Shown piece by piece: positions 1-37,099 of a DNA stretch of 37,099 nt (the first letter of the stretch is position 1; every line of letters starts with the position of its first letter). The position numbers and the translations under genes are program-made. A model generated the notes under the pieces. The model did no database searches, was not told where the DNA came from, and worked only from the letters and a program-made list of their open reading frames with translations. Location of the stretch: positions 1 to 37,099 of IMG/VR virus record IMGVR_UViG_3300043823_000514, one strand, 5' to 3'. Source of the DNA: a virus.

Positions 1-30
1 CCACCAGTCCACCATCCCCACCAGTCCACC
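1..30. repeat. 13-bp direct repeat at window start
   Basis: CCACCAGTCCACC occurs at 1-13 and again at 18-30 with four bases between. The copies share the CCACC/GGTGG flavour of the palindrome array that follows, and may be the end of a longer array lying upstream of the window. No function can be assigned. Confidence 0.7.
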
Positions 31-200
31 GATGCACCTGATTGGTGCATCATCCGCGCCCATGCACCAGATTGGTGCTGCACCAAAGTGGGGATGCACC
101 ATGTTGGTGCGTTGCCTTGATGGTGCGATGCAGCATGACAATGCACCAGTCTGGTGCGCTAAGTAAGTGAGTGCTCACTGGGGTGCACCAAATTGGTGCA
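31..200. repeat. Array of five GCACCA-N3-TGGTGC palindromes
   Basis: Five 15-bp inverted repeats start at 34 (left arm GCACCT, one mismatch), 64, 96, 143 and 185. Each has hexamer arms around a 3-base centre (GAT, GAT, TGT, GTC, AAT). Half sites lie at 80-85 (GCACCA) and 121-126 (TGGTGC). Start-to-start spacings are 30, 32, 47 and 42 bp, so several copies lie near the same helical face. A different short inverted repeat, AGTGAG-TG-CTCACT, is at 166-179. The arrangement fits binding sites for a dimeric DNA-binding protein: repressor operators, a partition site, or iterons of a replication origin. Which of these is not visible from the sequence. Confidence 0.75.
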
Positions 201-326
201 TGACCCTCCTTTTTCGTTGCCAGTCCCCTTTTCAGTCCATCGACCCCCTTTTAAACAGACCCCCACCCCGGGCGCGTGGGCCCCTGAGCAACCATGAATT
301 TGTATATTTTTTTAGAAAATTTGACC
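201..326. other. Gene-free spacer
   Basis: No convincing gene. Short open frames here and in the flanking repeats (167-364 and 294-476 on +, 232-429 on -) overlap each other and run through the repeat arrays. None has a good ribosome binding site, so I do not call them. A GC-rich patch lies at about 262-285, followed by an AT-rich stretch. Confidence 0.5.
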
Positions 327-527
327 GAAGTGTGGCAAGTGTGTCAAAATTGCCACACTTTTGACACACTTCTTTTGGGGGTACCCCTATATAAATCAAG
401 GACTTACAGACGATTGACACACTTGCCACACTTCTTTTCGTTTTTTTTTTTTTTTTTTTTAAAAAAAATAAAATAACATAGAGGGGGAGGTGCGAAAATA
501 CCCTGGCAAGTGTGGCAAGTGTGTCAA
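327..527. repeat. 20-bp AAGTGTGGCAAGTGTGTCAA repeats in both orientations
   Basis: The 20-mer is found on + at 328-347, as its exact reverse complement within 414-434, and again on + at 508-527, where an extra GGCAAGTGT precedes it. At 350-372 the two halves recur as TTGCCACACTT and TTGACACACTTC, so 327-372 can fold in alternative ways (328-338 with 350-360; 338-347 with 361-370; 327-334 with 365-372). A T20A8 tract sits between copies two and three. Iteron-like repeats beside an AT-rich tract are typical of a phage origin or a complex operator, but no replication gene is present to support this. Confidence 0.7.
441..468. other. T20-A8 homopolymer tract
   Basis: Twenty T (441-460) are followed directly by eight A (461-468). 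The length is exceptional for the window. It could serve as an easily melted or bent element next to the flanking repeats. The exact length may be unreliable, because sequencing and assembly often miscount such runs. Confidence 0.6.
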
Positions 528-539
528 TCCAAACTTTTG

Positions 540-565
540 GTTATATAGAACACCCTTTATATAAC
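540..565. promoter_or_regulatory. AT-rich inverted repeat upstream of the first gene
   Basis: GTTATATA (540-547) and TATATAAC (558-565) form a perfect 8-bp inverted repeat with a 10-base centre, about 50 bases before the start at 614. It could be an operator or a weak host-type promoter region. No -35/-10 pair with correct spacing was found. Confidence 0.35.
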
Positions 566-577
566 TTTCAGTAATAA

Positions 578-616
578 AGGCTGAAACGCCCAATTCTGCG
601 TATTAGTGAAGGTATG
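578..616 (+). promoter_or_regulatory. Late-promoter-like element, copy 1
   Basis: AGGCTGAAA (578-586) stands in for the GGGCG box and is the weakest of the six. GCGTATTAGT is at 598-607 and TATG at 613-616, all at the offsets shared by the other copies. The ATG of the gene at 614 lies inside the last block. If transcription starts there, the message would have no leader. Confidence 0.55.
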
Positions 617-931
617 AACAAGTACGTCTACCAAATCCAAGGCGCACTGGAAGACAAAGATGGAAACTTCCAGGGCTTTCGATTGCTTGTCTGTGATCTG
701 TACAACTTTGAACAAGTTGACATGCCCAGGTCGGTTTTGGATAAAGAAACCGCAAAGTACCTGCAGTGGCGGCTCAAAATCACTGAGGGCACCACGGATG
801 TAATGGATATCCGTAGACTACCAAACCAAATTCAACTTCGGATTCGAGCGCTGTTAGGGCGCTGGCTCGACAATTGGGTAGCACAAAACTTTTATGGCAA
901 TACTAGCGACGCAAAGGGTGCTAACCCTTGA
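614..931 (+). CDS. Hypothetical protein upstream of terminase region
   Basis: 105 residues, soluble, with no motif I recognise. The middle contains charged, helix-prone stretches (DKETAKYLQWRLKIT; IQLRIRALLGRWLDNW). It is the first gene after the control region and lies two genes before the large terminase. A small terminase subunit sits there in many phages, but nothing in the sequence demonstrates that role. The ATG at 614 has GAAGG only one base upstream, too close for a normal ribosome binding site, and lies within promoter element 1, so leaderless translation is possible. The 3' end overlaps the next ORF by 38 bases in another frame. Confidence 0.6.
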   Translation: MNKYVYQIQGALEDKDGNFQGFRLLVCDLYNFEQVDMPRSVLDKETAKYLQWRLKITEGTTDVMDIRRLPNQIQLRIRALLGRWLDNWVAQNFYGNTSDAKGANP

Positions 932-1886
932 TTACTGGAAACTAGCAAACGATATAACTGAAAGTGATATAGTTTTTGACAGGCATGGAAAACCCGTTCG
1001 GGTGAAGCTTGTCCAAAAGTACCGCTCAGAAGACTGTTACGCGGTGTACTTTGACGATGGATTGTCCATCAAGGGCGACTTGAACCTCAAACTACCCTTA
1101 GAAAACGAGAAATATCGCAAACGTACGTACGAATACAAGGGGCAAAAGAAATTCAAGCGCCCAGTTTCTGTTAAATCCTTGGAAACCCTACGCGACCTCC
1201 CACTAAGAGTGCGGGGAAAAATCCACGAATACACTGTGCCCACCGCTGGCGCGCTCCAATTACCCACCCAAGAACTCCCTGTCCCGCCTTTTGTATTCGG
1301 TTTCTGGTTTTTCAACAAAAACCCAGACGACATTATGGTCCCGCCTGACGGCTATGCAGAATTTGTCCACAGAAAATTCAAAGACGCTGGGTATAAGATC
1401 ATTAAAAAGAATAAAACCACCCACGGTCGGTACAGATTCATAACAAAACCCACTGTTCGGTCGCACTTGGTGCCAAAAGTACCAACCAGCATCCCAGAAA
1501 ACTACCTGCTTGCCTCGGTTGAGCAGCGATTGGATTTATTGCGCGGGATTATCCACTCACGGTCACGGCAGTATAACGAACGGCAAGATAGATTTCGCAT
1601 AACGTTACTAAACGAACTGGCGATCAAACAGATCCAATGGCTTGCCGAGTCACTGGGATGTAAAACCACGCTGCGCTACGACAAGTATCTTAAAAACTTT
1701 GTGCTGCGCATCAAAACAAAACTGCGCCTCATTGAAAACCAACTATCACCCAACATAAAAATCCGTCAGCAATGGCGATATGTAAACGAGATCGTTCCGA
1801 TCGAAGCTCAAAACTGTGTGCATATCGAAACTGACGGCCCCGATGGAAGCTTTCTCGTAGGAGAAGGATTTATTGCATGTCACTGA
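894..1886 (+). CDS. Free-standing degenerate intein-like (Hint/LAGLIDADG) protein
   Basis: The 330 residues follow an intein layout without exteins. Residues 8-70 resemble Hint blocks A/B (RVLTLDYWKL; HGKPVRVKLV; CYAVYFDDGLSI). Residues 91-143 resemble the region leading into the first LAGLIDADG helix (PVPPFVFGFWFFNKN), and 209-260 the second (ASVEQRLDLLRGIIHS; AESLGCKTTL). Residues 307-330 resemble blocks F/G, ending GEGFIACH then stop. Catalytic positions look lost: no Cys/Ser at the start; N/L where block B has His; the usual GDG and DTDG acids replaced by FNKN and HSRS; and the terminal His-Asn cut to His-stop. Splicing and DNA cleavage therefore seem unlikely. It overlaps terL by 10 bases, so translation may be coupled. 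No clear ribosome binding site precedes the ATG. Family assignment is from remembered intein motifs. Confidence 0.7.
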   Translation: MAILATQRVLTLDYWKLANDITESDIVFDRHGKPVRVKLVQKYRSEDCYAVYFDDGLSIKGDLNLKLPLENEKYRKRTYEYKGQKKFKRPVSVKSLETLRDLPLRVRGKIHEYTVPTAGALQLPTQELPVPPFVFGFWFFNKNPDDIMVPPDGYAEFVHRKFKDAGYKIIKKNKTTHGRYRFITKPTVRSHLVPKVPTSIPENYLLASVEQRLDLLRGIIHSRSRQYNERQDRFRITLLNELAIKQIQWLAESLGCKTTLRYDKYLKNFVLRIKTKLRLIENQLSPNIKIRQQWRYVNEIVPIEAQNCVHIETDGPDGSFLVGEGFIACH

Positions 1887-3322
1887 CACCAGAACACGAA
1901 AAACTTTTAACCAAATTCATCAAAGACAGGCCGCACTGGCCAAAGGACAAACTCGACCTGCTAACATGGCAGATCAAATGGAAACTTCAAGCGTTAGCGC
2001 ATCAGCGCGAGCCAGAAGACGGAGAATATGACACATTCCTCATGCTGGCCGGCCGCGGTTCGGGCAAGACTCATACAGCTAGCCATTGGATTGGTATTCG
2101 CGCAGCCACTTACGAAAACACACGCTGGCTTGTCACCGCCCCAACCTCTAACGATATACGAGCAACTTGTTTCGAAGGAGATTCCGGACTTCTCAATATT
2201 ATCCCCCAATCTCTTATCAGAGACTACAACAAATCCCTTTTTGAAATCACCCTCAAAAATGGCTCCATCATTCAAGGCATCCCCGCTTCCGAGCCAGAAC
2301 GATATCGTGGTAAACAATATCACGGAGCCTGGTTTGACGAGCTGTGTGCATTCGATTACTTGGACGACGCCTACGACGGTGTTCAGTTCACACTCCGACT
2401 TAAAGATCCACGCATCCCCCGAGTGCAGCAGATTATTACAACCACCCCCAAACCAAGGGAACTGATTGTAGATTTAAACGAAGGTAAAATTGGTGGCGAT
2501 GTGTATGTGGTTAACGCCAGTTCGTTTGATAACCGCGCCAACCTCTCTGAAACGTTTTTCAAACAGCTGGAGACTTATGACGGCACCGACATCGGACGTC
2601 AGGAGATCTACGGTGAGATTCTTGACCCTGAATCAGCGGGTATTATCAAACGTAAGCATTTCAAAATGTGGCCAGCGAACAAGCCAACCCCAACATTGGA
2701 ATACGTAATCGCGTCATACGACCCAGCTACCAGCGAAAAGACAACCAACGATCCTACCGCTTGCACAGTGTGGGGGGTATTTGAACAACAAGACGCAGGT
2801 ACCGCGGCCATACTGCTCGATTCATGGGATGAACACCTATCGTATCCGGAACTACGCCGCAAAGTTATCAACGACTTCAAAGAAGTTGTGTACGGAGCGG
2901 ACAATGAGTTCGGTAAGGGGCGTAAAGCTGACCTGATACTCATGGAAGACAAATCCGCTGGTATCTCACTGATCCAAGAACTCCAAGGTTCAGGTGTGCC
3001 TGTACGTGGATACAACCCCGGGCGCGCGGATAAGGTGCAGCGACTAAACATCGTAGCGCCGCTGGTAACCAAGGGTAAAATCTTCATACCAGAAGACCCA
3101 AAGAAAAAAGGCGAGTTCGCAGACTGGACAAAACGTTTCCTACGTCAGGTGTGTTCGTTCCCAGAAATGGGCGGCCATGACGACTACGTGGACTCATTAT
3201 CGCAAGGTTTACGCATTTTGCGCGATTCGGGCTGGCTTGCAGTAGATCCGCTGCCTCCAAGGGATTATGACTACTCAGATGACATATATCGTAAGAAATT
3301 CCTCAATCCATACGCGCAATAG
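1877..3322 (+). CDS. terL: Terminase large subunit (packaging ATPase and nuclease)
   Basis: 481 residues, normal length for a TerL. It is the DNA-packaging motor, docking on the portal, pumping DNA with its ATPase and cutting concatemers with an RNase H-like nuclease. Walker A is AGRGSGKT at 58-65, Walker B is WFDE at 152-155, and the coupling motif TTTP is at 188-191. Nuclease acidic residues are D282 (ASYDPAT), E357/D358 (LMEDKSAG) and D435/D436 with D439 (GGHDDYVDS). The protein is complete with no intein inside, although an intein-like gene lies immediately upstream and overlaps its start. The portal gene follows after a promoter-like element, in the usual order. Confidence 0.95.
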   Translation: MSLTPEHEKLLTKFIKDRPHWPKDKLDLLTWQIKWKLQALAHQREPEDGEYDTFLMLAGRGSGKTHTASHWIGIRAATYENTRWLVTAPTSNDIRATCFEGDSGLLNIIPQSLIRDYNKSLFEITLKNGSIIQGIPASEPERYRGKQYHGAWFDELCAFDYLDDAYDGVQFTLRLKDPRIPRVQQIITTTPKPRELIVDLNEGKIGGDVYVVNASSFDNRANLSETFFKQLETYDGTDIGRQEIYGEILDPESAGIIKRKHFKMWPANKPTPTLEYVIASYDPATSEKTTNDPTACTVWGVFEQQDAGTAAILLDSWDEHLSYPELRRKVINDFKEVVYGADNEFGKGRKADLILMEDKSAGISLIQELQGSGVPVRGYNPGRADKVQRLNIVAPLVTKGKIFIPEDPKKKGEFADWTKRFLRQVCSFPEMGGHDDYVDSLSQGLRILRDSGWLAVDPLPPRDYDYSDDIYRKKFLNPYAQ

Positions 3323-3360
3323 GGCGGATTAACGGTAAATAGCGTATTAGTTAGAATAAG
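3322..3360 (+). promoter_or_regulatory. Late-promoter-like element, copy 2
   Basis: GGGCGGATT (3322-3330), GCGTATTAGT (3342-3351) and TAAG (3357-3360) lie between terL and the portal gene at the shared spacing. Just downstream GGGC (3360-3363) can pair with GCCC (3371-3374) around a T-rich loop, a possible 5' leader hairpin. About 70 bases of leader precede the portal ATG. Confidence 0.7.
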
Positions 3361-3429
3361 GGCGCTTTTTGCCCACCAAATTTCTCAAGGTCAGAACAGC
3401 ACACTCTGACACCAAATAAATAATTTTCT

Positions 3430-6345
3430 ATGGCAAATCCACAAATTCCAATTCAAAATGGCGGTAATTTGCCTGCAATAGACCCCGAAAGTAAAATTAA
3501 GGAAGGTCAAGAGCAGGATGCAGAGATCGATGAGTTCGAGGCAGAACTCGGGCTTGATCCTGACGAAGCGGAACAGGAAGTAATCGAACTTGACGATGGT
3601 TCAGTTGTTGTAAATTATGTAAACAAAGAAAGCCCATTAAAAAACCCTGAGTTCTATTCGAACTTAGCGGATGAACTCGATGAGCAGACTTTAAATTCAT
3701 TAGCAATTGAATATCTGGACTACATCGATGTCGATAAGGAAGCACGGACACAAAGAGATAAGCAATACGAAGAGGGTCTTCGTCGCACTGGCCTTGGTAA
3801 GGACGCTCCTGGTGGTGCTGTTTTTGATGGTGCTTCTAAAGTTGTGCATCCCGTCATGGCTGAAGCCTGCGTGGATTTTGCAGCCTCCTCAGCGAAAGAG
3901 TTACTTCCTCCGGAAGGTATCGTTCGTTCCAATATTAAGGGCGACGAAACTAAAACCAAACAAAAAACAGCTGATCGCAAAGTCACATTCCTTAACTGGC
4001 AGCTGACAGAACAAATTCCTGAGTTCCGTGACGAGATGGAGCAACTGCTCACTCAGTTACCACTCGGAGGTTCACAATTCCTTAAATGGCGTTACGATGA
4101 AGAACAACGCCGACCAATGTGTGAATGGGTTCCGATTGATAATATCATCCTACCTTATTCATCTACTAACTTTTATACATCTCAGCGTGTCACAGAACAA
4201 CAAGACATCACTGAGGATATCTACCAGCAACGTATTGATTCCGGTCTGTATCGCGACATGGACAATATGGGCTATTCATCGGATGCTCCATTAAACGATC
4301 AAACTCGTTCTGAAGTAGCAAACGATAAAATCGAAGGTAAAGAAAATCCATCTAAGAACATTGATGGATTGCGCAGAGTGTACGAGATCACTTGCTTTAT
4401 GCGGCTCGATGAAGATCCGCTTACAGAAGGCAAACGCGCCCCATACATTTTAACCATCGATGAGTCATCTAGCAAAGTGTTGGCTCTACGAAGAAACTGG
4501 GAGTCAAATGACGAAAAACTCGAGAAGTTGGACTGGTACGTTGAATTTAAATTCATTCCTTGGCGCGGTGCTTATGCTATTGGCCTACCTCATCTTATTG
4601 GCGGTTTGTCTGCCGCCCTTACTGGCGCTTTACGTGCTTTGTTGGACGCAGCATTTATCAACAATAGCCAAACAATGCTTAAGCTCAAAACTGGACGCGT
4701 TTCTGGCCAGTCTGATAGGATCGAACCGACGCAAGTTTTAGAAGTTGAAAGTGGTCCTGGTGTTGATGACATTCGCAAGATTGCGATGCCAATGCCATTC
4801 AACCCACCATCCTCAGTTCTCTTTGATTTGCTTGGATGGTTAACAACTGCTGCTAAAGGCGTTGTCACCACTGCTGAAGAAAAGATTGCAGATACCAACG
4901 CCAACACACCTGTTGGCACAACACAAGCTCTGATCGAGCAAGGTGCCAAGGTATTCTCATCCATTCATGCTCGTTTACATCGCTCACAAGCGATGTCGCT
5001 CAAAATTATTTCACGTATCAATCATTGGTACTTGGAAGAAATGGACAACGAGTCTGGTGAACAGATTGAGGTTCGTGACTTTGCATACAACTCTGATGTA
5101 CGCCCAGTTTCCGATCCTAACATTTTCTCTGAGACACAACGTTTAGCTCAGAACCAAGCCCTCTTACAGATGGCAACACAAGCAAACCAAATTCAACCAG
5201 GTTTGTTTGACATGCGCGCAGTATACAAGCGTATTTTAGAACAACTTAAAGTGCCAGAACAAGAAGAAGTGTTGCCAAATCCAATGGGTAACAATGAATC
5301 TAACCCAGCACTTGAAAACGTATCGATGACGATGGGTCGTGCAGCCGCTGCGTATCCCGATCAGGACCACATTGCACATATTCAAGTGCATTTAGAGTAT
5401 GCCAACAACCCAGCATACGGCGGAAACCCCGTCATCGGTCCTATGTTTGCACCACACGCTTTAGAACACATCAAACAACACTTAACATTGCACTATTTGC
5501 AAGCAATGCGTGGATATGTTGCAGAAGCATCTGGGGGTAAGGACATTTTAGAACTCCATACAGAAAAACCACTCGATCAAAACGCTCAAAAAGCTTTGGT
5601 ATTGGCTTCTCGTTTGGTGGATCAAGACACCCAACAAAATATGGGTCAGTTCTTGCCACAAATTACAGCATTGGCACAAAAAGTCGCACAAGCTCAGCAA
5701 TCACAGCAACAAAACGCGCTTATGTCTGACCCAACAGCCGCTGCAATCATTAAAACGCAGACTGCTGAGACACAACGCAAACTGCAAGAAGCTCAAGCTA
5801 AAATGCAGCTCGATACTCAGTCAATGCAACAAGACTATCAGATCAAAATTGCTGAACTGCAGCAAAAAGTTCAAGAGTTGCAAGCTAAGTACAGCACTCA
5901 AACGAATATTGACAACCAACGCAACGCAACTGACATTGCAATGGCTAATATCAACAACGCAGCTAAAGAACGCGTTGCAATGATCACCGCCGGCGCACAG
6001 ATGGATCAAATTCAAGCCCAATTGGAAGCTGAACAAGACAAATCTGCAATGGAAGCGATCAATGCGGCCAATGAAGACATCCGTCAACATGGTTTGGCTG
6101 TTCAACAACAAGCATTTGAACAACAAGCACAGCAAGTACAGAATCAAATTGAAGCTCAACAAGCCGTTCAGCAACATCAACAAGGTTTAGCTCAAGCCCA
6201 ACAGCAGCATGCACAACAAATGCAGCAACAGGACCAGCAACACCAACAGGGTTTAGAACAAGCCCAGCAGATGCATGAACAACAAATGCAGCAAATGCAA
6301 GAACAACAAGCAGCACAACCACAAACACCTTCTGAAGGACAATAA
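3430..6345 (+). CDS. Portal protein with long Gln-rich C-terminal extension
   Basis: 971 residues, larger than typical short-tailed-phage portals (about 530 for T7, 725 for P22). The portal ring is the vertex through which DNA is packaged and the base for the tail adaptors. The N-terminus is acidic (about 25-75). The core at about 110-640 is portal-like, with a region around 200-260 (LTQLPLGGSQFLKWRYDEE) and a central segment (about 380-520) rich in helices (LIGGLSAALTGALRALLDAA). The segment from about 735 to 971 is almost pure coiled coil rich in Gln, Ala and Met, ending in QQH/QQM-type repeats. Position between terL and the capsid genes supports the call. The gene ends in a TAATG overlap with the next ORF. 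The ATG has only a poor ribosome binding site. Confidence 0.85.
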   Translation: MANPQIPIQNGGNLPAIDPESKIKEGQEQDAEIDEFEAELGLDPDEAEQEVIELDDGSVVVNYVNKESPLKNPEFYSNLADELDEQTLNSLAIEYLDYIDVDKEARTQRDKQYEEGLRRTGLGKDAPGGAVFDGASKVVHPVMAEACVDFAASSAKELLPPEGIVRSNIKGDETKTKQKTADRKVTFLNWQLTEQIPEFRDEMEQLLTQLPLGGSQFLKWRYDEEQRRPMCEWVPIDNIILPYSSTNFYTSQRVTEQQDITEDIYQQRIDSGLYRDMDNMGYSSDAPLNDQTRSEVANDKIEGKENPSKNIDGLRRVYEITCFMRLDEDPLTEGKRAPYILTIDESSSKVLALRRNWESNDEKLEKLDWYVEFKFIPWRGAYAIGLPHLIGGLSAALTGALRALLDAAFINNSQTMLKLKTGRVSGQSDRIEPTQVLEVESGPGVDDIRKIAMPMPFNPPSSVLFDLLGWLTTAAKGVVTTAEEKIADTNANTPVGTTQALIEQGAKVFSSIHARLHRSQAMSLKIISRINHWYLEEMDNESGEQIEVRDFAYNSDVRPVSDPNIFSETQRLAQNQALLQMATQANQIQPGLFDMRAVYKRILEQLKVPEQEEVLPNPMGNNESNPALENVSMTMGRAAAAYPDQDHIAHIQVHLEYANNPAYGGNPVIGPMFAPHALEHIKQHLTLHYLQAMRGYVAEASGGKDILELHTEKPLDQNAQKALVLASRLVDQDTQQNMGQFLPQITALAQKVAQAQQSQQQNALMSDPTAAAIIKTQTAETQRKLQEAQAKMQLDTQSMQQDYQIKIAELQQKVQELQAKYSTQTNIDNQRNATDIAMANINNAAKERVAMITAGAQMDQIQAQLEAEQDKSAMEAINAANEDIRQHGLAVQQQAFEQQAQQVQNQIEAQQAVQQHQQGLAQAQQQHAQQMQQQDQQHQQGLEQAQQMHEQQMQQMQEQQAAQPQTPSEGQ

Positions 6346-6572
6346 TGGCAACTAAAAAACAAAATGGCGGCGAATTAGGCTTCCGTAAATCATACCAAAT
6401 GACTGGTAACCCAGGCTACGCAGGCGGCCCTGGTGAAACCACTATCGACAAAGGCGCGTCTGGTTCCAAACGTGCTAACAACGCTGTTTTGAATCAAAAC
6501 AAAATGGCTAAATCGCCTAAAGTTGGTCCAGGCAAAAACCTGAACGAAATCGGCGGCGGTAACTTTTATTAA
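6345..6572 (+). CDS. Small basic Gly/Asn/Lys-rich protein
   Basis: 75 residues starting in the TAATG of the portal stop, so probably translated by coupling. It is hydrophilic and low in complexity (GGELGFRKS; GNPGYAGGPGETT; KSPKVGPGKNLNEIGGGNFY), with no cysteines or membrane segment. I do not recognise a family. Sitting in the head-gene cluster and being basic, it could be a small DNA- or capsid-associated virion protein. That is inference only. Confidence 0.7.
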   Translation: MATKKQNGGELGFRKSYQMTGNPGYAGGPGETTIDKGASGSKRANNAVLNQNKMAKSPKVGPGKNLNEIGGGNFY

Positions 6573-6578
6573 TATTTG

Positions 6579-6617
6579 GGGCGGATTCGTTCCGCACCAC
6601 GTATTAGTAAGAATATG
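6579..6617 (+). promoter_or_regulatory. Late-promoter-like element, copy 3
   Basis: GGGCGGATT (6579-6587, identical to copy 2), ACGTATTAGT (6599-6608) and TATG (6614-6617) occur at the shared spacing. As in copy 1, the terminal block contains the ATG of the next gene (6615), suggesting a leaderless or very short-leader transcript. Confidence 0.65.
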
Positions 6618-6806
6618 AAGGACTTTTTATCAGAAATTATCGGTCGTGTAAAGACTGAGTTAGAGATCCAAGCGGAAGCTGTCACCGCGGGGACAAATGT
6701 AAATAGTTACGAAGACTATAAGCATTATGTCGGGAAAATTGAGGGGCTGCAAACCGCCCTTGATATTATCGACGAAATTTTGGCGGAGAATGACGACGAA
6801 TCGTAA
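6615..6806 (+). CDS. Small acidic hypothetical protein
   Basis: 63 residues from the ATG at 6615, reading MKDFLSEIIGRVKTELEIQ onward. The frame stays open to a TTG at 6576, but that extension would be encoded by promoter element 3 and gives an unlikely basic leader, so I prefer 6615. The product is helical and acidic, ending DEILAENDDES, with no known domain. A short helical protein between portal and co-chaperonin could be a small assembly factor, but this is not shown. The next gene begins 21 bases later with a good ribosome binding site. Confidence 0.65.
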   Translation: MKDFLSEIIGRVKTELEIQAEAVTAGTNVNSYEDYKHYVGKIEGLQTALDIIDEILAENDDES

Positions 6807-6827
6807 GATTCAGAAAGGATTGCCGTA

Positions 6828-7268
6828 ATGGCGATTGATTTTAAAGAGCAGGACGAACCAGATTTACGCACGGAACTTGAATGTTTCCCTATCGTAGACG
6901 CTGGAACAGAAATCCTTGGAAATCGTGTTTTGGTGCAACTGCGCCGAGAAAAGATTACAAGTAAAGGTGGGATCATCTTGGTAGATGAGACCAGACAAAC
7001 ATTACGCTTTAACGAAACCGTGGCAAAAGTGATCGCAGTTGGTCCTTTAGCCTACCGTAATACTGATACGCTTGAATACTGGCCGGAAGGCCCTTGGTGC
7101 AAACCAGGTGATTTAGTGCGCACCATCAAATACGGCGGTGATCGATTTGTTGTGCAACCAGACGACGAAGGCGCTCCAGTGGTATTTATCACACTAATGG
7201 CGACCGAAGTAATCTCCAAGATTAAAACGTTTGAGCATGCACAAAAAATGAAAGCGTTCGTAGATTAA
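6828..7268 (+). CDS. GroES-like co-chaperonin
   Basis: 146 residues. From about 30 it follows the cpn10 fold signature: GNRVLVQL at 31-38, a mobile-loop region with GGIILVDE at 47-54, TVAKVIAVGP at 64-73, KPGDLVRTIKYGGDRFVV at 92-109, and VVFITLMATEVISKI near the C-terminus. GroES caps GroEL and helps fold large proteins. Phage versions such as T4 gp31 adapt the host GroEL to the capsid protein. It has an N-terminal extension of about 28 residues and an insert around 74-90, so it is longer than bacterial GroES (about 97). No groEL is present, so host GroEL would be the partner. AAAGGA precedes the ATG. Its place among head genes fits capsid folding. Confidence 0.85.
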   Translation: MAIDFKEQDEPDLRTELECFPIVDAGTEILGNRVLVQLRREKITSKGGIILVDETRQTLRFNETVAKVIAVGPLAYRNTDTLEYWPEGPWCKPGDLVRTIKYGGDRFVVQPDDEGAPVVFITLMATEVISKIKTFEHAQKMKAFVD

Positions 7269-7286
7269 CTTTGTAGAAAGTAGAGC

Positions 7287-8261
7287 ATGGCAGATAAAGA
7301 GAATGATATTCCTATGAAGGAACTCGACGATGGCAGTTTAGTTGCCAAAGTCGTACTACCAGAAACTATCGACGGAGACGACGATACAGAAGGTAAAAAG
7401 AAGAAAAAAGACGAAGACCACGATGATGACGCAGACGGCGATGATGACCTGGATGCGGCCGGTGACGGCGATGAAGATCGTGAAGCCATTCGTCAAGCTC
7501 GCAGAGAAGAGCGCCGTTTAAAGAAAGAACTTAAAAAACAGCGCGAAGAATCTGCAAAGAACAAGATTCAATCGCTTGAACGACGTAACGCTGAATTGGC
7601 AGAGCGTTTAGCAAAAGTAGAAAATACTGCTGCATCGTACCAGTTTGTCCAACTTGATAAGTCTATTGAAGACGAAGCAACTCGAGTTGAATACGCTAAG
7701 ATGCAATTGCTAAAAGCAACACAAAACAATGACGCAGCCGGGCAAGTAGAATACCTAGAGCAACTGACAGAAGCAAAGCAACGCTTAAAAGAAGCTCAGC
7801 ATTATAAGAAACAGCAAGTAGATCAAGCAAAAGCGCCAAAACAAAATGTTCCAAACCCAGCTAGTACAGAGGTTCAAATCAATGCAACAAAATGGCTTAA
7901 AAAGAACTCTTGGTATGATCCACAAGCTAGAGATACAGATAGTAGAATTGCCAAAGTAATTGACCAAGAACTCGCATCTGACGGATGGGATCCAGCAGAC
8001 CCAGAATATTGGGATGAGTTAGACAGTCGTTTATCTTCGCGTTTACCCCACCGCTATACATCAAAAGGCGGAAAGAGCCGCAGCAATGCAGGCCCTTCAG
8101 CATCCAATAGAAGCTCGTCTTCTCCAGCGAAATCTGGAACCATCACTTTGAGCAAAGCTCGAGTAGATGCAATTAAGGATGCAGGTAAATGGGATGATAT
8201 AGCAGAACGAAATAAAATGATCCGTGCGTACGCACAGTATGATCGTCAAAATAAAGGTTAA
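7287..8261 (+). CDS. Putative capsid scaffolding protein
   Basis: 324 residues. The N-terminal 70 are strongly acidic with a lysine patch (GKKKKKDEDHDDDADGDDD). Residues about 70-190 form a long charged coiled coil (RREERRLKKELKKQREES; LERRNAELAERLAKVE), and the C-terminal part is basic and Ser-rich. Acidic coiled-coil proteins directly before the capsid gene usually act as scaffolds that guide procapsid assembly and leave before or during packaging. Placement between portal and capsid genes supports this. The N-terminal ELDDGSLVAKVV resembles ELDDGSVVVNYV in the portal N-terminus, a possible shared docking motif. No protease domain was seen. Confidence 0.65.
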   Translation: MADKENDIPMKELDDGSLVAKVVLPETIDGDDDTEGKKKKKDEDHDDDADGDDDLDAAGDGDEDREAIRQARREERRLKKELKKQREESAKNKIQSLERRNAELAERLAKVENTAASYQFVQLDKSIEDEATRVEYAKMQLLKATQNNDAAGQVEYLEQLTEAKQRLKEAQHYKKQQVDQAKAPKQNVPNPASTEVQINATKWLKKNSWYDPQARDTDSRIAKVIDQELASDGWDPADPEYWDELDSRLSSRLPHRYTSKGGKSRSNAGPSASNRSSSSPAKSGTITLSKARVDAIKDAGKWDDIAERNKMIRAYAQYDRQNKG

Positions 8262-8266
8262 TTAAA

Positions 8267-8824
8267 ATGGCAAATACAAGAATCAAACGCGACTTAGATG
8301 ATAGACTCGCTGAGCGTGTACAAGAAGTAAGAGAACGGATCGCAGAACAAGATCCGGAAGAAAAAGTAAAGCGCGAACGCCTTGATGCGTTTAGAGACAA
8401 ATGGCAAAATAGCGCGTTGCCAGACCTAGCCCCGGGTTTAATCCCAGGGTTCCATTTGTGTTGGTTATCCACCACAAATAATTATGACAGTATCGACAAA
8501 CGTTTGACGTTGGGTTATGAGCCAGTGAAAGTCTCGGAGTTAGGAAAAGGCTTTGAAAATCTAGGCAAGATGAGCTCAGGCAAGTTTGAAGGCTGTGTTA
8601 GTTGTAACGAGATGGTTCTTTTTAAATTACCTGAAGAAATGTATCAAGAAGTAATGAAGATGTTGCACCATGATGATCCTCTGGAACACCAACGCAATAT
8701 CACCGCAGCAGTTCGTGGGCAAGCCCAAGAAAGCAAAGGCGGTCGTTCACTACTTGAAGGCGGTCTTTTGGAAATGGAAAAAGATGCTTCTCGCGCGAAT
8801 AATAAAAATATTCGTTTTTCATAA
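8267..8824 (+). CDS. Hypothetical head-cluster protein
   Basis: 185 residues, no membrane segment. The first 50 residues are a charged helix (DLDDRLAERVQEVRERIAEQ). The middle holds a compact region with PDLAPGLIPGFHLCWLSTT and a CVSC motif near residue 105, and the C-terminus is Gln/Gly-rich and basic. It starts six bases after the scaffold-like gene and precedes the decoration-like and capsid genes, so a role in head assembly or as a minor head protein is likely. I recognise no named family. Two close cysteines alone do not make a metal site. Confidence 0.7.
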   Translation: MANTRIKRDLDDRLAERVQEVRERIAEQDPEEKVKRERLDAFRDKWQNSALPDLAPGLIPGFHLCWLSTTNNYDSIDKRLTLGYEPVKVSELGKGFENLGKMSSGKFEGCVSCNEMVLFKLPEEMYQEVMKMLHHDDPLEHQRNITAAVRGQAQESKGGRSLLEGGLLEMEKDASRANNKNIRFS

Positions 8825-8852
8825 CAAACTTCAAAACAAAGGAAATTGACTA

Positions 8853-9521
8853 ATGTCAACAACATTTCAACCCTTTGGCCTGAAGCCTGCATACCACCCA
8901 AGTGGCTTGGATCGTGCAGTACCATTCGCTGGTACTAACACCTATGTCACTGGCGTATCAGGTTATAGCGCTCCTTACTCGTTGAGCTCTGGCCAGTCTT
9001 TTTGGCAATATCAACCTGTAACGATCAACTCTTCTGGCCAATTAACTATCGCTGCTCAAGCCGGCTCTGCTGGTAACACTGTATATGGTGTGTTTGACGG
9101 TGTAGAATATACTAACTCAGACGGTCGTCGTAGTGTAGCTAAATATGCTTCTTTGACTTCTTTGAATTCATACACAAACATCGTTTTCTGGATTTTTGCT
9201 GATCCAGCACTCGTATATGAAGCTCAAATCAATGGTTCTGCAACTGCAGCTTCTATTGGTCAAGAATACAACTTTGACACAACTTCTGGTTCTCGTGTAA
9301 CTGATGGCTATGCTATCGGTAACGGAGGCGCTGGTTTCTCTACTACTGCATTGCTCGCAACTGCAGTTGGTTCTGGTAACCAAGGACAAGTTCGTGTGGT
9401 TGGTCTTGGACGTGAAGCAGCTTACCCAGCTGGTAATACCAATGCTTGGGGCGATACTTACACAATCGTTCAGGTTCAGATCTGCAACAACACCTTCGCC
9501 GCTCCGTCGGTATCGGTTTAA
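8853..9521 (+). CDS. Putative head decoration/structural protein
   Basis: 222 residues, mostly beta-prone and rich in Ser, Gly, Thr and Tyr (FQPFGLKPAYHPSG; YSAPYSLSSGQSFWQYQPV; GNTVYGVFDGVEYTNSDGRR). It lies immediately before the major capsid gene with a strong ribosome binding site (AAAGGAAA), so it is probably made in quantity. A beta-rich protein of this size next to the capsid gene is often a decoration or stabilising protein on the head. This is inferred from context and composition, not from a recognised domain. Confidence 0.65.
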   Translation: MSTTFQPFGLKPAYHPSGLDRAVPFAGTNTYVTGVSGYSAPYSLSSGQSFWQYQPVTINSSGQLTIAAQAGSAGNTVYGVFDGVEYTNSDGRRSVAKYASLTSLNSYTNIVFWIFADPALVYEAQINGSATAASIGQEYNFDTTSGSRVTDGYAIGNGGAGFSTTALLATAVGSGNQGQVRVVGLGREAAYPAGNTNAWGDTYTIVQVQICNNTFAAPSVSV

Positions 9522-9544
9522 TTAATTAACGAAAGGAATAGCAC

Positions 9545-10462
9545 ATGGCAACCCCAATGCGCAGTACGGACTTTCGTGCGGTAGTCGAACCGATTATCAA
9601 CGAAGTCTTTGATGGTGTTTATGAACAACGCGATGACGAATGGAAAGGATTTGTAGAACAGATCCAAGGTATTCCACGTAACTACCATGAAGAAGTAATG
9701 CTTTATGGTATGAACGCAGCTCCTGCGATGCCTGACGGCACTCCAGTTAGCTACGATCAAGGTGGTACACTGTACATCACTCGTTTCATCTACCAAATCT
9801 ATGGCTTAGCATATGCTTTGACCAAAGTTTTGATGGAAGACGGCGATCACATTCGTATCGGTAGCACTTTCGCTAAACACTTAGCTCAATCTATGATTGA
9901 AACTAAGGAAACCCTTTGCGCCAACATTTTGAACTTTGCGTTCACAGCTGGCTACATCGGTGGCGACGGCGTTACATTGATCAACACCGCTCACCCAATC
10001 GCTAACGGCGGTTCTTACTCTAACCAATTGTCTACAGCTGCTTCTTTGAGCCAAACTTCTGTTGAACAGATGTTGATTCAAATCCGTAGCGCTATCGACA
10101 ATAATGGTAAGCGTATCCGCTTGAAAGCTGAGCAATTAGTTGTTCCTCCAGCACTCGAGTTCCAAGCAGAAGTAATTCTGAAGTCTGTTCTCCGTTCTGG
10201 TACAGCTGACAATGATTTGAACCCAATCAAATCAACAGGCATGTTGCCTAAAGGTACACACGTGGTCACACGTTTGTCCTCTAGCAAAGCTTGGTGGGTT
10301 CAAACTGATGCAGAAAATGGTCTCATGCTCGTTATGCGTCGTCCAATGGAAAAATCCATGGAAGGCGATTTCGAAACTGATTCTATGCGTTACAAGGCTA
10401 CAGAGCGTTATGCTACTGGTTGGCACGATGCGCGTAACGTTTTCGGTACAGCTGGTCTGTAA
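9545..10462 (+). CDS. Major capsid protein (putative HK97-type)
   Basis: 305 residues. An N-terminal helical segment (STDFRAVVEPIINEVFDGVY) is followed by mixed alpha/beta sequence including a long helix (SVEQMLIQIRSAIDNNGKRIRLKAEQLVVPP, written as two parts around 175-210). The RLKAEQLVVPPALEF stretch is typical of phage major head proteins. The C-terminal part (KAWWVQTDAENGLMLVMRR; YKATERYATGWHDARNVFG) fits a shell-forming domain. The protein forms the icosahedral head. Support comes from size, order after scaffold-like and decoration-like genes, a good ribosome binding site (GAAAGGA), and a strong terminator straight after the stop, which fits a highly expressed unit. Confidence 0.8.
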   Translation: MATPMRSTDFRAVVEPIINEVFDGVYEQRDDEWKGFVEQIQGIPRNYHEEVMLYGMNAAPAMPDGTPVSYDQGGTLYITRFIYQIYGLAYALTKVLMEDGDHIRIGSTFAKHLAQSMIETKETLCANILNFAFTAGYIGGDGVTLINTAHPIANGGSYSNQLSTAASLSQTSVEQMLIQIRSAIDNNGKRIRLKAEQLVVPPALEFQAEVILKSVLRSGTADNDLNPIKSTGMLPKGTHVVTRLSSSKAWWVQTDAENGLMLVMRRPMEKSMEGDFETDSMRYKATERYATGWHDARNVFGTAGL

Positions 10463-10481
10463 TTCGACCCCCGCAGCACAG

Positions 10482-10507
10482 AAAAGCCACCTTCGGGTGG
10501 CTTTTTT
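10482..10507 (+). terminator. Rho-independent terminator after the capsid gene
   Basis: AAAAGCCACC (10482-10491), loop TTCG, and GGTGGCTTTT (10496-10505) followed by more T form a perfect 10-bp stem with a stable UUCG tetraloop and a U tract. It closes the head transcription unit. Promoter element 4 follows about 10 bases later. Confidence 0.95.
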
Positions 10508-10515
10508 GCTTTTTG

Positions 10516-10554
10516 GGGCGTTTTGCTTGTTTTTAGCGTATTAGTAAATATAGG
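10516..10554 (+). promoter_or_regulatory. Late-promoter-like element, copy 4
   Basis: GGGCGTTTT (10516-10524), GCGTATTAGT (10536-10545) and TAGG (10551-10554) occur at the shared spacing. Placement directly behind a strong terminator is good support for a real promoter. It would restart transcription towards the 10645 gene and the fibre. Confidence 0.75.
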
Positions 10555-10559
10555 AAGAA

Positions 10560-10620
10560 TCGCCCCCAACAGGGCCCCGTCACTTCCCGGGGCTACGATC
10601 AAGCGACTGAGTGGGGCTAT
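10560..10620 (+). promoter_or_regulatory. GC-rich structured 5' leader
   Basis: Between element 4 and the ATG at 10645, GCCCCG (10574-10579) pairs with CGGGGC (10588-10593). A second GGGGC (10613-10617) could compete for the same left arm. A GC-rich hairpin in an otherwise AT-leaning region could stabilise the message or regulate it. I do not recognise a riboswitch class. Confidence 0.5.
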
Positions 10621-10644
10621 AAACTCTTGATAGGATAAAATCAA

Positions 10645-11214
10645 ATGTCAGTAACATTTAATACTCCCGTACGTATTTACAAGTACAACAACCCAACAAA
10701 TAACGGCGTAATCGCTCCAGACAACACCGGCGCAGCTCAAGTTACACAAGAAGCATCTTTAGTAACTGCAGTTTCTGCAGTAACCTCTGGCGCTGTAGTT
10801 CTCCCAACAGCTCCTGTTGGTACAACAACCCCACAACCAGTTACAATTCCAGCGGGTTCCATCATTGCTGGTGTATATTTCTACGAAACAACAGCTCCTT
10901 CAGCTTTAACTGGTGGTGTAATCACTGTTGACATTTCCGTAGTTAACCCAACAACCGGTGCTGTAACAACAACTGCTTTGGGAACAATTACCCCAACTAC
11001 AACTGGTGGTTTAATTCCAGTGTCATTCACTGCAACAGCAGCAACAGCAGCTTTGTTAGCTAACGTCGGTCCTCTGGATGTGACAATTAGCTTCTCACAA
11101 GCTACTATCAGTGCAATCACAGGCTCTTTGAACGGTACTTTCCAAGTAGAATACACTGCTCGTAACTTCACTGGTTCTATCATCAACGTTGGTCAAGGTT
11201 ATACTAACAGCTAA
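10645..11214 (+). CDS. Putative virion protein, Thr/Ala/Val-rich
   Basis: 189 residues, very low in charge and rich in Thr, Ala, Val, Gly and Pro, alternating like beta strands (SLVTAVSAVTSGAVVLPT; PVTIPAGSIIAGVYFYETT; GGVITVDISVVNPTTGAV). There is no signal peptide. It is first in the unit after the capsid terminator and is followed by two small beta-rich proteins and the giant fibre. A structural role, for instance decoration or neck/fibre attachment, is reasonable. I recognise no family. Confidence 0.65.
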   Translation: MSVTFNTPVRIYKYNNPTNNGVIAPDNTGAAQVTQEASLVTAVSAVTSGAVVLPTAPVGTTTPQPVTIPAGSIIAGVYFYETTAPSALTGGVITVDISVVNPTTGAVTTTALGTITPTTTGGLIPVSFTATAATAALLANVGPLDVTISFSQATISAITGSLNGTFQVEYTARNFTGSIINVGQGYTNS

Positions 11215-11227
11215 TTAGGAGTCGGCT

Positions 11228-11533
11228 ATGCGTGAAGTAGTAGTTACGGCCGATTCGACTGGGGCTACACCCCCAGTCATTCTCGACCAATACCAAAATC
11301 CCTTTAGCGTTACCTATGTAAACTCTGGTTCTGGTACTGTGCAGGTTTCTGCAACAGACCCATACCCAGTTGTTAATGAAGAGTTCACAACTGCAACATT
11401 TACTTGGGTTACTGTACCAACAACAGATCCAAATGCGGCTGGCTTTTTAGGGCAACCTTTCCGTGCAATCAGAATTTCTGGTGGCGCATCTGGTGATACA
11501 CTAACAGTCATCCAATCAGGAGTTAAAGGTTAA
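11228..11533 (+). CDS. Small beta-rich hypothetical virion protein
   Basis: 101 residues, Thr/Val/Pro-rich and beta-prone (MREVVVTADSTGATPPVILD; NSGSGTVQVSATDPYPVV; FRAIRISGGASGDTLTVIQS). The C-terminal half resembles small jelly-roll proteins found with phage fibres, but the match is too weak to name. AGGAG lies upstream of the ATG. The stop forms a TAATG overlap with the next gene, so the two are probably translated together. Confidence 0.65.
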   Translation: MREVVVTADSTGATPPVILDQYQNPFSVTYVNSGSGTVQVSATDPYPVVNEEFTTATFTWVTVPTTDPNAAGFLGQPFRAIRISGGASGDTLTVIQSGVKG

Positions 11534-12159
11534 TGCCAGTTTACCTCGATACTCGAGGTAATTCTGTCCTATCTGTAGCGGTCTGTGACCGCTGCAATAG
11601 GAAGATGGCGTACGTCGATCTTATGCCCGATCCCAACTTTCCAGGGATGCGAGTATGCAAAGAAGATCTAGACAATTTTGACCCATGGCGTTTACCTGCA
11701 CTGCAAACAGAAAATATTGCATTGCGCTTTCCGCGCCCAGACGTTTCAGTTGCAACAGGCCCAATTGGTGGTGATAATATTCTAACTGAGAATGGATTTA
11801 CAGCTCAGAATGATATTTATATCACAGGCACCGACGGCACTTATGCAAATGGCACAGGTGATCTTAATAAGAACAGCAACGTTGTTCCGTCACCGATGTC
11901 TCTCAATCCATATATTTACAACGTTACTCCAAACGTTGGATCAAAATCTGGTGGAACTAACGTAGTTATCACTGGAGCCAACTTCACAGAAGTAAACACA
12001 ATTCGTTTTGGTGGTGTAATTGCTATATTTGAATTAGTAAACTCCACCGAAATTACTGCAGTAGTACCAGCTTATTCCACAATTGGTGTTGTTGACGTAC
12101 TTGCAGTTTCCCCATTCGGAAATGCCACCTTCCACGGTGGTTTCACTTATACAGCATAA
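11533..12159 (+). CDS. Cys-rich N-terminus plus IPT/TIG-domain virion protein
   Basis: 208 residues. The N-terminus has CDRC (Cys18, Cys21) and Cys42, like part of a small zinc-ribbon. Residues about 125-207 form an IPT/TIG immunoglobulin-like domain: NPYIYNVTPNVGSKSGGTNV, then VITGANFT, IRFGGV, and a GNATFHGGFTYTA ending. Such Ig-like domains are common on phage heads and tails, where they often aid attachment to surface sugars. It starts in the stop of the previous gene and ends three bases before the giant fibre gene, suggesting a role near that fibre. The Ig-like call is firm; zinc binding is a guess. Confidence 0.75.
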   Translation: MPVYLDTRGNSVLSVAVCDRCNRKMAYVDLMPDPNFPGMRVCKEDLDNFDPWRLPALQTENIALRFPRPDVSVATGPIGGDNILTENGFTAQNDIYITGTDGTYANGTGDLNKNSNVVPSPMSLNPYIYNVTPNVGSKSGGTNVVITGANFTEVNTIRFGGVIAIFELVNSTEITAVVPAYSTIGVVDVLAVSPFGNATFHGGFTYTA

Positions 12160-12162
12160 TAC

Positions 12163-15100
12163 ATGGCAGATCAGTCGATAACCCAGCTACCGATTGCTTA
12201 TACCTTAACAGGGGATGAGCAAGTACCAGTAGTACAACGCGGAGTTACTAAACAAGCGTCTGTGTCACAGATCGCTAATGCTGCGTCGCCGGGTAAATTG
12301 ATTACCAATATGACGTATACTCCGTCAAACGGAGATTTAAATGTCTATTACAGTGACGGCTCAACTCAAGTTTTAGGCCCTATTTCTGGCTGGTCTGGCT
12401 ACAGTGGTTATTCTGGTATCTCTGGTATCTCTGGTATCTCTGGTTATTCTGGTATCTCTGGTTATTCTGGTATCTCAGGATACAGTGGGTCAGGTGTTTC
12501 AGGATTCTCAGGATATTCTGGTAAGTCAGGATATAGTGGTATCGGCACATCTGGCTTTTCCGGCACATCTGGCTTTTCCGGTTATTCTGGTATATCTGGC
12601 TATTCTGGTATATCTGGCTATTCTGGTATCTCTGGTATCTCTGGATACAGTGGTTCTGGTGTCTCCGGCTACAGCGGTTCTGGTATCTCTGGCTACAGTG
12701 GTTTTTCTGGCTATAGCGGTATCTCTGGTTACAGTGGCTTCTCTGGCATCTCTGGTTGGTCTGGTATTTCTGGCTATAGTGGTATTTCTGGTTACTCTGG
12801 TATCTCTGGCTACAGTGGTTCTGGTATCTCTGGCTATAGTGGTTTTTCCGGTATCTCTGGCTATAGTGGTATCTCTGGCTATAGTGGTATCTCTGGCTAT
12901 AGTGGTATCTCTGGCTACAGTGGTTCTGGTATCTCTGGCTACAGTGGTTTTTCTGGTATTTCTGGCTACAGTGGTATTTCTGGCTTCTCTGGCATTTCTG
13001 GTTATAGTGGCTTCTCTGGCATTTCTGGTTACAGTGGCTTCTCTGGCATTTCTGGTTACAGTGGCTCAGGTATCTCTGGCTATAGTGGCTCAGGTATCTC
13101 TGGCTATAGTGGCTTCTCTGGTATCTCTGGCTATAGTGGCTTCTCTGGTATCTCTGGTTACAGCGGTGTCTCTGGCTATAGCGGATTCTCTGGCATCTCT
13201 GGCTATAGTGGCTTCTCCGGTATCTCTGGCTATAGTGGCTTCTCTGGTATCTCTGGCTATAGTGGCTCAGGTATCTCTGGTTACAGTGGCTTCTCTGGTA
13301 TCTCTGGCTTCTCTGGCTACAGTGGCTTCTCTGGTATCTCTGGCTACAGTGGCTTCTCTGGCATCTCTGGCTACAGCGGTATCTCTGGCATCTCTGGCTA
13401 TAGTGGCTTTTCTGGTATCTCTGGCTATAGTGGCTTTTCTGGTATCTCTGGCTACAGTGGCTTCTCCGGTATCTCTGGCTACAGTGGCTTCTCTGGTATC
13501 TCTGGCTACAGTGGCTTCTCTGGTATCTCCGGATATAGTGGCTTCTCTGGTATCTCTGGCTACAGCAGTTTTTCCGGCATTTCAGGATACTCTGGAATTA
13601 GCGGATATTCAGGTTTTTCTGGAATAAGTGGTTATAGTGGATCTGGTGTAAGTGGATACTCTGGTTACAGCGGCGAATCTGGATATAGCGGTGAAACTGG
13701 TTCTTCTTTTTCTTTTGAAGGTACTGTAGCGACCTACGCAGATTTACCGCTGGTAGGTAACACTAATGGCGATGCCTATGTTACTGCAGATACAGGACAT
13801 CTTTGGATTTGGGACGCCGATGATAGCGAATGGGAGGACGCTGGTTTATTTTTAGGTGAGAGTGGTTACAGTGGATATTCTGGCACTAGCGGCTATAGTG
13901 GTTCAGGTATCTCTGGCTACAGTGGCTTCTCAGGTATCTCTGGCTTCTCTGGTTACTCAGGTAAATCTGGTTACTCAGGATACAGCGGCTCTGGTATTTC
14001 TGGTTATAGTGGCTCTGGTGTGTCTGGTTTCTCGGGCTACTCTGGCACATCTGGTTATTCAGGATATAGTGGTTTCTCAGGTATCTCAGGACAAAATGGT
14101 CCTATGGGAACCTCTGGCTACTCAGGATATTCTGGTGCATCCGGAATAAGTGGCTATAGTGGATACTCTGGCATCTCTGGTTGGTCTGGTATTTCCGGAT
14201 ACTCTGGTATCTCTGGTTGGTCTGGTATCTCTGGTTACAGTGGATATTCTGGTATCTCCGGCTGGTCTGGTATCTCTGGCTACAGTGGCTTCTCTGGTAT
14301 CTCTGGCTACAGTGGCTTCTCTGGTATCTCGGGCTACTCTGGTTCTGGTGTATCTGGCTATAGTGGTTCAGGTATCTCTGGCTACAGTGGCTTCTCTGGT
14401 ATCTCTGGCTTCTCTGGTATTTCCGGCTGGTCTGGTTATTCAGGATATAGCGGTGTATCTGGTTGGTCTGGTATCTCAGGCTACAGCGGTTTCTCTGGCA
14501 TCTCTGGATATTCAGGTTCGGGTGTAAGCGGATACTCAGGTTACAGTGGTATCTCAGGCTTCTCTGGCTATTCTGGTATCAGTGGATACTCAGGATACTC
14601 TAGCTTCTCAGGTTACTCAGGCATTTCAGGATTCTCTGGCTACTCTGGACAAACTGGTGCTGGTGGTGTAGTTAGCTATTGGGGTGCATTTTATGATACC
14701 ACCAACCAAACGGCAGCTAATACAACGACAGCCTACGTAGTTAATATTGGAAGTACATCTGGTAACAATGGAATCAGCATTGTTTCTGGAAACCAAATAA
14801 CCCACAGCAGTGCTGGAACATACAATTTACAGTATTCAATTCAGTTTGTAAATACAGATTCAAACTCAGATGTTGTTAACGTATGGCTTAGAAAAAATGG
14901 CGCTGATGTAGCAGATTCTAATAGTGAATATTCAGTACCCGGAACATCGCACGGCGGGTCTGGAGCATTGATTGCTGCAGTTAATTATGTAATCAGCTTA
15001 AACGCTGGGGACTATTTACAGCTAGTTTGGTCAACTACTAACACAACAGTATCTATCGCCACAATCCCAGCGGGGACAAGCCCAACAGTGCCTGTTGCGC

Positions 15101-18100
15101 CAGGTGTAATTGTTACATCTACACAAGTAACTTACACCCAGTCTGGATATTCAGGATTCTCTGGATATTCAGGATTCTCTGGCTACAGCGGCATATCAGG
15201 TTACTCAGGATTCTCTGGTATTTCAGGTTACTCAGGATTCTCCGGTATCTCTGGATACTCTGGCACCTCTGGTTACAGCGGCTCAGGTATCTCTGGATTC
15301 TCCGGTATCTCTGGCTGGTCTGGTATTTCTGGCTGGTCTGGTTACTCAGGTTACAGTGGAATATCTGGCTGGTCTGGTATCTCTGGTTACTCTGGTTCTG
15401 GTGTATCTGGCTACTCTGGTTCAGGTATCTCTGGCTACAGCGGTACTTCAGGTTATAGTGGTTCTGGTATCTCAGGCTTCTCCGGTATCTCCGGCTACAG
15501 TGGTATCTCTGGCTACAGTGGTATCTCAGGTTTTTCTGGTTACAGCGGATCCGGTATTTCTGGTTACAGTGGTTCAGGTATATCTGGTTATAGCGGTTAC
15601 AGCGGCATATCGGGCTTTAGCGGCGTTTCTGGCTATTCTGGTACCTCTGGATACTCTGGCTCTGGTTTAAGCGGCTACAGCGGTTTTAGTGGTATCTCAG
15701 GCTATTCTGGAATAGTTGGTCAATCTGGCTACTCAGGATACTCTGGATGGTCTGGTATTTCTGGTTATAGTGGTATCTCTGGTGCAAATGGCCCTTCTAC
15801 CGCAATCAACGCAACCAACAGTACTTCTAATACTAACTACTACCTAATTGGTGTTCCAGCTTTAGGTTCCAATCAGACACCATACGGTTTTAGTACAGAT
15901 GGTTTGACCTTCAACGGTTCAACACAAGTATTTACAGCTCCGTATCATGTTGCTACAGGATCAATTGCTAGTGCGGCTACAACAGGAGCATTTAGCTACG
16001 GCACTCTCGGATATTCTGATACCAACATCTTTGCTAGCTTTGCTACCAGCGTAAATACCTATGCACAGATGGTGCTCCAGAACAACAATACTGGCACACA
16101 GGCTTCTGCCGACTTTATTGTATCTGGTAGCAGCGGCACAGCGTCAACTTACTACGGTGACTTTGGCACTAACGGAGCGGGATTTAGCCAAGCAGGTTCA
16201 TTTGGTTTACCAAACGCGGTATATGTATACAGTTCTAATGGCGACTTAGTACTCGGTTCCATCACAGCCAATGCCATACGCATGGTTGTGAGCAACAATA
16301 CTACCGACGCGATGACCATCGACAGCGGTGGTGGTGTGTCATTCAACGGTTCTTACGGAACCAGCGGTTACATCCTGTCAACCAACGGATCTGGCCATGC
16401 TCCAACATGGATCAACGGCATCGGATTATCCGGTTACTCAGGCTATAGCGGCACATCCGGTTGGTCTGGTATTTCCGGCTATAGCGGCATAAACGGATCT
16501 ACTGGTACATCAGGTTATTCTGGATATAGCGGCATTTCTGGATTTTCTGGCATTTCTGGCTGGTCTGGCTATAGTGGCATTTCAGGCTGGTCTGGTATTT
16601 CAGGCTATAGTGGTTCTGGTATCTCTGGCTGGTCTGGTATTTCTGGCTGGTCTGGTATTTCTGGTTACAGCGGATCAAGCGAAACATGGCTTGGTGTATG
16701 GTCGAGTTCAACAGCTTATGTTGTAAGAAATATTGTTTCGTATAATGGCTCTTCTTACTACTGTATTTTGGCCAACACAAACCAAGTACCAACCAATACA
16801 ACATATTGGATTTTGGTAGCACAATCAGGCTACTCTGGCTATAGTGGTACTAACGGCTCCACCGGTACATCCGGCTACTCTGGCTATAGTGGCACTAACG
16901 GATCCACCGGTACATCTGGTTACTCTGGCTATAGTGGTACTAACGGTGCTACAGGCACATCTGGCTACTCTGGCTATAGTGGTACTAACGGTTCTACTGG
17001 TGCTACTGGTACATCTGGTTACTCTGGCTATAGTGGTACTAACGGTTCTACTGGTGCTACTGGTACATCTGGTTACTCTGGCTATAGTGGTACTAACGGT
17101 TCCACTGGTACATCTGGTTACTCTGGTTATAGTGGTTCCACTGGTGCTACAGGTACATCTGGCTACTCTGGCTATAGTGGCGCAAATGGTCCCTCTACTG
17201 CGATTAACGCAGCCAACAGTACCACTAATGCTGCCTACTATCTAGTTTCTGTTCCAGCGTTGGGTTCTAATCAAACGCCATACGGGTTCAGTACATCAGC
17301 GTTAACTTATAATGGATCTACTGGTGTCTTAAGTTCACCAACATTGAATACAACTTCTGTAGTTCAAGAAGGATCAACAGGACAGTTCTATTCAACTATC
17401 CATAATGTAAACAGTTCTTCCTATAATGCTTCTTTAGCATTTATCTCAACAAATGGTACGACTGCTACACCAGCAGGAACTACATTGGGGAACACAGACT
17501 TCTGGGGCTATACAGGTTCAGCCGTTGCTTATGCTGGTAGTATTGACTTTAATGCTTTGGCTTCTACCTATGGTGGCACTACTTGGACAACATCAAGCAC
17601 CCCAAGTGAATTAGCGTTTAACGTTACAGCGCCAGGTTCCACTACTCCAGCGTATGTTGGTGTTGTGACCTACACAGGTATTAATAGTTGCGCTATTGGT
17701 GCTACAGTGGCATCAACTGGTGTGTTTACTACCGCTCAAATCACCAGTCTTGGTGTAGGTACCGCAGCGTCAGGAACAACTGGCGAGATTCGTGCAACCA
17801 ATAACGTAACTGCGTACTACTCTGACGAGCGTTTAAAAACAAAAACAGGTAACATCGAAAACGCATTGGATAAACTGTGCGCTATTGAAACCATGCTGTA
17901 CCACGCTAATGAAACAGCGGTAGCACTTGGTTACGACGCCTCAGTTCAAGAAGTTGGTGTAACAGCCCAGTCTGTACAAAAAGTACAACCTGAAGTTGTA
18001 GTTCCAGCTCCAATTGATGATAAGTACTTAACTGTTCGTTATGAACGTTTAATTCCACTAATCATCGAAGCTATTAAAGAATTACGCGCTGAAATTAAAA

Positions 18101-18105
18101 AATAA
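12163..18105 (+). CDS. Giant collagen-like tail fibre with S74 chaperone domain
   Basis: 1980 residues. An N-terminal domain (1-75; ITQLPIAYTLTGDEQVPVVQ) probably anchors to the virion. Gly-X-Ser repeats (X = Tyr, Ile, Phe, Trp, Val) fill about 76-515, 564-831, 993-1208, 1422-1505 and 1556-1676. Between them sit a small fibre module (515-563; DAYVTADTGHLWIWD), a C1q-like beta domain (832-992; VVSYWGAFYDTTNQTA), a beta domain at 1209-1421, a CBM5/12-like module (1506-1555; WLGVWSSSTAYVVRN) and another fibre domain. The C-terminus (about 1866-1980) is a Peptidase_S74 intramolecular chaperone, with YYSDERLK placing catalytic Ser1887 and Lys1892. That domain trimerises the fibre and cuts itself off. 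Domain 1209-1421 shares its start with the later domain at about 1677. The shaft has essentially no proline, unlike true collagen. Confidence 0.9.
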   Translation: MADQSITQLPIAYTLTGDEQVPVVQRGVTKQASVSQIANAASPGKLITNMTYTPSNGDLNVYYSDGSTQVLGPISGWSGYSGYSGISGISGISGYSGISGYSGISGYSGSGVSGFSGYSGKSGYSGIGTSGFSGTSGFSGYSGISGYSGISGYSGISGISGYSGSGVSGYSGSGISGYSGFSGYSGISGYSGFSGISGWSGISGYSGISGYSGISGYSGSGISGYSGFSGISGYSGISGYSGISGYSGISGYSGSGISGYSGFSGISGYSGISGFSGISGYSGFSGISGYSGFSGISGYSGSGISGYSGSGISGYSGFSGISGYSGFSGISGYSGVSGYSGFSGISGYSGFSGISGYSGFSGISGYSGSGISGYSGFSGISGFSGYSGFSGISGYSGFSGISGYSGISGISGYSGFSGISGYSGFSGISGYSGFSGISGYSGFSGISGYSGFSGISGYSGFSGISGYSSFSGISGYSGISGYSGFSGISGYSGSGVSGYSGYSGESGYSGETGSSFSFEGTVATYADLPLVGNTNGDAYVTADTGHLWIWDADDSEWEDAGLFLGESGYSGYSGTSGYSGSGISGYSGFSGISGFSGYSGKSGYSGYSGSGISGYSGSGVSGFSGYSGTSGYSGYSGFSGISGQNGPMGTSGYSGYSGASGISGYSGYSGISGWSGISGYSGISGWSGISGYSGYSGISGWSGISGYSGFSGISGYSGFSGISGYSGSGVSGYSGSGISGYSGFSGISGFSGISGWSGYSGYSGVSGWSGISGYSGFSGISGYSGSGVSGYSGYSGISGFSGYSGISGYSGYSSFSGYSGISGFSGYSGQTGAGGVVSYWGAFYDTTNQTAANTTTAYVVNIGSTSGNNGISIVSGNQITHSSAGTYNLQYSIQFVNTDSNSDVVNVWLRKNGADVADSNSEYSVPGTSHGGSGALIAAVNYVISLNAGDYLQLVWSTTNTTVSIATIPAGTSPTVPVAPGVIVTSTQVTYTQSGYSGFSGYSGFSGYSGISGYSGFSGISGYSGFSGISGYSGTSGYSGSGISGFSGISGWSGISGWSGYSGYSGISGWSGISGYSGSGVSGYSGSGISGYSGTSGYSGSGISGFSGISGYSGISGYSGISGFSGYSGSGISGYSGSGISGYSGYSGISGFSGVSGYSGTSGYSGSGLSGYSGFSGISGYSGIVGQSGYSGYSGWSGISGYSGISGANGPSTAINATNSTSNTNYYLIGVPALGSNQTPYGFSTDGLTFNGSTQVFTAPYHVATGSIASAATTGAFSYGTLGYSDTNIFASFATSVNTYAQMVLQNNNTGTQASADFIVSGSSGTASTYYGDFGTNGAGFSQAGSFGLPNAVYVYSSNGDLVLGSITANAIRMVVSNNTTDAMTIDSGGGVSFNGSYGTSGYILSTNGSGHAPTWINGIGLSGYSGYSGTSGWSGISGYSGINGSTGTSGYSGYSGISGFSGISGWSGYSGISGWSGISGYSGSGISGWSGISGWSGISGYSGSSETWLGVWSSSTAYVVRNIVSYNGSSYYCILANTNQVPTNTTYWILVAQSGYSGYSGTNGSTGTSGYSGYSGTNGSTGTSGYSGYSGTNGATGTSGYSGYSGTNGSTGATGTSGYSGYSGTNGSTGATGTSGYSGYSGTNGSTGTSGYSGYSGSTGATGTSGYSGYSGANGPSTAINAANSTTNAAYYLVSVPALGSNQTPYGFSTSALTYNGSTGVLSSPTLNTTSVVQEGSTGQFYSTIHNVNSSSYNASLAFISTNGTTATPAGTTLGNTDFWGYTGSAVAYAGSIDFNALASTYGGTTWTTSSTPSELAFNVTAPGSTTPAYVGVVTYTGINSCAIGATVASTGVFTTAQITSLGVGTAASGTTGEIRATNNVTAYYSDERLKTKTGNIENALDKLCAIETMLYHANETAVALGYDASVQEVGVTAQSVQKVQPEVVVPAPIDDKYLTVRYERLIPLIIEAIKELRAEIKK
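12388..17190 (+). repeat. Short in-frame repeats coding for the Gly-X-Ser fibre shaft
   Basis: Near-identical 9-bp units of the type TCTGGCTACAGTGGT recur in five blocks: about 12388-13706, 13852-14656, 15139-15786, 16426-16677 and 16828-17190. Synonymous changes separate many copies (TAC/TAT, AGT/AGC/TCT), so some blocks are old, while long runs around 13080-13560 are nearly identical and look recently expanded. Copy number here may vary between strains or be misassembled. Confidence 0.9.
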
Positions 18106-18147
18106 CTGTAGTATAATTAGGGTTCGTATGAACTCGTTTAGGACAAC

Positions 18148-19392
18148 ATGAAATATAGTATTGTAATACCGACTTACAATCATTGCGACGATTTACTTAA
18201 ACCGTGCATTGATTCAATCCTGAAATATACTGATATGACCGATGTAGAATTGGTGATATCGTATAACGGATGCACAGATGAAACCAAGCACTATGTAACA
18301 TACCTGACAAGGATGTTCGAAAATAAGGGTCTTGGAGACAATATTAAATACTATGCTTCAGATAAACCATTGGGCTTTATTGGAGCAACAAACGCCGGTA
18401 TCAAAGTAGCATCAGGCGATAAAATTGTTTTACTGAACAATGACACTGTTTTGCTTGACCAACCTAAGAACAAATGGTTGGAGCGATTGGATGTAGCAGA
18501 TGTAACTGGTGTATTGAGTCAGTACTCAAACATCACACGAAGGAACTTTTTCGTATTCTTCTGCGCTATGATTGACCGAAAAGTGATTGACGCTATCGGT
18601 CTATTAGACGAAGATTTTGACATGGGCGGCTGTGACGATATTGATTATTGTTTCCGCGCACAAGAAGCAGGATTTAAGCTGGTAGATGTGGGCTATAAAG
18701 GCGACTTCCCAATCTACCATATTGCTGAAGCAACAGTGCATCAGCCAGAACTTATTGAAGCATACAAAAAAGCGTTTTCTGGTAACGAATACAAGCTAGC
18801 TAAGAAACACAATATGGAGCATTATAAGTACATGCTCTCTAATAACTACGAGCGAGCTGTATTCCTTAAAGGCGACGGAGTTTTCCCACGCGAGACACAG
18901 CGCTATGAATGGGCGGCTAAGAATGTATTGCCAGGGTCTGTATTAGAGATTGGGTGTTCTACCGGTTACGGTTATCAGTTCCTTAACTCACCAGCGTATA
19001 TGGGTTTAGATTACGACCCAATCATCGTTGAGGTGGCTAAAGAACAACAGTGGTCTGATGATGCAACATTCTACCAAGCCGACATCAATAACTACGAACT
19101 TGGCACATATACCAACATCATCGCGTTTGAAGTGATTGAGCACCTTGATAATGGTCTAGAGATCGTTGAAAAACTCAAACAGCACTGCAAACGCTTATTG
19201 ATTACTGTACCCCATAATGAACCTAAAGGTTTCTGGGGCGAGCATCACAAGTTGCATGGTTTGACTGAGAAGGACTTCCCCGGCTTTAAGTTTTCGTACA
19301 TCGACTATGACGGAAACATAACTGATACTTTGAAACCAGCTAGTGATACCAATCCAGCTAATTTGATGATTTGCAGGTGGGACAATGAGTAA
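18148..19392 (+). CDS. GT2 glycosyltransferase fused to SAM methyltransferase
   Basis: 414 residues in two domains. Residues 1-230 are a family 2 glycosyltransferase: YSIVIPTYNHCDDL at the N-terminus, GFIGATNAGIKVASG, and LLNNDTVLL, whose NND (97-99) takes the place of the metal-binding DXD. Residues about 250-400 form a class I methyltransferase, with motif I VLEIGCSTGYGYQF near 265-278, an acidic GLDYDP, and FEVIEHLDNG. It would transfer a sugar from a nucleotide donor and methylate an acceptor, perhaps the same glycan. Target unknown: the neighbouring fibre, host surface glycans, or nucleotides. It lies between two Ser/Tyr-rich fibre genes and overlaps the next gene by 8 bases. TTTAGGA lies 8 bases before the ATG. 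Confidence 0.85.
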   Translation: MKYSIVIPTYNHCDDLLKPCIDSILKYTDMTDVELVISYNGCTDETKHYVTYLTRMFENKGLGDNIKYYASDKPLGFIGATNAGIKVASGDKIVLLNNDTVLLDQPKNKWLERLDVADVTGVLSQYSNITRRNFFVFFCAMIDRKVIDAIGLLDEDFDMGGCDDIDYCFRAQEAGFKLVDVGYKGDFPIYHIAEATVHQPELIEAYKKAFSGNEYKLAKKHNMEHYKYMLSNNYERAVFLKGDGVFPRETQRYEWAAKNVLPGSVLEIGCSTGYGYQFLNSPAYMGLDYDPIIVEVAKEQQWSDDATFYQADINNYELGTYTNIIAFEVIEHLDNGLEIVEKLKQHCKRLLITVPHNEPKGFWGEHHKLHGLTEKDFPGFKFSYIDYDGNITDTLKPASDTNPANLMICRWDNE

Positions 19393-20353
19393 AATTCTTT
19401 GTTCCATCGCAACAAGAGGTAGATATTTTACAACGTTACCCATTGTATTAAACGCTGTAATAAACCAAACACGCGCACCAGATAAAATCATTATCTTTGA
19501 TGATAATGACGAATTTAAAGATATGCGTACTGAAATGATCTACCAGTACTTTTTTCAGATGTTGGATCTTAAAGGTATTGAGTGGGCGTGGCAACCAGCT
19601 CCTAAAAAAGGACAACACCACATTCACCAAATCGCTAACTGGTCCAATTTTGATTGGGTCTGGCGCGTGGATGATGATGCAGTTCCAGAGCCAAATGTTT
19701 TAGAAACACTAGCTAGTTACATTGAAGACGGTGTGGGTGCAATTGGAGGTGCTGTTTTAACACCACCAAATATCCCCAAAACTGACGCGGTAACCGGCCT
19801 TGTTGACAATATTTATTCAGAACCAAACATCCAATGGGGGATGATAAATGCTGCAAAACCTGTGGAGCATTTACACTGCACTTTCCTGTATCGTGCTAAC
19901 GTGTACAATTATAATCTTGGTTTATCTAGGGTAGCACACAGAGAAGAAACTCTGTTTACCTACGGTTTACATAGAAATGGATACAAGATTCTAGTTGTGC
20001 CTAATGCTGTAACATGGCATATGAAAAACCCAGAGGGCGGAATTCGTAGTGAAACAAATAAAGAAATGTATACACATGATGAGAACATTTTTAGAAATCA
20101 CTTACGATTCAGGGACAGCACAATTGTAATTTTAAATTGTGGCAAAGGTGACCACATTGTTTTTAGTAAAATTTTGCCTGAAATAAAGAACCCTTTTGTT
20201 TTCAGCTGTTACCAAGACATTATTGAAGGACAATCTATAGCAGAAGCGCATAGACTATTTGGTGACCTAGATAACTGGGATATTTACCGAAAAATGTCTC
20301 AATGGAAATGGCAAGGCAGTTTAGAAGACGCATATAGGAAGTTTTATCTATGA
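19385..20353 (+). CDS. Glycosyltransferase (GT-A fold) with GT9-like C-terminal half domain
   Basis: 322 residues. Residues 1-235 look like a GT-A glycosyltransferase: KILCSIATRGRYFTTLPIVL, an IIIFDDND segment, and WVWRVDDDAVPEP, whose VDDD (about 95-98) is the metal-binding DXD. Residues about 243-322 (STIVILNCGKGDHIVFSKIL) resemble the N-terminal Rossmann half of family 9 heptosyltransferases, with the G-x-GD loop. The matching C-terminal half appears as the next ORF, which overlaps by ATGA. The pair may work as a split GT9 enzyme attached to a GT-A domain. The GT-A call is firm; the GT9 reading is weaker. Confidence 0.8.
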   Translation: MSKILCSIATRGRYFTTLPIVLNAVINQTRAPDKIIIFDDNDEFKDMRTEMIYQYFFQMLDLKGIEWAWQPAPKKGQHHIHQIANWSNFDWVWRVDDDAVPEPNVLETLASYIEDGVGAIGGAVLTPPNIPKTDAVTGLVDNIYSEPNIQWGMINAAKPVEHLHCTFLYRANVYNYNLGLSRVAHREETLFTYGLHRNGYKILVVPNAVTWHMKNPEGGIRSETNKEMYTHDENIFRNHLRFRDSTIVILNCGKGDHIVFSKILPEIKNPFVFSCYQDIIEGQSIAEAHRLFGDLDNWDIYRKMSQWKWQGSLEDAYRKFYL

Positions 20354-20784
20354 TAATTATTGCCCCATATGCCCAAAAATTAAGAACAGGTAAAGAAAAC
20401 CCAAAAAACTATCCTTACTGGGAAACACTAATTGAAAAGATTGGTGAGCCCGTGATTCAAGTTGGTGTAGAAGGAGAAAAGCAACTTGTCGAAGATTTTA
20501 GAAAAAATCTATCTGTCGACGAACTGTGTGCCCTACTTAAAGAGTGCCGAACTTGGATAGGAGTTGATAGTTTTTTCCAACATCTTGCGTGGCGCGAGAA
20601 TAAAAAAGGGATTGTATTATGGGGACCATCAGACCCTGTAATATTCGGACACCCCGAAAACATAAATTTATTAAAAGATCGCTCGCACTTAGTGGAAAAT
20701 CAATTCATTTGGTGGGAAGCACATGAACATCGAAATGATCGATTTGTTAAGCCACAAGTCGTTTTAGAATATTTAAAGGAATAA
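20350..20784 (+). CDS. GT9 (heptosyltransferase-like) C-terminal half
   Basis: 144 residues, less than half the length of a normal GT9 enzyme (about 330-350). It matches the donor-binding half: IIIAPYAQKLRTGKENPKNY at the start, then LCALLKECRTWIGVDSFFQH, LAWRENKKGIVLWGPSDP and FGHPENINLL. The WIGVDS/FFQHLA stretch corresponds to the GT9 block (usually V-x-x-D-T/S...H-x-A) that holds ADP-heptose. The start ATG overlaps the stop of the previous ORF, whose C-terminus resembles the missing N-terminal half. A split two-subunit enzyme, or a decayed gene broken by a frameshift, are both possible. It is in frame and intact as a small protein. Confidence 0.65.
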   Translation: MIIIAPYAQKLRTGKENPKNYPYWETLIEKIGEPVIQVGVEGEKQLVEDFRKNLSVDELCALLKECRTWIGVDSFFQHLAWRENKKGIVLWGPSDPVIFGHPENINLLKDRSHLVENQFIWWEAHEHRNDRFVKPQVVLEYLKE

Positions 20785-20787
20785 AAC

Positions 20788-22653
20788 ATGGCAGCTAGCG
20801 GCTATACGCCCATTAGTCTTTACTATACAGCAACGTCTGGCACTGTTCCAACTGCAGGTAATTTATTAAATGGTGAATTGGCTATCAATATCACTGACGG
20901 TAAATTATATTTTAAGAATGGCAGTGGATCAGTAACTTTATTGGCTTCTGCAGCCGGTGCAGTTGCTGCGACTAATATTTCTGGCGGAACATCGGGGCAA
21001 ATACCCTACCAAAGTGCGGCTAGCACAACTACTTTTATAACCGCACCGTCAGTATCTGGTACATATCTCGGATATAACGGCTCAAGTTTTTACTGGGCTT
21101 CGACAACAGGCGCCTCTGGATATAGTGGTTTCTCAGGATATTCTGGAGGAACTGGCACAAACGGAACTTCTGGATACAGCGGCTTCTCAGGCATATCCGG
21201 ATACAGCGGATACAGTAGTTTTTCAGGATATAGCGGTATTTCTGGATTTAGCGGTATTTCTGGATTCTCAGGCAGCAACGGAGCTTCTGGATACAGCGGA
21301 TTCTCAGGCATCTCTGGATTCTCAGGCATCTCTGGATTCTCAGGCATCTCTGGATATAGTGGATCAGGAGTAAGCGGTTACAGCGGTACATCTGGATATT
21401 CTGGTTCAGGAATATCCGGCTACAGTGGGTATTCTGGTATTAACGGCTCTGGTGGTACATCTGGAACTTCTGGATACAGTGGTATCTCTGGCTATAGTGG
21501 CATATCTGGTTTCTCTGGTTACAGTGGTTCTGGTATATCTGGCTACAGTGGATCAGGTATATCTGGATATAGCGGCTACAGCGGTTTAGGATTATCGGGC
21601 TATAGTGGTACCTCTGGCTATAGTGGTACCTCTGGCTATAGTGGTACCTCTGGCTATAGCGGATCTGGTATTTCAGGATATTCTGGATTTAGCGGCATTT
21701 CTGGGTATTCAGGAGTTACTCCAACTTCTGTTCCAAATATCAGTGGTGGTGCGGTAGGTTCGTTGGTTTATCAATCTGCAGCAAATACAACTGCATTCTT
21801 ATCCAATGTCCCTGGTGATGTGTTAGTAGCTGGAGCAGCAACTCCAGCCTATGTGGCGCAATCTACATTAAGCGTTGGAACTGCGACAAACATAGCTGGC
21901 GGTACATCAGGACAAATTCATGTTCAAACTGCTACAGGAACAACAGGATTTATTGGAGCGGCTTCTTCCAATAACACCATGCTGGTTTACACAACTGGTG
22001 GCGGGTATGTTTGGGATTCTGTAAATGCTTTCTCACCAACTTTGTCAGGAACAGGAGCAACAGGAACTTGGGGTATTAGTATCACAGGTAATGCTGCTAC
22101 AGCTTCAGCTGTTACCAATATTTCTGGTGGTGCTGTAGGATCCTTAGTTTACCAATCTGGTGTTGGAACAACAGCTTTCTTGGCAAACGTTTCTGGTTCT
22201 GTTTTAGTTGGCGGTGTTACAACTCCAGCTTATGCAACACAGGCTTCCCTGTCTGTAGGAAGCGCCACAACAGCCTCAAACGTAGCAGGGGGAGGTACAA
22301 AAGAAGTAGTTTACCAAACTGCTGCTGGCACAACTGGATTTATTGCTGCTCCAACAGCAGCAGCTGAAGCTATAGTGTATGACGGCACCAACATTGGTTG
22401 GTCTGCAATTAGTGGATACGCCCCAACGTTATCAGGAACCGGAGCTTACGGAACTTGGGCAATTAACGTCACAGGAAGCGCAGCAAGTGCAACTACTGCA
22501 TCAACTGCGGCGGCTTTTCAATCCACTAATTTTACAATTACCGAAAGTGGTGGTAAACTGTATTTTGCATATCAGGGAACACAAATCGCATCTTTAGATT
22601 CCTCTGGCAACTTTACATCACTTGCTAACGTAACTGCATACGGAACACCATAA
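20788..22653 (+). CDS. Second collagen-like tail fibre
   Basis: 621 residues. The N-terminal module (1-60; GYTPISLYYTATSGTVPTAG then GELAINITDGKLYFKNG) is a common phage-fibre start. Gly-X-Ser shaft repeats occupy about 109-310. From about 315 come several related 40-50 residue beta modules (ISGGAVGSLVYQSA twice; AGGTSGQIHVQTATG; AGGGTKEVVYQTAAG; TLSGTGATGTWGISITGNAA twice). The C-terminus (YFAYQGTQIASLDSSGNFTS) resembles the ends of fibres that have lost or never had an S74 chaperone; no SDERLK motif is present. It starts four bases after the GT9-like ORF and ends in a TAATG overlap with the glycine-rich gene, so it belongs to one tail-fibre unit. Confidence 0.85.
   Translation: MAASGYTPISLYYTATSGTVPTAGNLLNGELAINITDGKLYFKNGSGSVTLLASAAGAVAATNISGGTSGQIPYQSAASTTTFITAPSVSGTYLGYNGSSFYWASTTGASGYSGFSGYSGGTGTNGTSGYSGFSGISGYSGYSSFSGYSGISGFSGISGFSGSNGASGYSGFSGISGFSGISGFSGISGYSGSGVSGYSGTSGYSGSGISGYSGYSGINGSGGTSGTSGYSGISGYSGISGFSGYSGSGISGYSGSGISGYSGYSGLGLSGYSGTSGYSGTSGYSGTSGYSGSGISGYSGFSGISGYSGVTPTSVPNISGGAVGSLVYQSAANTTAFLSNVPGDVLVAGAATPAYVAQSTLSVGTATNIAGGTSGQIHVQTATGTTGFIGAASSNNTMLVYTTGGGYVWDSVNAFSPTLSGTGATGTWGISITGNAATASAVTNISGGAVGSLVYQSGVGTTAFLANVSGSVLVGGVTTPAYATQASLSVGSATTASNVAGGGTKEVVYQTAAGTTGFIAAPTAAAEAIVYDGTNIGWSAISGYAPTLSGTGAYGTWAINVTGSAASATTASTAAAFQSTNFTITESGGKLYFAYQGTQIASLDSSGNFTSLANVTAYGTP
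21112..21717 (+). repeat. Gly-X-Ser coding repeats in the second fibre
   Basis: About 200 codons of the same repeat family as in the large fibre gene, including three identical tandem units of TATAGTGGTACCTCTGGC around 21602-21655. Sharing this sequence gives the two fibre genes long homologous stretches for recombination. Confidence 0.85.
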
Positions 22654-23576
22654 TGACAATGAATTCTAGCGGGGCAATCAGCCTCGGAGGAACCACAGCG
22701 GGGCAGTCTATTGAGATAGAAAATGGCGGCCCCGGCACAGCACAAATCAGCCTTAATGATACTGCAGTAAGAACCCTAGCTGGCGTTCCTAGTGGTGCTA
22801 TTATTATGCCGACAAACTTTTATGGTAAGTCAAACATTGTCCAATTGAATCTTACTATTTCTGCTAACACACAAAACTACGATGTGTATGTTAACGCATC
22901 TGCAAGCCCATTGTATGTGGCAGGTAAAACTGCAGTTACCGTAACAATCAACCCCGGTATTGCTGTAGGTAGCTCTAGTGTCCCAGCGTATGCAATGCTT
23001 GTTCCTTCAGCATTCAACCCAGCCGATACAGTCACGATTGTGAATAACGGCTATATTGTAGGTGCTGGCGGTGCTGGCGGAACAGGTGGTGCAGGCCATC
23101 CTGGTACTGGTGGAGGTGCTGGTGCACCCGGAGGAGCTGGAGGTAATGCACTGTATGTTGCTAGAGCCACAACCGTTACTAATAATGGTACCGTAGGTGC
23201 CGGGGGTGGTGGCGGTGGCGGAGGAGGTGTTTTTGCTAATTACGCCGGTGGTGGCGGTGGTGGTGGCGCAGGATATAACACTGGTGGCGCTGGCGCCGCT
23301 GGGCCAACCCCACCTGGTTTACCAACAGCTTCCCCAGGTTCTGCAGGGTCGTTAACCACGGGTGGAAGTGGAGGTGCGCCCGCTGGTCCTACAGGCGGCC
23401 CTGGCGGCACAGGAGGAACTTTAGGGGCTGTAGGAACCGCCGGGACAGCGGGACATGGATCACCACCCGCAGATAATAAACCTGGTGGTACTGGAGGCCC
23501 CTCTGCCAACTACATAACTGGAAACCCATTTGTTACGTGGCCTGTAACAGGAACCCGTCTTGGCGGCGTAGCTTAA
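22653..23576 (+). CDS. Glycine-rich adhesin-like tail protein
   Basis: 307 residues. The N-terminus (1-65; SGAISLGGTTAGQSIEIENG, ISLNDTAVRTLAGVPSGAII) is a module seen at the start of many aquatic phage tail proteins. A beta region at 65-135 follows. Residues 135-290 are dominated by Gly-rich runs (GAGGAGGTGGAGHPGTGGGA; VGAGGGGGGGGGVFANYAGG) with Pro and Ala, close in style to the polyglycine sandwich of T4-like gp38 receptor-binding adhesins. This suggests a receptor-binding tip bound to one of the fibres. It is translationally coupled to the preceding fibre by TAATG. Assignment as adhesin is inference from composition. Confidence 0.7.
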   Translation: MTMNSSGAISLGGTTAGQSIEIENGGPGTAQISLNDTAVRTLAGVPSGAIIMPTNFYGKSNIVQLNLTISANTQNYDVYVNASASPLYVAGKTAVTVTINPGIAVGSSSVPAYAMLVPSAFNPADTVTIVNNGYIVGAGGAGGTGGAGHPGTGGGAGAPGGAGGNALYVARATTVTNNGTVGAGGGGGGGGGVFANYAGGGGGGGAGYNTGGAGAAGPTPPGLPTASPGSAGSLTTGGSGGAPAGPTGGPGGTGGTLGAVGTAGTAGHGSPPADNKPGGTGGPSANYITGNPFVTWPVTGTRLGGVA

Positions 23577-23592
23577 TTTTAAAGGAAAAACA

Positions 23593-23922
23593 ATGAACAC
23601 TATTTATATGAAAATAACAGGATTTGACGAAACATCAAATTCACTATTAGTATCTTTTGCATCAGATACCACGAAATCTCAAGATCCATCACAATATCAA
23701 TCTGTTGCTTTCCAGCCATTTACAATGTGGCCTAGTGTTACCGACCCTACACAAATCCCGCAATTAATTGCAACAGCTGGTATGTGGCAGGCACAGCAAC
23801 AACAAATTCAAGAATCTTTTGTTGCAAACCCAGCAAATATTGCTGCGTATCAAGCAATGGTTGGACAAACTATGAGTTTTCCTGTATCATCATTAGTAAC
23901 CCCCGCAACAACTGGAGCTTAG
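23593..23922 (+). CDS. Small hypothetical protein of the fibre unit
   Basis: 109 residues. The N-terminal half is beta-prone (NTIYMKITGFDETSNSLLVS; PFTMWPSVTDPTQ). The middle has a Gln-rich helix (GMWQAQQQQIQESFVANPAN). No membrane segment. AAAGGA lies upstream. Its place behind the adhesin-like gene is where small fibre-assembly chaperones often sit, but no Tfa/gp38-type motif is visible, so the function is unknown. Confidence 0.6.
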   Translation: MNTIYMKITGFDETSNSLLVSFASDTTKSQDPSQYQSVAFQPFTMWPSVTDPTQIPQLIATAGMWQAQQQQIQESFVANPANIAAYQAMVGQTMSFPVSSLVTPATTGA

Positions 23923-23947
23923 GGGATAACTAATCTAAGGAATTAAA

Positions 23948-24535
23948 ATGTCTACTCTATTAGACCAACATGGTGCAATATATGTTAAAGGTTTGATACC
24001 AACGGAATTTTGTCAATATTTTACGCATGCATTAATGCGAAAATCAGATCAAAAATTACCCGGAGATGACCAAGTACCCAGTGCGAAAGCAATTATTGAC
24101 CATGAAATTATGTTTGATACATTGCTAGAGCGTCTGTGGCCTATTGTTGAAAACTTAGCTGGTGAAGAGCTTTTGCCAACCTATGCGTATTCAAGGTTAT
24201 ACACTAACGGAGATGAACTTTTAAAACATAAAGATCGTGATGCTTGCGAAGTAAGTGTAACTTTACAATTAGGTAGATCGCACAATTATTCTTGGCCCAT
24301 TTATGCTGGTAATACGCGTTTTGATCTCGCTGAAGGTGATGGAGTTCTATATTTAGGTTGTGATGTAGAGCATTGGCGCGAACCATGTAATGGTCCTGAA
24401 GGATATTATTCTGGACAAGTATTTTTACATTATGTAAAAAAGAATGGTAACAGATCCAGTGAATACGCGGACACAACAAAGCGCAGTAATACTCATTTTG
24501 TAAAAAATAGAACTGTAGTAATGGAGTCAAAATAA
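23948..24535 (+). CDS. 2OG-Fe(II) oxygenase family protein (first)
   Basis: 195 residues. The order of motifs fits the 2-oxoglutarate/Fe(II) dioxygenase double-stranded beta helix: YSRLYTNGDELLKHKDRD, giving H94-x-D96 as the first two iron ligands, then SVTLQLG, a GDGVLYLGCDVEHWRE segment with H142 as the likely distal ligand, and VFLHYVKK at the end. Such enzymes hydroxylate proteins, nucleotides or small molecules. The gene follows the fibre genes and is coupled to a second oxygenase (ATG four bases beyond the stop overlap), so a virion or fibre protein, or a host molecule, may be the substrate. AAGGAA lies upstream of the start. Confidence 0.8.
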   Translation: MSTLLDQHGAIYVKGLIPTEFCQYFTHALMRKSDQKLPGDDQVPSAKAIIDHEIMFDTLLERLWPIVENLAGEELLPTYAYSRLYTNGDELLKHKDRDACEVSVTLQLGRSHNYSWPIYAGNTRFDLAEGDGVLYLGCDVEHWREPCNGPEGYYSGQVFLHYVKKNGNRSSEYADTTKRSNTHFVKNRTVVMESK

Positions 24536-25137
24536 TGTTATATCCAATTGAACCGAAAGCAATTCCTGGTCGTGATACCCATGCTTGGGCGGACGGTATT
24601 TTTACTAATGATGAATTAACTAAAATTCTATCACTGCCACAATGGAATCAATCGGAAACAGCATCTGTTGGAGGATCTTCAAATCAAGGATCTGTAAATA
24701 ACAACATTAGACGATCAAATGTGGCTTGGATATACCCAACACCAGAAACCATGTTTATTTGGGAAAAAGTATCTGCTGCAATAGCAGACATAAATAGTAG
24801 ATTTTTTAGATTTGATTTAACGGGTTGTTATGAACCTTTTCAACTAGGTATTTATAGCGGAGATATTCAAGGGCATTATAACTGGCATACAGATGCTGGT
24901 ATGTATGATGTTCATGTGCCCCGTAAATTATCCATGACGCTAATGCTTTCTGATCCTTCAGAATACGTTGGTGGTGAATTACAACTTAAAACAGAATCTG
25001 ATGAAGCTATTACAGTTCAAACACCAAAAGGTAGAGCATGGTTTTTCCCATCCTACACATTGCATAGAGTAGCACCCGTAACAAAAGGCGTACGCCGTTC
25101 ATTGGTAATCTGGGTCGGTGGGCCCGCTTTTAAATAA
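24535..25137 (+). CDS. 2OG-Fe(II) oxygenase (PiuC/prolyl-hydroxylase-like)
   Basis: 200 residues with a clear active site: HYNWHTDAGMYD gives H118-T-D120, and SYTLHRVAPVTKGVRRSL gives the distal H177 with R187 or R188 to hold 2-oxoglutarate. GGELQL and the TPKGRAWFFPS segment are typical of the PiuC/P4H-like group. The catalytic set looks intact. It overlaps the previous oxygenase stop by one base, and both precede the lysis genes. The substrate is unknown. Proline hydroxylation of the neighbouring fibres is unlikely because their shafts have almost no proline. Confidence 0.88.
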   Translation: MLYPIEPKAIPGRDTHAWADGIFTNDELTKILSLPQWNQSETASVGGSSNQGSVNNNIRRSNVAWIYPTPETMFIWEKVSAAIADINSRFFRFDLTGCYEPFQLGIYSGDIQGHYNWHTDAGMYDVHVPRKLSMTLMLSDPSEYVGGELQLKTESDEAITVQTPKGRAWFFPSYTLHRVAPVTKGVRRSLVIWVGGPAFK

Positions 25138-25146
25138 GGAAAACAA

Positions 25147-25371
25147 ATGTCTTTACTAGACCAAATCGAAGAAAAATTAGAAGCTGTTGAAACAGAAATC
25201 AAAGAAGCTTTAGCTCCAGTAGAAGAAGTTGCTGCTCCGGTTGAAGCTAAAGTAGAAGAAGTTGCTGCCCCAGTTGAAGAAGTTGTTAAAAAACACTTTA
25301 ACCCAATTCTTCAAATGGCTTTGGATCAAGAAGCTGAGCGCGTAGCAAGAGACACAGCACAAAAGCAATAA
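25147..25371 (+). CDS. Small acidic Glu/Val/Ala-repeat protein
   Basis: 74 residues. The first 50 are an acidic helical repeat (EEKLEAVETEIKEALAPVEE followed by VAAPVEAKVEEVAAPVEEVV), and the rest is a charged helix. No membrane segment or signal peptide. It begins after the oxygenases with AAGGA upstream and ends just before the lysis genes. Function unknown. Confidence 0.6.
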   Translation: MSLLDQIEEKLEAVETEIKEALAPVEEVAAPVEAKVEEVAAPVEEVVKKHFNPILQMALDQEAERVARDTAQKQ

Positions 25372-25372
25372 T

Positions 25373-25603
25373 ATGGACATCCAAACTCTAATCAACACAG
25401 TACTACCCCTTATCTGTGTAGCGATTGGTTGGTTTTGCAAAGAGCTTTGGACCGCTGTTCAAGAGCTTAAAGATGATTTAGCTGATTTACGAACACACGT
25501 ATCAGATAACTATCTACGCAAAGACGACTTCAATAGCCGTTGGGATGAAGTTCTCAAAGCAGTTCATCGCATTGAGGACAAACTAGACGCACTCAAAAAA
25601 TGA
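25373..25603 (+). CDS. Membrane-anchored coiled-coil protein of the lysis cassette
   Basis: 76 residues. A hydrophobic segment at about 5-22 (TLINTVLPLICVAIGWFCK) is followed by a charged coiled coil (LWTAVQELKDDLADLRTHVS, then WDEVLKAVHRIEDKLDALKK). Small proteins of this design often accompany holins in phages and are sometimes called holin-like. It starts one base after the previous stop and overlaps the holin candidate by ATGA. Role as antiholin, holin partner or other membrane protein cannot be told. Confidence 0.6.
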   Translation: MDIQTLINTVLPLICVAIGWFCKELWTAVQELKDDLADLRTHVSDNYLRKDDFNSRWDEVLKAVHRIEDKLDALKK

Positions 25604-25842
25604 ACCGTTTTATTGTCGACCTATTTACAGAGGACGACAATCACACTTGGTGCATTGCTCGTGTGTCGTCCTTCCTAGCCTTATTGTCTTTTATAGCCCT
25701 TGGCGTTGTACACGCCCTGTATAACCACTCGTTTCAGGCATCCGAGTATGGAATCGGTATCGGTTCCGTACTGGGCGGTGCTGGGGTATTAATCGGAGGA
25801 AAAGCGGCAACGCAAAAAGATAATGTGGAAAAACTTGATTAG
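25600..25842 (+). CDS. Putative holin
   Basis: 80 residues with two predicted membrane segments: SSFLALLSFIALGVVHALYN (about 24-43) and a Gly-rich YGIGIGSVLGGAGVLIGGKA (about 49-68). The C-terminal tail is short and charged. This size and two-segment topology fit a class II holin, which opens the inner membrane to time lysis. Neighbours support it: the spanin pair overlaps its end by 20 bases and the endolysin follows. Sequence families of holins are diverse, so the call rests on topology and context. Confidence 0.65.
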   Translation: MNRFIVDLFTEDDNHTWCIARVSSFLALLSFIALGVVHALYNHSFQASEYGIGIGSVLGGAGVLIGGKAATQKDNVEKLD

Positions 25843-26320
25843 TGGTGCTGTCAACCTTGGCAGCGCAATCTACCTATACATCATTGTGGCAGCCGCTTCT
25901 GGCGCTATTTTTGGCTATTCAGCATACAGCTGGACATCAGACTACTATGTCGCTAAAATAGAAAAATCAAACATTGATGCGGAGAAAAAAGTAAATGACA
26001 TTCAAAGAAAAGGCGACTTACTGGTCGCAAATTATATTAAACAAATTGACAAACTGGGATCTGTCAACACCAGTCTTCAAAAACAAATTTCTAGTGCGGT
26101 ACGTCCTAATAACGACGCTCCTTGTACTATTGATGGTGGCTTCGTTCGGTTGTACAACGCAAGTGCAACTGGTCAAACCTCAAGCCCCAGCCGCTCTGAT
26201 GGAGCCTCCACCTCCCTTGACCTTGCTACCATCCTCAGCACCGCAGCCGAAAACAACGCAAAATACCTCAAAATAGCTCAGCAACTAAAAGACTTGCAAG
26301 CGTACGAAAACGCTAAATAG
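25823..26320 (+). CDS. Putative i-spanin (Rz-like)
   Basis: 165 residues. A membrane segment at about 13-33 (NLGSAIYLYIIVAAASGAIF) anchors it in the inner membrane. The periplasmic part has a coiled coil (about 45-92; NIDAEKKVNDIQRKGDLLVA), then the Rz-like CTIDGGFVRLYNASATG motif and a C-terminal helix. Together with an outer-membrane lipoprotein it fuses the membranes in the last step of lysis of Gram-negative cells. A second ORF in another frame inside this gene (25995-26276) has the features of the partner. The CTIDGGFVRLYNA block is the best family evidence. Confidence 0.8.
   Translation: MWKNLISGAVNLGSAIYLYIIVAAASGAIFGYSAYSWTSDYYVAKIEKSNIDAEKKVNDIQRKGDLLVANYIKQIDKLGSVNTSLQKQISSAVRPNNDAPCTIDGGFVRLYNASATGQTSSPSRSDGASTSLDLATILSTAAENNAKYLKIAQQLKDLQAYENAK
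25995..26276 (+). CDS. Putative o-spanin (Rz1-like lipoprotein) nested in i-spanin
   Basis: 93 residues in a different frame wholly within the i-spanin gene, the classical Rz/Rz1 arrangement. A hydrophobic signal (YVLITTLLVLLMVASFGC) ends at Cys53 like a lipobox, and the mature part is Pro-rich (KPQAPAALMEPPPPLTLLP). GGAG at 25982 is well placed for the ATG at 25995, which would leave an unusually long 31-residue lead before the signal. A GTG at 26094 would give a normal 20-residue signal but lacks a visible ribosome binding site. The start is undecided; the gene itself looks real. Confidence 0.75.
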   Translation: MTFKEKATYWSQIILNKLTNWDLSTPVFKNKFLVRYVLITTLLVLLMVASFGCTTQVQLVKPQAPAALMEPPPPLTLLPSSAPQPKTTQNTSK

Positions 26321-26335
26321 TGTAATATATTACAC
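26320..26335. promoter_or_regulatory. 16-bp perfect palindrome before the endolysin
   Basis: GTGTAATATATTACAC lies between the i-spanin stop and the endolysin ribosome binding site (AAGGAG). It could be an operator for a dimeric repressor, or a small hairpin in the message that affects endolysin translation. Confidence 0.55.
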
Positions 26336-26349
26336 AAAAAGGAGCTAAT

Positions 26350-26871
26350 ATGAATAAAAAGGCATTCATAGCCATATGGCTATGCACGTTGATTTGGATG
26401 ATATTTCAATTCCCAATCACCAAAAAAGTAGAACAAAAAATCGTGGCAATTACAGAATCAACATTTGAACTCATCTCTGGCTTTGAAGGAAAGCGCCATA
26501 CCGCCTATAAGGATTCTAGGGGGCTTTGGACTATCGGGGTAGGGCACCTTGTAAAATCATCAGAACAATGGATGCTCCATGCTGTTTTAACAGACGACCA
26601 AGTAGAAGATTTGTTTAAAAGCGATTTAAAGTGGTGTGACGACGCCGTAGCCGAAGCGGTGAAGGTGCCCCTTAACCAGAACCAAATGGACGCGCTATAC
26701 AGCCTTTGCTTCAATATTGGGGCAGATCATTTTAAACAGTCTGAGGTTGTTAGCCGTTTAAACCAAAATAACTACCAAGGTGCTGCAAACGCCTTTATGA
26801 ACTGGGTTACCCCAGCGGTACTTAAACCCCGCAGGGAAAAAGAAAGAGAACTGTTTTTAAGGGCGATTTAG
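26350..26871 (+). CDS. Endolysin, GH24 lysozyme with N-terminal membrane anchor
   Basis: 173 residues. It cuts peptidoglycan between N-acetylmuramic acid and N-acetylglucosamine. The GH24 catalytic pattern E-8-D-5-T is exact: E46 in GFEGKRH, D55, T61 in WTIGVGH. NQMDALYSLCFNIG and the C-terminal KPRREKERELFL also fit T4/P21-type lysozymes. Residues about 5-22 (AFIAIWLCTLIWMIFQF) form a hydrophobic N-terminal segment, so it may be a signal-arrest-release or membrane-anchored endolysin exported by the host Sec system. AAGGAG precedes the ATG. Its stop lies within a terminator hairpin. Confidence 0.92.
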   Translation: MNKKAFIAIWLCTLIWMIFQFPITKKVEQKIVAITESTFELISGFEGKRHTAYKDSRGLWTIGVGHLVKSSEQWMLHAVLTDDQVEDLFKSDLKWCDDAVAEAVKVPLNQNQMDALYSLCFNIGADHFKQSEVVSRLNQNNYQGAANAFMNWVTPAVLKPRREKERELFLRAI

Positions 26872-26880
26872 CCCTTTTTA
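26859..26880 (+). terminator. Hairpin terminator after the lysis cassette
   Basis: AAGGGC (26859-26864), loop GATTTA, GCCCTT (26871-26876) and further T. The 6-bp stem overlaps the endolysin stop codon. Its left arm and loop also supply the GGGCGATTT box of promoter element 5, so end and restart signals share bases. Confidence 0.75.
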
Positions 26881-26899
26881 GCGTATTAGTAGATATAAG
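26861..26899 (+). promoter_or_regulatory. Late-promoter-like element, copy 5
   Basis: GGGCGATTT (26861-26869), GCGTATTAGT (26881-26890) and TAAG (26896-26899) at the shared spacing. It is embedded in and directly behind the lysis terminator, and would drive 26942 onward (tail/neck genes). Confidence 0.7.
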
Positions 26900-26941
26900 G
26901 GCTGATCACCCATTTTAACCATTTAACCTCGAGGAAATAGC

Positions 26942-27721
26942 ATGGAAGGCTTCAAATCATTACCTAAGATGGCCCACTTTAAAGAAGGTGGTTCAGTGGC
27001 TGTTAAAAACATCATGAAAAAAGGTGGCAAAGTCGCCAAACATGATGATGTTGCCGAAGACAAAAAACTAATCAAAAAAGCTTTTGGTATGCATGACTCA
27101 CAGCTCCATGAGGACCAAAAAACTGATCTCTCTGGCTTGAAAAAAGGCGGTCGTAGTAAAAAAGAAACTGGCACTGTTCGTAAATTCAAAACTGGTGGCA
27201 GTGTGTCTGGCGCCAAAGGTCCATCTGGCTCTACTGAAGCCAAGCGCGTTGCTGGTGGCCCTAAGAAAGCTGATGCTCCATCTAAAGCATCTGTTAAAGC
27301 CGTTGGTAAAATCAAGTCAGATAAGCCAGCCGGTGATGCTTCCCCACTCAAGCGCGTAGCTTCCCATACTACAGATTTAACTGTTAGAAGTGCCGCTGGT
27401 AAAGGCGACAATGGCGTATCAAAGTACAAGTGCGGTGGTAAGATTAAGAAAATGCAAGTTGGCGGCTCTTCTGGTCCTCTTGCAGGTATTCGTGATGCTA
27501 TTCTTGGAACTCCAGCACAAAACGAAATCGCTAAACAAAACGAAGCACGATATCTAAGAGCCAAACAGCTTCAACAGGCTTCAGGTCAGCAAATGAGCCC
27601 TGGCGAAAACATGGCTATGGGCCTAGCTGGTTTGGGTCAACAACTACAACCTGCGGCTCCAGCGGCCCCAGCGGCTCCTGTTCCAGCTCAAAAACGTGGT
27701 GGTAAAGCAGGTAAGTGCTAA
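26942..27721 (+). CDS. Basic Gly/Lys-rich putative virion protein
   Basis: 259 residues, very rich in Lys, Gly, Ser and Ala. Patches such as [28 protein letters not shown] and [16 protein letters not shown] recur, and the C-terminus is Pro/Ala/Gln-rich ending KRGGKAGKC. Mostly disordered, with no membrane segment. GAGGAAA gives a strong ribosome binding site. It heads the transcription unit behind promoter element 5. A strongly basic low-complexity protein made late may bind packaged DNA or the capsid interior. No family is recognised. It abuts the next small gene (TAATG). Confidence 0.65.
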
Positions 27722-27888
27722 TGCCTATCAAATCTAAAGATCAACAAGCCGCGATGTATGCGGCTGCTGCAGGCAAATCAACCCTTGGCATTCCTAAAAA
27801 GGTTGGCAAGGAGTTCGTTAAAGCTGGCAAAGCAAAACCAAACCTCCCACAAAAAGTAACCAAGCGAGCTTCGGGTCGCGGAAGGTAA
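27721..27888 (+). CDS. Small basic protein (DUF3008-like start)
   Basis: 55 residues, beginning [20 protein letters not shown], then [14 protein letters not shown] and an Arg-rich end. The MP-x-KSK-x-QQ start and the later GKS...GKEF pattern resemble small DUF3008-type proteins common in phages and bacteria; this is from memory and not certain. It starts in the TAATG of the preceding stop and ends one base before the next gene, so it is coupled to both. Function unknown; possibly a small DNA-associated virion protein. Confidence 0.7.
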
Positions 27889-27889
27889 T

Positions 27890-28960
27890 ATGGCCTATAG
27901 TAATACAACTGGTCAGACAACAATCAATGTCGACCAGTTAATTTCTTATGCGTATCGTGATGCGGGTAAAACTGCAGAAGAAATAACGCCTGAATATGTC
28001 AACGCTGGCAAACAGGCGCTTTTTTACAATCTTCAAAATCTATCAAATTTAGGCGTTAATTTATGGCTTTTGGAAAACCAATTGTATGGTGCTTTAACTC
28101 AGCAACAACAACTTGTTCTTCCAGCGACCACAATTGATGTTCGTGAAGCAAACTGGGTATATGTTCAGAACATCCAAGCTTCAGAATACCTACCTATCGA
28201 TAATCCCGAATCACCAGCCGCATTTGATCTAAGCCCAACACTCTCTACCCCAGCTTCAACCCTTGGATTTGAGAACTGGTTTGGTTCAACCTATCAACAA
28301 TCTCAAAGTGTATATTATGTTGGCTGGAATGCTTACGCGCCCAATACAACACAAACTTACAACCTTGCGTTTGAATATAGTGATGACGGTGTTACTTGGT
28401 TCTTAAAAGAACAGTTCCCCGCAGTTACTATGTCAGATTATCAATGGCAGTATTACAACATTGCCATTACTGAACCCCACCTATACTATCGTTTGCGCGA
28501 AACAGTTGCCACTAGCTATTCTGTTCGCCAAATTGTATTCTCCACCAGCCAACAAGTTATCCCTTTAGCTCGTCTAAACCGCGATGACTATTGGAACCTC
28601 CCAAACAAACAATTCCCTTCTGTACGTTCGCTACAGTATTGGTATGATCGCACCATTGAGCCCTCCATGTATCTATGGCCGGTTCCAAACAACCCGTATC
28701 AGATGTTCCAGCTCATTGTTGAAAAACAAATGGAAGACGTTGGTTCACTGACTGATCAAATCTATGTGCCAGATCGCTGGATTGCTTCCGTTCAAGCTAG
28801 CCTTTCACATAGCATGTCTATGCAAATCCCTGGAGTGGATATCGCTCGTATTCAATACCTAGAAGGGCGCGCAGACAAACTATTCATGCAAGCTTCTAAT
28901 GAAGAGCGTGATAAGTCTCCGATCTATTTCCAACCTAATTATAGCTATTACACACGATAA
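27890..28960 (+). CDS. Putative head-tail connector/neck protein
   Basis: 356 residues. The N-terminal 100 are helical (NVDQLISYAYRDAGKTAEEI; GKQALFYNLQNLSNLGVNLW), like adaptor proteins that sit below the portal. The centre (about 110-220) is a beta domain (YNLAFEYSDDGVTWFLKEQF) resembling discoidin/galactose-binding-type folds, and the C-terminal third is helical again. It overlaps the following adaptor-like gene by TAATG and belongs to the neck/tail block. The connector assignment comes from layout and style, not from a firm family match. Confidence 0.65.
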   Translation: MAYSNTTGQTTINVDQLISYAYRDAGKTAEEITPEYVNAGKQALFYNLQNLSNLGVNLWLLENQLYGALTQQQQLVLPATTIDVREANWVYVQNIQASEYLPIDNPESPAAFDLSPTLSTPASTLGFENWFGSTYQQSQSVYYVGWNAYAPNTTQTYNLAFEYSDDGVTWFLKEQFPAVTMSDYQWQYYNIAITEPHLYYRLRETVATSYSVRQIVFSTSQQVIPLARLNRDDYWNLPNKQFPSVRSLQYWYDRTIEPSMYLWPVPNNPYQMFQLIVEKQMEDVGSLTDQIYVPDRWIASVQASLSHSMSMQIPGVDIARIQYLEGRADKLFMQASNEERDKSPIYFQPNYSYYTR

Positions 28961-29580
28961 TGACAGGCGCATACGTACAAACCTACGATAATCTCGTACA
29001 AGATGTCATTAACTATATGGAGCGTGACGACGCTGATTTCGTTGCGCAAATTCCAAGCTTAATTGGTTTGGCTGAGTCAGCTATCGCGGCTGAGCTAAAA
29101 ACCTATTTGCAACTAACTGTTGTCGAAACTACCCTCTCAACAAACCAAGTAGTTTTGAATAAACCTGCTCGGTGGCGTAAAACAGTCTCCATCAAAACAA
29201 ATGGTGCTCCCATTTTGATGCGCTCCCAAGATTACGTTTCAATGTATCAATCTCAGTCATCTAATGGTACACCACTTTATTATGCTGAGTACGACTACAA
29301 CAACTGGGCAATTGCTCCGCCTCCTGATACAACATATCCGATAGAAATCTGTTATTACAGCGAAATACAACCGCTAGATAGTAATAACCAGCAAAACCTA
29401 TTTACCCGTGAATGCCCACAAGCTATGCTATTTGGCACATTGTTGCAGGCTCAGGGATATTTAAAAGCCTTAGACAAGCTTCCTATTTGGAAACAATACT
29501 ACACAGATTCATTGGCAGCACTCAAAAAAGAAGACAATTCTCGCCGTATGGATCGCAATACTTCGGTTCAGGAACCCTAA
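28960..29580 (+). CDS. Head-to-tail adaptor protein (P22 gp4/SU10-adaptor-like)
   Basis: 206 residues. An N-terminal helical pair (TYDNLVQDVINYMERDDADF; IPSLIGLAESAIAAELKTYL) is followed by a beta core (VVETTLSTNQVVLNKPARWR) and a C-terminal helix bundle (ECPQAMLFGTLLQAQGYLKA). This layout is common to short-tail adaptors that dock on the portal ring and link it to the nozzle. It sits between another neck gene and virion proteins, overlapping the first by TAATG. The P22 gp4-like name is by resemblance of layout. Confidence 0.75.
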   Translation: MTGAYVQTYDNLVQDVINYMERDDADFVAQIPSLIGLAESAIAAELKTYLQLTVVETTLSTNQVVLNKPARWRKTVSIKTNGAPILMRSQDYVSMYQSQSSNGTPLYYAEYDYNNWAIAPPPDTTYPIEICYYSEIQPLDSNNQQNLFTRECPQAMLFGTLLQAQGYLKALDKLPIWKQYYTDSLAALKKEDNSRRMDRNTSVQEP

Positions 29581-29583
29581 AAC

Positions 29584-31068
29584 ATGTCACAATCCTTTGT
29601 ATCTCCATTTACTGGTACTGTTATTGAACCAACGGATGTTTCTTACTATCCACTAACATTAACACAAAATACACCACTATTTTGGCCTGCTGTTGTTAAT
29701 CAACAACTAGGAGAAGTTCCCGCGTCTCGCATTATGGATGTGACCCCCGCGGATAACAGTTTTACTATAACAACCAATACAACAACCACCTTCACAATCG
29801 CTGGGAATCAAACCGCTGATTTTGTTAATGGTGTTTCAGTAGTATTTAGTCAAACTGTTGGTTCAACCACATATACTGTATCATCTTCTGCTTATGTTGG
29901 TTCTAATACTGTTGTAACATTTACACCAGCGTTACCATTAAGTACTATTGTTGGAACTGCTTGGATTAACTTAATAATCATGTTGCCCGATGCAACACAA
30001 GGATCATTAGGTTCTGATATTTTCTTCCGTAATCTCGGATCAAGTCAATTTGTTGTTCAAGATGCAACAGGGGATAATGGCCGTACTATCCCTCCAGGGG
30101 TGACTGTTTATTTTTATTTGACAGTAAACAACACCGACGCTGGTGGCACATGGGGCAATATTACTCTTGGAACGGGAACTTCCGCAGCAGACGCAGCTAC
30201 ACTAGCTGGCGCTGGGTTATCTACCTATAATGGTCAATTAGTAACAACTCAAAATATTGTTGATACAACAGTAACACCTTCAATAACTCAAACTAGTTTA
30301 GCTTCCACATTCGTTTGGAATGGGGGTGTTGGTACTTTTAATCTCCCCAATGTATTAACATTAACAGCCGGGTGGTTCATTGGTTTTAGGAATAACGGAA
30401 CCGGATCTTTAACAATAACACCAGTATCTCCAACCACTATAAATAACGCTGCGTCTATTGTAGCTAATCCTGGGGACTCTGGATTTATTGTATATGATGT
30501 AAACACGGGAAATTACTTAACTGTCGGATTAACCGCACCATCTAACACCATCTTTACTTCTGGTACTTATGATGTGGATGCTATTAGCGGAAGCACATTC
30601 AGCCTCGTATCATTTGCACCAATCATCCAAACCTATATTGCTCAATCTGGCAGCCGTACAACTAGTTTATTAGTGCAATTGCCAGCAATTACCCAATTGT
30701 ATGTGTTTTACAATAACACAAACCAATCTGGATACAATATTGAGTTTCAGATTTTAGGCAGTTCACAAACACCAATTTCTTTGGGAACTGGCAGTGTGGT
30801 GACTGTATTGAGTACTGGTACTGATCTCTATGTTCTTACTCAAACATCTTCTACAGTTTTCTACGCTCAAAACGGTAACCAAGCTGATCCATCTTATTCT
30901 TTCTTGAGCGATGGGGCAACTGGTATGTATTTAGATGGAACGAGTATTTTGGGATTAACCGCAAATAGTATTGAAATGTTGCGTATTGATAACTCCAATA
31001 CATTGAACCCAAAAGTGTCAACTCCTGCAACTTTTAACGCCGGCTTAATTGCTGGCGGCACATTCTAA
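29584..31068 (+). CDS. Beta-rich tail/virion protein
   Basis: 494 residues, rich in Thr, Ser, Gly and Asn, beta throughout. Residues about 59-121 form a module (NSFTITTNTTTTFTIAGNQT; GVSVVFSQTVGSTTYTVSSS) that recurs in the next protein. The middle (250-400) resembles fibre beta-sandwiches (WFIGFRNNGTGSLTITPVSP), and the C-terminus (YSFLSDGATGMYLDGTSILG) is like the distal ends of trimeric fibres. It overlaps the next gene by TAATG. Likely a tail spike, fibre or tail-surface protein. Confidence 0.7.
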   Translation: MSQSFVSPFTGTVIEPTDVSYYPLTLTQNTPLFWPAVVNQQLGEVPASRIMDVTPADNSFTITTNTTTTFTIAGNQTADFVNGVSVVFSQTVGSTTYTVSSSAYVGSNTVVTFTPALPLSTIVGTAWINLIIMLPDATQGSLGSDIFFRNLGSSQFVVQDATGDNGRTIPPGVTVYFYLTVNNTDAGGTWGNITLGTGTSAADAATLAGAGLSTYNGQLVTTQNIVDTTVTPSITQTSLASTFVWNGGVGTFNLPNVLTLTAGWFIGFRNNGTGSLTITPVSPTTINNAASIVANPGDSGFIVYDVNTGNYLTVGLTAPSNTIFTSGTYDVDAISGSTFSLVSFAPIIQTYIAQSGSRTTSLLVQLPAITQLYVFYNNTNQSGYNIEFQILGSSQTPISLGTGSVVTVLSTGTDLYVLTQTSSTVFYAQNGNQADPSYSFLSDGATGMYLDGTSILGLTANSIEMLRIDNSNTLNPKVSTPATFNAGLIAGGTF

Positions 31069-33203
31069 TGGCTGATCAAAGTTCTCAAGATCTATCTCAG
31101 TACAACATGATTTATTCTCTGGCTATTAAGCCAGGGATAAAGCGTGACGGCACTGTTTTCGAATCCGAAGAATACACAGACGGAACTTGGTGCCGTTTTC
31201 AACGTGGTGTGCCTAAAAAGATAGGTGGTTACGGCGCCATGTTTGATAGCTTTAACGGCATTTATAGGGGCATGATAAATGTTCCATATAATGGTGTAAA
31301 CTATGTTTTTGCTGGTAACGCAAATGGCTTAGATGTATTTACCACAGGAACAACATTTAGCGCGGGTAGTGGTCCTTTTACAGCTACAGTTTTACCGGGA
31401 TCTACTTATCTTCCTTTAGTTTCTAACACTACGACAAGTTTTACTGTTGCAGGTAACTTGACATCCACTTTTACATCTGGTGTAGAAGTAATTTTTGCTC
31501 AAAGTACAACAGCTACAGTTTATACAGTTTCCACTTCATCTTATACATCCCCGAATACTACAGTTAACGTAACTGGCGGAACTATATCAGGTTCCCCAAC
31601 AGATGTTTGGTTGTATACTGGAACTTCAATATTTACCCCAGACACCAGAAATGACTGGCAGTTTGATGCGCAATTTAGCCCATCTGGCGGTCAATTAAGC
31701 GTTTTTGCTCATCCGGGTTTAAATCTAGTTAATATCGATAACGGTGTTGCCACTCAAGTATTGGTTGGTGGCGTAACAGCTACCAGTGGGAACACATGGA
31801 CTTTCACCGGGCTATCAGATTCTGCAGGACAATCACCAACTTATCTACCAATCAAAGTAGACGGTGGAGTTTGTGTTATATATCCTTTTATTTTTGTATA
31901 CGGCTCACATGGATACATTGCCAATAACAACGTAAGCAGCACGTATAATGAGCAGACTTTTTATGATTGGAACGGACCATTAGCTAACCAAGTTAACGTA
32001 TCTAGTTCTAAGGTAGTTAAAGGCATGCCAATGCGCGGCGGTACCGCGTCTCCTTCTGGCCTATTTTGGGCAACAGATAGCTTGATTCGTGTGTCATTTT
32101 TGTCTGGCAATACAACAGCACCATTTTGGTCGTATGACATTGTTTCTAGCCAGATCTCTATTATGTCTTCCAATGCAGTTGTTGAAATGGATGGTATTTT
32201 CTTCTGGATGGGTGTTGACCGTTTCTATTTATACAATGGTAACGTAAAAGTATTGCCCAATGATAAGAACGTTAACTGGTTATTTGATAATCTTAACTAC
32301 GAACAACGTCAAAAAGTATGGGCTACAAAAGTTCCCCGTTACAATGAGATCTGGTTCTTTTATCCCCGTGGCACAGCAACAGAGTGCACAGATGCAATCA
32401 TTTACAACGTAAAAGATCAAATCTGGTACGACGCTGGATCTGCAACTGGAGCTCAGCGCTCGTGTGGCTATACCACAGAGCTGTTCCCAACACCAATCTG
32501 GGCTGACTGGAACTACAATCCCAGCTACAGCACAGCGTTACAAACCATAGCAACGCCTACGGGTCAGACAGCCCCGTCAAATAAACAATTCTATGTGGCT
32601 GGCGATCAAACCCCTCTTTTTGCACCTGGAACCTATATCTCGTTTTCCACAAATCCTAGTGATTATGTGTACGAAATATCCACCAGTGTTCACATATATA
32701 ATACCACCATTGGTGCAACTGGGGCCACTTTGGTCACTTGTTCTAAGGTATTTGTAATACCACCTAGCACAGGCGCCGATGTTTATAATGTCACCAACGG
32801 ACGAATTATTTGGCAACATGAATTCGGTCAGAATATGACCACTTTCACAAATGAATCTGCGGTTTACTCCAGTATCACGACTAGCGATATTAGCTGGATT
32901 GGTGGTTCTCCTAGCGGTGATGCCGCGCAAGGGGCTAATCGCCGTATGCACTTACGTCGTTTTGAGCCTAATTTCCTGCAAACAGGAACCATGTCTATGA
33001 CCATTTTGGGTCGTAAATTTGCGGATGACGACATAGATCAGGAAAGCTCTGGACCATACTATTTCACCCCAGATACTGGTAAGATCGACCTTCGAGTTGA
33101 ATACCGATTGATCCGCCTAATGTTTGAATCTAACGAAATTGATGGGAATTACGAAATGGGTCGTAATATCATCACTTGCGAATATGGCGACGAGCGCCCG
33201 TAA
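31068..33203 (+). CDS. Tail nozzle / packaged-DNA-stabilisation protein (P22 gp10-like)
   Basis: 711 residues. The N-terminal pattern (YSLAIKPGIKRDGTVFESEE; GTWCRFQRGVPKKIGGYG; GNANGLDVFTTG) is the style of P22 gp10-like proteins that form the tail nozzle below the adaptor and keep DNA from leaking. WATDSLIRVSFLSG, DGIFFWMGVDRFYLYNG and EIWFFYPRGTATECTDAIIY are beta-propeller-like blades found in this group. Two insertions at about 121-185 and 504-568 are related to the beta module of the preceding protein and look like added surface domains. Position after the adaptor gene supports the assignment. Confidence 0.8.
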   Translation: MADQSSQDLSQYNMIYSLAIKPGIKRDGTVFESEEYTDGTWCRFQRGVPKKIGGYGAMFDSFNGIYRGMINVPYNGVNYVFAGNANGLDVFTTGTTFSAGSGPFTATVLPGSTYLPLVSNTTTSFTVAGNLTSTFTSGVEVIFAQSTTATVYTVSTSSYTSPNTTVNVTGGTISGSPTDVWLYTGTSIFTPDTRNDWQFDAQFSPSGGQLSVFAHPGLNLVNIDNGVATQVLVGGVTATSGNTWTFTGLSDSAGQSPTYLPIKVDGGVCVIYPFIFVYGSHGYIANNNVSSTYNEQTFYDWNGPLANQVNVSSSKVVKGMPMRGGTASPSGLFWATDSLIRVSFLSGNTTAPFWSYDIVSSQISIMSSNAVVEMDGIFFWMGVDRFYLYNGNVKVLPNDKNVNWLFDNLNYEQRQKVWATKVPRYNEIWFFYPRGTATECTDAIIYNVKDQIWYDAGSATGAQRSCGYTTELFPTPIWADWNYNPSYSTALQTIATPTGQTAPSNKQFYVAGDQTPLFAPGTYISFSTNPSDYVYEISTSVHIYNTTIGATGATLVTCSKVFVIPPSTGADVYNVTNGRIIWQHEFGQNMTTFTNESAVYSSITTSDISWIGGSPSGDAAQGANRRMHLRRFEPNFLQTGTMSMTILGRKFADDDIDQESSGPYYFTPDTGKIDLRVEYRLIRLMFESNEIDGNYEMGRNIITCEYGDERP

Positions 33204-33450
33204 TTTCCAGCAGTTTTTTCCATTTTCGTCAGAGTTTTCGACATGGGAGGAATGGAATGGAAACTTCATTATCTGGTACGGGCAGCACAATGTGGAGTAT
33301 CAACCAGAAGAAAACTGGAAACTTGTAGCAGAGCAAATTATGCAGTCTTCCACCTTTTCCCAGTACCCCGTTCCAGACCCAGATTCATATGGCACATGGC
33401 AGCCTTGGGCAACAGAGTTGGCTTTAATAATAAACGGCGAAAAACGCTAA
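33184..33450 (+). CDS. Small hypothetical protein overlapping nozzle gene
   Basis: 88 residues from the ATG at 33184, 20 bases before the end of the previous gene in another frame. The frame is open further upstream, but that part lies wholly within the nozzle gene, so this start is preferred. It is aromatic-rich (FQQFFPFSSEFSTWEEWNGN; FIIWYGQHNVEYQPEENWKL), acidic and soluble. Its place after the nozzle gene is where tail plug/needle or small tail proteins occur in podoviruses, but it is too short for a P22-type needle. Unknown function. Confidence 0.7.
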   Translation: MATSARNFQQFFPFSSEFSTWEEWNGNFIIWYGQHNVEYQPEENWKLVAEQIMQSSTFSQYPVPDPDSYGTWQPWATELALIINGEKR

Positions 33451-33454
33451 ATTA

Positions 33455-33493
33455 GGGCATAATATGCGATATATGCGCATTAGTGTATATAAG
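33455..33493 (+). promoter_or_regulatory. Late-promoter-like element, copy 6
   Basis: GGGCATAAT (33455-33463), GCGCATTAGT (33475-33484; one change) and TAAG (33490-33493) at the shared spacing. Direct repeats of ATATGCG at 33462-33468 and 33471-33477 lie between the boxes. It precedes the oxygenase gene at 33516. Confidence 0.6.
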
Positions 33494-33515
33494 ACAATCA
33501 ACTTTGAAAGAACCC

Positions 33516-34166
33516 ATGGAAACCCAAAAAAGTGTGCTAGACACTTTGGAATCGGTAACGTATTTCCCCTCCACTGTCTATGCTATAAATAAGCCCGAAT
33601 TTATACCGACTGTATTGCCGGTTTTTGATGAAGCAGTTGCCAAACAAGAGGCAATTCGTAAGATCAGCAAATTGTATCCCTCTGTGATGACTGAGCGATT
33701 GGATACAGATGCTAGATTGAGTGCTTTTTCGATCTATATTCTTGGAACCTGTTTTAATATCCTAGCAGGACAAGGATACAAAATGGATGACAAAATGCCT
33801 GTTTTTCACTCTATGTGGGGTCAACAGCATTATAAGGGTTCTAGTATGGATCAACATATCCATAACGAAGGAACGTTGATCAACGGGTTTTACTTTTTAG
33901 AGTGCCCAAAAGATTCTCCTCAGATCGTACTTTACGATCCTAGACCTGGAAAAGTTCAAGGAAGTTTAACAGAGGCTAATCCAGCTGCCTTAACAGAAGC
34001 AAGTAACCATGTAGTAATGAATGCCGCGCCCGGTGTTATGCTTTTTACAAACTCTTGGCTGCCGCATTCGTTTTCTAGACATAGCAATAAGAAACCGTTT
34101 AAGTTTATTCATTTTAATGTAACAACTGAAAAACTACCGGCCTTTCAAGGAGCTACTGTCATATGA
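33516..34166 (+). CDS. 2OG-Fe(II) oxygenase-like protein (third, PF13759-like)
   Basis: 216 residues from the ATG at 33516. The frame is open to a GTG at 33483, but that codon lies in promoter element 6. The second half fits the putative 2OG-Fe(II) oxygenase group often found in aquatic phages: SSMDQHIHNEGTLINGFYFL with H114/H116 and E118 near the first ligands, then IVLYDPRPG, PGVMLFTNSWLPHSFSRHSN with distal H184, and FKFIHFNVTTEK. The usual HxD carboxylate may be E118, or the site may be altered, so activity is uncertain. The next gene overlaps by ATGA. Substrate unknown. Confidence 0.7.
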   Translation: METQKSVLDTLESVTYFPSTVYAINKPEFIPTVLPVFDEAVAKQEAIRKISKLYPSVMTERLDTDARLSAFSIYILGTCFNILAGQGYKMDDKMPVFHSMWGQQHYKGSSMDQHIHNEGTLINGFYFLECPKDSPQIVLYDPRPGKVQGSLTEANPAALTEASNHVVMNAAPGVMLFTNSWLPHSFSRHSNKKPFKFIHFNVTTEKLPAFQGATVI

Positions 34167-34426
34167 ACAAGTATTTAATTCGGTTTAATAAAACCCGTGG
34201 AAACCCTGGACGTGGAACTGTGGATCACGTTTGGCGTGTATTTGAAAACGGTAAAGAGTTTCTTTTTAAACACTTTCAATTACGTGTCCCTTCTTTTAGC
34301 GAAAAAGAAGAGCACAGTGAGGATTGGAATTTGTGTTGTTTTGGGTCAATGGAAATTGACAGAGATACTTCTACCGCAATCATTCACCCAGCTCAATTGG
34401 AAACAACATGCAAACCAAACCCCTAA
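34163..34426 (+). CDS. Small hypothetical protein
   Basis: 87 residues with a strong AAGGAG upstream and an ATGA overlap with the oxygenase. It reads like a small beta protein (LIRFNKTRGNPGRGTVDHVW; RVFENGKEFLFKHFQLRVPS; WNLCCFGSMEIDRDTSTAII), suggesting a compact folded domain. No family is recognised. The 3' end overlaps the next gene by 19 bases. Confidence 0.7.
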   Translation: MNKYLIRFNKTRGNPGRGTVDHVWRVFENGKEFLFKHFQLRVPSFSEKEEHSEDWNLCCFGSMEIDRDTSTAIIHPAQLETTCKPNP

Positions 34427-34875
34427 ATTCTAATGTGCGGCCCGTAGGTGGGCTTAAGCACGTTCAGAATGCCGGTGGTTTATCCTCCTCGAAAGCACCT
34501 CGTATGAGTGAATACGAGATTATCGAGGGGGATATCAAGAAATACAAGTTGAAAATGGATCCCAAAAAAGCATACGCTGGGATCATGCAAATGATGCAAC
34601 AGCCCAATTATAGGACTTTAAGATCCAATAATAGTATCCTTTTTATTGATAATAACCAAGATGGGACAGCGCAGGGCATCATGTTTACCGCAGATAAACC
34701 GCATGCTTTTGTTAAAAGTTTGATGCAATTTAATCGTGGGTTGCAAGCTGCTGGAGTTAAACATTTCACCATCAACTCTGTTAAAACAGATATAGAGCCG
34801 TTTTTAAAGAAAGCCAGATTGAATTATACAATCAATCAGATTAAAGGCGGCATTCAAATCGTGGTGACAGACTAA
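34408..34875 (+). CDS. Hypothetical protein, alpha/beta
   Basis: 155 residues. The N-terminal 30 are Ser/Gly/Pro-rich and probably disordered. The rest looks like a small alpha/beta domain (KKAYAGIMQMMQQPNYRTLR; NSILFIDNNQDGTAQGIMFT; FVKSLMQFNRGLQAAGVKHF). No catalytic motif is obvious and no family is recognised. Overlaps on both sides (19 bases before, TAATG after) show it belongs to one translated unit with the putative internal virion protein. Confidence 0.65.
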   Translation: MQTKPLNSNVRPVGGLKHVQNAGGLSSSKAPRMSEYEIIEGDIKKYKLKMDPKKAYAGIMQMMQQPNYRTLRSNNSILFIDNNQDGTAQGIMFTADKPHAFVKSLMQFNRGLQAAGVKHFTINSVKTDIEPFLKKARLNYTINQIKGGIQIVVTD

Positions 34876-37099
34876 TGGGTGGCGTAGTTAGTGCAGTAAG
34901 TAATGTTGCAAATGATATCGGAAATGCGTTTTCGAGTGTCGTTAACGGTATTGGTAAAGTAGTTCAAAACATTGTAAGTAACCCGTTACCAGTTATTGAA
35001 ATGGCTGCCATCACTGTTGCCACCGCTGGCGCTGGTGATGTAATTGCTGCTGGTGCACTAGGTGTTGAAGATGGTGTTATGGCCGCTGCAACAGGTCAAC
35101 TTGCTGCGTATAACGCAATTGCTGCAGCGGTTCCAGCAGCAATTTCTTCAGCTGCGGTAAGTGCCATCAATGGTGGTAATATCAGCCAAATCGCCACCGC
35201 CGGTGTCGTAACCGCATTAAGCGCTGGGTTAGCTAGTGGTTTGAGTGCGACTGAGGTTATGCAAAACCTCACAACTAATTTACCACCTGATATCGCTCAA
35301 AGTTTAACTGGTGCCGCTGGTCAAAGTTTAGGTGGCGCGATAACTGCAATTCTCCAAGGTAAAGATCCGTTAACTGGTGCAGCTAGTGGTGCCGTTAGTG
35401 GATATTTAAGCAGTGCGTTAAGTAATGGACAGATTGCTAGTTTAAATTCAGCAGTTTCTACTGTTTTTGGTAATGCCACTGGAGCTGCAACATCTGCTGC
35501 AGTAACTGGCGGTAATGTAGATGCAGCAGTTGCAAACTCTTTGGTTTACGGCACGTTAAAAACGGCATTAAGCGATGCTTATAATGGGTTTAATACAACC
35601 CAAACAAACCTAACAAATACAACAAATCAGTTTAATGCTGTACAGGCGCAAGCGCAAGCTTTATTGCCGACTGTGCAGCAAAATCAAACTGACGTTCAGA
35701 ATTTACAAGATCAATTAAATACGTATGCTAATGCGTATAACGCAGCTCAAACAGCGTATAATAACGGGGATACATCGCAAACTCAAGTAGATGCGATGAC
35801 TAGTGCAGCAAATAGTTACAATAATCTATTGCCTCAGTATAATACAGCTGTAAGTACATTTAATACAAACTATGCACAGTTTACTTCGTTAAATGACCAG
35901 TTAACAACTTTGGGCAATACTGCTGCTGCACAACAAACCGAATTACAAAATGCGTCTTCGGCACTAACAACTGCTTATACGAATTTTACAAACAACTTAA
36001 CCACTTTAGATACAACGCAAGCTGGTATTGATAATGCAGTTGCTGCAATGAGCCCTCAAGCTCAAGCGGCTTATGCTCAAGCTGTTGCTTCAGGATCTGA
36101 TGCTACAGACGCTTATGCTGCAGCTTCCCAAGTGCAGGCGACTACAGCCCCGCCAACTGTGCAAACAACAACGGATAATCCAACAGCAAATGCAGCTACT
36201 GCAAGCGCTGTAGCTTCTAGCCCAACGGTTACTCCAAGCGCTTCTGAAACCATTGTAAATGCGGTTAATAACGGTGACGGCACCACCACTGAAACGTATG
36301 CGGATGGATCTAGTGCGGTAGTTAATACAAACAGTGGTGCTATTATAAGTCAAACAGCTGCGCCAGCGGCTGCGGCTGCAACAACAGGTACTACAGGCGG
36401 CGACACTGGTGGCAATACCACTGGCGGAACAACCACAGCTGCAACCACTCCTGTTCCATCATTGACAGATATAGCAACCAATGTTATCGCAGCTTTAACT
36501 GGAAGTACTAATGCCGCAGCTTCGGAAAGCACATCTGGCCCACAAGCTAGCGTAACTGTAACAGGCGGAGCCACACTAGTCGGTGCTGTTAACAACAATG
36601 ATGGCACCACTACTGAAACATACTCAGATGGTTCAACGGCTACTGTTAATTCGGAAACAGGAGCGCTTATAAGCTCAACGCCAGCTACACCAGCGGCTAC
36701 AACAGCAGACACAACTACTGCTCCAGCGGCTACACCAGCAGACACAACCACTGCTCCAGCGGCTACAACAGCAGACACAACCACTGCTCCAGCGGCTACA
36801 ACAGCAGACACAACTACTGCTCCAGCGGCTACGCCTGATTTGACCACAATTGCAAATAACGTTATTGCAAATATAACGTCAACTCCAGTAGATACAACTA
36901 CTGCTACACCAGTAGATACAACTGCTGCTACACCAGTAGATACAACTGCTGCTACACCAGTAGATACAACTGCTGCTACACCAGTAGATACAACTGCTGC
37001 TACACCAGTAGATACAACTGCTGCTACACCAGTAGATACAACTGCTGCTACACCAGTAGATACAACTGCTGCTACACCAGTAGATACAACTGCTGCTAC
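34875..37099 (+). CDS. Large Ala/Thr-rich putative internal or tail virion protein (truncated)
   Basis: At least 741 residues, open at the window end. The N-terminus is Ala/Gly/Val-rich and hydrophobic (MGGVVSAVSNVANDIGNAFS; ITVATAGAGDVIAAGALGV), with glycine-zipper-like spacing seen in proteins that enter membranes. Residues about 235-390 are a long Gln/Asn/Thr coiled coil (TNQFNAVQAQAQALLPTVQQ). Two related units follow (NNGDGTTTETYADGSSAVVN and NNNDGTTTETYSDGSTATVN), each near a second repeated motif (LTDIATNVIAAL; LTTIANNVIANI). The end is Thr/Ala/Pro tandem repeats. Context and shape suggest an ejection or tail protein. Confidence 0.75.
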   Translation, partial: MGGVVSAVSNVANDIGNAFSSVVNGIGKVVQNIVSNPLPVIEMAAITVATAGAGDVIAAGALGVEDGVMAAATGQLAAYNAIAAAVPAAISSAAVSAINGGNISQIATAGVVTALSAGLASGLSATEVMQNLTTNLPPDIAQSLTGAAGQSLGGAITAILQGKDPLTGAASGAVSGYLSSALSNGQIASLNSAVSTVFGNATGAATSAAVTGGNVDAAVANSLVYGTLKTALSDAYNGFNTTQTNLTNTTNQFNAVQAQAQALLPTVQQNQTDVQNLQDQLNTYANAYNAAQTAYNNGDTSQTQVDAMTSAANSYNNLLPQYNTAVSTFNTNYAQFTSLNDQLTTLGNTAAAQQTELQNASSALTTAYTNFTNNLTTLDTTQAGIDNAVAAMSPQAQAAYAQAVASGSDATDAYAAASQVQATTAPPTVQTTTDNPTANAATASAVASSPTVTPSASETIVNAVNNGDGTTTETYADGSSAVVNTNSGAIISQTAAPAAAAATTGTTGGDTGGNTTGGTTTAATTPVPSLTDIATNVIAALTGSTNAAASESTSGPQASVTVTGGATLVGAVNNNDGTTTETYSDGSTATVNSETGALISSTPATPAATTADTTTAPAATPADTTTAPAATTADTTTAPAATTADTTTAPAATPDLTTIANNVIANITSTPVDTTTATPVDTTAATPVDTTAATPVDTTAATPVDTTAATPVDTTAATPVDTTAATPVDTTAATPVDTTAA
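36690..36842 (+). repeat. 33-bp in-frame tandem repeat (PAATTADTTTA)
   Basis: Four 33-bp units at 36690-36722, 36723-36755, 36756-36788 and 36789-36821 plus a partial fifth, coding for PAATTADTTTA with P/T variation. Minor synonymous changes separate the copies. Confidence 0.9.
36882..37099 (+). repeat. 24-bp in-frame tandem repeat (TPVDTTAA), reaching the window end
   Basis: Nine 24-bp units begin at 36882, and the last two bases of the window start a tenth. The first copy differs by two bases; the other eight are identical, coding for TPVDTTAA. Identity suggests recent expansion. The window ends inside the array, as expected if assembly stopped at a repeat. Confidence 0.92.

Follow-up and report, generated by a model that had tools for sequence, protein, structure and literature searches.

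A probably domesticated intein beside the DNA-packaging motor gene of environmental phages

A 330-residue protein encoded directly before the terminase large-subunit gene (terL) of an environmental virus is, judging by its residues and its predicted structure, very probably a domesticated, non-catalytic intein. The gene was analysed in a stretch of 37,099 nucleotides (IMG/VR record IMGVR_UViG_3300043823_000514; hereafter the window). The explanation that we prefer, that of a non-cutting, DNA-binding partner of TerL with a presumed role in packaging, is given a probability of about 0.5. It holds that a class 3-type intein with a LAGLIDADG homing endonuclease, of the kind that other phages carry at the Walker A loop in TerL or DnaB, became a gene of its own that ends where its splice junctions had been, with a Met added before Ala1 and a stop replacing the terminal Asn. 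The residues for splicing and cutting were lost and the fold was retained. The strongly basic LAGLIDADG region would still bind DNA without cutting it, and the protein, produced together with TerL through translational coupling, would act on the terminase; its likeliest part in packaging would be to recognise the site or to help with loading, next to a TerS-like protein encoded elsewhere.

The intein-derived open reading frame (ORF) has its own start and stop codons and no exteins (Table 1), as the original prediction, made from the letters of this DNA, had proposed. The terL gene that follows is uninterrupted, also as proposed. The description of the ORF as fused to terL does not hold; the two ORFs overlap by 10 nt as separate frames. 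In all 162 examined loci that carry the free-standing ORF, fewer than 30 codons lie open in frame before its ATG, which, together with its own start and stop, places it outside any host protein.

Table 1. Coordinates of the features discussed (window positions unless a contig is named).
Feature	Position	Strand	Description
Noncoding region upstream of ORF1	1–613		Clustered palindromes at 33, 63, 95, 142 and 184
Perfect 22-bp inverted repeat	412–433 / 508–529		Arms flank a T/A tract
ORF1	614–931	+	105 aa, conserved protein; 38-nt overlap with start of intein-derived ORF
Intein-derived ORF	894–1886	+	330 aa; ATG 894, TGA 1884–1886; Hint ~1–71 and 294–330, LAGLIDADG region ~72–293
Met1-Ala2	894–899	+	Ala2 is intein position 1; Met-Ala in 106/106 distinct proteins; Ala in 65/65 aligned
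Block B, residues 61–67	1074–1094	+	Catalytic His replaced by Leu65 (L 64, M 1 of 65); class 3 Trp replaced by Leu67
First LAGLIDADG motif PPFVFGFWFFNK, residues 131–142	1284–1319	+	Metal-binding Asp replaced by Asn141; aligned with GDG of canonical inteins
Second LAGLIDADG motif DLLRGIIHSRSRQY, residues 214–227	1533–1574	+	Last Asp of DTDG replaced by Arg223
Block F QNCVHIET, residues 306–313	1809–1832	+	Cys308 at class 3 nucleophile position (block F position 4)
Block G FLVGEGFIACH, residues 320–330	1851–1886	+	TGA replaces terminal Asn; Thr of WCT replaced by Cys329
terL	1877–3322	+	481 aa, no interruption; Pfam Terminase_6N, E 1.1e-15; ATG inside last 10 nt of intein-derived ORF
terL Walker A GRGSGKT	2051–2071	+	K64/T65 is the P-loop intein site in other phages; empty here
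terL codons 65–76	2069–2104	+	Low synonymous variation in carrier clade; lead only, weakened by portal control
Phage GroES-like co-chaperonin	6828–7268		PHROG and Pfam matches
Long proteins rich in GYSGISG-like repeats	12163–18105 and 20788–22653		
Two glycosyltransferase-like proteins	18148–20353		Judged by eye; relatives in 80-kb contig G010
TerS-like gene, contig L095	603–995	−	Away from terL
TerS-like gene, contig L096	11608–11994		Away from terL
TerS-like gene, contig L100	3049–3423		Away from terL
TerS-like gene, contig L104		reverse	Away from terL

ORF1, which precedes the intein-derived ORF, encodes a protein of approximately 100 residues among the relatives and gives a profile match in 152 of the 162 loci. 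Of the ten loci in which it went undetected, seven have more than 600 bases upstream and still carry the intein-derived ORF, several of them being near-identical phages. ORF1 has no match in PHROGs, NCBIfam or isolated phages, and one Pfam match that lies far under the cut-off; a PDB search with its predicted structure (pLDDT 83) gave nothing at an E of 0.001 or lower. Extra sequence, which we take from its motif to resemble a GIY-YIG homing endonuclease, is inserted upstream of ORF1 in three relatives (L022, L025 and L026), and four others (L058, L059, L062 and L064) have extra sequence between ORF1 and the intein-derived ORF. Further along the window, the proteins rich in GYSGISG-like repeats are, from their sequences, probably tail or surface fibres.

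The predicted fold of the 330-residue protein is that of a complete intein. The AlphaFold model, computed from the 65-sequence alignment, has a pLDDT of 91.4 and a pTM of 0.88, and Foldseek matches it with PI-SceI (TM up to 0.76) and I-DmoI, which shows that a LAGLIDADG fold is present. VIA-align superposes the model end to end on PI-SceI (Z 25.1 over 315 residues) and also matches it with the class 3 DnaB mini-inteins 6rix (Z 18.1) and 6bs8 (Z 17.6). Model and alignment agree on a Hint fold with blocks A, B, F and G in order. In the best structural rows, intein residue 1 is matched by residue 2 of the model, and the position just before the terminal Asn by residue 330, with intein lengths that are in part assumed. 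The ends of the model coincide with intein ends, and the free gene therefore looks trimmed at both splice junctions. No domain has been added, as the chain stops at the intein C-terminus and is filled by the Hint and LAGLIDADG parts.

Sequence comparisons point in the same direction. The terminase large-subunit family phrog_15 matches residues 9–229 of the protein (PHROGs, E 2.3e-11), as one of the terminase families whose profiles extend over it. This match and the agreement with PI-SceI bear out the assignment to Hint/LAGLIDADG proteins in the original prediction, and the full-length fold upholds its view that the whole ORF is of intein ancestry. Searches of Pfam and NCBIfam with the protein returned no match, and a sequence search of solved structures no full-length match, the best being 6rix over residues 15–66 (E 0.0037). 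A tblastn search of isolated phages matched 140 records, all at less than 60% identity; in the 40 of these that were listed, the annotated features at the matches are terminases (some called exonuclease), a DnaB helicase or AAA proteins. Among BFVD predicted structures, the best match is A0A6J7WN65, a 293-residue uncultured-phage protein of the homing endonuclease type with 25% identity, which may be another free-standing relative.

Residues lost and kept were mapped by comparing the alignment of 65 intein-derived proteins with six canonical phage inteins, which were chosen among those 40 records and read in detail. All six are inserted in TerL or DnaB between the Walker A Lys, or an equivalent Lys, and a Thr or Ser. 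Position 1 is Ala in four of them and Pro in one, and these five carry the class 3 Trp and Cys; the sixth (AM4) begins with Cys, in class 1 fashion. By these motif residues, most of the nearest canonical relatives read belong to class 3, a class defined in the available portions of PMC3196547, PMC5050341 and PMC7664689. The original prediction had listed the first residue among those lost. Because the nearest canonical relatives are mostly class 3, for which Ala at position 1 is normal, the conserved Ala2 is not counted as a loss; position 1 is without a Ser, Thr or Cys nucleophile, which is the class 3 state.

Elsewhere the losses are consistent across the family. Residue 67, the class 3 Trp of block B position 12, is Leu in 43, Phe in 21 and Ile in one of the 65 proteins, and never Trp. 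Residue 141 is Asn in 54, Ser in seven, Ala in three and Cys in one, with no acid in any. Residue 223 is Lys in 61 and Arg in four, the window protein being one of the few with Arg. Cys329 stands in place of the block G position 5 Thr in 65/65, its codon being partly dictated by the overlapping terL start, and the chain halts where the terminal Asn would stand. The claim that all positions for splicing and cutting are lost is thus correct for the block B His, both LAGLIDADG acids and the terminal Asn, and incorrect for the first residue and for Cys308, which is Cys in all 65 proteins and aligned with the block F Cys of the canonical inteins. Some of this conservation has to be read with the sampling in mind: short motifs seeded the profile scans, which in part guarantees conservation at LTLDYWK, FGFWF and LVGEGF. 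The seed motifs do not include positions 2, 65, 223 and 308. On these alignments the defining catalytic residues are lost except for the block F Cys, and the best reading is a class 3-type intein predicted to be dead in both splicing and cutting.

The invariance of Cys308 raises the question of whether some Hint chemistry persists. Class 3 inteins use the block F Cys as a nucleophile (PMC7664689, in the part available), and a Cys308 that still reacts, for example in N-terminal cleavage or in a covalent link to a partner, could be the selected function. This is very unlikely: none of the 65 proteins has the His or the Thr that would complete the class 3 triad, many other residues are just as invariant as Cys308, and there is no extein apart from Met1.

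The family is large and its reading frame is maintained. A single-sequence scan of viral contigs found six relatives of the 330-residue protein, and two profile scans contributed the best 80 of 285 and the best 80 of 292 relatives. The 162 loci comprise the window, 158 other viral loci and three from one bacterial genome bin, repeated contigs included, and represent 106 distinct proteins and 111 distinct ORF DNA sequences. The ORF starts with ATG in all 162. In 160 of the loci, the end of the ORF and the beginning of terL share 7 or 10 nt, with terL starting at ATG in 155 and at GTG in five. The exceptions are L233, in which the terL match starts approximately 450 nt downstream of the intein-derived ORF, and L244, in which the ORF contains a single in-frame stop. 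L233 has extra inserted sequence between the intein-derived ORF and terL.

Selection was estimated by the Nei–Gojobori method with the overlap regions excluded. Of 175 pairs with at least 70% identity, 146 have a dS of 0.05 to 2, and among these the dN/dS of the intein-derived ORF ranges from 0 to 0.18, with a median of 0.10, values that indicate purifying selection on the ORF. These values agree with the earlier suggestion that the frame is kept open by selection for something else. The terL genes beside the 70 closest pairs have a dN/dS of approximately 0 to 0.06, and between whole contigs the intein-derived protein shows 46–55% identity against 84–88% for TerL. The intein-derived protein is constrained, yet it is diverging faster than TerL.

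This divergence, faster than that of its neighbours, and the in-frame stop of L244 could be taken as signs of a free homing endonuclease gene in decay and useless to the phage. Such decay was looked for among the relatives and the stop in L244 is the only one in the 162 loci; the dN/dS does not exceed 0.18 across the 146 pairs, and 160 of the 162 ORFs retain their start and the terL overlap. Both catalytic acids are moreover replaced in all 65 aligned proteins, one of them by Lys or Arg throughout. Decay is strongly disfavoured, and is rejected here on the strength of the dN/dS values and the intact ORFs.

A tree of 191 TerL sequences, with Caulobacter phage GB2A as its root, places the 109 carriers of the intein-derived ORF in one clade with no non-carrier inside it (support 0.70, branch 0.60). 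The ORF was not found beside 80 sister terL loci, of which 54 have at least 1,200 bases before terL, nor in Manatee Spring phage MW202545 or in GB2A, and the profile used there detected it in the three bacterial-bin loci in the same run. That profile also found nothing in 14 sister records (12 contigs and two phage genomes) in a run without a positive control of its own. For the sequences sampled, the simplest reading is a single gain followed by retention beside terL. Phage GB2A (L088) has a second, truncated terL-like ORF at 2445–3113, upstream of its full terL.

What the retained scaffold does is suggested by its charge. In the 65 proteins, the net charge of the LAGLIDADG region lies between +14 and +28, with a mean of +21.5; the six canonical inteins have +5 to +11 there. 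In both groups, the Hint part ranges from near neutral to acidic. A region this basic suits binding of DNA without cutting, and on that ground the intein-derived protein is likely to bind DNA. An action in packaging together with TerL is proposed more tentatively. Persistence of the intein-derived ORF in the seven loci without a detected ORF1 supports the preferred explanation. The protein's much faster divergence from relative to relative than that of TerL speaks against it.

A packaging role has to be reconciled with the small terminase subunit. A TerS-like gene of approximately 130 codons lies away from terL in 4/4 longer contigs (Table 1), and the two copies scanned match PHROG terS families with E 4.2e-6 and 9.3e-9; the TerS-like profile was built from three of the four contigs, so that only the fourth is an independent detection. 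This profile has no match in the window, a 37-kb fragment, and PF03592 found nothing in 16 records. The 330-residue protein is itself no TerS-type helix-turn-helix protein, its sequence and model being those of Hint and LAGLIDADG domains. Replacement of TerS as the sole recognition subunit is rejected in that form, on account of the TerS-like genes of the four contigs. Because such a gene lies elsewhere, DNA recognition may already be covered, which counts against the preferred explanation; the intein-derived protein is not needed as a substitute for TerS, and it may assist.

It is possible, though doubtful, that the former intein still reads a long DNA site without cutting it, perhaps the ancestral homing site in terL, and so marks phage DNA for TerL or guards terL from being invaded by active inteins. 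Leaving aside the start overlap, synonymous variation in the terL of the carrier clade is lowest at codons 65–76 (0.62 where 0.82 is expected; p 0.0003, an uncorrected value for a single window picked after the profile had been seen). The symmetric window of codons 54–76 gives p 0.0008 in carriers; in the sister clade there is no such dip (p 0.91 to 0.99). Codons 59–70 are not significant (p 0.13), again as uncorrected single windows. Low variation near the old insertion site in carriers only would fit continued binding there, as weak evidence. The portal gene, examined as a control over its first 620 codons, has three dips with z of −4.9, −4.5 and −3.7, against −4.3 in terL; because these are equally deep, the terL dip is treated as a lead only, and its value to the preferred explanation is weakened accordingly. 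In the portal gene (3430–6345), codons ~377–422 have strongly reduced synonymous variation, with z down to −4.9.

The same observations bear on the idea that the dead endonuclease is a shield, which still binds its former homing site, in the Walker A region of terL, and hides this site from active P-loop inteins of competing phages, leaving terL intein-free. That all six canonical inteins sit directly after the Walker A Lys or its equivalent in TerL or DnaB, that this site is empty in the terL of the window, and that the dip at codons 65–76 and 54–76 is seen in carriers and absent from the sister clade all speak for a shield. The p values carry the qualifications given above, however, with codons 65–76 chosen post hoc and codons 59–70 not significant; two portal windows dip more strongly than terL, and a third comes close to it. 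The threat is also hypothetical, as this terL lineage showed no active P-loop intein. A shield is an unlikely function.

The region upstream of ORF1 (Table 1), perhaps an origin, packaging or control site, offers another candidate target. The sequence TGCACCANNNTGGTGC, with at most two mismatches, has 14 matches in the window against 1.24 expected, 11 of them at 33–200 (palindromes counted on both strands). Many relatives keep the inverted-repeat layout with other arm sequences, built of short (~9-nt) repeats, and in 78 of 85 loci inverted 6-mers upstream of ORF1 are more than twice as frequent as the mean of shuffled sequence. Given this architecture, the protein could be an autoregulator that binds the palindromes or inverted repeats and, in the manner of WhiA, controls transcription of ORF1, the intein-derived ORF and terL; with terL corrected for, repeat similarity does track this protein (partial r 0.18, p 0.001, 71 loci). 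The effects are weak, however, and ORF1 correlates too (0.12), while the LAGLIDADG part explains less (0.067) than the Hint part (0.154), and the repeats could serve replication or another regulator. Autoregulation is accordingly improbable. The LAGLIDADG part as reader of the upstream repeats is unsupported by these two correlations, and the closer relation of the repeats to the Hint part is also a point against the preferred explanation, in which the LAGLIDADG region binds DNA.

Among the nearest known comparators, the class 3 inteins of phage P-loop ATPases (TerL and DnaB, for example in mycobacteriophages; MchDnaB1, MsmDnaB) share the fold, the block order, Ala1 and the block F Cys, and the canonical relatives read sit at the Walker A K-T/S site (PMC5050341, as far as its available text goes). 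The family described here differs in being free-standing and without exteins, and in lacking the block B His and Trp, the block G Thr, the terminal Asn and the endonuclease acids. The Arthrobacter FB24 Arth_1007 intein is likewise class 3-like, with catalytic residues missing, and fails to splice; it is described as a pseudogene without activity, flanked by 66 extein residues, and has no block F Cys, which the present family retains, and a conserved free-standing family is not described in the available part of that report (PMC3196547). The yeast HO and WHO elements are also standalone and intein-related, without exteins or splicing, and HO has been adopted for a host function (PMC7282813, available in part). 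According to the same source, HO keeps nuclease activity and a zinc finger, whereas the family here has neither the nuclease acids nor a zinc finger. Of the precedents considered, HO comes nearest to a standalone gene derived from an intein.

WhiA is not known to have a Hint domain. It belongs to DUF199 and is a LAGLIDADG-derived regulator that has lost cleavage (PMC7282813, same portion), and the present family also has a LAGLIDADG region without the acids. WhiA has a helix-turn-helix domain (PMC11701221, in the part available), whereas the 330-residue protein consists of Hint and LAGLIDADG parts only. Among packaging proteins, a comparison can be drawn with gp74 of HK97. Its gene is situated near the terminase genes. 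The available text of PMC9410871 describes gp74 as an HNH endonuclease and packaging accessory that acts with the terminase, an active nuclease of HNH fold that promotes cos cleavage; the present family is neither HNH nor predicted to be active.

A literature search, with subscription papers outside its scope, found no description of such a free-standing intein before terL. Inteins are regarded as elements that remain within their host protein and are selfish or, at the most, under conditional regulation. The takeovers known to us use only part of the machinery, HO keeping the cutting and WhiA the LAGLIDADG domain. Here a complete intein has lost the residues for both activities, yet has kept its full length under purifying selection as a separate gene tied to terL across many phage contigs, which makes it a natural test of what an intein scaffold is used for once it is no longer selfish. 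The arrangement is probably that of a domesticated intein fixed beside the DNA-packaging motor gene of environmental phages and serving as a DNA-binding helper, and it directs attention to a packaging-motor partner that has gone unrecognised or to a masking defence against intein homing.

Follow-up and report, generated by a model that had tools for sequence, protein, structure and literature searches.

A soluble glycosyltransferase cassette that probably O-glycosylates the Gly-X-Ser fibres of a freshwater phage

Phage-encoded glycosyltransferases (GTs) are known to glycosylate virion proteins in mycobacteriophages, at the C-termini of capsid and tail-tube proteins (Freeman et al. 2023, as cited in PMC12619734). 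Elsewhere, BclA of the Bacillus exosporium is a collagen-like glycoprotein that often has a hydroxy amino acid at the Y position and carries an O-methylated terminal sugar (PMC8968730; PMC6222408), mimivirus hydroxylates and glycosylates its own collagen (PMC8968730), and the serine-rich repeat adhesins Fap1 and GspB are encoded together with dedicated cytoplasmic GTs (PMC5207161). In aquatic phages the GTs of host-recognition regions are usually read as modifiers of the host envelope (PMC7029224) or of DNA (PMC10202952), and we found no report of glycosylated phage collagen-like fibres in the open-licence literature.

The window analysed here is a stretch of 37,099 nt from a freshwater phage (IMGVR_UViG_3300043823_000514, positions 1 to 37,099). 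All genes that a first-pass annotation, made from the sequence alone, had listed between 18148 and 25137 were found again on the + strand with unchanged positions. Together with the preceding fibre gene the region reads as follows:

12163..18105, + strand: fibre 1, with an N-terminal domain of ~80 aa, a Gly-X-Ser (GXS) collagen-like shaft in several blocks and a C-terminal S74 chaperone domain (PF01391, 1e-124; PF13884, 6e-9)
18148..19392, + strand: GT2 glycosyltransferase (aa 1-~215) fused to a SAM methyltransferase (aa ~222-414) (PF00535, 2e-16; PF13489, 3e-8)
19385..20353, + strand: GT-A glycosyltransferase with VDDD motif and a C-terminal GT9 N-half (GxGDH) (PF00535, 9e-9)
20350..20784, + strand: C-terminal half of a GT9 (heptosyltransferase-like) enzyme (PF01075, 1.2e-6)
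20788..22653, + strand: fibre 2, a shorter GXS fibre directly 3' of the cassette (GXS triplet runs)
22653..23576, + strand: Gly-rich fibre protein (phrog_11439; phrog_2056, tail fibre)
23593..23922, + strand: conserved protein of 109 aa, partner of oxygenase loci
23948..24535, + strand: 2OG-type oxygenase A, H94xD96...H142 (phrog_2954, 1e-43)
24535..25137, + strand: 2OG-Fe(II) oxygenase B, H118xD120...H177...R187 (PF13640, 1e-15; phrog_61, 2e-34)

The three enzyme genes at 18148-20784 thus form a tightly coupled cassette (GT2-methyltransferase, GT-A with GT9 N-half, GT9 C-half) flanked by two GXS fibres. The Gly-rich fibre (22653-23576) and the 109-aa protein (23593-23922), which were missing from the first-pass annotation, separate fibre 2 from the oxygenases.

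With the mycobacteriophages this locus has in common that the GTs are phage-encoded and that the (here predicted) target is a virion protein, but it differs in the collagen-like GXS shaft, the split GT9 and the methyltransferase fusion; the two are compared here by description. BclA resembles the fibres in being collagen-like and in often having a hydroxy amino acid at Y, and the O-methylated sugar there has its counterpart in a methyltransferase gene here, whereas BclA belongs to bacterial spores, has Pro in its repeats and differs in gene organisation. Mimivirus, too, modifies a collagen-like protein that it encodes itself (a prediction in our case), though it is a eukaryotic virus using hydroxylysine-type chemistry, and in the phage no oxygenase is linked to the shaft. 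As in Fap1 and GspB, GTs are encoded beside a Ser-rich repeat protein, and the profile of the GT2-methyltransferase matches GalT1 (5hea, 3e-10); those adhesins, however, have no collagen repeat, and neither GtfA/GtfB nor an accessory Sec system was recognised here. TibC, an enzyme with a GT9-like fold, glycosylates an autotransporter adhesin. The match of the C-half to TibC (4rap) is weak (E 0.33), and the phage GT9 comes in two parts, one of them on a GT-A protein.

Fibre 1 is collagen-like in having uninterrupted Gly-X-Y triplets: counted in runs of at least five there are 356, of which 311 carry Ser at Y, the Ser being encoded by both codon classes (223 TCN, 88 AGY). Fibre 2 has 56 triplets in runs and Ser at Y in 47. 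Throughout the shaft Ser is near-invariant at Y while X is variable, a pattern that lends no support to Tyr as an additional acceptor, as had been proposed in the first-pass annotation. Pro is not among the main residues at X or Y, and both GXS fibres are nearly Pro-free. Fibre 1 is presumed to be the main substrate of the cassette and fibre 2 the second.

Both transferase domains exceed the PF00535 cut-off of 23.3 bits (60.7 for the GT2, 36 for the GT-A), the VDDD motif is invariant and a GT-A fold is indicated by AF2/Foldseek. Among relatives of the GT-A protein D39-N41, D96-D98, G253, G255, D256 and H257 are invariant. Its AF2 model (pLDDT 93.1, pTM 0.90) matches RmlT, TarP, TarS, COLGALT1 and GalNAc-T in Foldseek; a profile search of the PDB gave nothing significant. 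No bacterial relative of the GT-A was detected by a scan of genome contigs, so there is no prophage or host homologue to serve as a guide. The methyltransferase scores 33.9 bits with PF13489 (cut-off 27) and has the SAM-binding motif VLEIGCSTGYG, in which E267, G269, C270, G273 and G275 are invariant. Among close relatives the median dN/dS of the three enzyme genes is ~0.07-0.09, indicating purifying selection; given this and the use of both Ser codon classes in the shaft, neither the shaft nor the enzyme genes can be put down to chance.

A GT9-like enzyme may be assembled from two proteins. The N-terminal GxGDH motif of GT9 enzymes lies within the C-terminal ~80 aa of the GT-A protein, whereas the separate C-half, whose gene overlaps that of the GT-A by 4 nt, matches PF01075 with 28.5 bits (cut-off 22) over profile positions 172-219 only, and its profile matches the C-domain of heptosyltransferase I (2h1f) with E 0.004. 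Relatives show the modules in several fusions (MT-GTA-GT9N, GT2-GTA-GT9N, GT2-MT-GTA-GT9N and GTA-GT9N-GT9C, MT being the methyltransferase), the last of which, found in L300 and L183, is a natural single chain of GT-A plus complete GT9. Since the AF2 model of this chain reaches a pTM of 0.61 and its listed Foldseek matches are all GT-A, with no GT-B among them, the proposed assembly rests on the motifs and the natural fusion and not on fold. A homologue search with the fused chain found the chain itself alone. The locus can be regarded as a naturally split GT9, with its two halves joined in other records.

The cassette follows the GXS shaft from phage to phage. All 80 nearest relatives of the GT2-methyltransferase (52-81% identity) have an adjoining GT-A gene on the same strand, and the GT9 C-half is present in all except five that are truncated at an edge. 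GXS repeats occur in 69 of the 80 within the stretch covered, and in every cassette record of at least 20 kb (24/24). L056 and L076 were considered as cassette records lacking GXS and rejected, as GXS fibres sit elsewhere in each record. Of the 26 loci (among 102 distinct ones) whose flanks are covered on either side, 24 have a same-strand GXS fibre. A scan for GXS that was blind to the enzymes found the GT-A cassette in 29 of 40 informative records, and in related podoviruses it is present in 5/5 records with GXS against 0/26 without (four GXS-positive records of the portal clade that lack the GT-A end inside the fibre and were counted as uninformative); all these counts are taken over records that share descent. 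The GTs are genetically tied to a structural gene, as is expected for phage virion glycosylation, and the co-occurrence anticipated in the first-pass annotation was borne out for the GTs.

The link spans podovirus-like, siphovirus and jumbo-size records, down to ~52% protein identity, although in several jumbo-size records the GT-A and the GXS match are 10-30 kb apart. The siphovirus is Methylophilaceae phage P19250A, the sole isolate, with its host also isolated: a GXS fibre is followed by MT, GTA-GT9N and GT9C, a unit annotated as 'tape measure' and 'hypothetical'. At the orthologous locus of two siblings (L479, L482) shaft and cassette are missing together: the N-domain of fibre 1 (64-66% identity) is followed by a short Pro-containing GPQGPTGP stretch and immediately by the next fibre gene, to which the N-domain of fibre 2 is homologous. 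The most constant member of the cassette is the GT-A with its GT9 N-half, and some cassettes have no methyltransferase; the methylated sugar caps suggested in the first-pass annotation are consequently plausible as an accessory feature and not as a general one.

Overall, 18148-20784 probably encodes soluble enzymes dedicated to O-glycosylating the GXS fibres on both sides, with acceptor, donor and chemistry inferred. In the cytoplasm, either ahead of trimerisation or while it proceeds, one transferase would add a host-derived nucleotide sugar to the Y-position Ser of Gly-X-Ser triplets. The GT2 domain, in cassettes that have one, and the GT9-like enzyme (N-half on the GT-A protein plus separate C-half) would add first or further sugars, and the methyltransferase would cap a sugar hydroxyl. 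GT-A plus GT9 is the constant core, GT2 and methyltransferase are accessory. The probable effect would be a coat of sugars that makes the collagen-like, almost proline-free shaft more stable and more soluble, and/or an altered adhesion of the fibre.

It might also be argued that the enzymes modify host surface glycans, for instance in superinfection exclusion, and that their place beside the fibres reflects clustering in a host-recognition island. This is the usual interpretation of such GTs in aquatic phages (PMC7029224), and an acceptor in the cell envelope is conceivable given that the GT-A fold matches (TarP, TarS and RmlT) include wall-teichoic-acid transferases. Moreover, the GT-A is absent from 11 of the 40 records of the blind scan, some of them with very pure shafts (Ser at 96-97% of Y positions), and a GXS shaft can therefore occur in a phage that has no cassette; seven of these 11 have some GT2 match, which carries little weight as several are large genomes. 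Nonetheless, the association is with a single type of shaft and not with fibres at large: in related podoviruses the same locus holds fibre genes but no cassette. None of the three proteins has a transmembrane segment (maximal 19-aa hydropathy 1.58, 1.11 and 0.69, the highest in the GT2-methyltransferase) and the cassette holds no flippase-like gene, in contrast to Gtr-type O-antigen conversion with its membrane-anchored transferases and flippase partner. Host-glycan modification, the alternative named in the first-pass annotation, is weakened by this and by the presence of the same cassette in unrelated virion types, and we consider it unlikely.

Passive hitch-hiking, in which shaft and cassette travel as a block of DNA without functional connection, would agree with their joint gain or loss at one locus. 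It is very unlikely in view of the strong purifying selection and of a link that persists over such distances and virion types with the modules re-fused.

That the whole of 18148-25137 is one pathway, with the 2OG oxygenases hydroxylating the GXS shaft before glycosylation, is highly improbable. The genes do form one packed unit, L014/L301 shares the arrangement, and a few further records (L091, L115, L126, L165) have oxygenase-like genes in the neighbourhood of GXS fibres. However, only one of 71 oxygenase-B relatives has a GXS fibre or GTs nearby, such an oxygenase is missing from most cassette loci, and a shaft in which Pro is not a main residue does not favour this explanation either. The usual partners in the 71 loci are the 109-aa protein (59), the Gly-rich fibre (56) and oxygenase A (49), so that co-occurrence supports the fibre-decoration pathway of the first-pass annotation for the GTs and not for the oxygenases. 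The latter probably belong to the adjacent unit of the Gly-rich fibre, outside the GXS system. Both have the residues of their class: H118, D120, H177 and R187 are invariant in B, and H94, D96 and H142 in A, which has no Pfam match. The best PHROG of oxygenase A is labelled 'ferrochelatase', a name that is probably misleading.

Glycosylation of phage DNA against host nucleases, a known role of phage GTs that has been proposed for other freshwater phages (PMC10202952), has a negligible probability for a cassette that sits between fibre genes and tracks fibre type across phages.

With fibre glycosylation as the preferred explanation, the tracking of one fibre type across unrelated virions suggests that many uncultured freshwater phages probably decorate their own fibres. 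More tentatively, collagen O-glycosylation could be widespread in phages, with a bifunctional GT-A/GT9-half and a complementary GT9 half decorating hundreds of serines at Y in nearly Pro-free GXS shafts with glycans that often bear a methyl cap, where they would replace proline hydroxylation as stabiliser of a viral triple helix. If the phages do decorate their own fibres, the cassette would provide soluble enzymes with which collagen-like polymers could be glycosylated, and the finding would change the view of receptor binding, fibre stability and the evolution of resistance in these phages.

Terminase, portal and capsid genes are all present in the 37,099-base virus record, and the closest match to its portal among public phage records is 52% identical. 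All genes named in the first-pass annotation were found at the coordinates reported there. Two collagen-like Gly-X-Ser (GXS) fibres flank a tightly packed cassette containing glycosyltransferase (GT) and methyltransferase (MT) genes:

To 18105: fibre 1, ending 42 nt before the GT2-MT fusion
18148-19392: GT2-MT fusion, overlapping the GT-A gene by 8 nt
19385-20353: GT-A gene, overlapping the GT9 C-half by 4 nt
20350-20784: GT9 C-half, 144 aa
20788-22653: fibre 2, starting 3 nt after the GT9 C-half

A GT9-type signature (GxGDH), invariant across 33 sequences, lies within the last ~80 residues of the GT-A protein, which suggests that a GT9 enzyme is split between this protein (N-half; GTA-GT9N) and the separate C-half gene (GT9C).

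Cassette and shaft co-occur, as seen in records that are fragments and mutually related. The GT-A gene adjoins the GT2-MT gene in all 80 nearest relatives of the latter, and GT9C is present in all but five, which are edge-truncated. GXS repeats occur in the stretch examined in 69 of these 80, and most of the others end close to the cassette; among cassette records of at least 20 kb the repeats are found in 24/24 (in two of them outside that stretch). In the reverse direction, a DNA pattern for GXS that is blind to the enzymes gave 40 informative records (at least 20 XSG units), with GT-A in 29 and absent from 11. Finally, podoviruses related by portal were compared, counting GXS-positive records if they reach past the fibre and GXS-negative ones if they continue for 12 kb or more past the portal: GT-A is found in 5/5 against 0/26 (one-sided p ~6e-6, a value that ignores descent). 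The empty result is informative, since the identical query gave positives elsewhere.

In the sibling records L479 and L482 the N-domain of fibre 1 is shared at 64-66% identity and runs into a short Pro-containing stretch (GPQGPTGPTGP), with the next fibre gene directly after; at this locus there is neither GXS shaft nor cassette, as is also the case for L481 and MW202545, which have the same N-domain type. Shaft and cassette come or go together.

The sole annotated relative is an isolate, Methylophilaceae phage P19250A. Unlike our virus it is a siphovirus, as shown by the tape-measure and protein J genes of its tail. P19250A_0023 (KX815270 21390-24995, equal to 10345-13950 of record L082), although annotated as tail length tape-measure protein, encodes a GXS fibre, and 225 of its 281 triplets have Ser at Y; the genes that follow (0024-0026, annotated as hypothetical) are MT, GTA-GT9N and GT9C.

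Across 102 distinct loci the commonest cassette form is GT2-MT / GTA-GT9N / GT9C (60 loci; slashes separate genes, hyphens denote fusions). Others are MT / GTA-GT9N / GT9C, GTA-GT9N / GT9C alone immediately 3' of the fibre, the fused MT-GTA-GT9N / GT9C, GT2-GTA-GT9N / GT9C and GT2-MT-GTA-GT9N / GT9C, and a one-chain GTA-GT9N-GT9C. Parts that are separate in some genomes and fused in others are classical evidence for acting together; GTA-GT9 is the core, and GT2 and MT are dispensable. In one branch (L077 7303-7794, L078 4215-4706, L081 12987-13478), GTA and GT9C are separated by a second methyltransferase-like gene, a small one, and GT2-MT is longer by ~250 aa. Some larger phage records (L076 3101-9993, L476 6128-13627, L477 1-3036) hold the cassette inside a bigger GT-like cluster, in which some ORFs have three or four GT2 domains.

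In fibre 1, Ser occupies Y in 311/356 Gly-X-Y triplets (those in runs), with chiefly Tyr, Ile and Phe at X. Both Ser codon classes are used (223 TCN, 88 AGY), so that the residue itself is kept and not merely a DNA repeat. Over 147 fibres linked to a cassette, some of them from loci that overlap, Ser makes up 87% of Y in 19,806 triplets. GXS fibres without cassette have a comparable share (median 88%), and Ser at Y alone is thus no proof of an acceptor. Near some of these cassette-less fibres (L462 1458-3122, L469 4013-6707) lie radical-SAM-like ORFs with Cys-rich, CxxxCxxC-type N-termini; other fibre-modifying chemistry is conceivable here.

The two 2OG-type oxygenases (23948-24535 and 24535-25137), whose metal-ligand residues are invariant, had been placed in the same GXS fibre pathway, but co-occurrence fails: only 1 of 71 relatives of the second oxygenase (L014/L301, with the gene order of our virus) has a GXS fibre or GTs. 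The first oxygenase is present in 49 of the 71, the 109-aa protein (23593-23922) in 59 and the Gly-rich fibre (22653-23576) in 56. These counts indicate that the record joins two fibre units: in one, GXS shafts are paired with GTs, in the other, oxygenases with a Gly-rich fibre. Oxygenase-like genes do adjoin a few GXS loci (L091, L115, L126, L165), making an oxygenase role with GXS fibres possible in some phages. The region 22653-25137 forms its own conserved unit across many viral contigs and is a candidate second fibre-modification system. The family of the first oxygenase is labelled 'ferrochelatase' in PHROGs 2954 and 3531; the invariant HxD...H residues and the context suggest a misannotation.

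AF2 models the GT-A protein with confidence (pLDDT 93, pTM 0.90), and the model is similar to GT-A enzymes, among them wall-teichoic-acid transferases and the collagen galactosyltransferase COLGALT1; such hits tell us the fold but not what the acceptor is. All three cassette proteins lack a membrane segment. Soluble enzymes that share one packed unit with the fibre are consistent with a scheme in which the fibre would be modified in the cytoplasm during assembly. By analogy with the glycans of BclA, for which a hydration role has been proposed (PMC8968730), sugars at the Y position could stabilise a nearly Pro-free triple helix.
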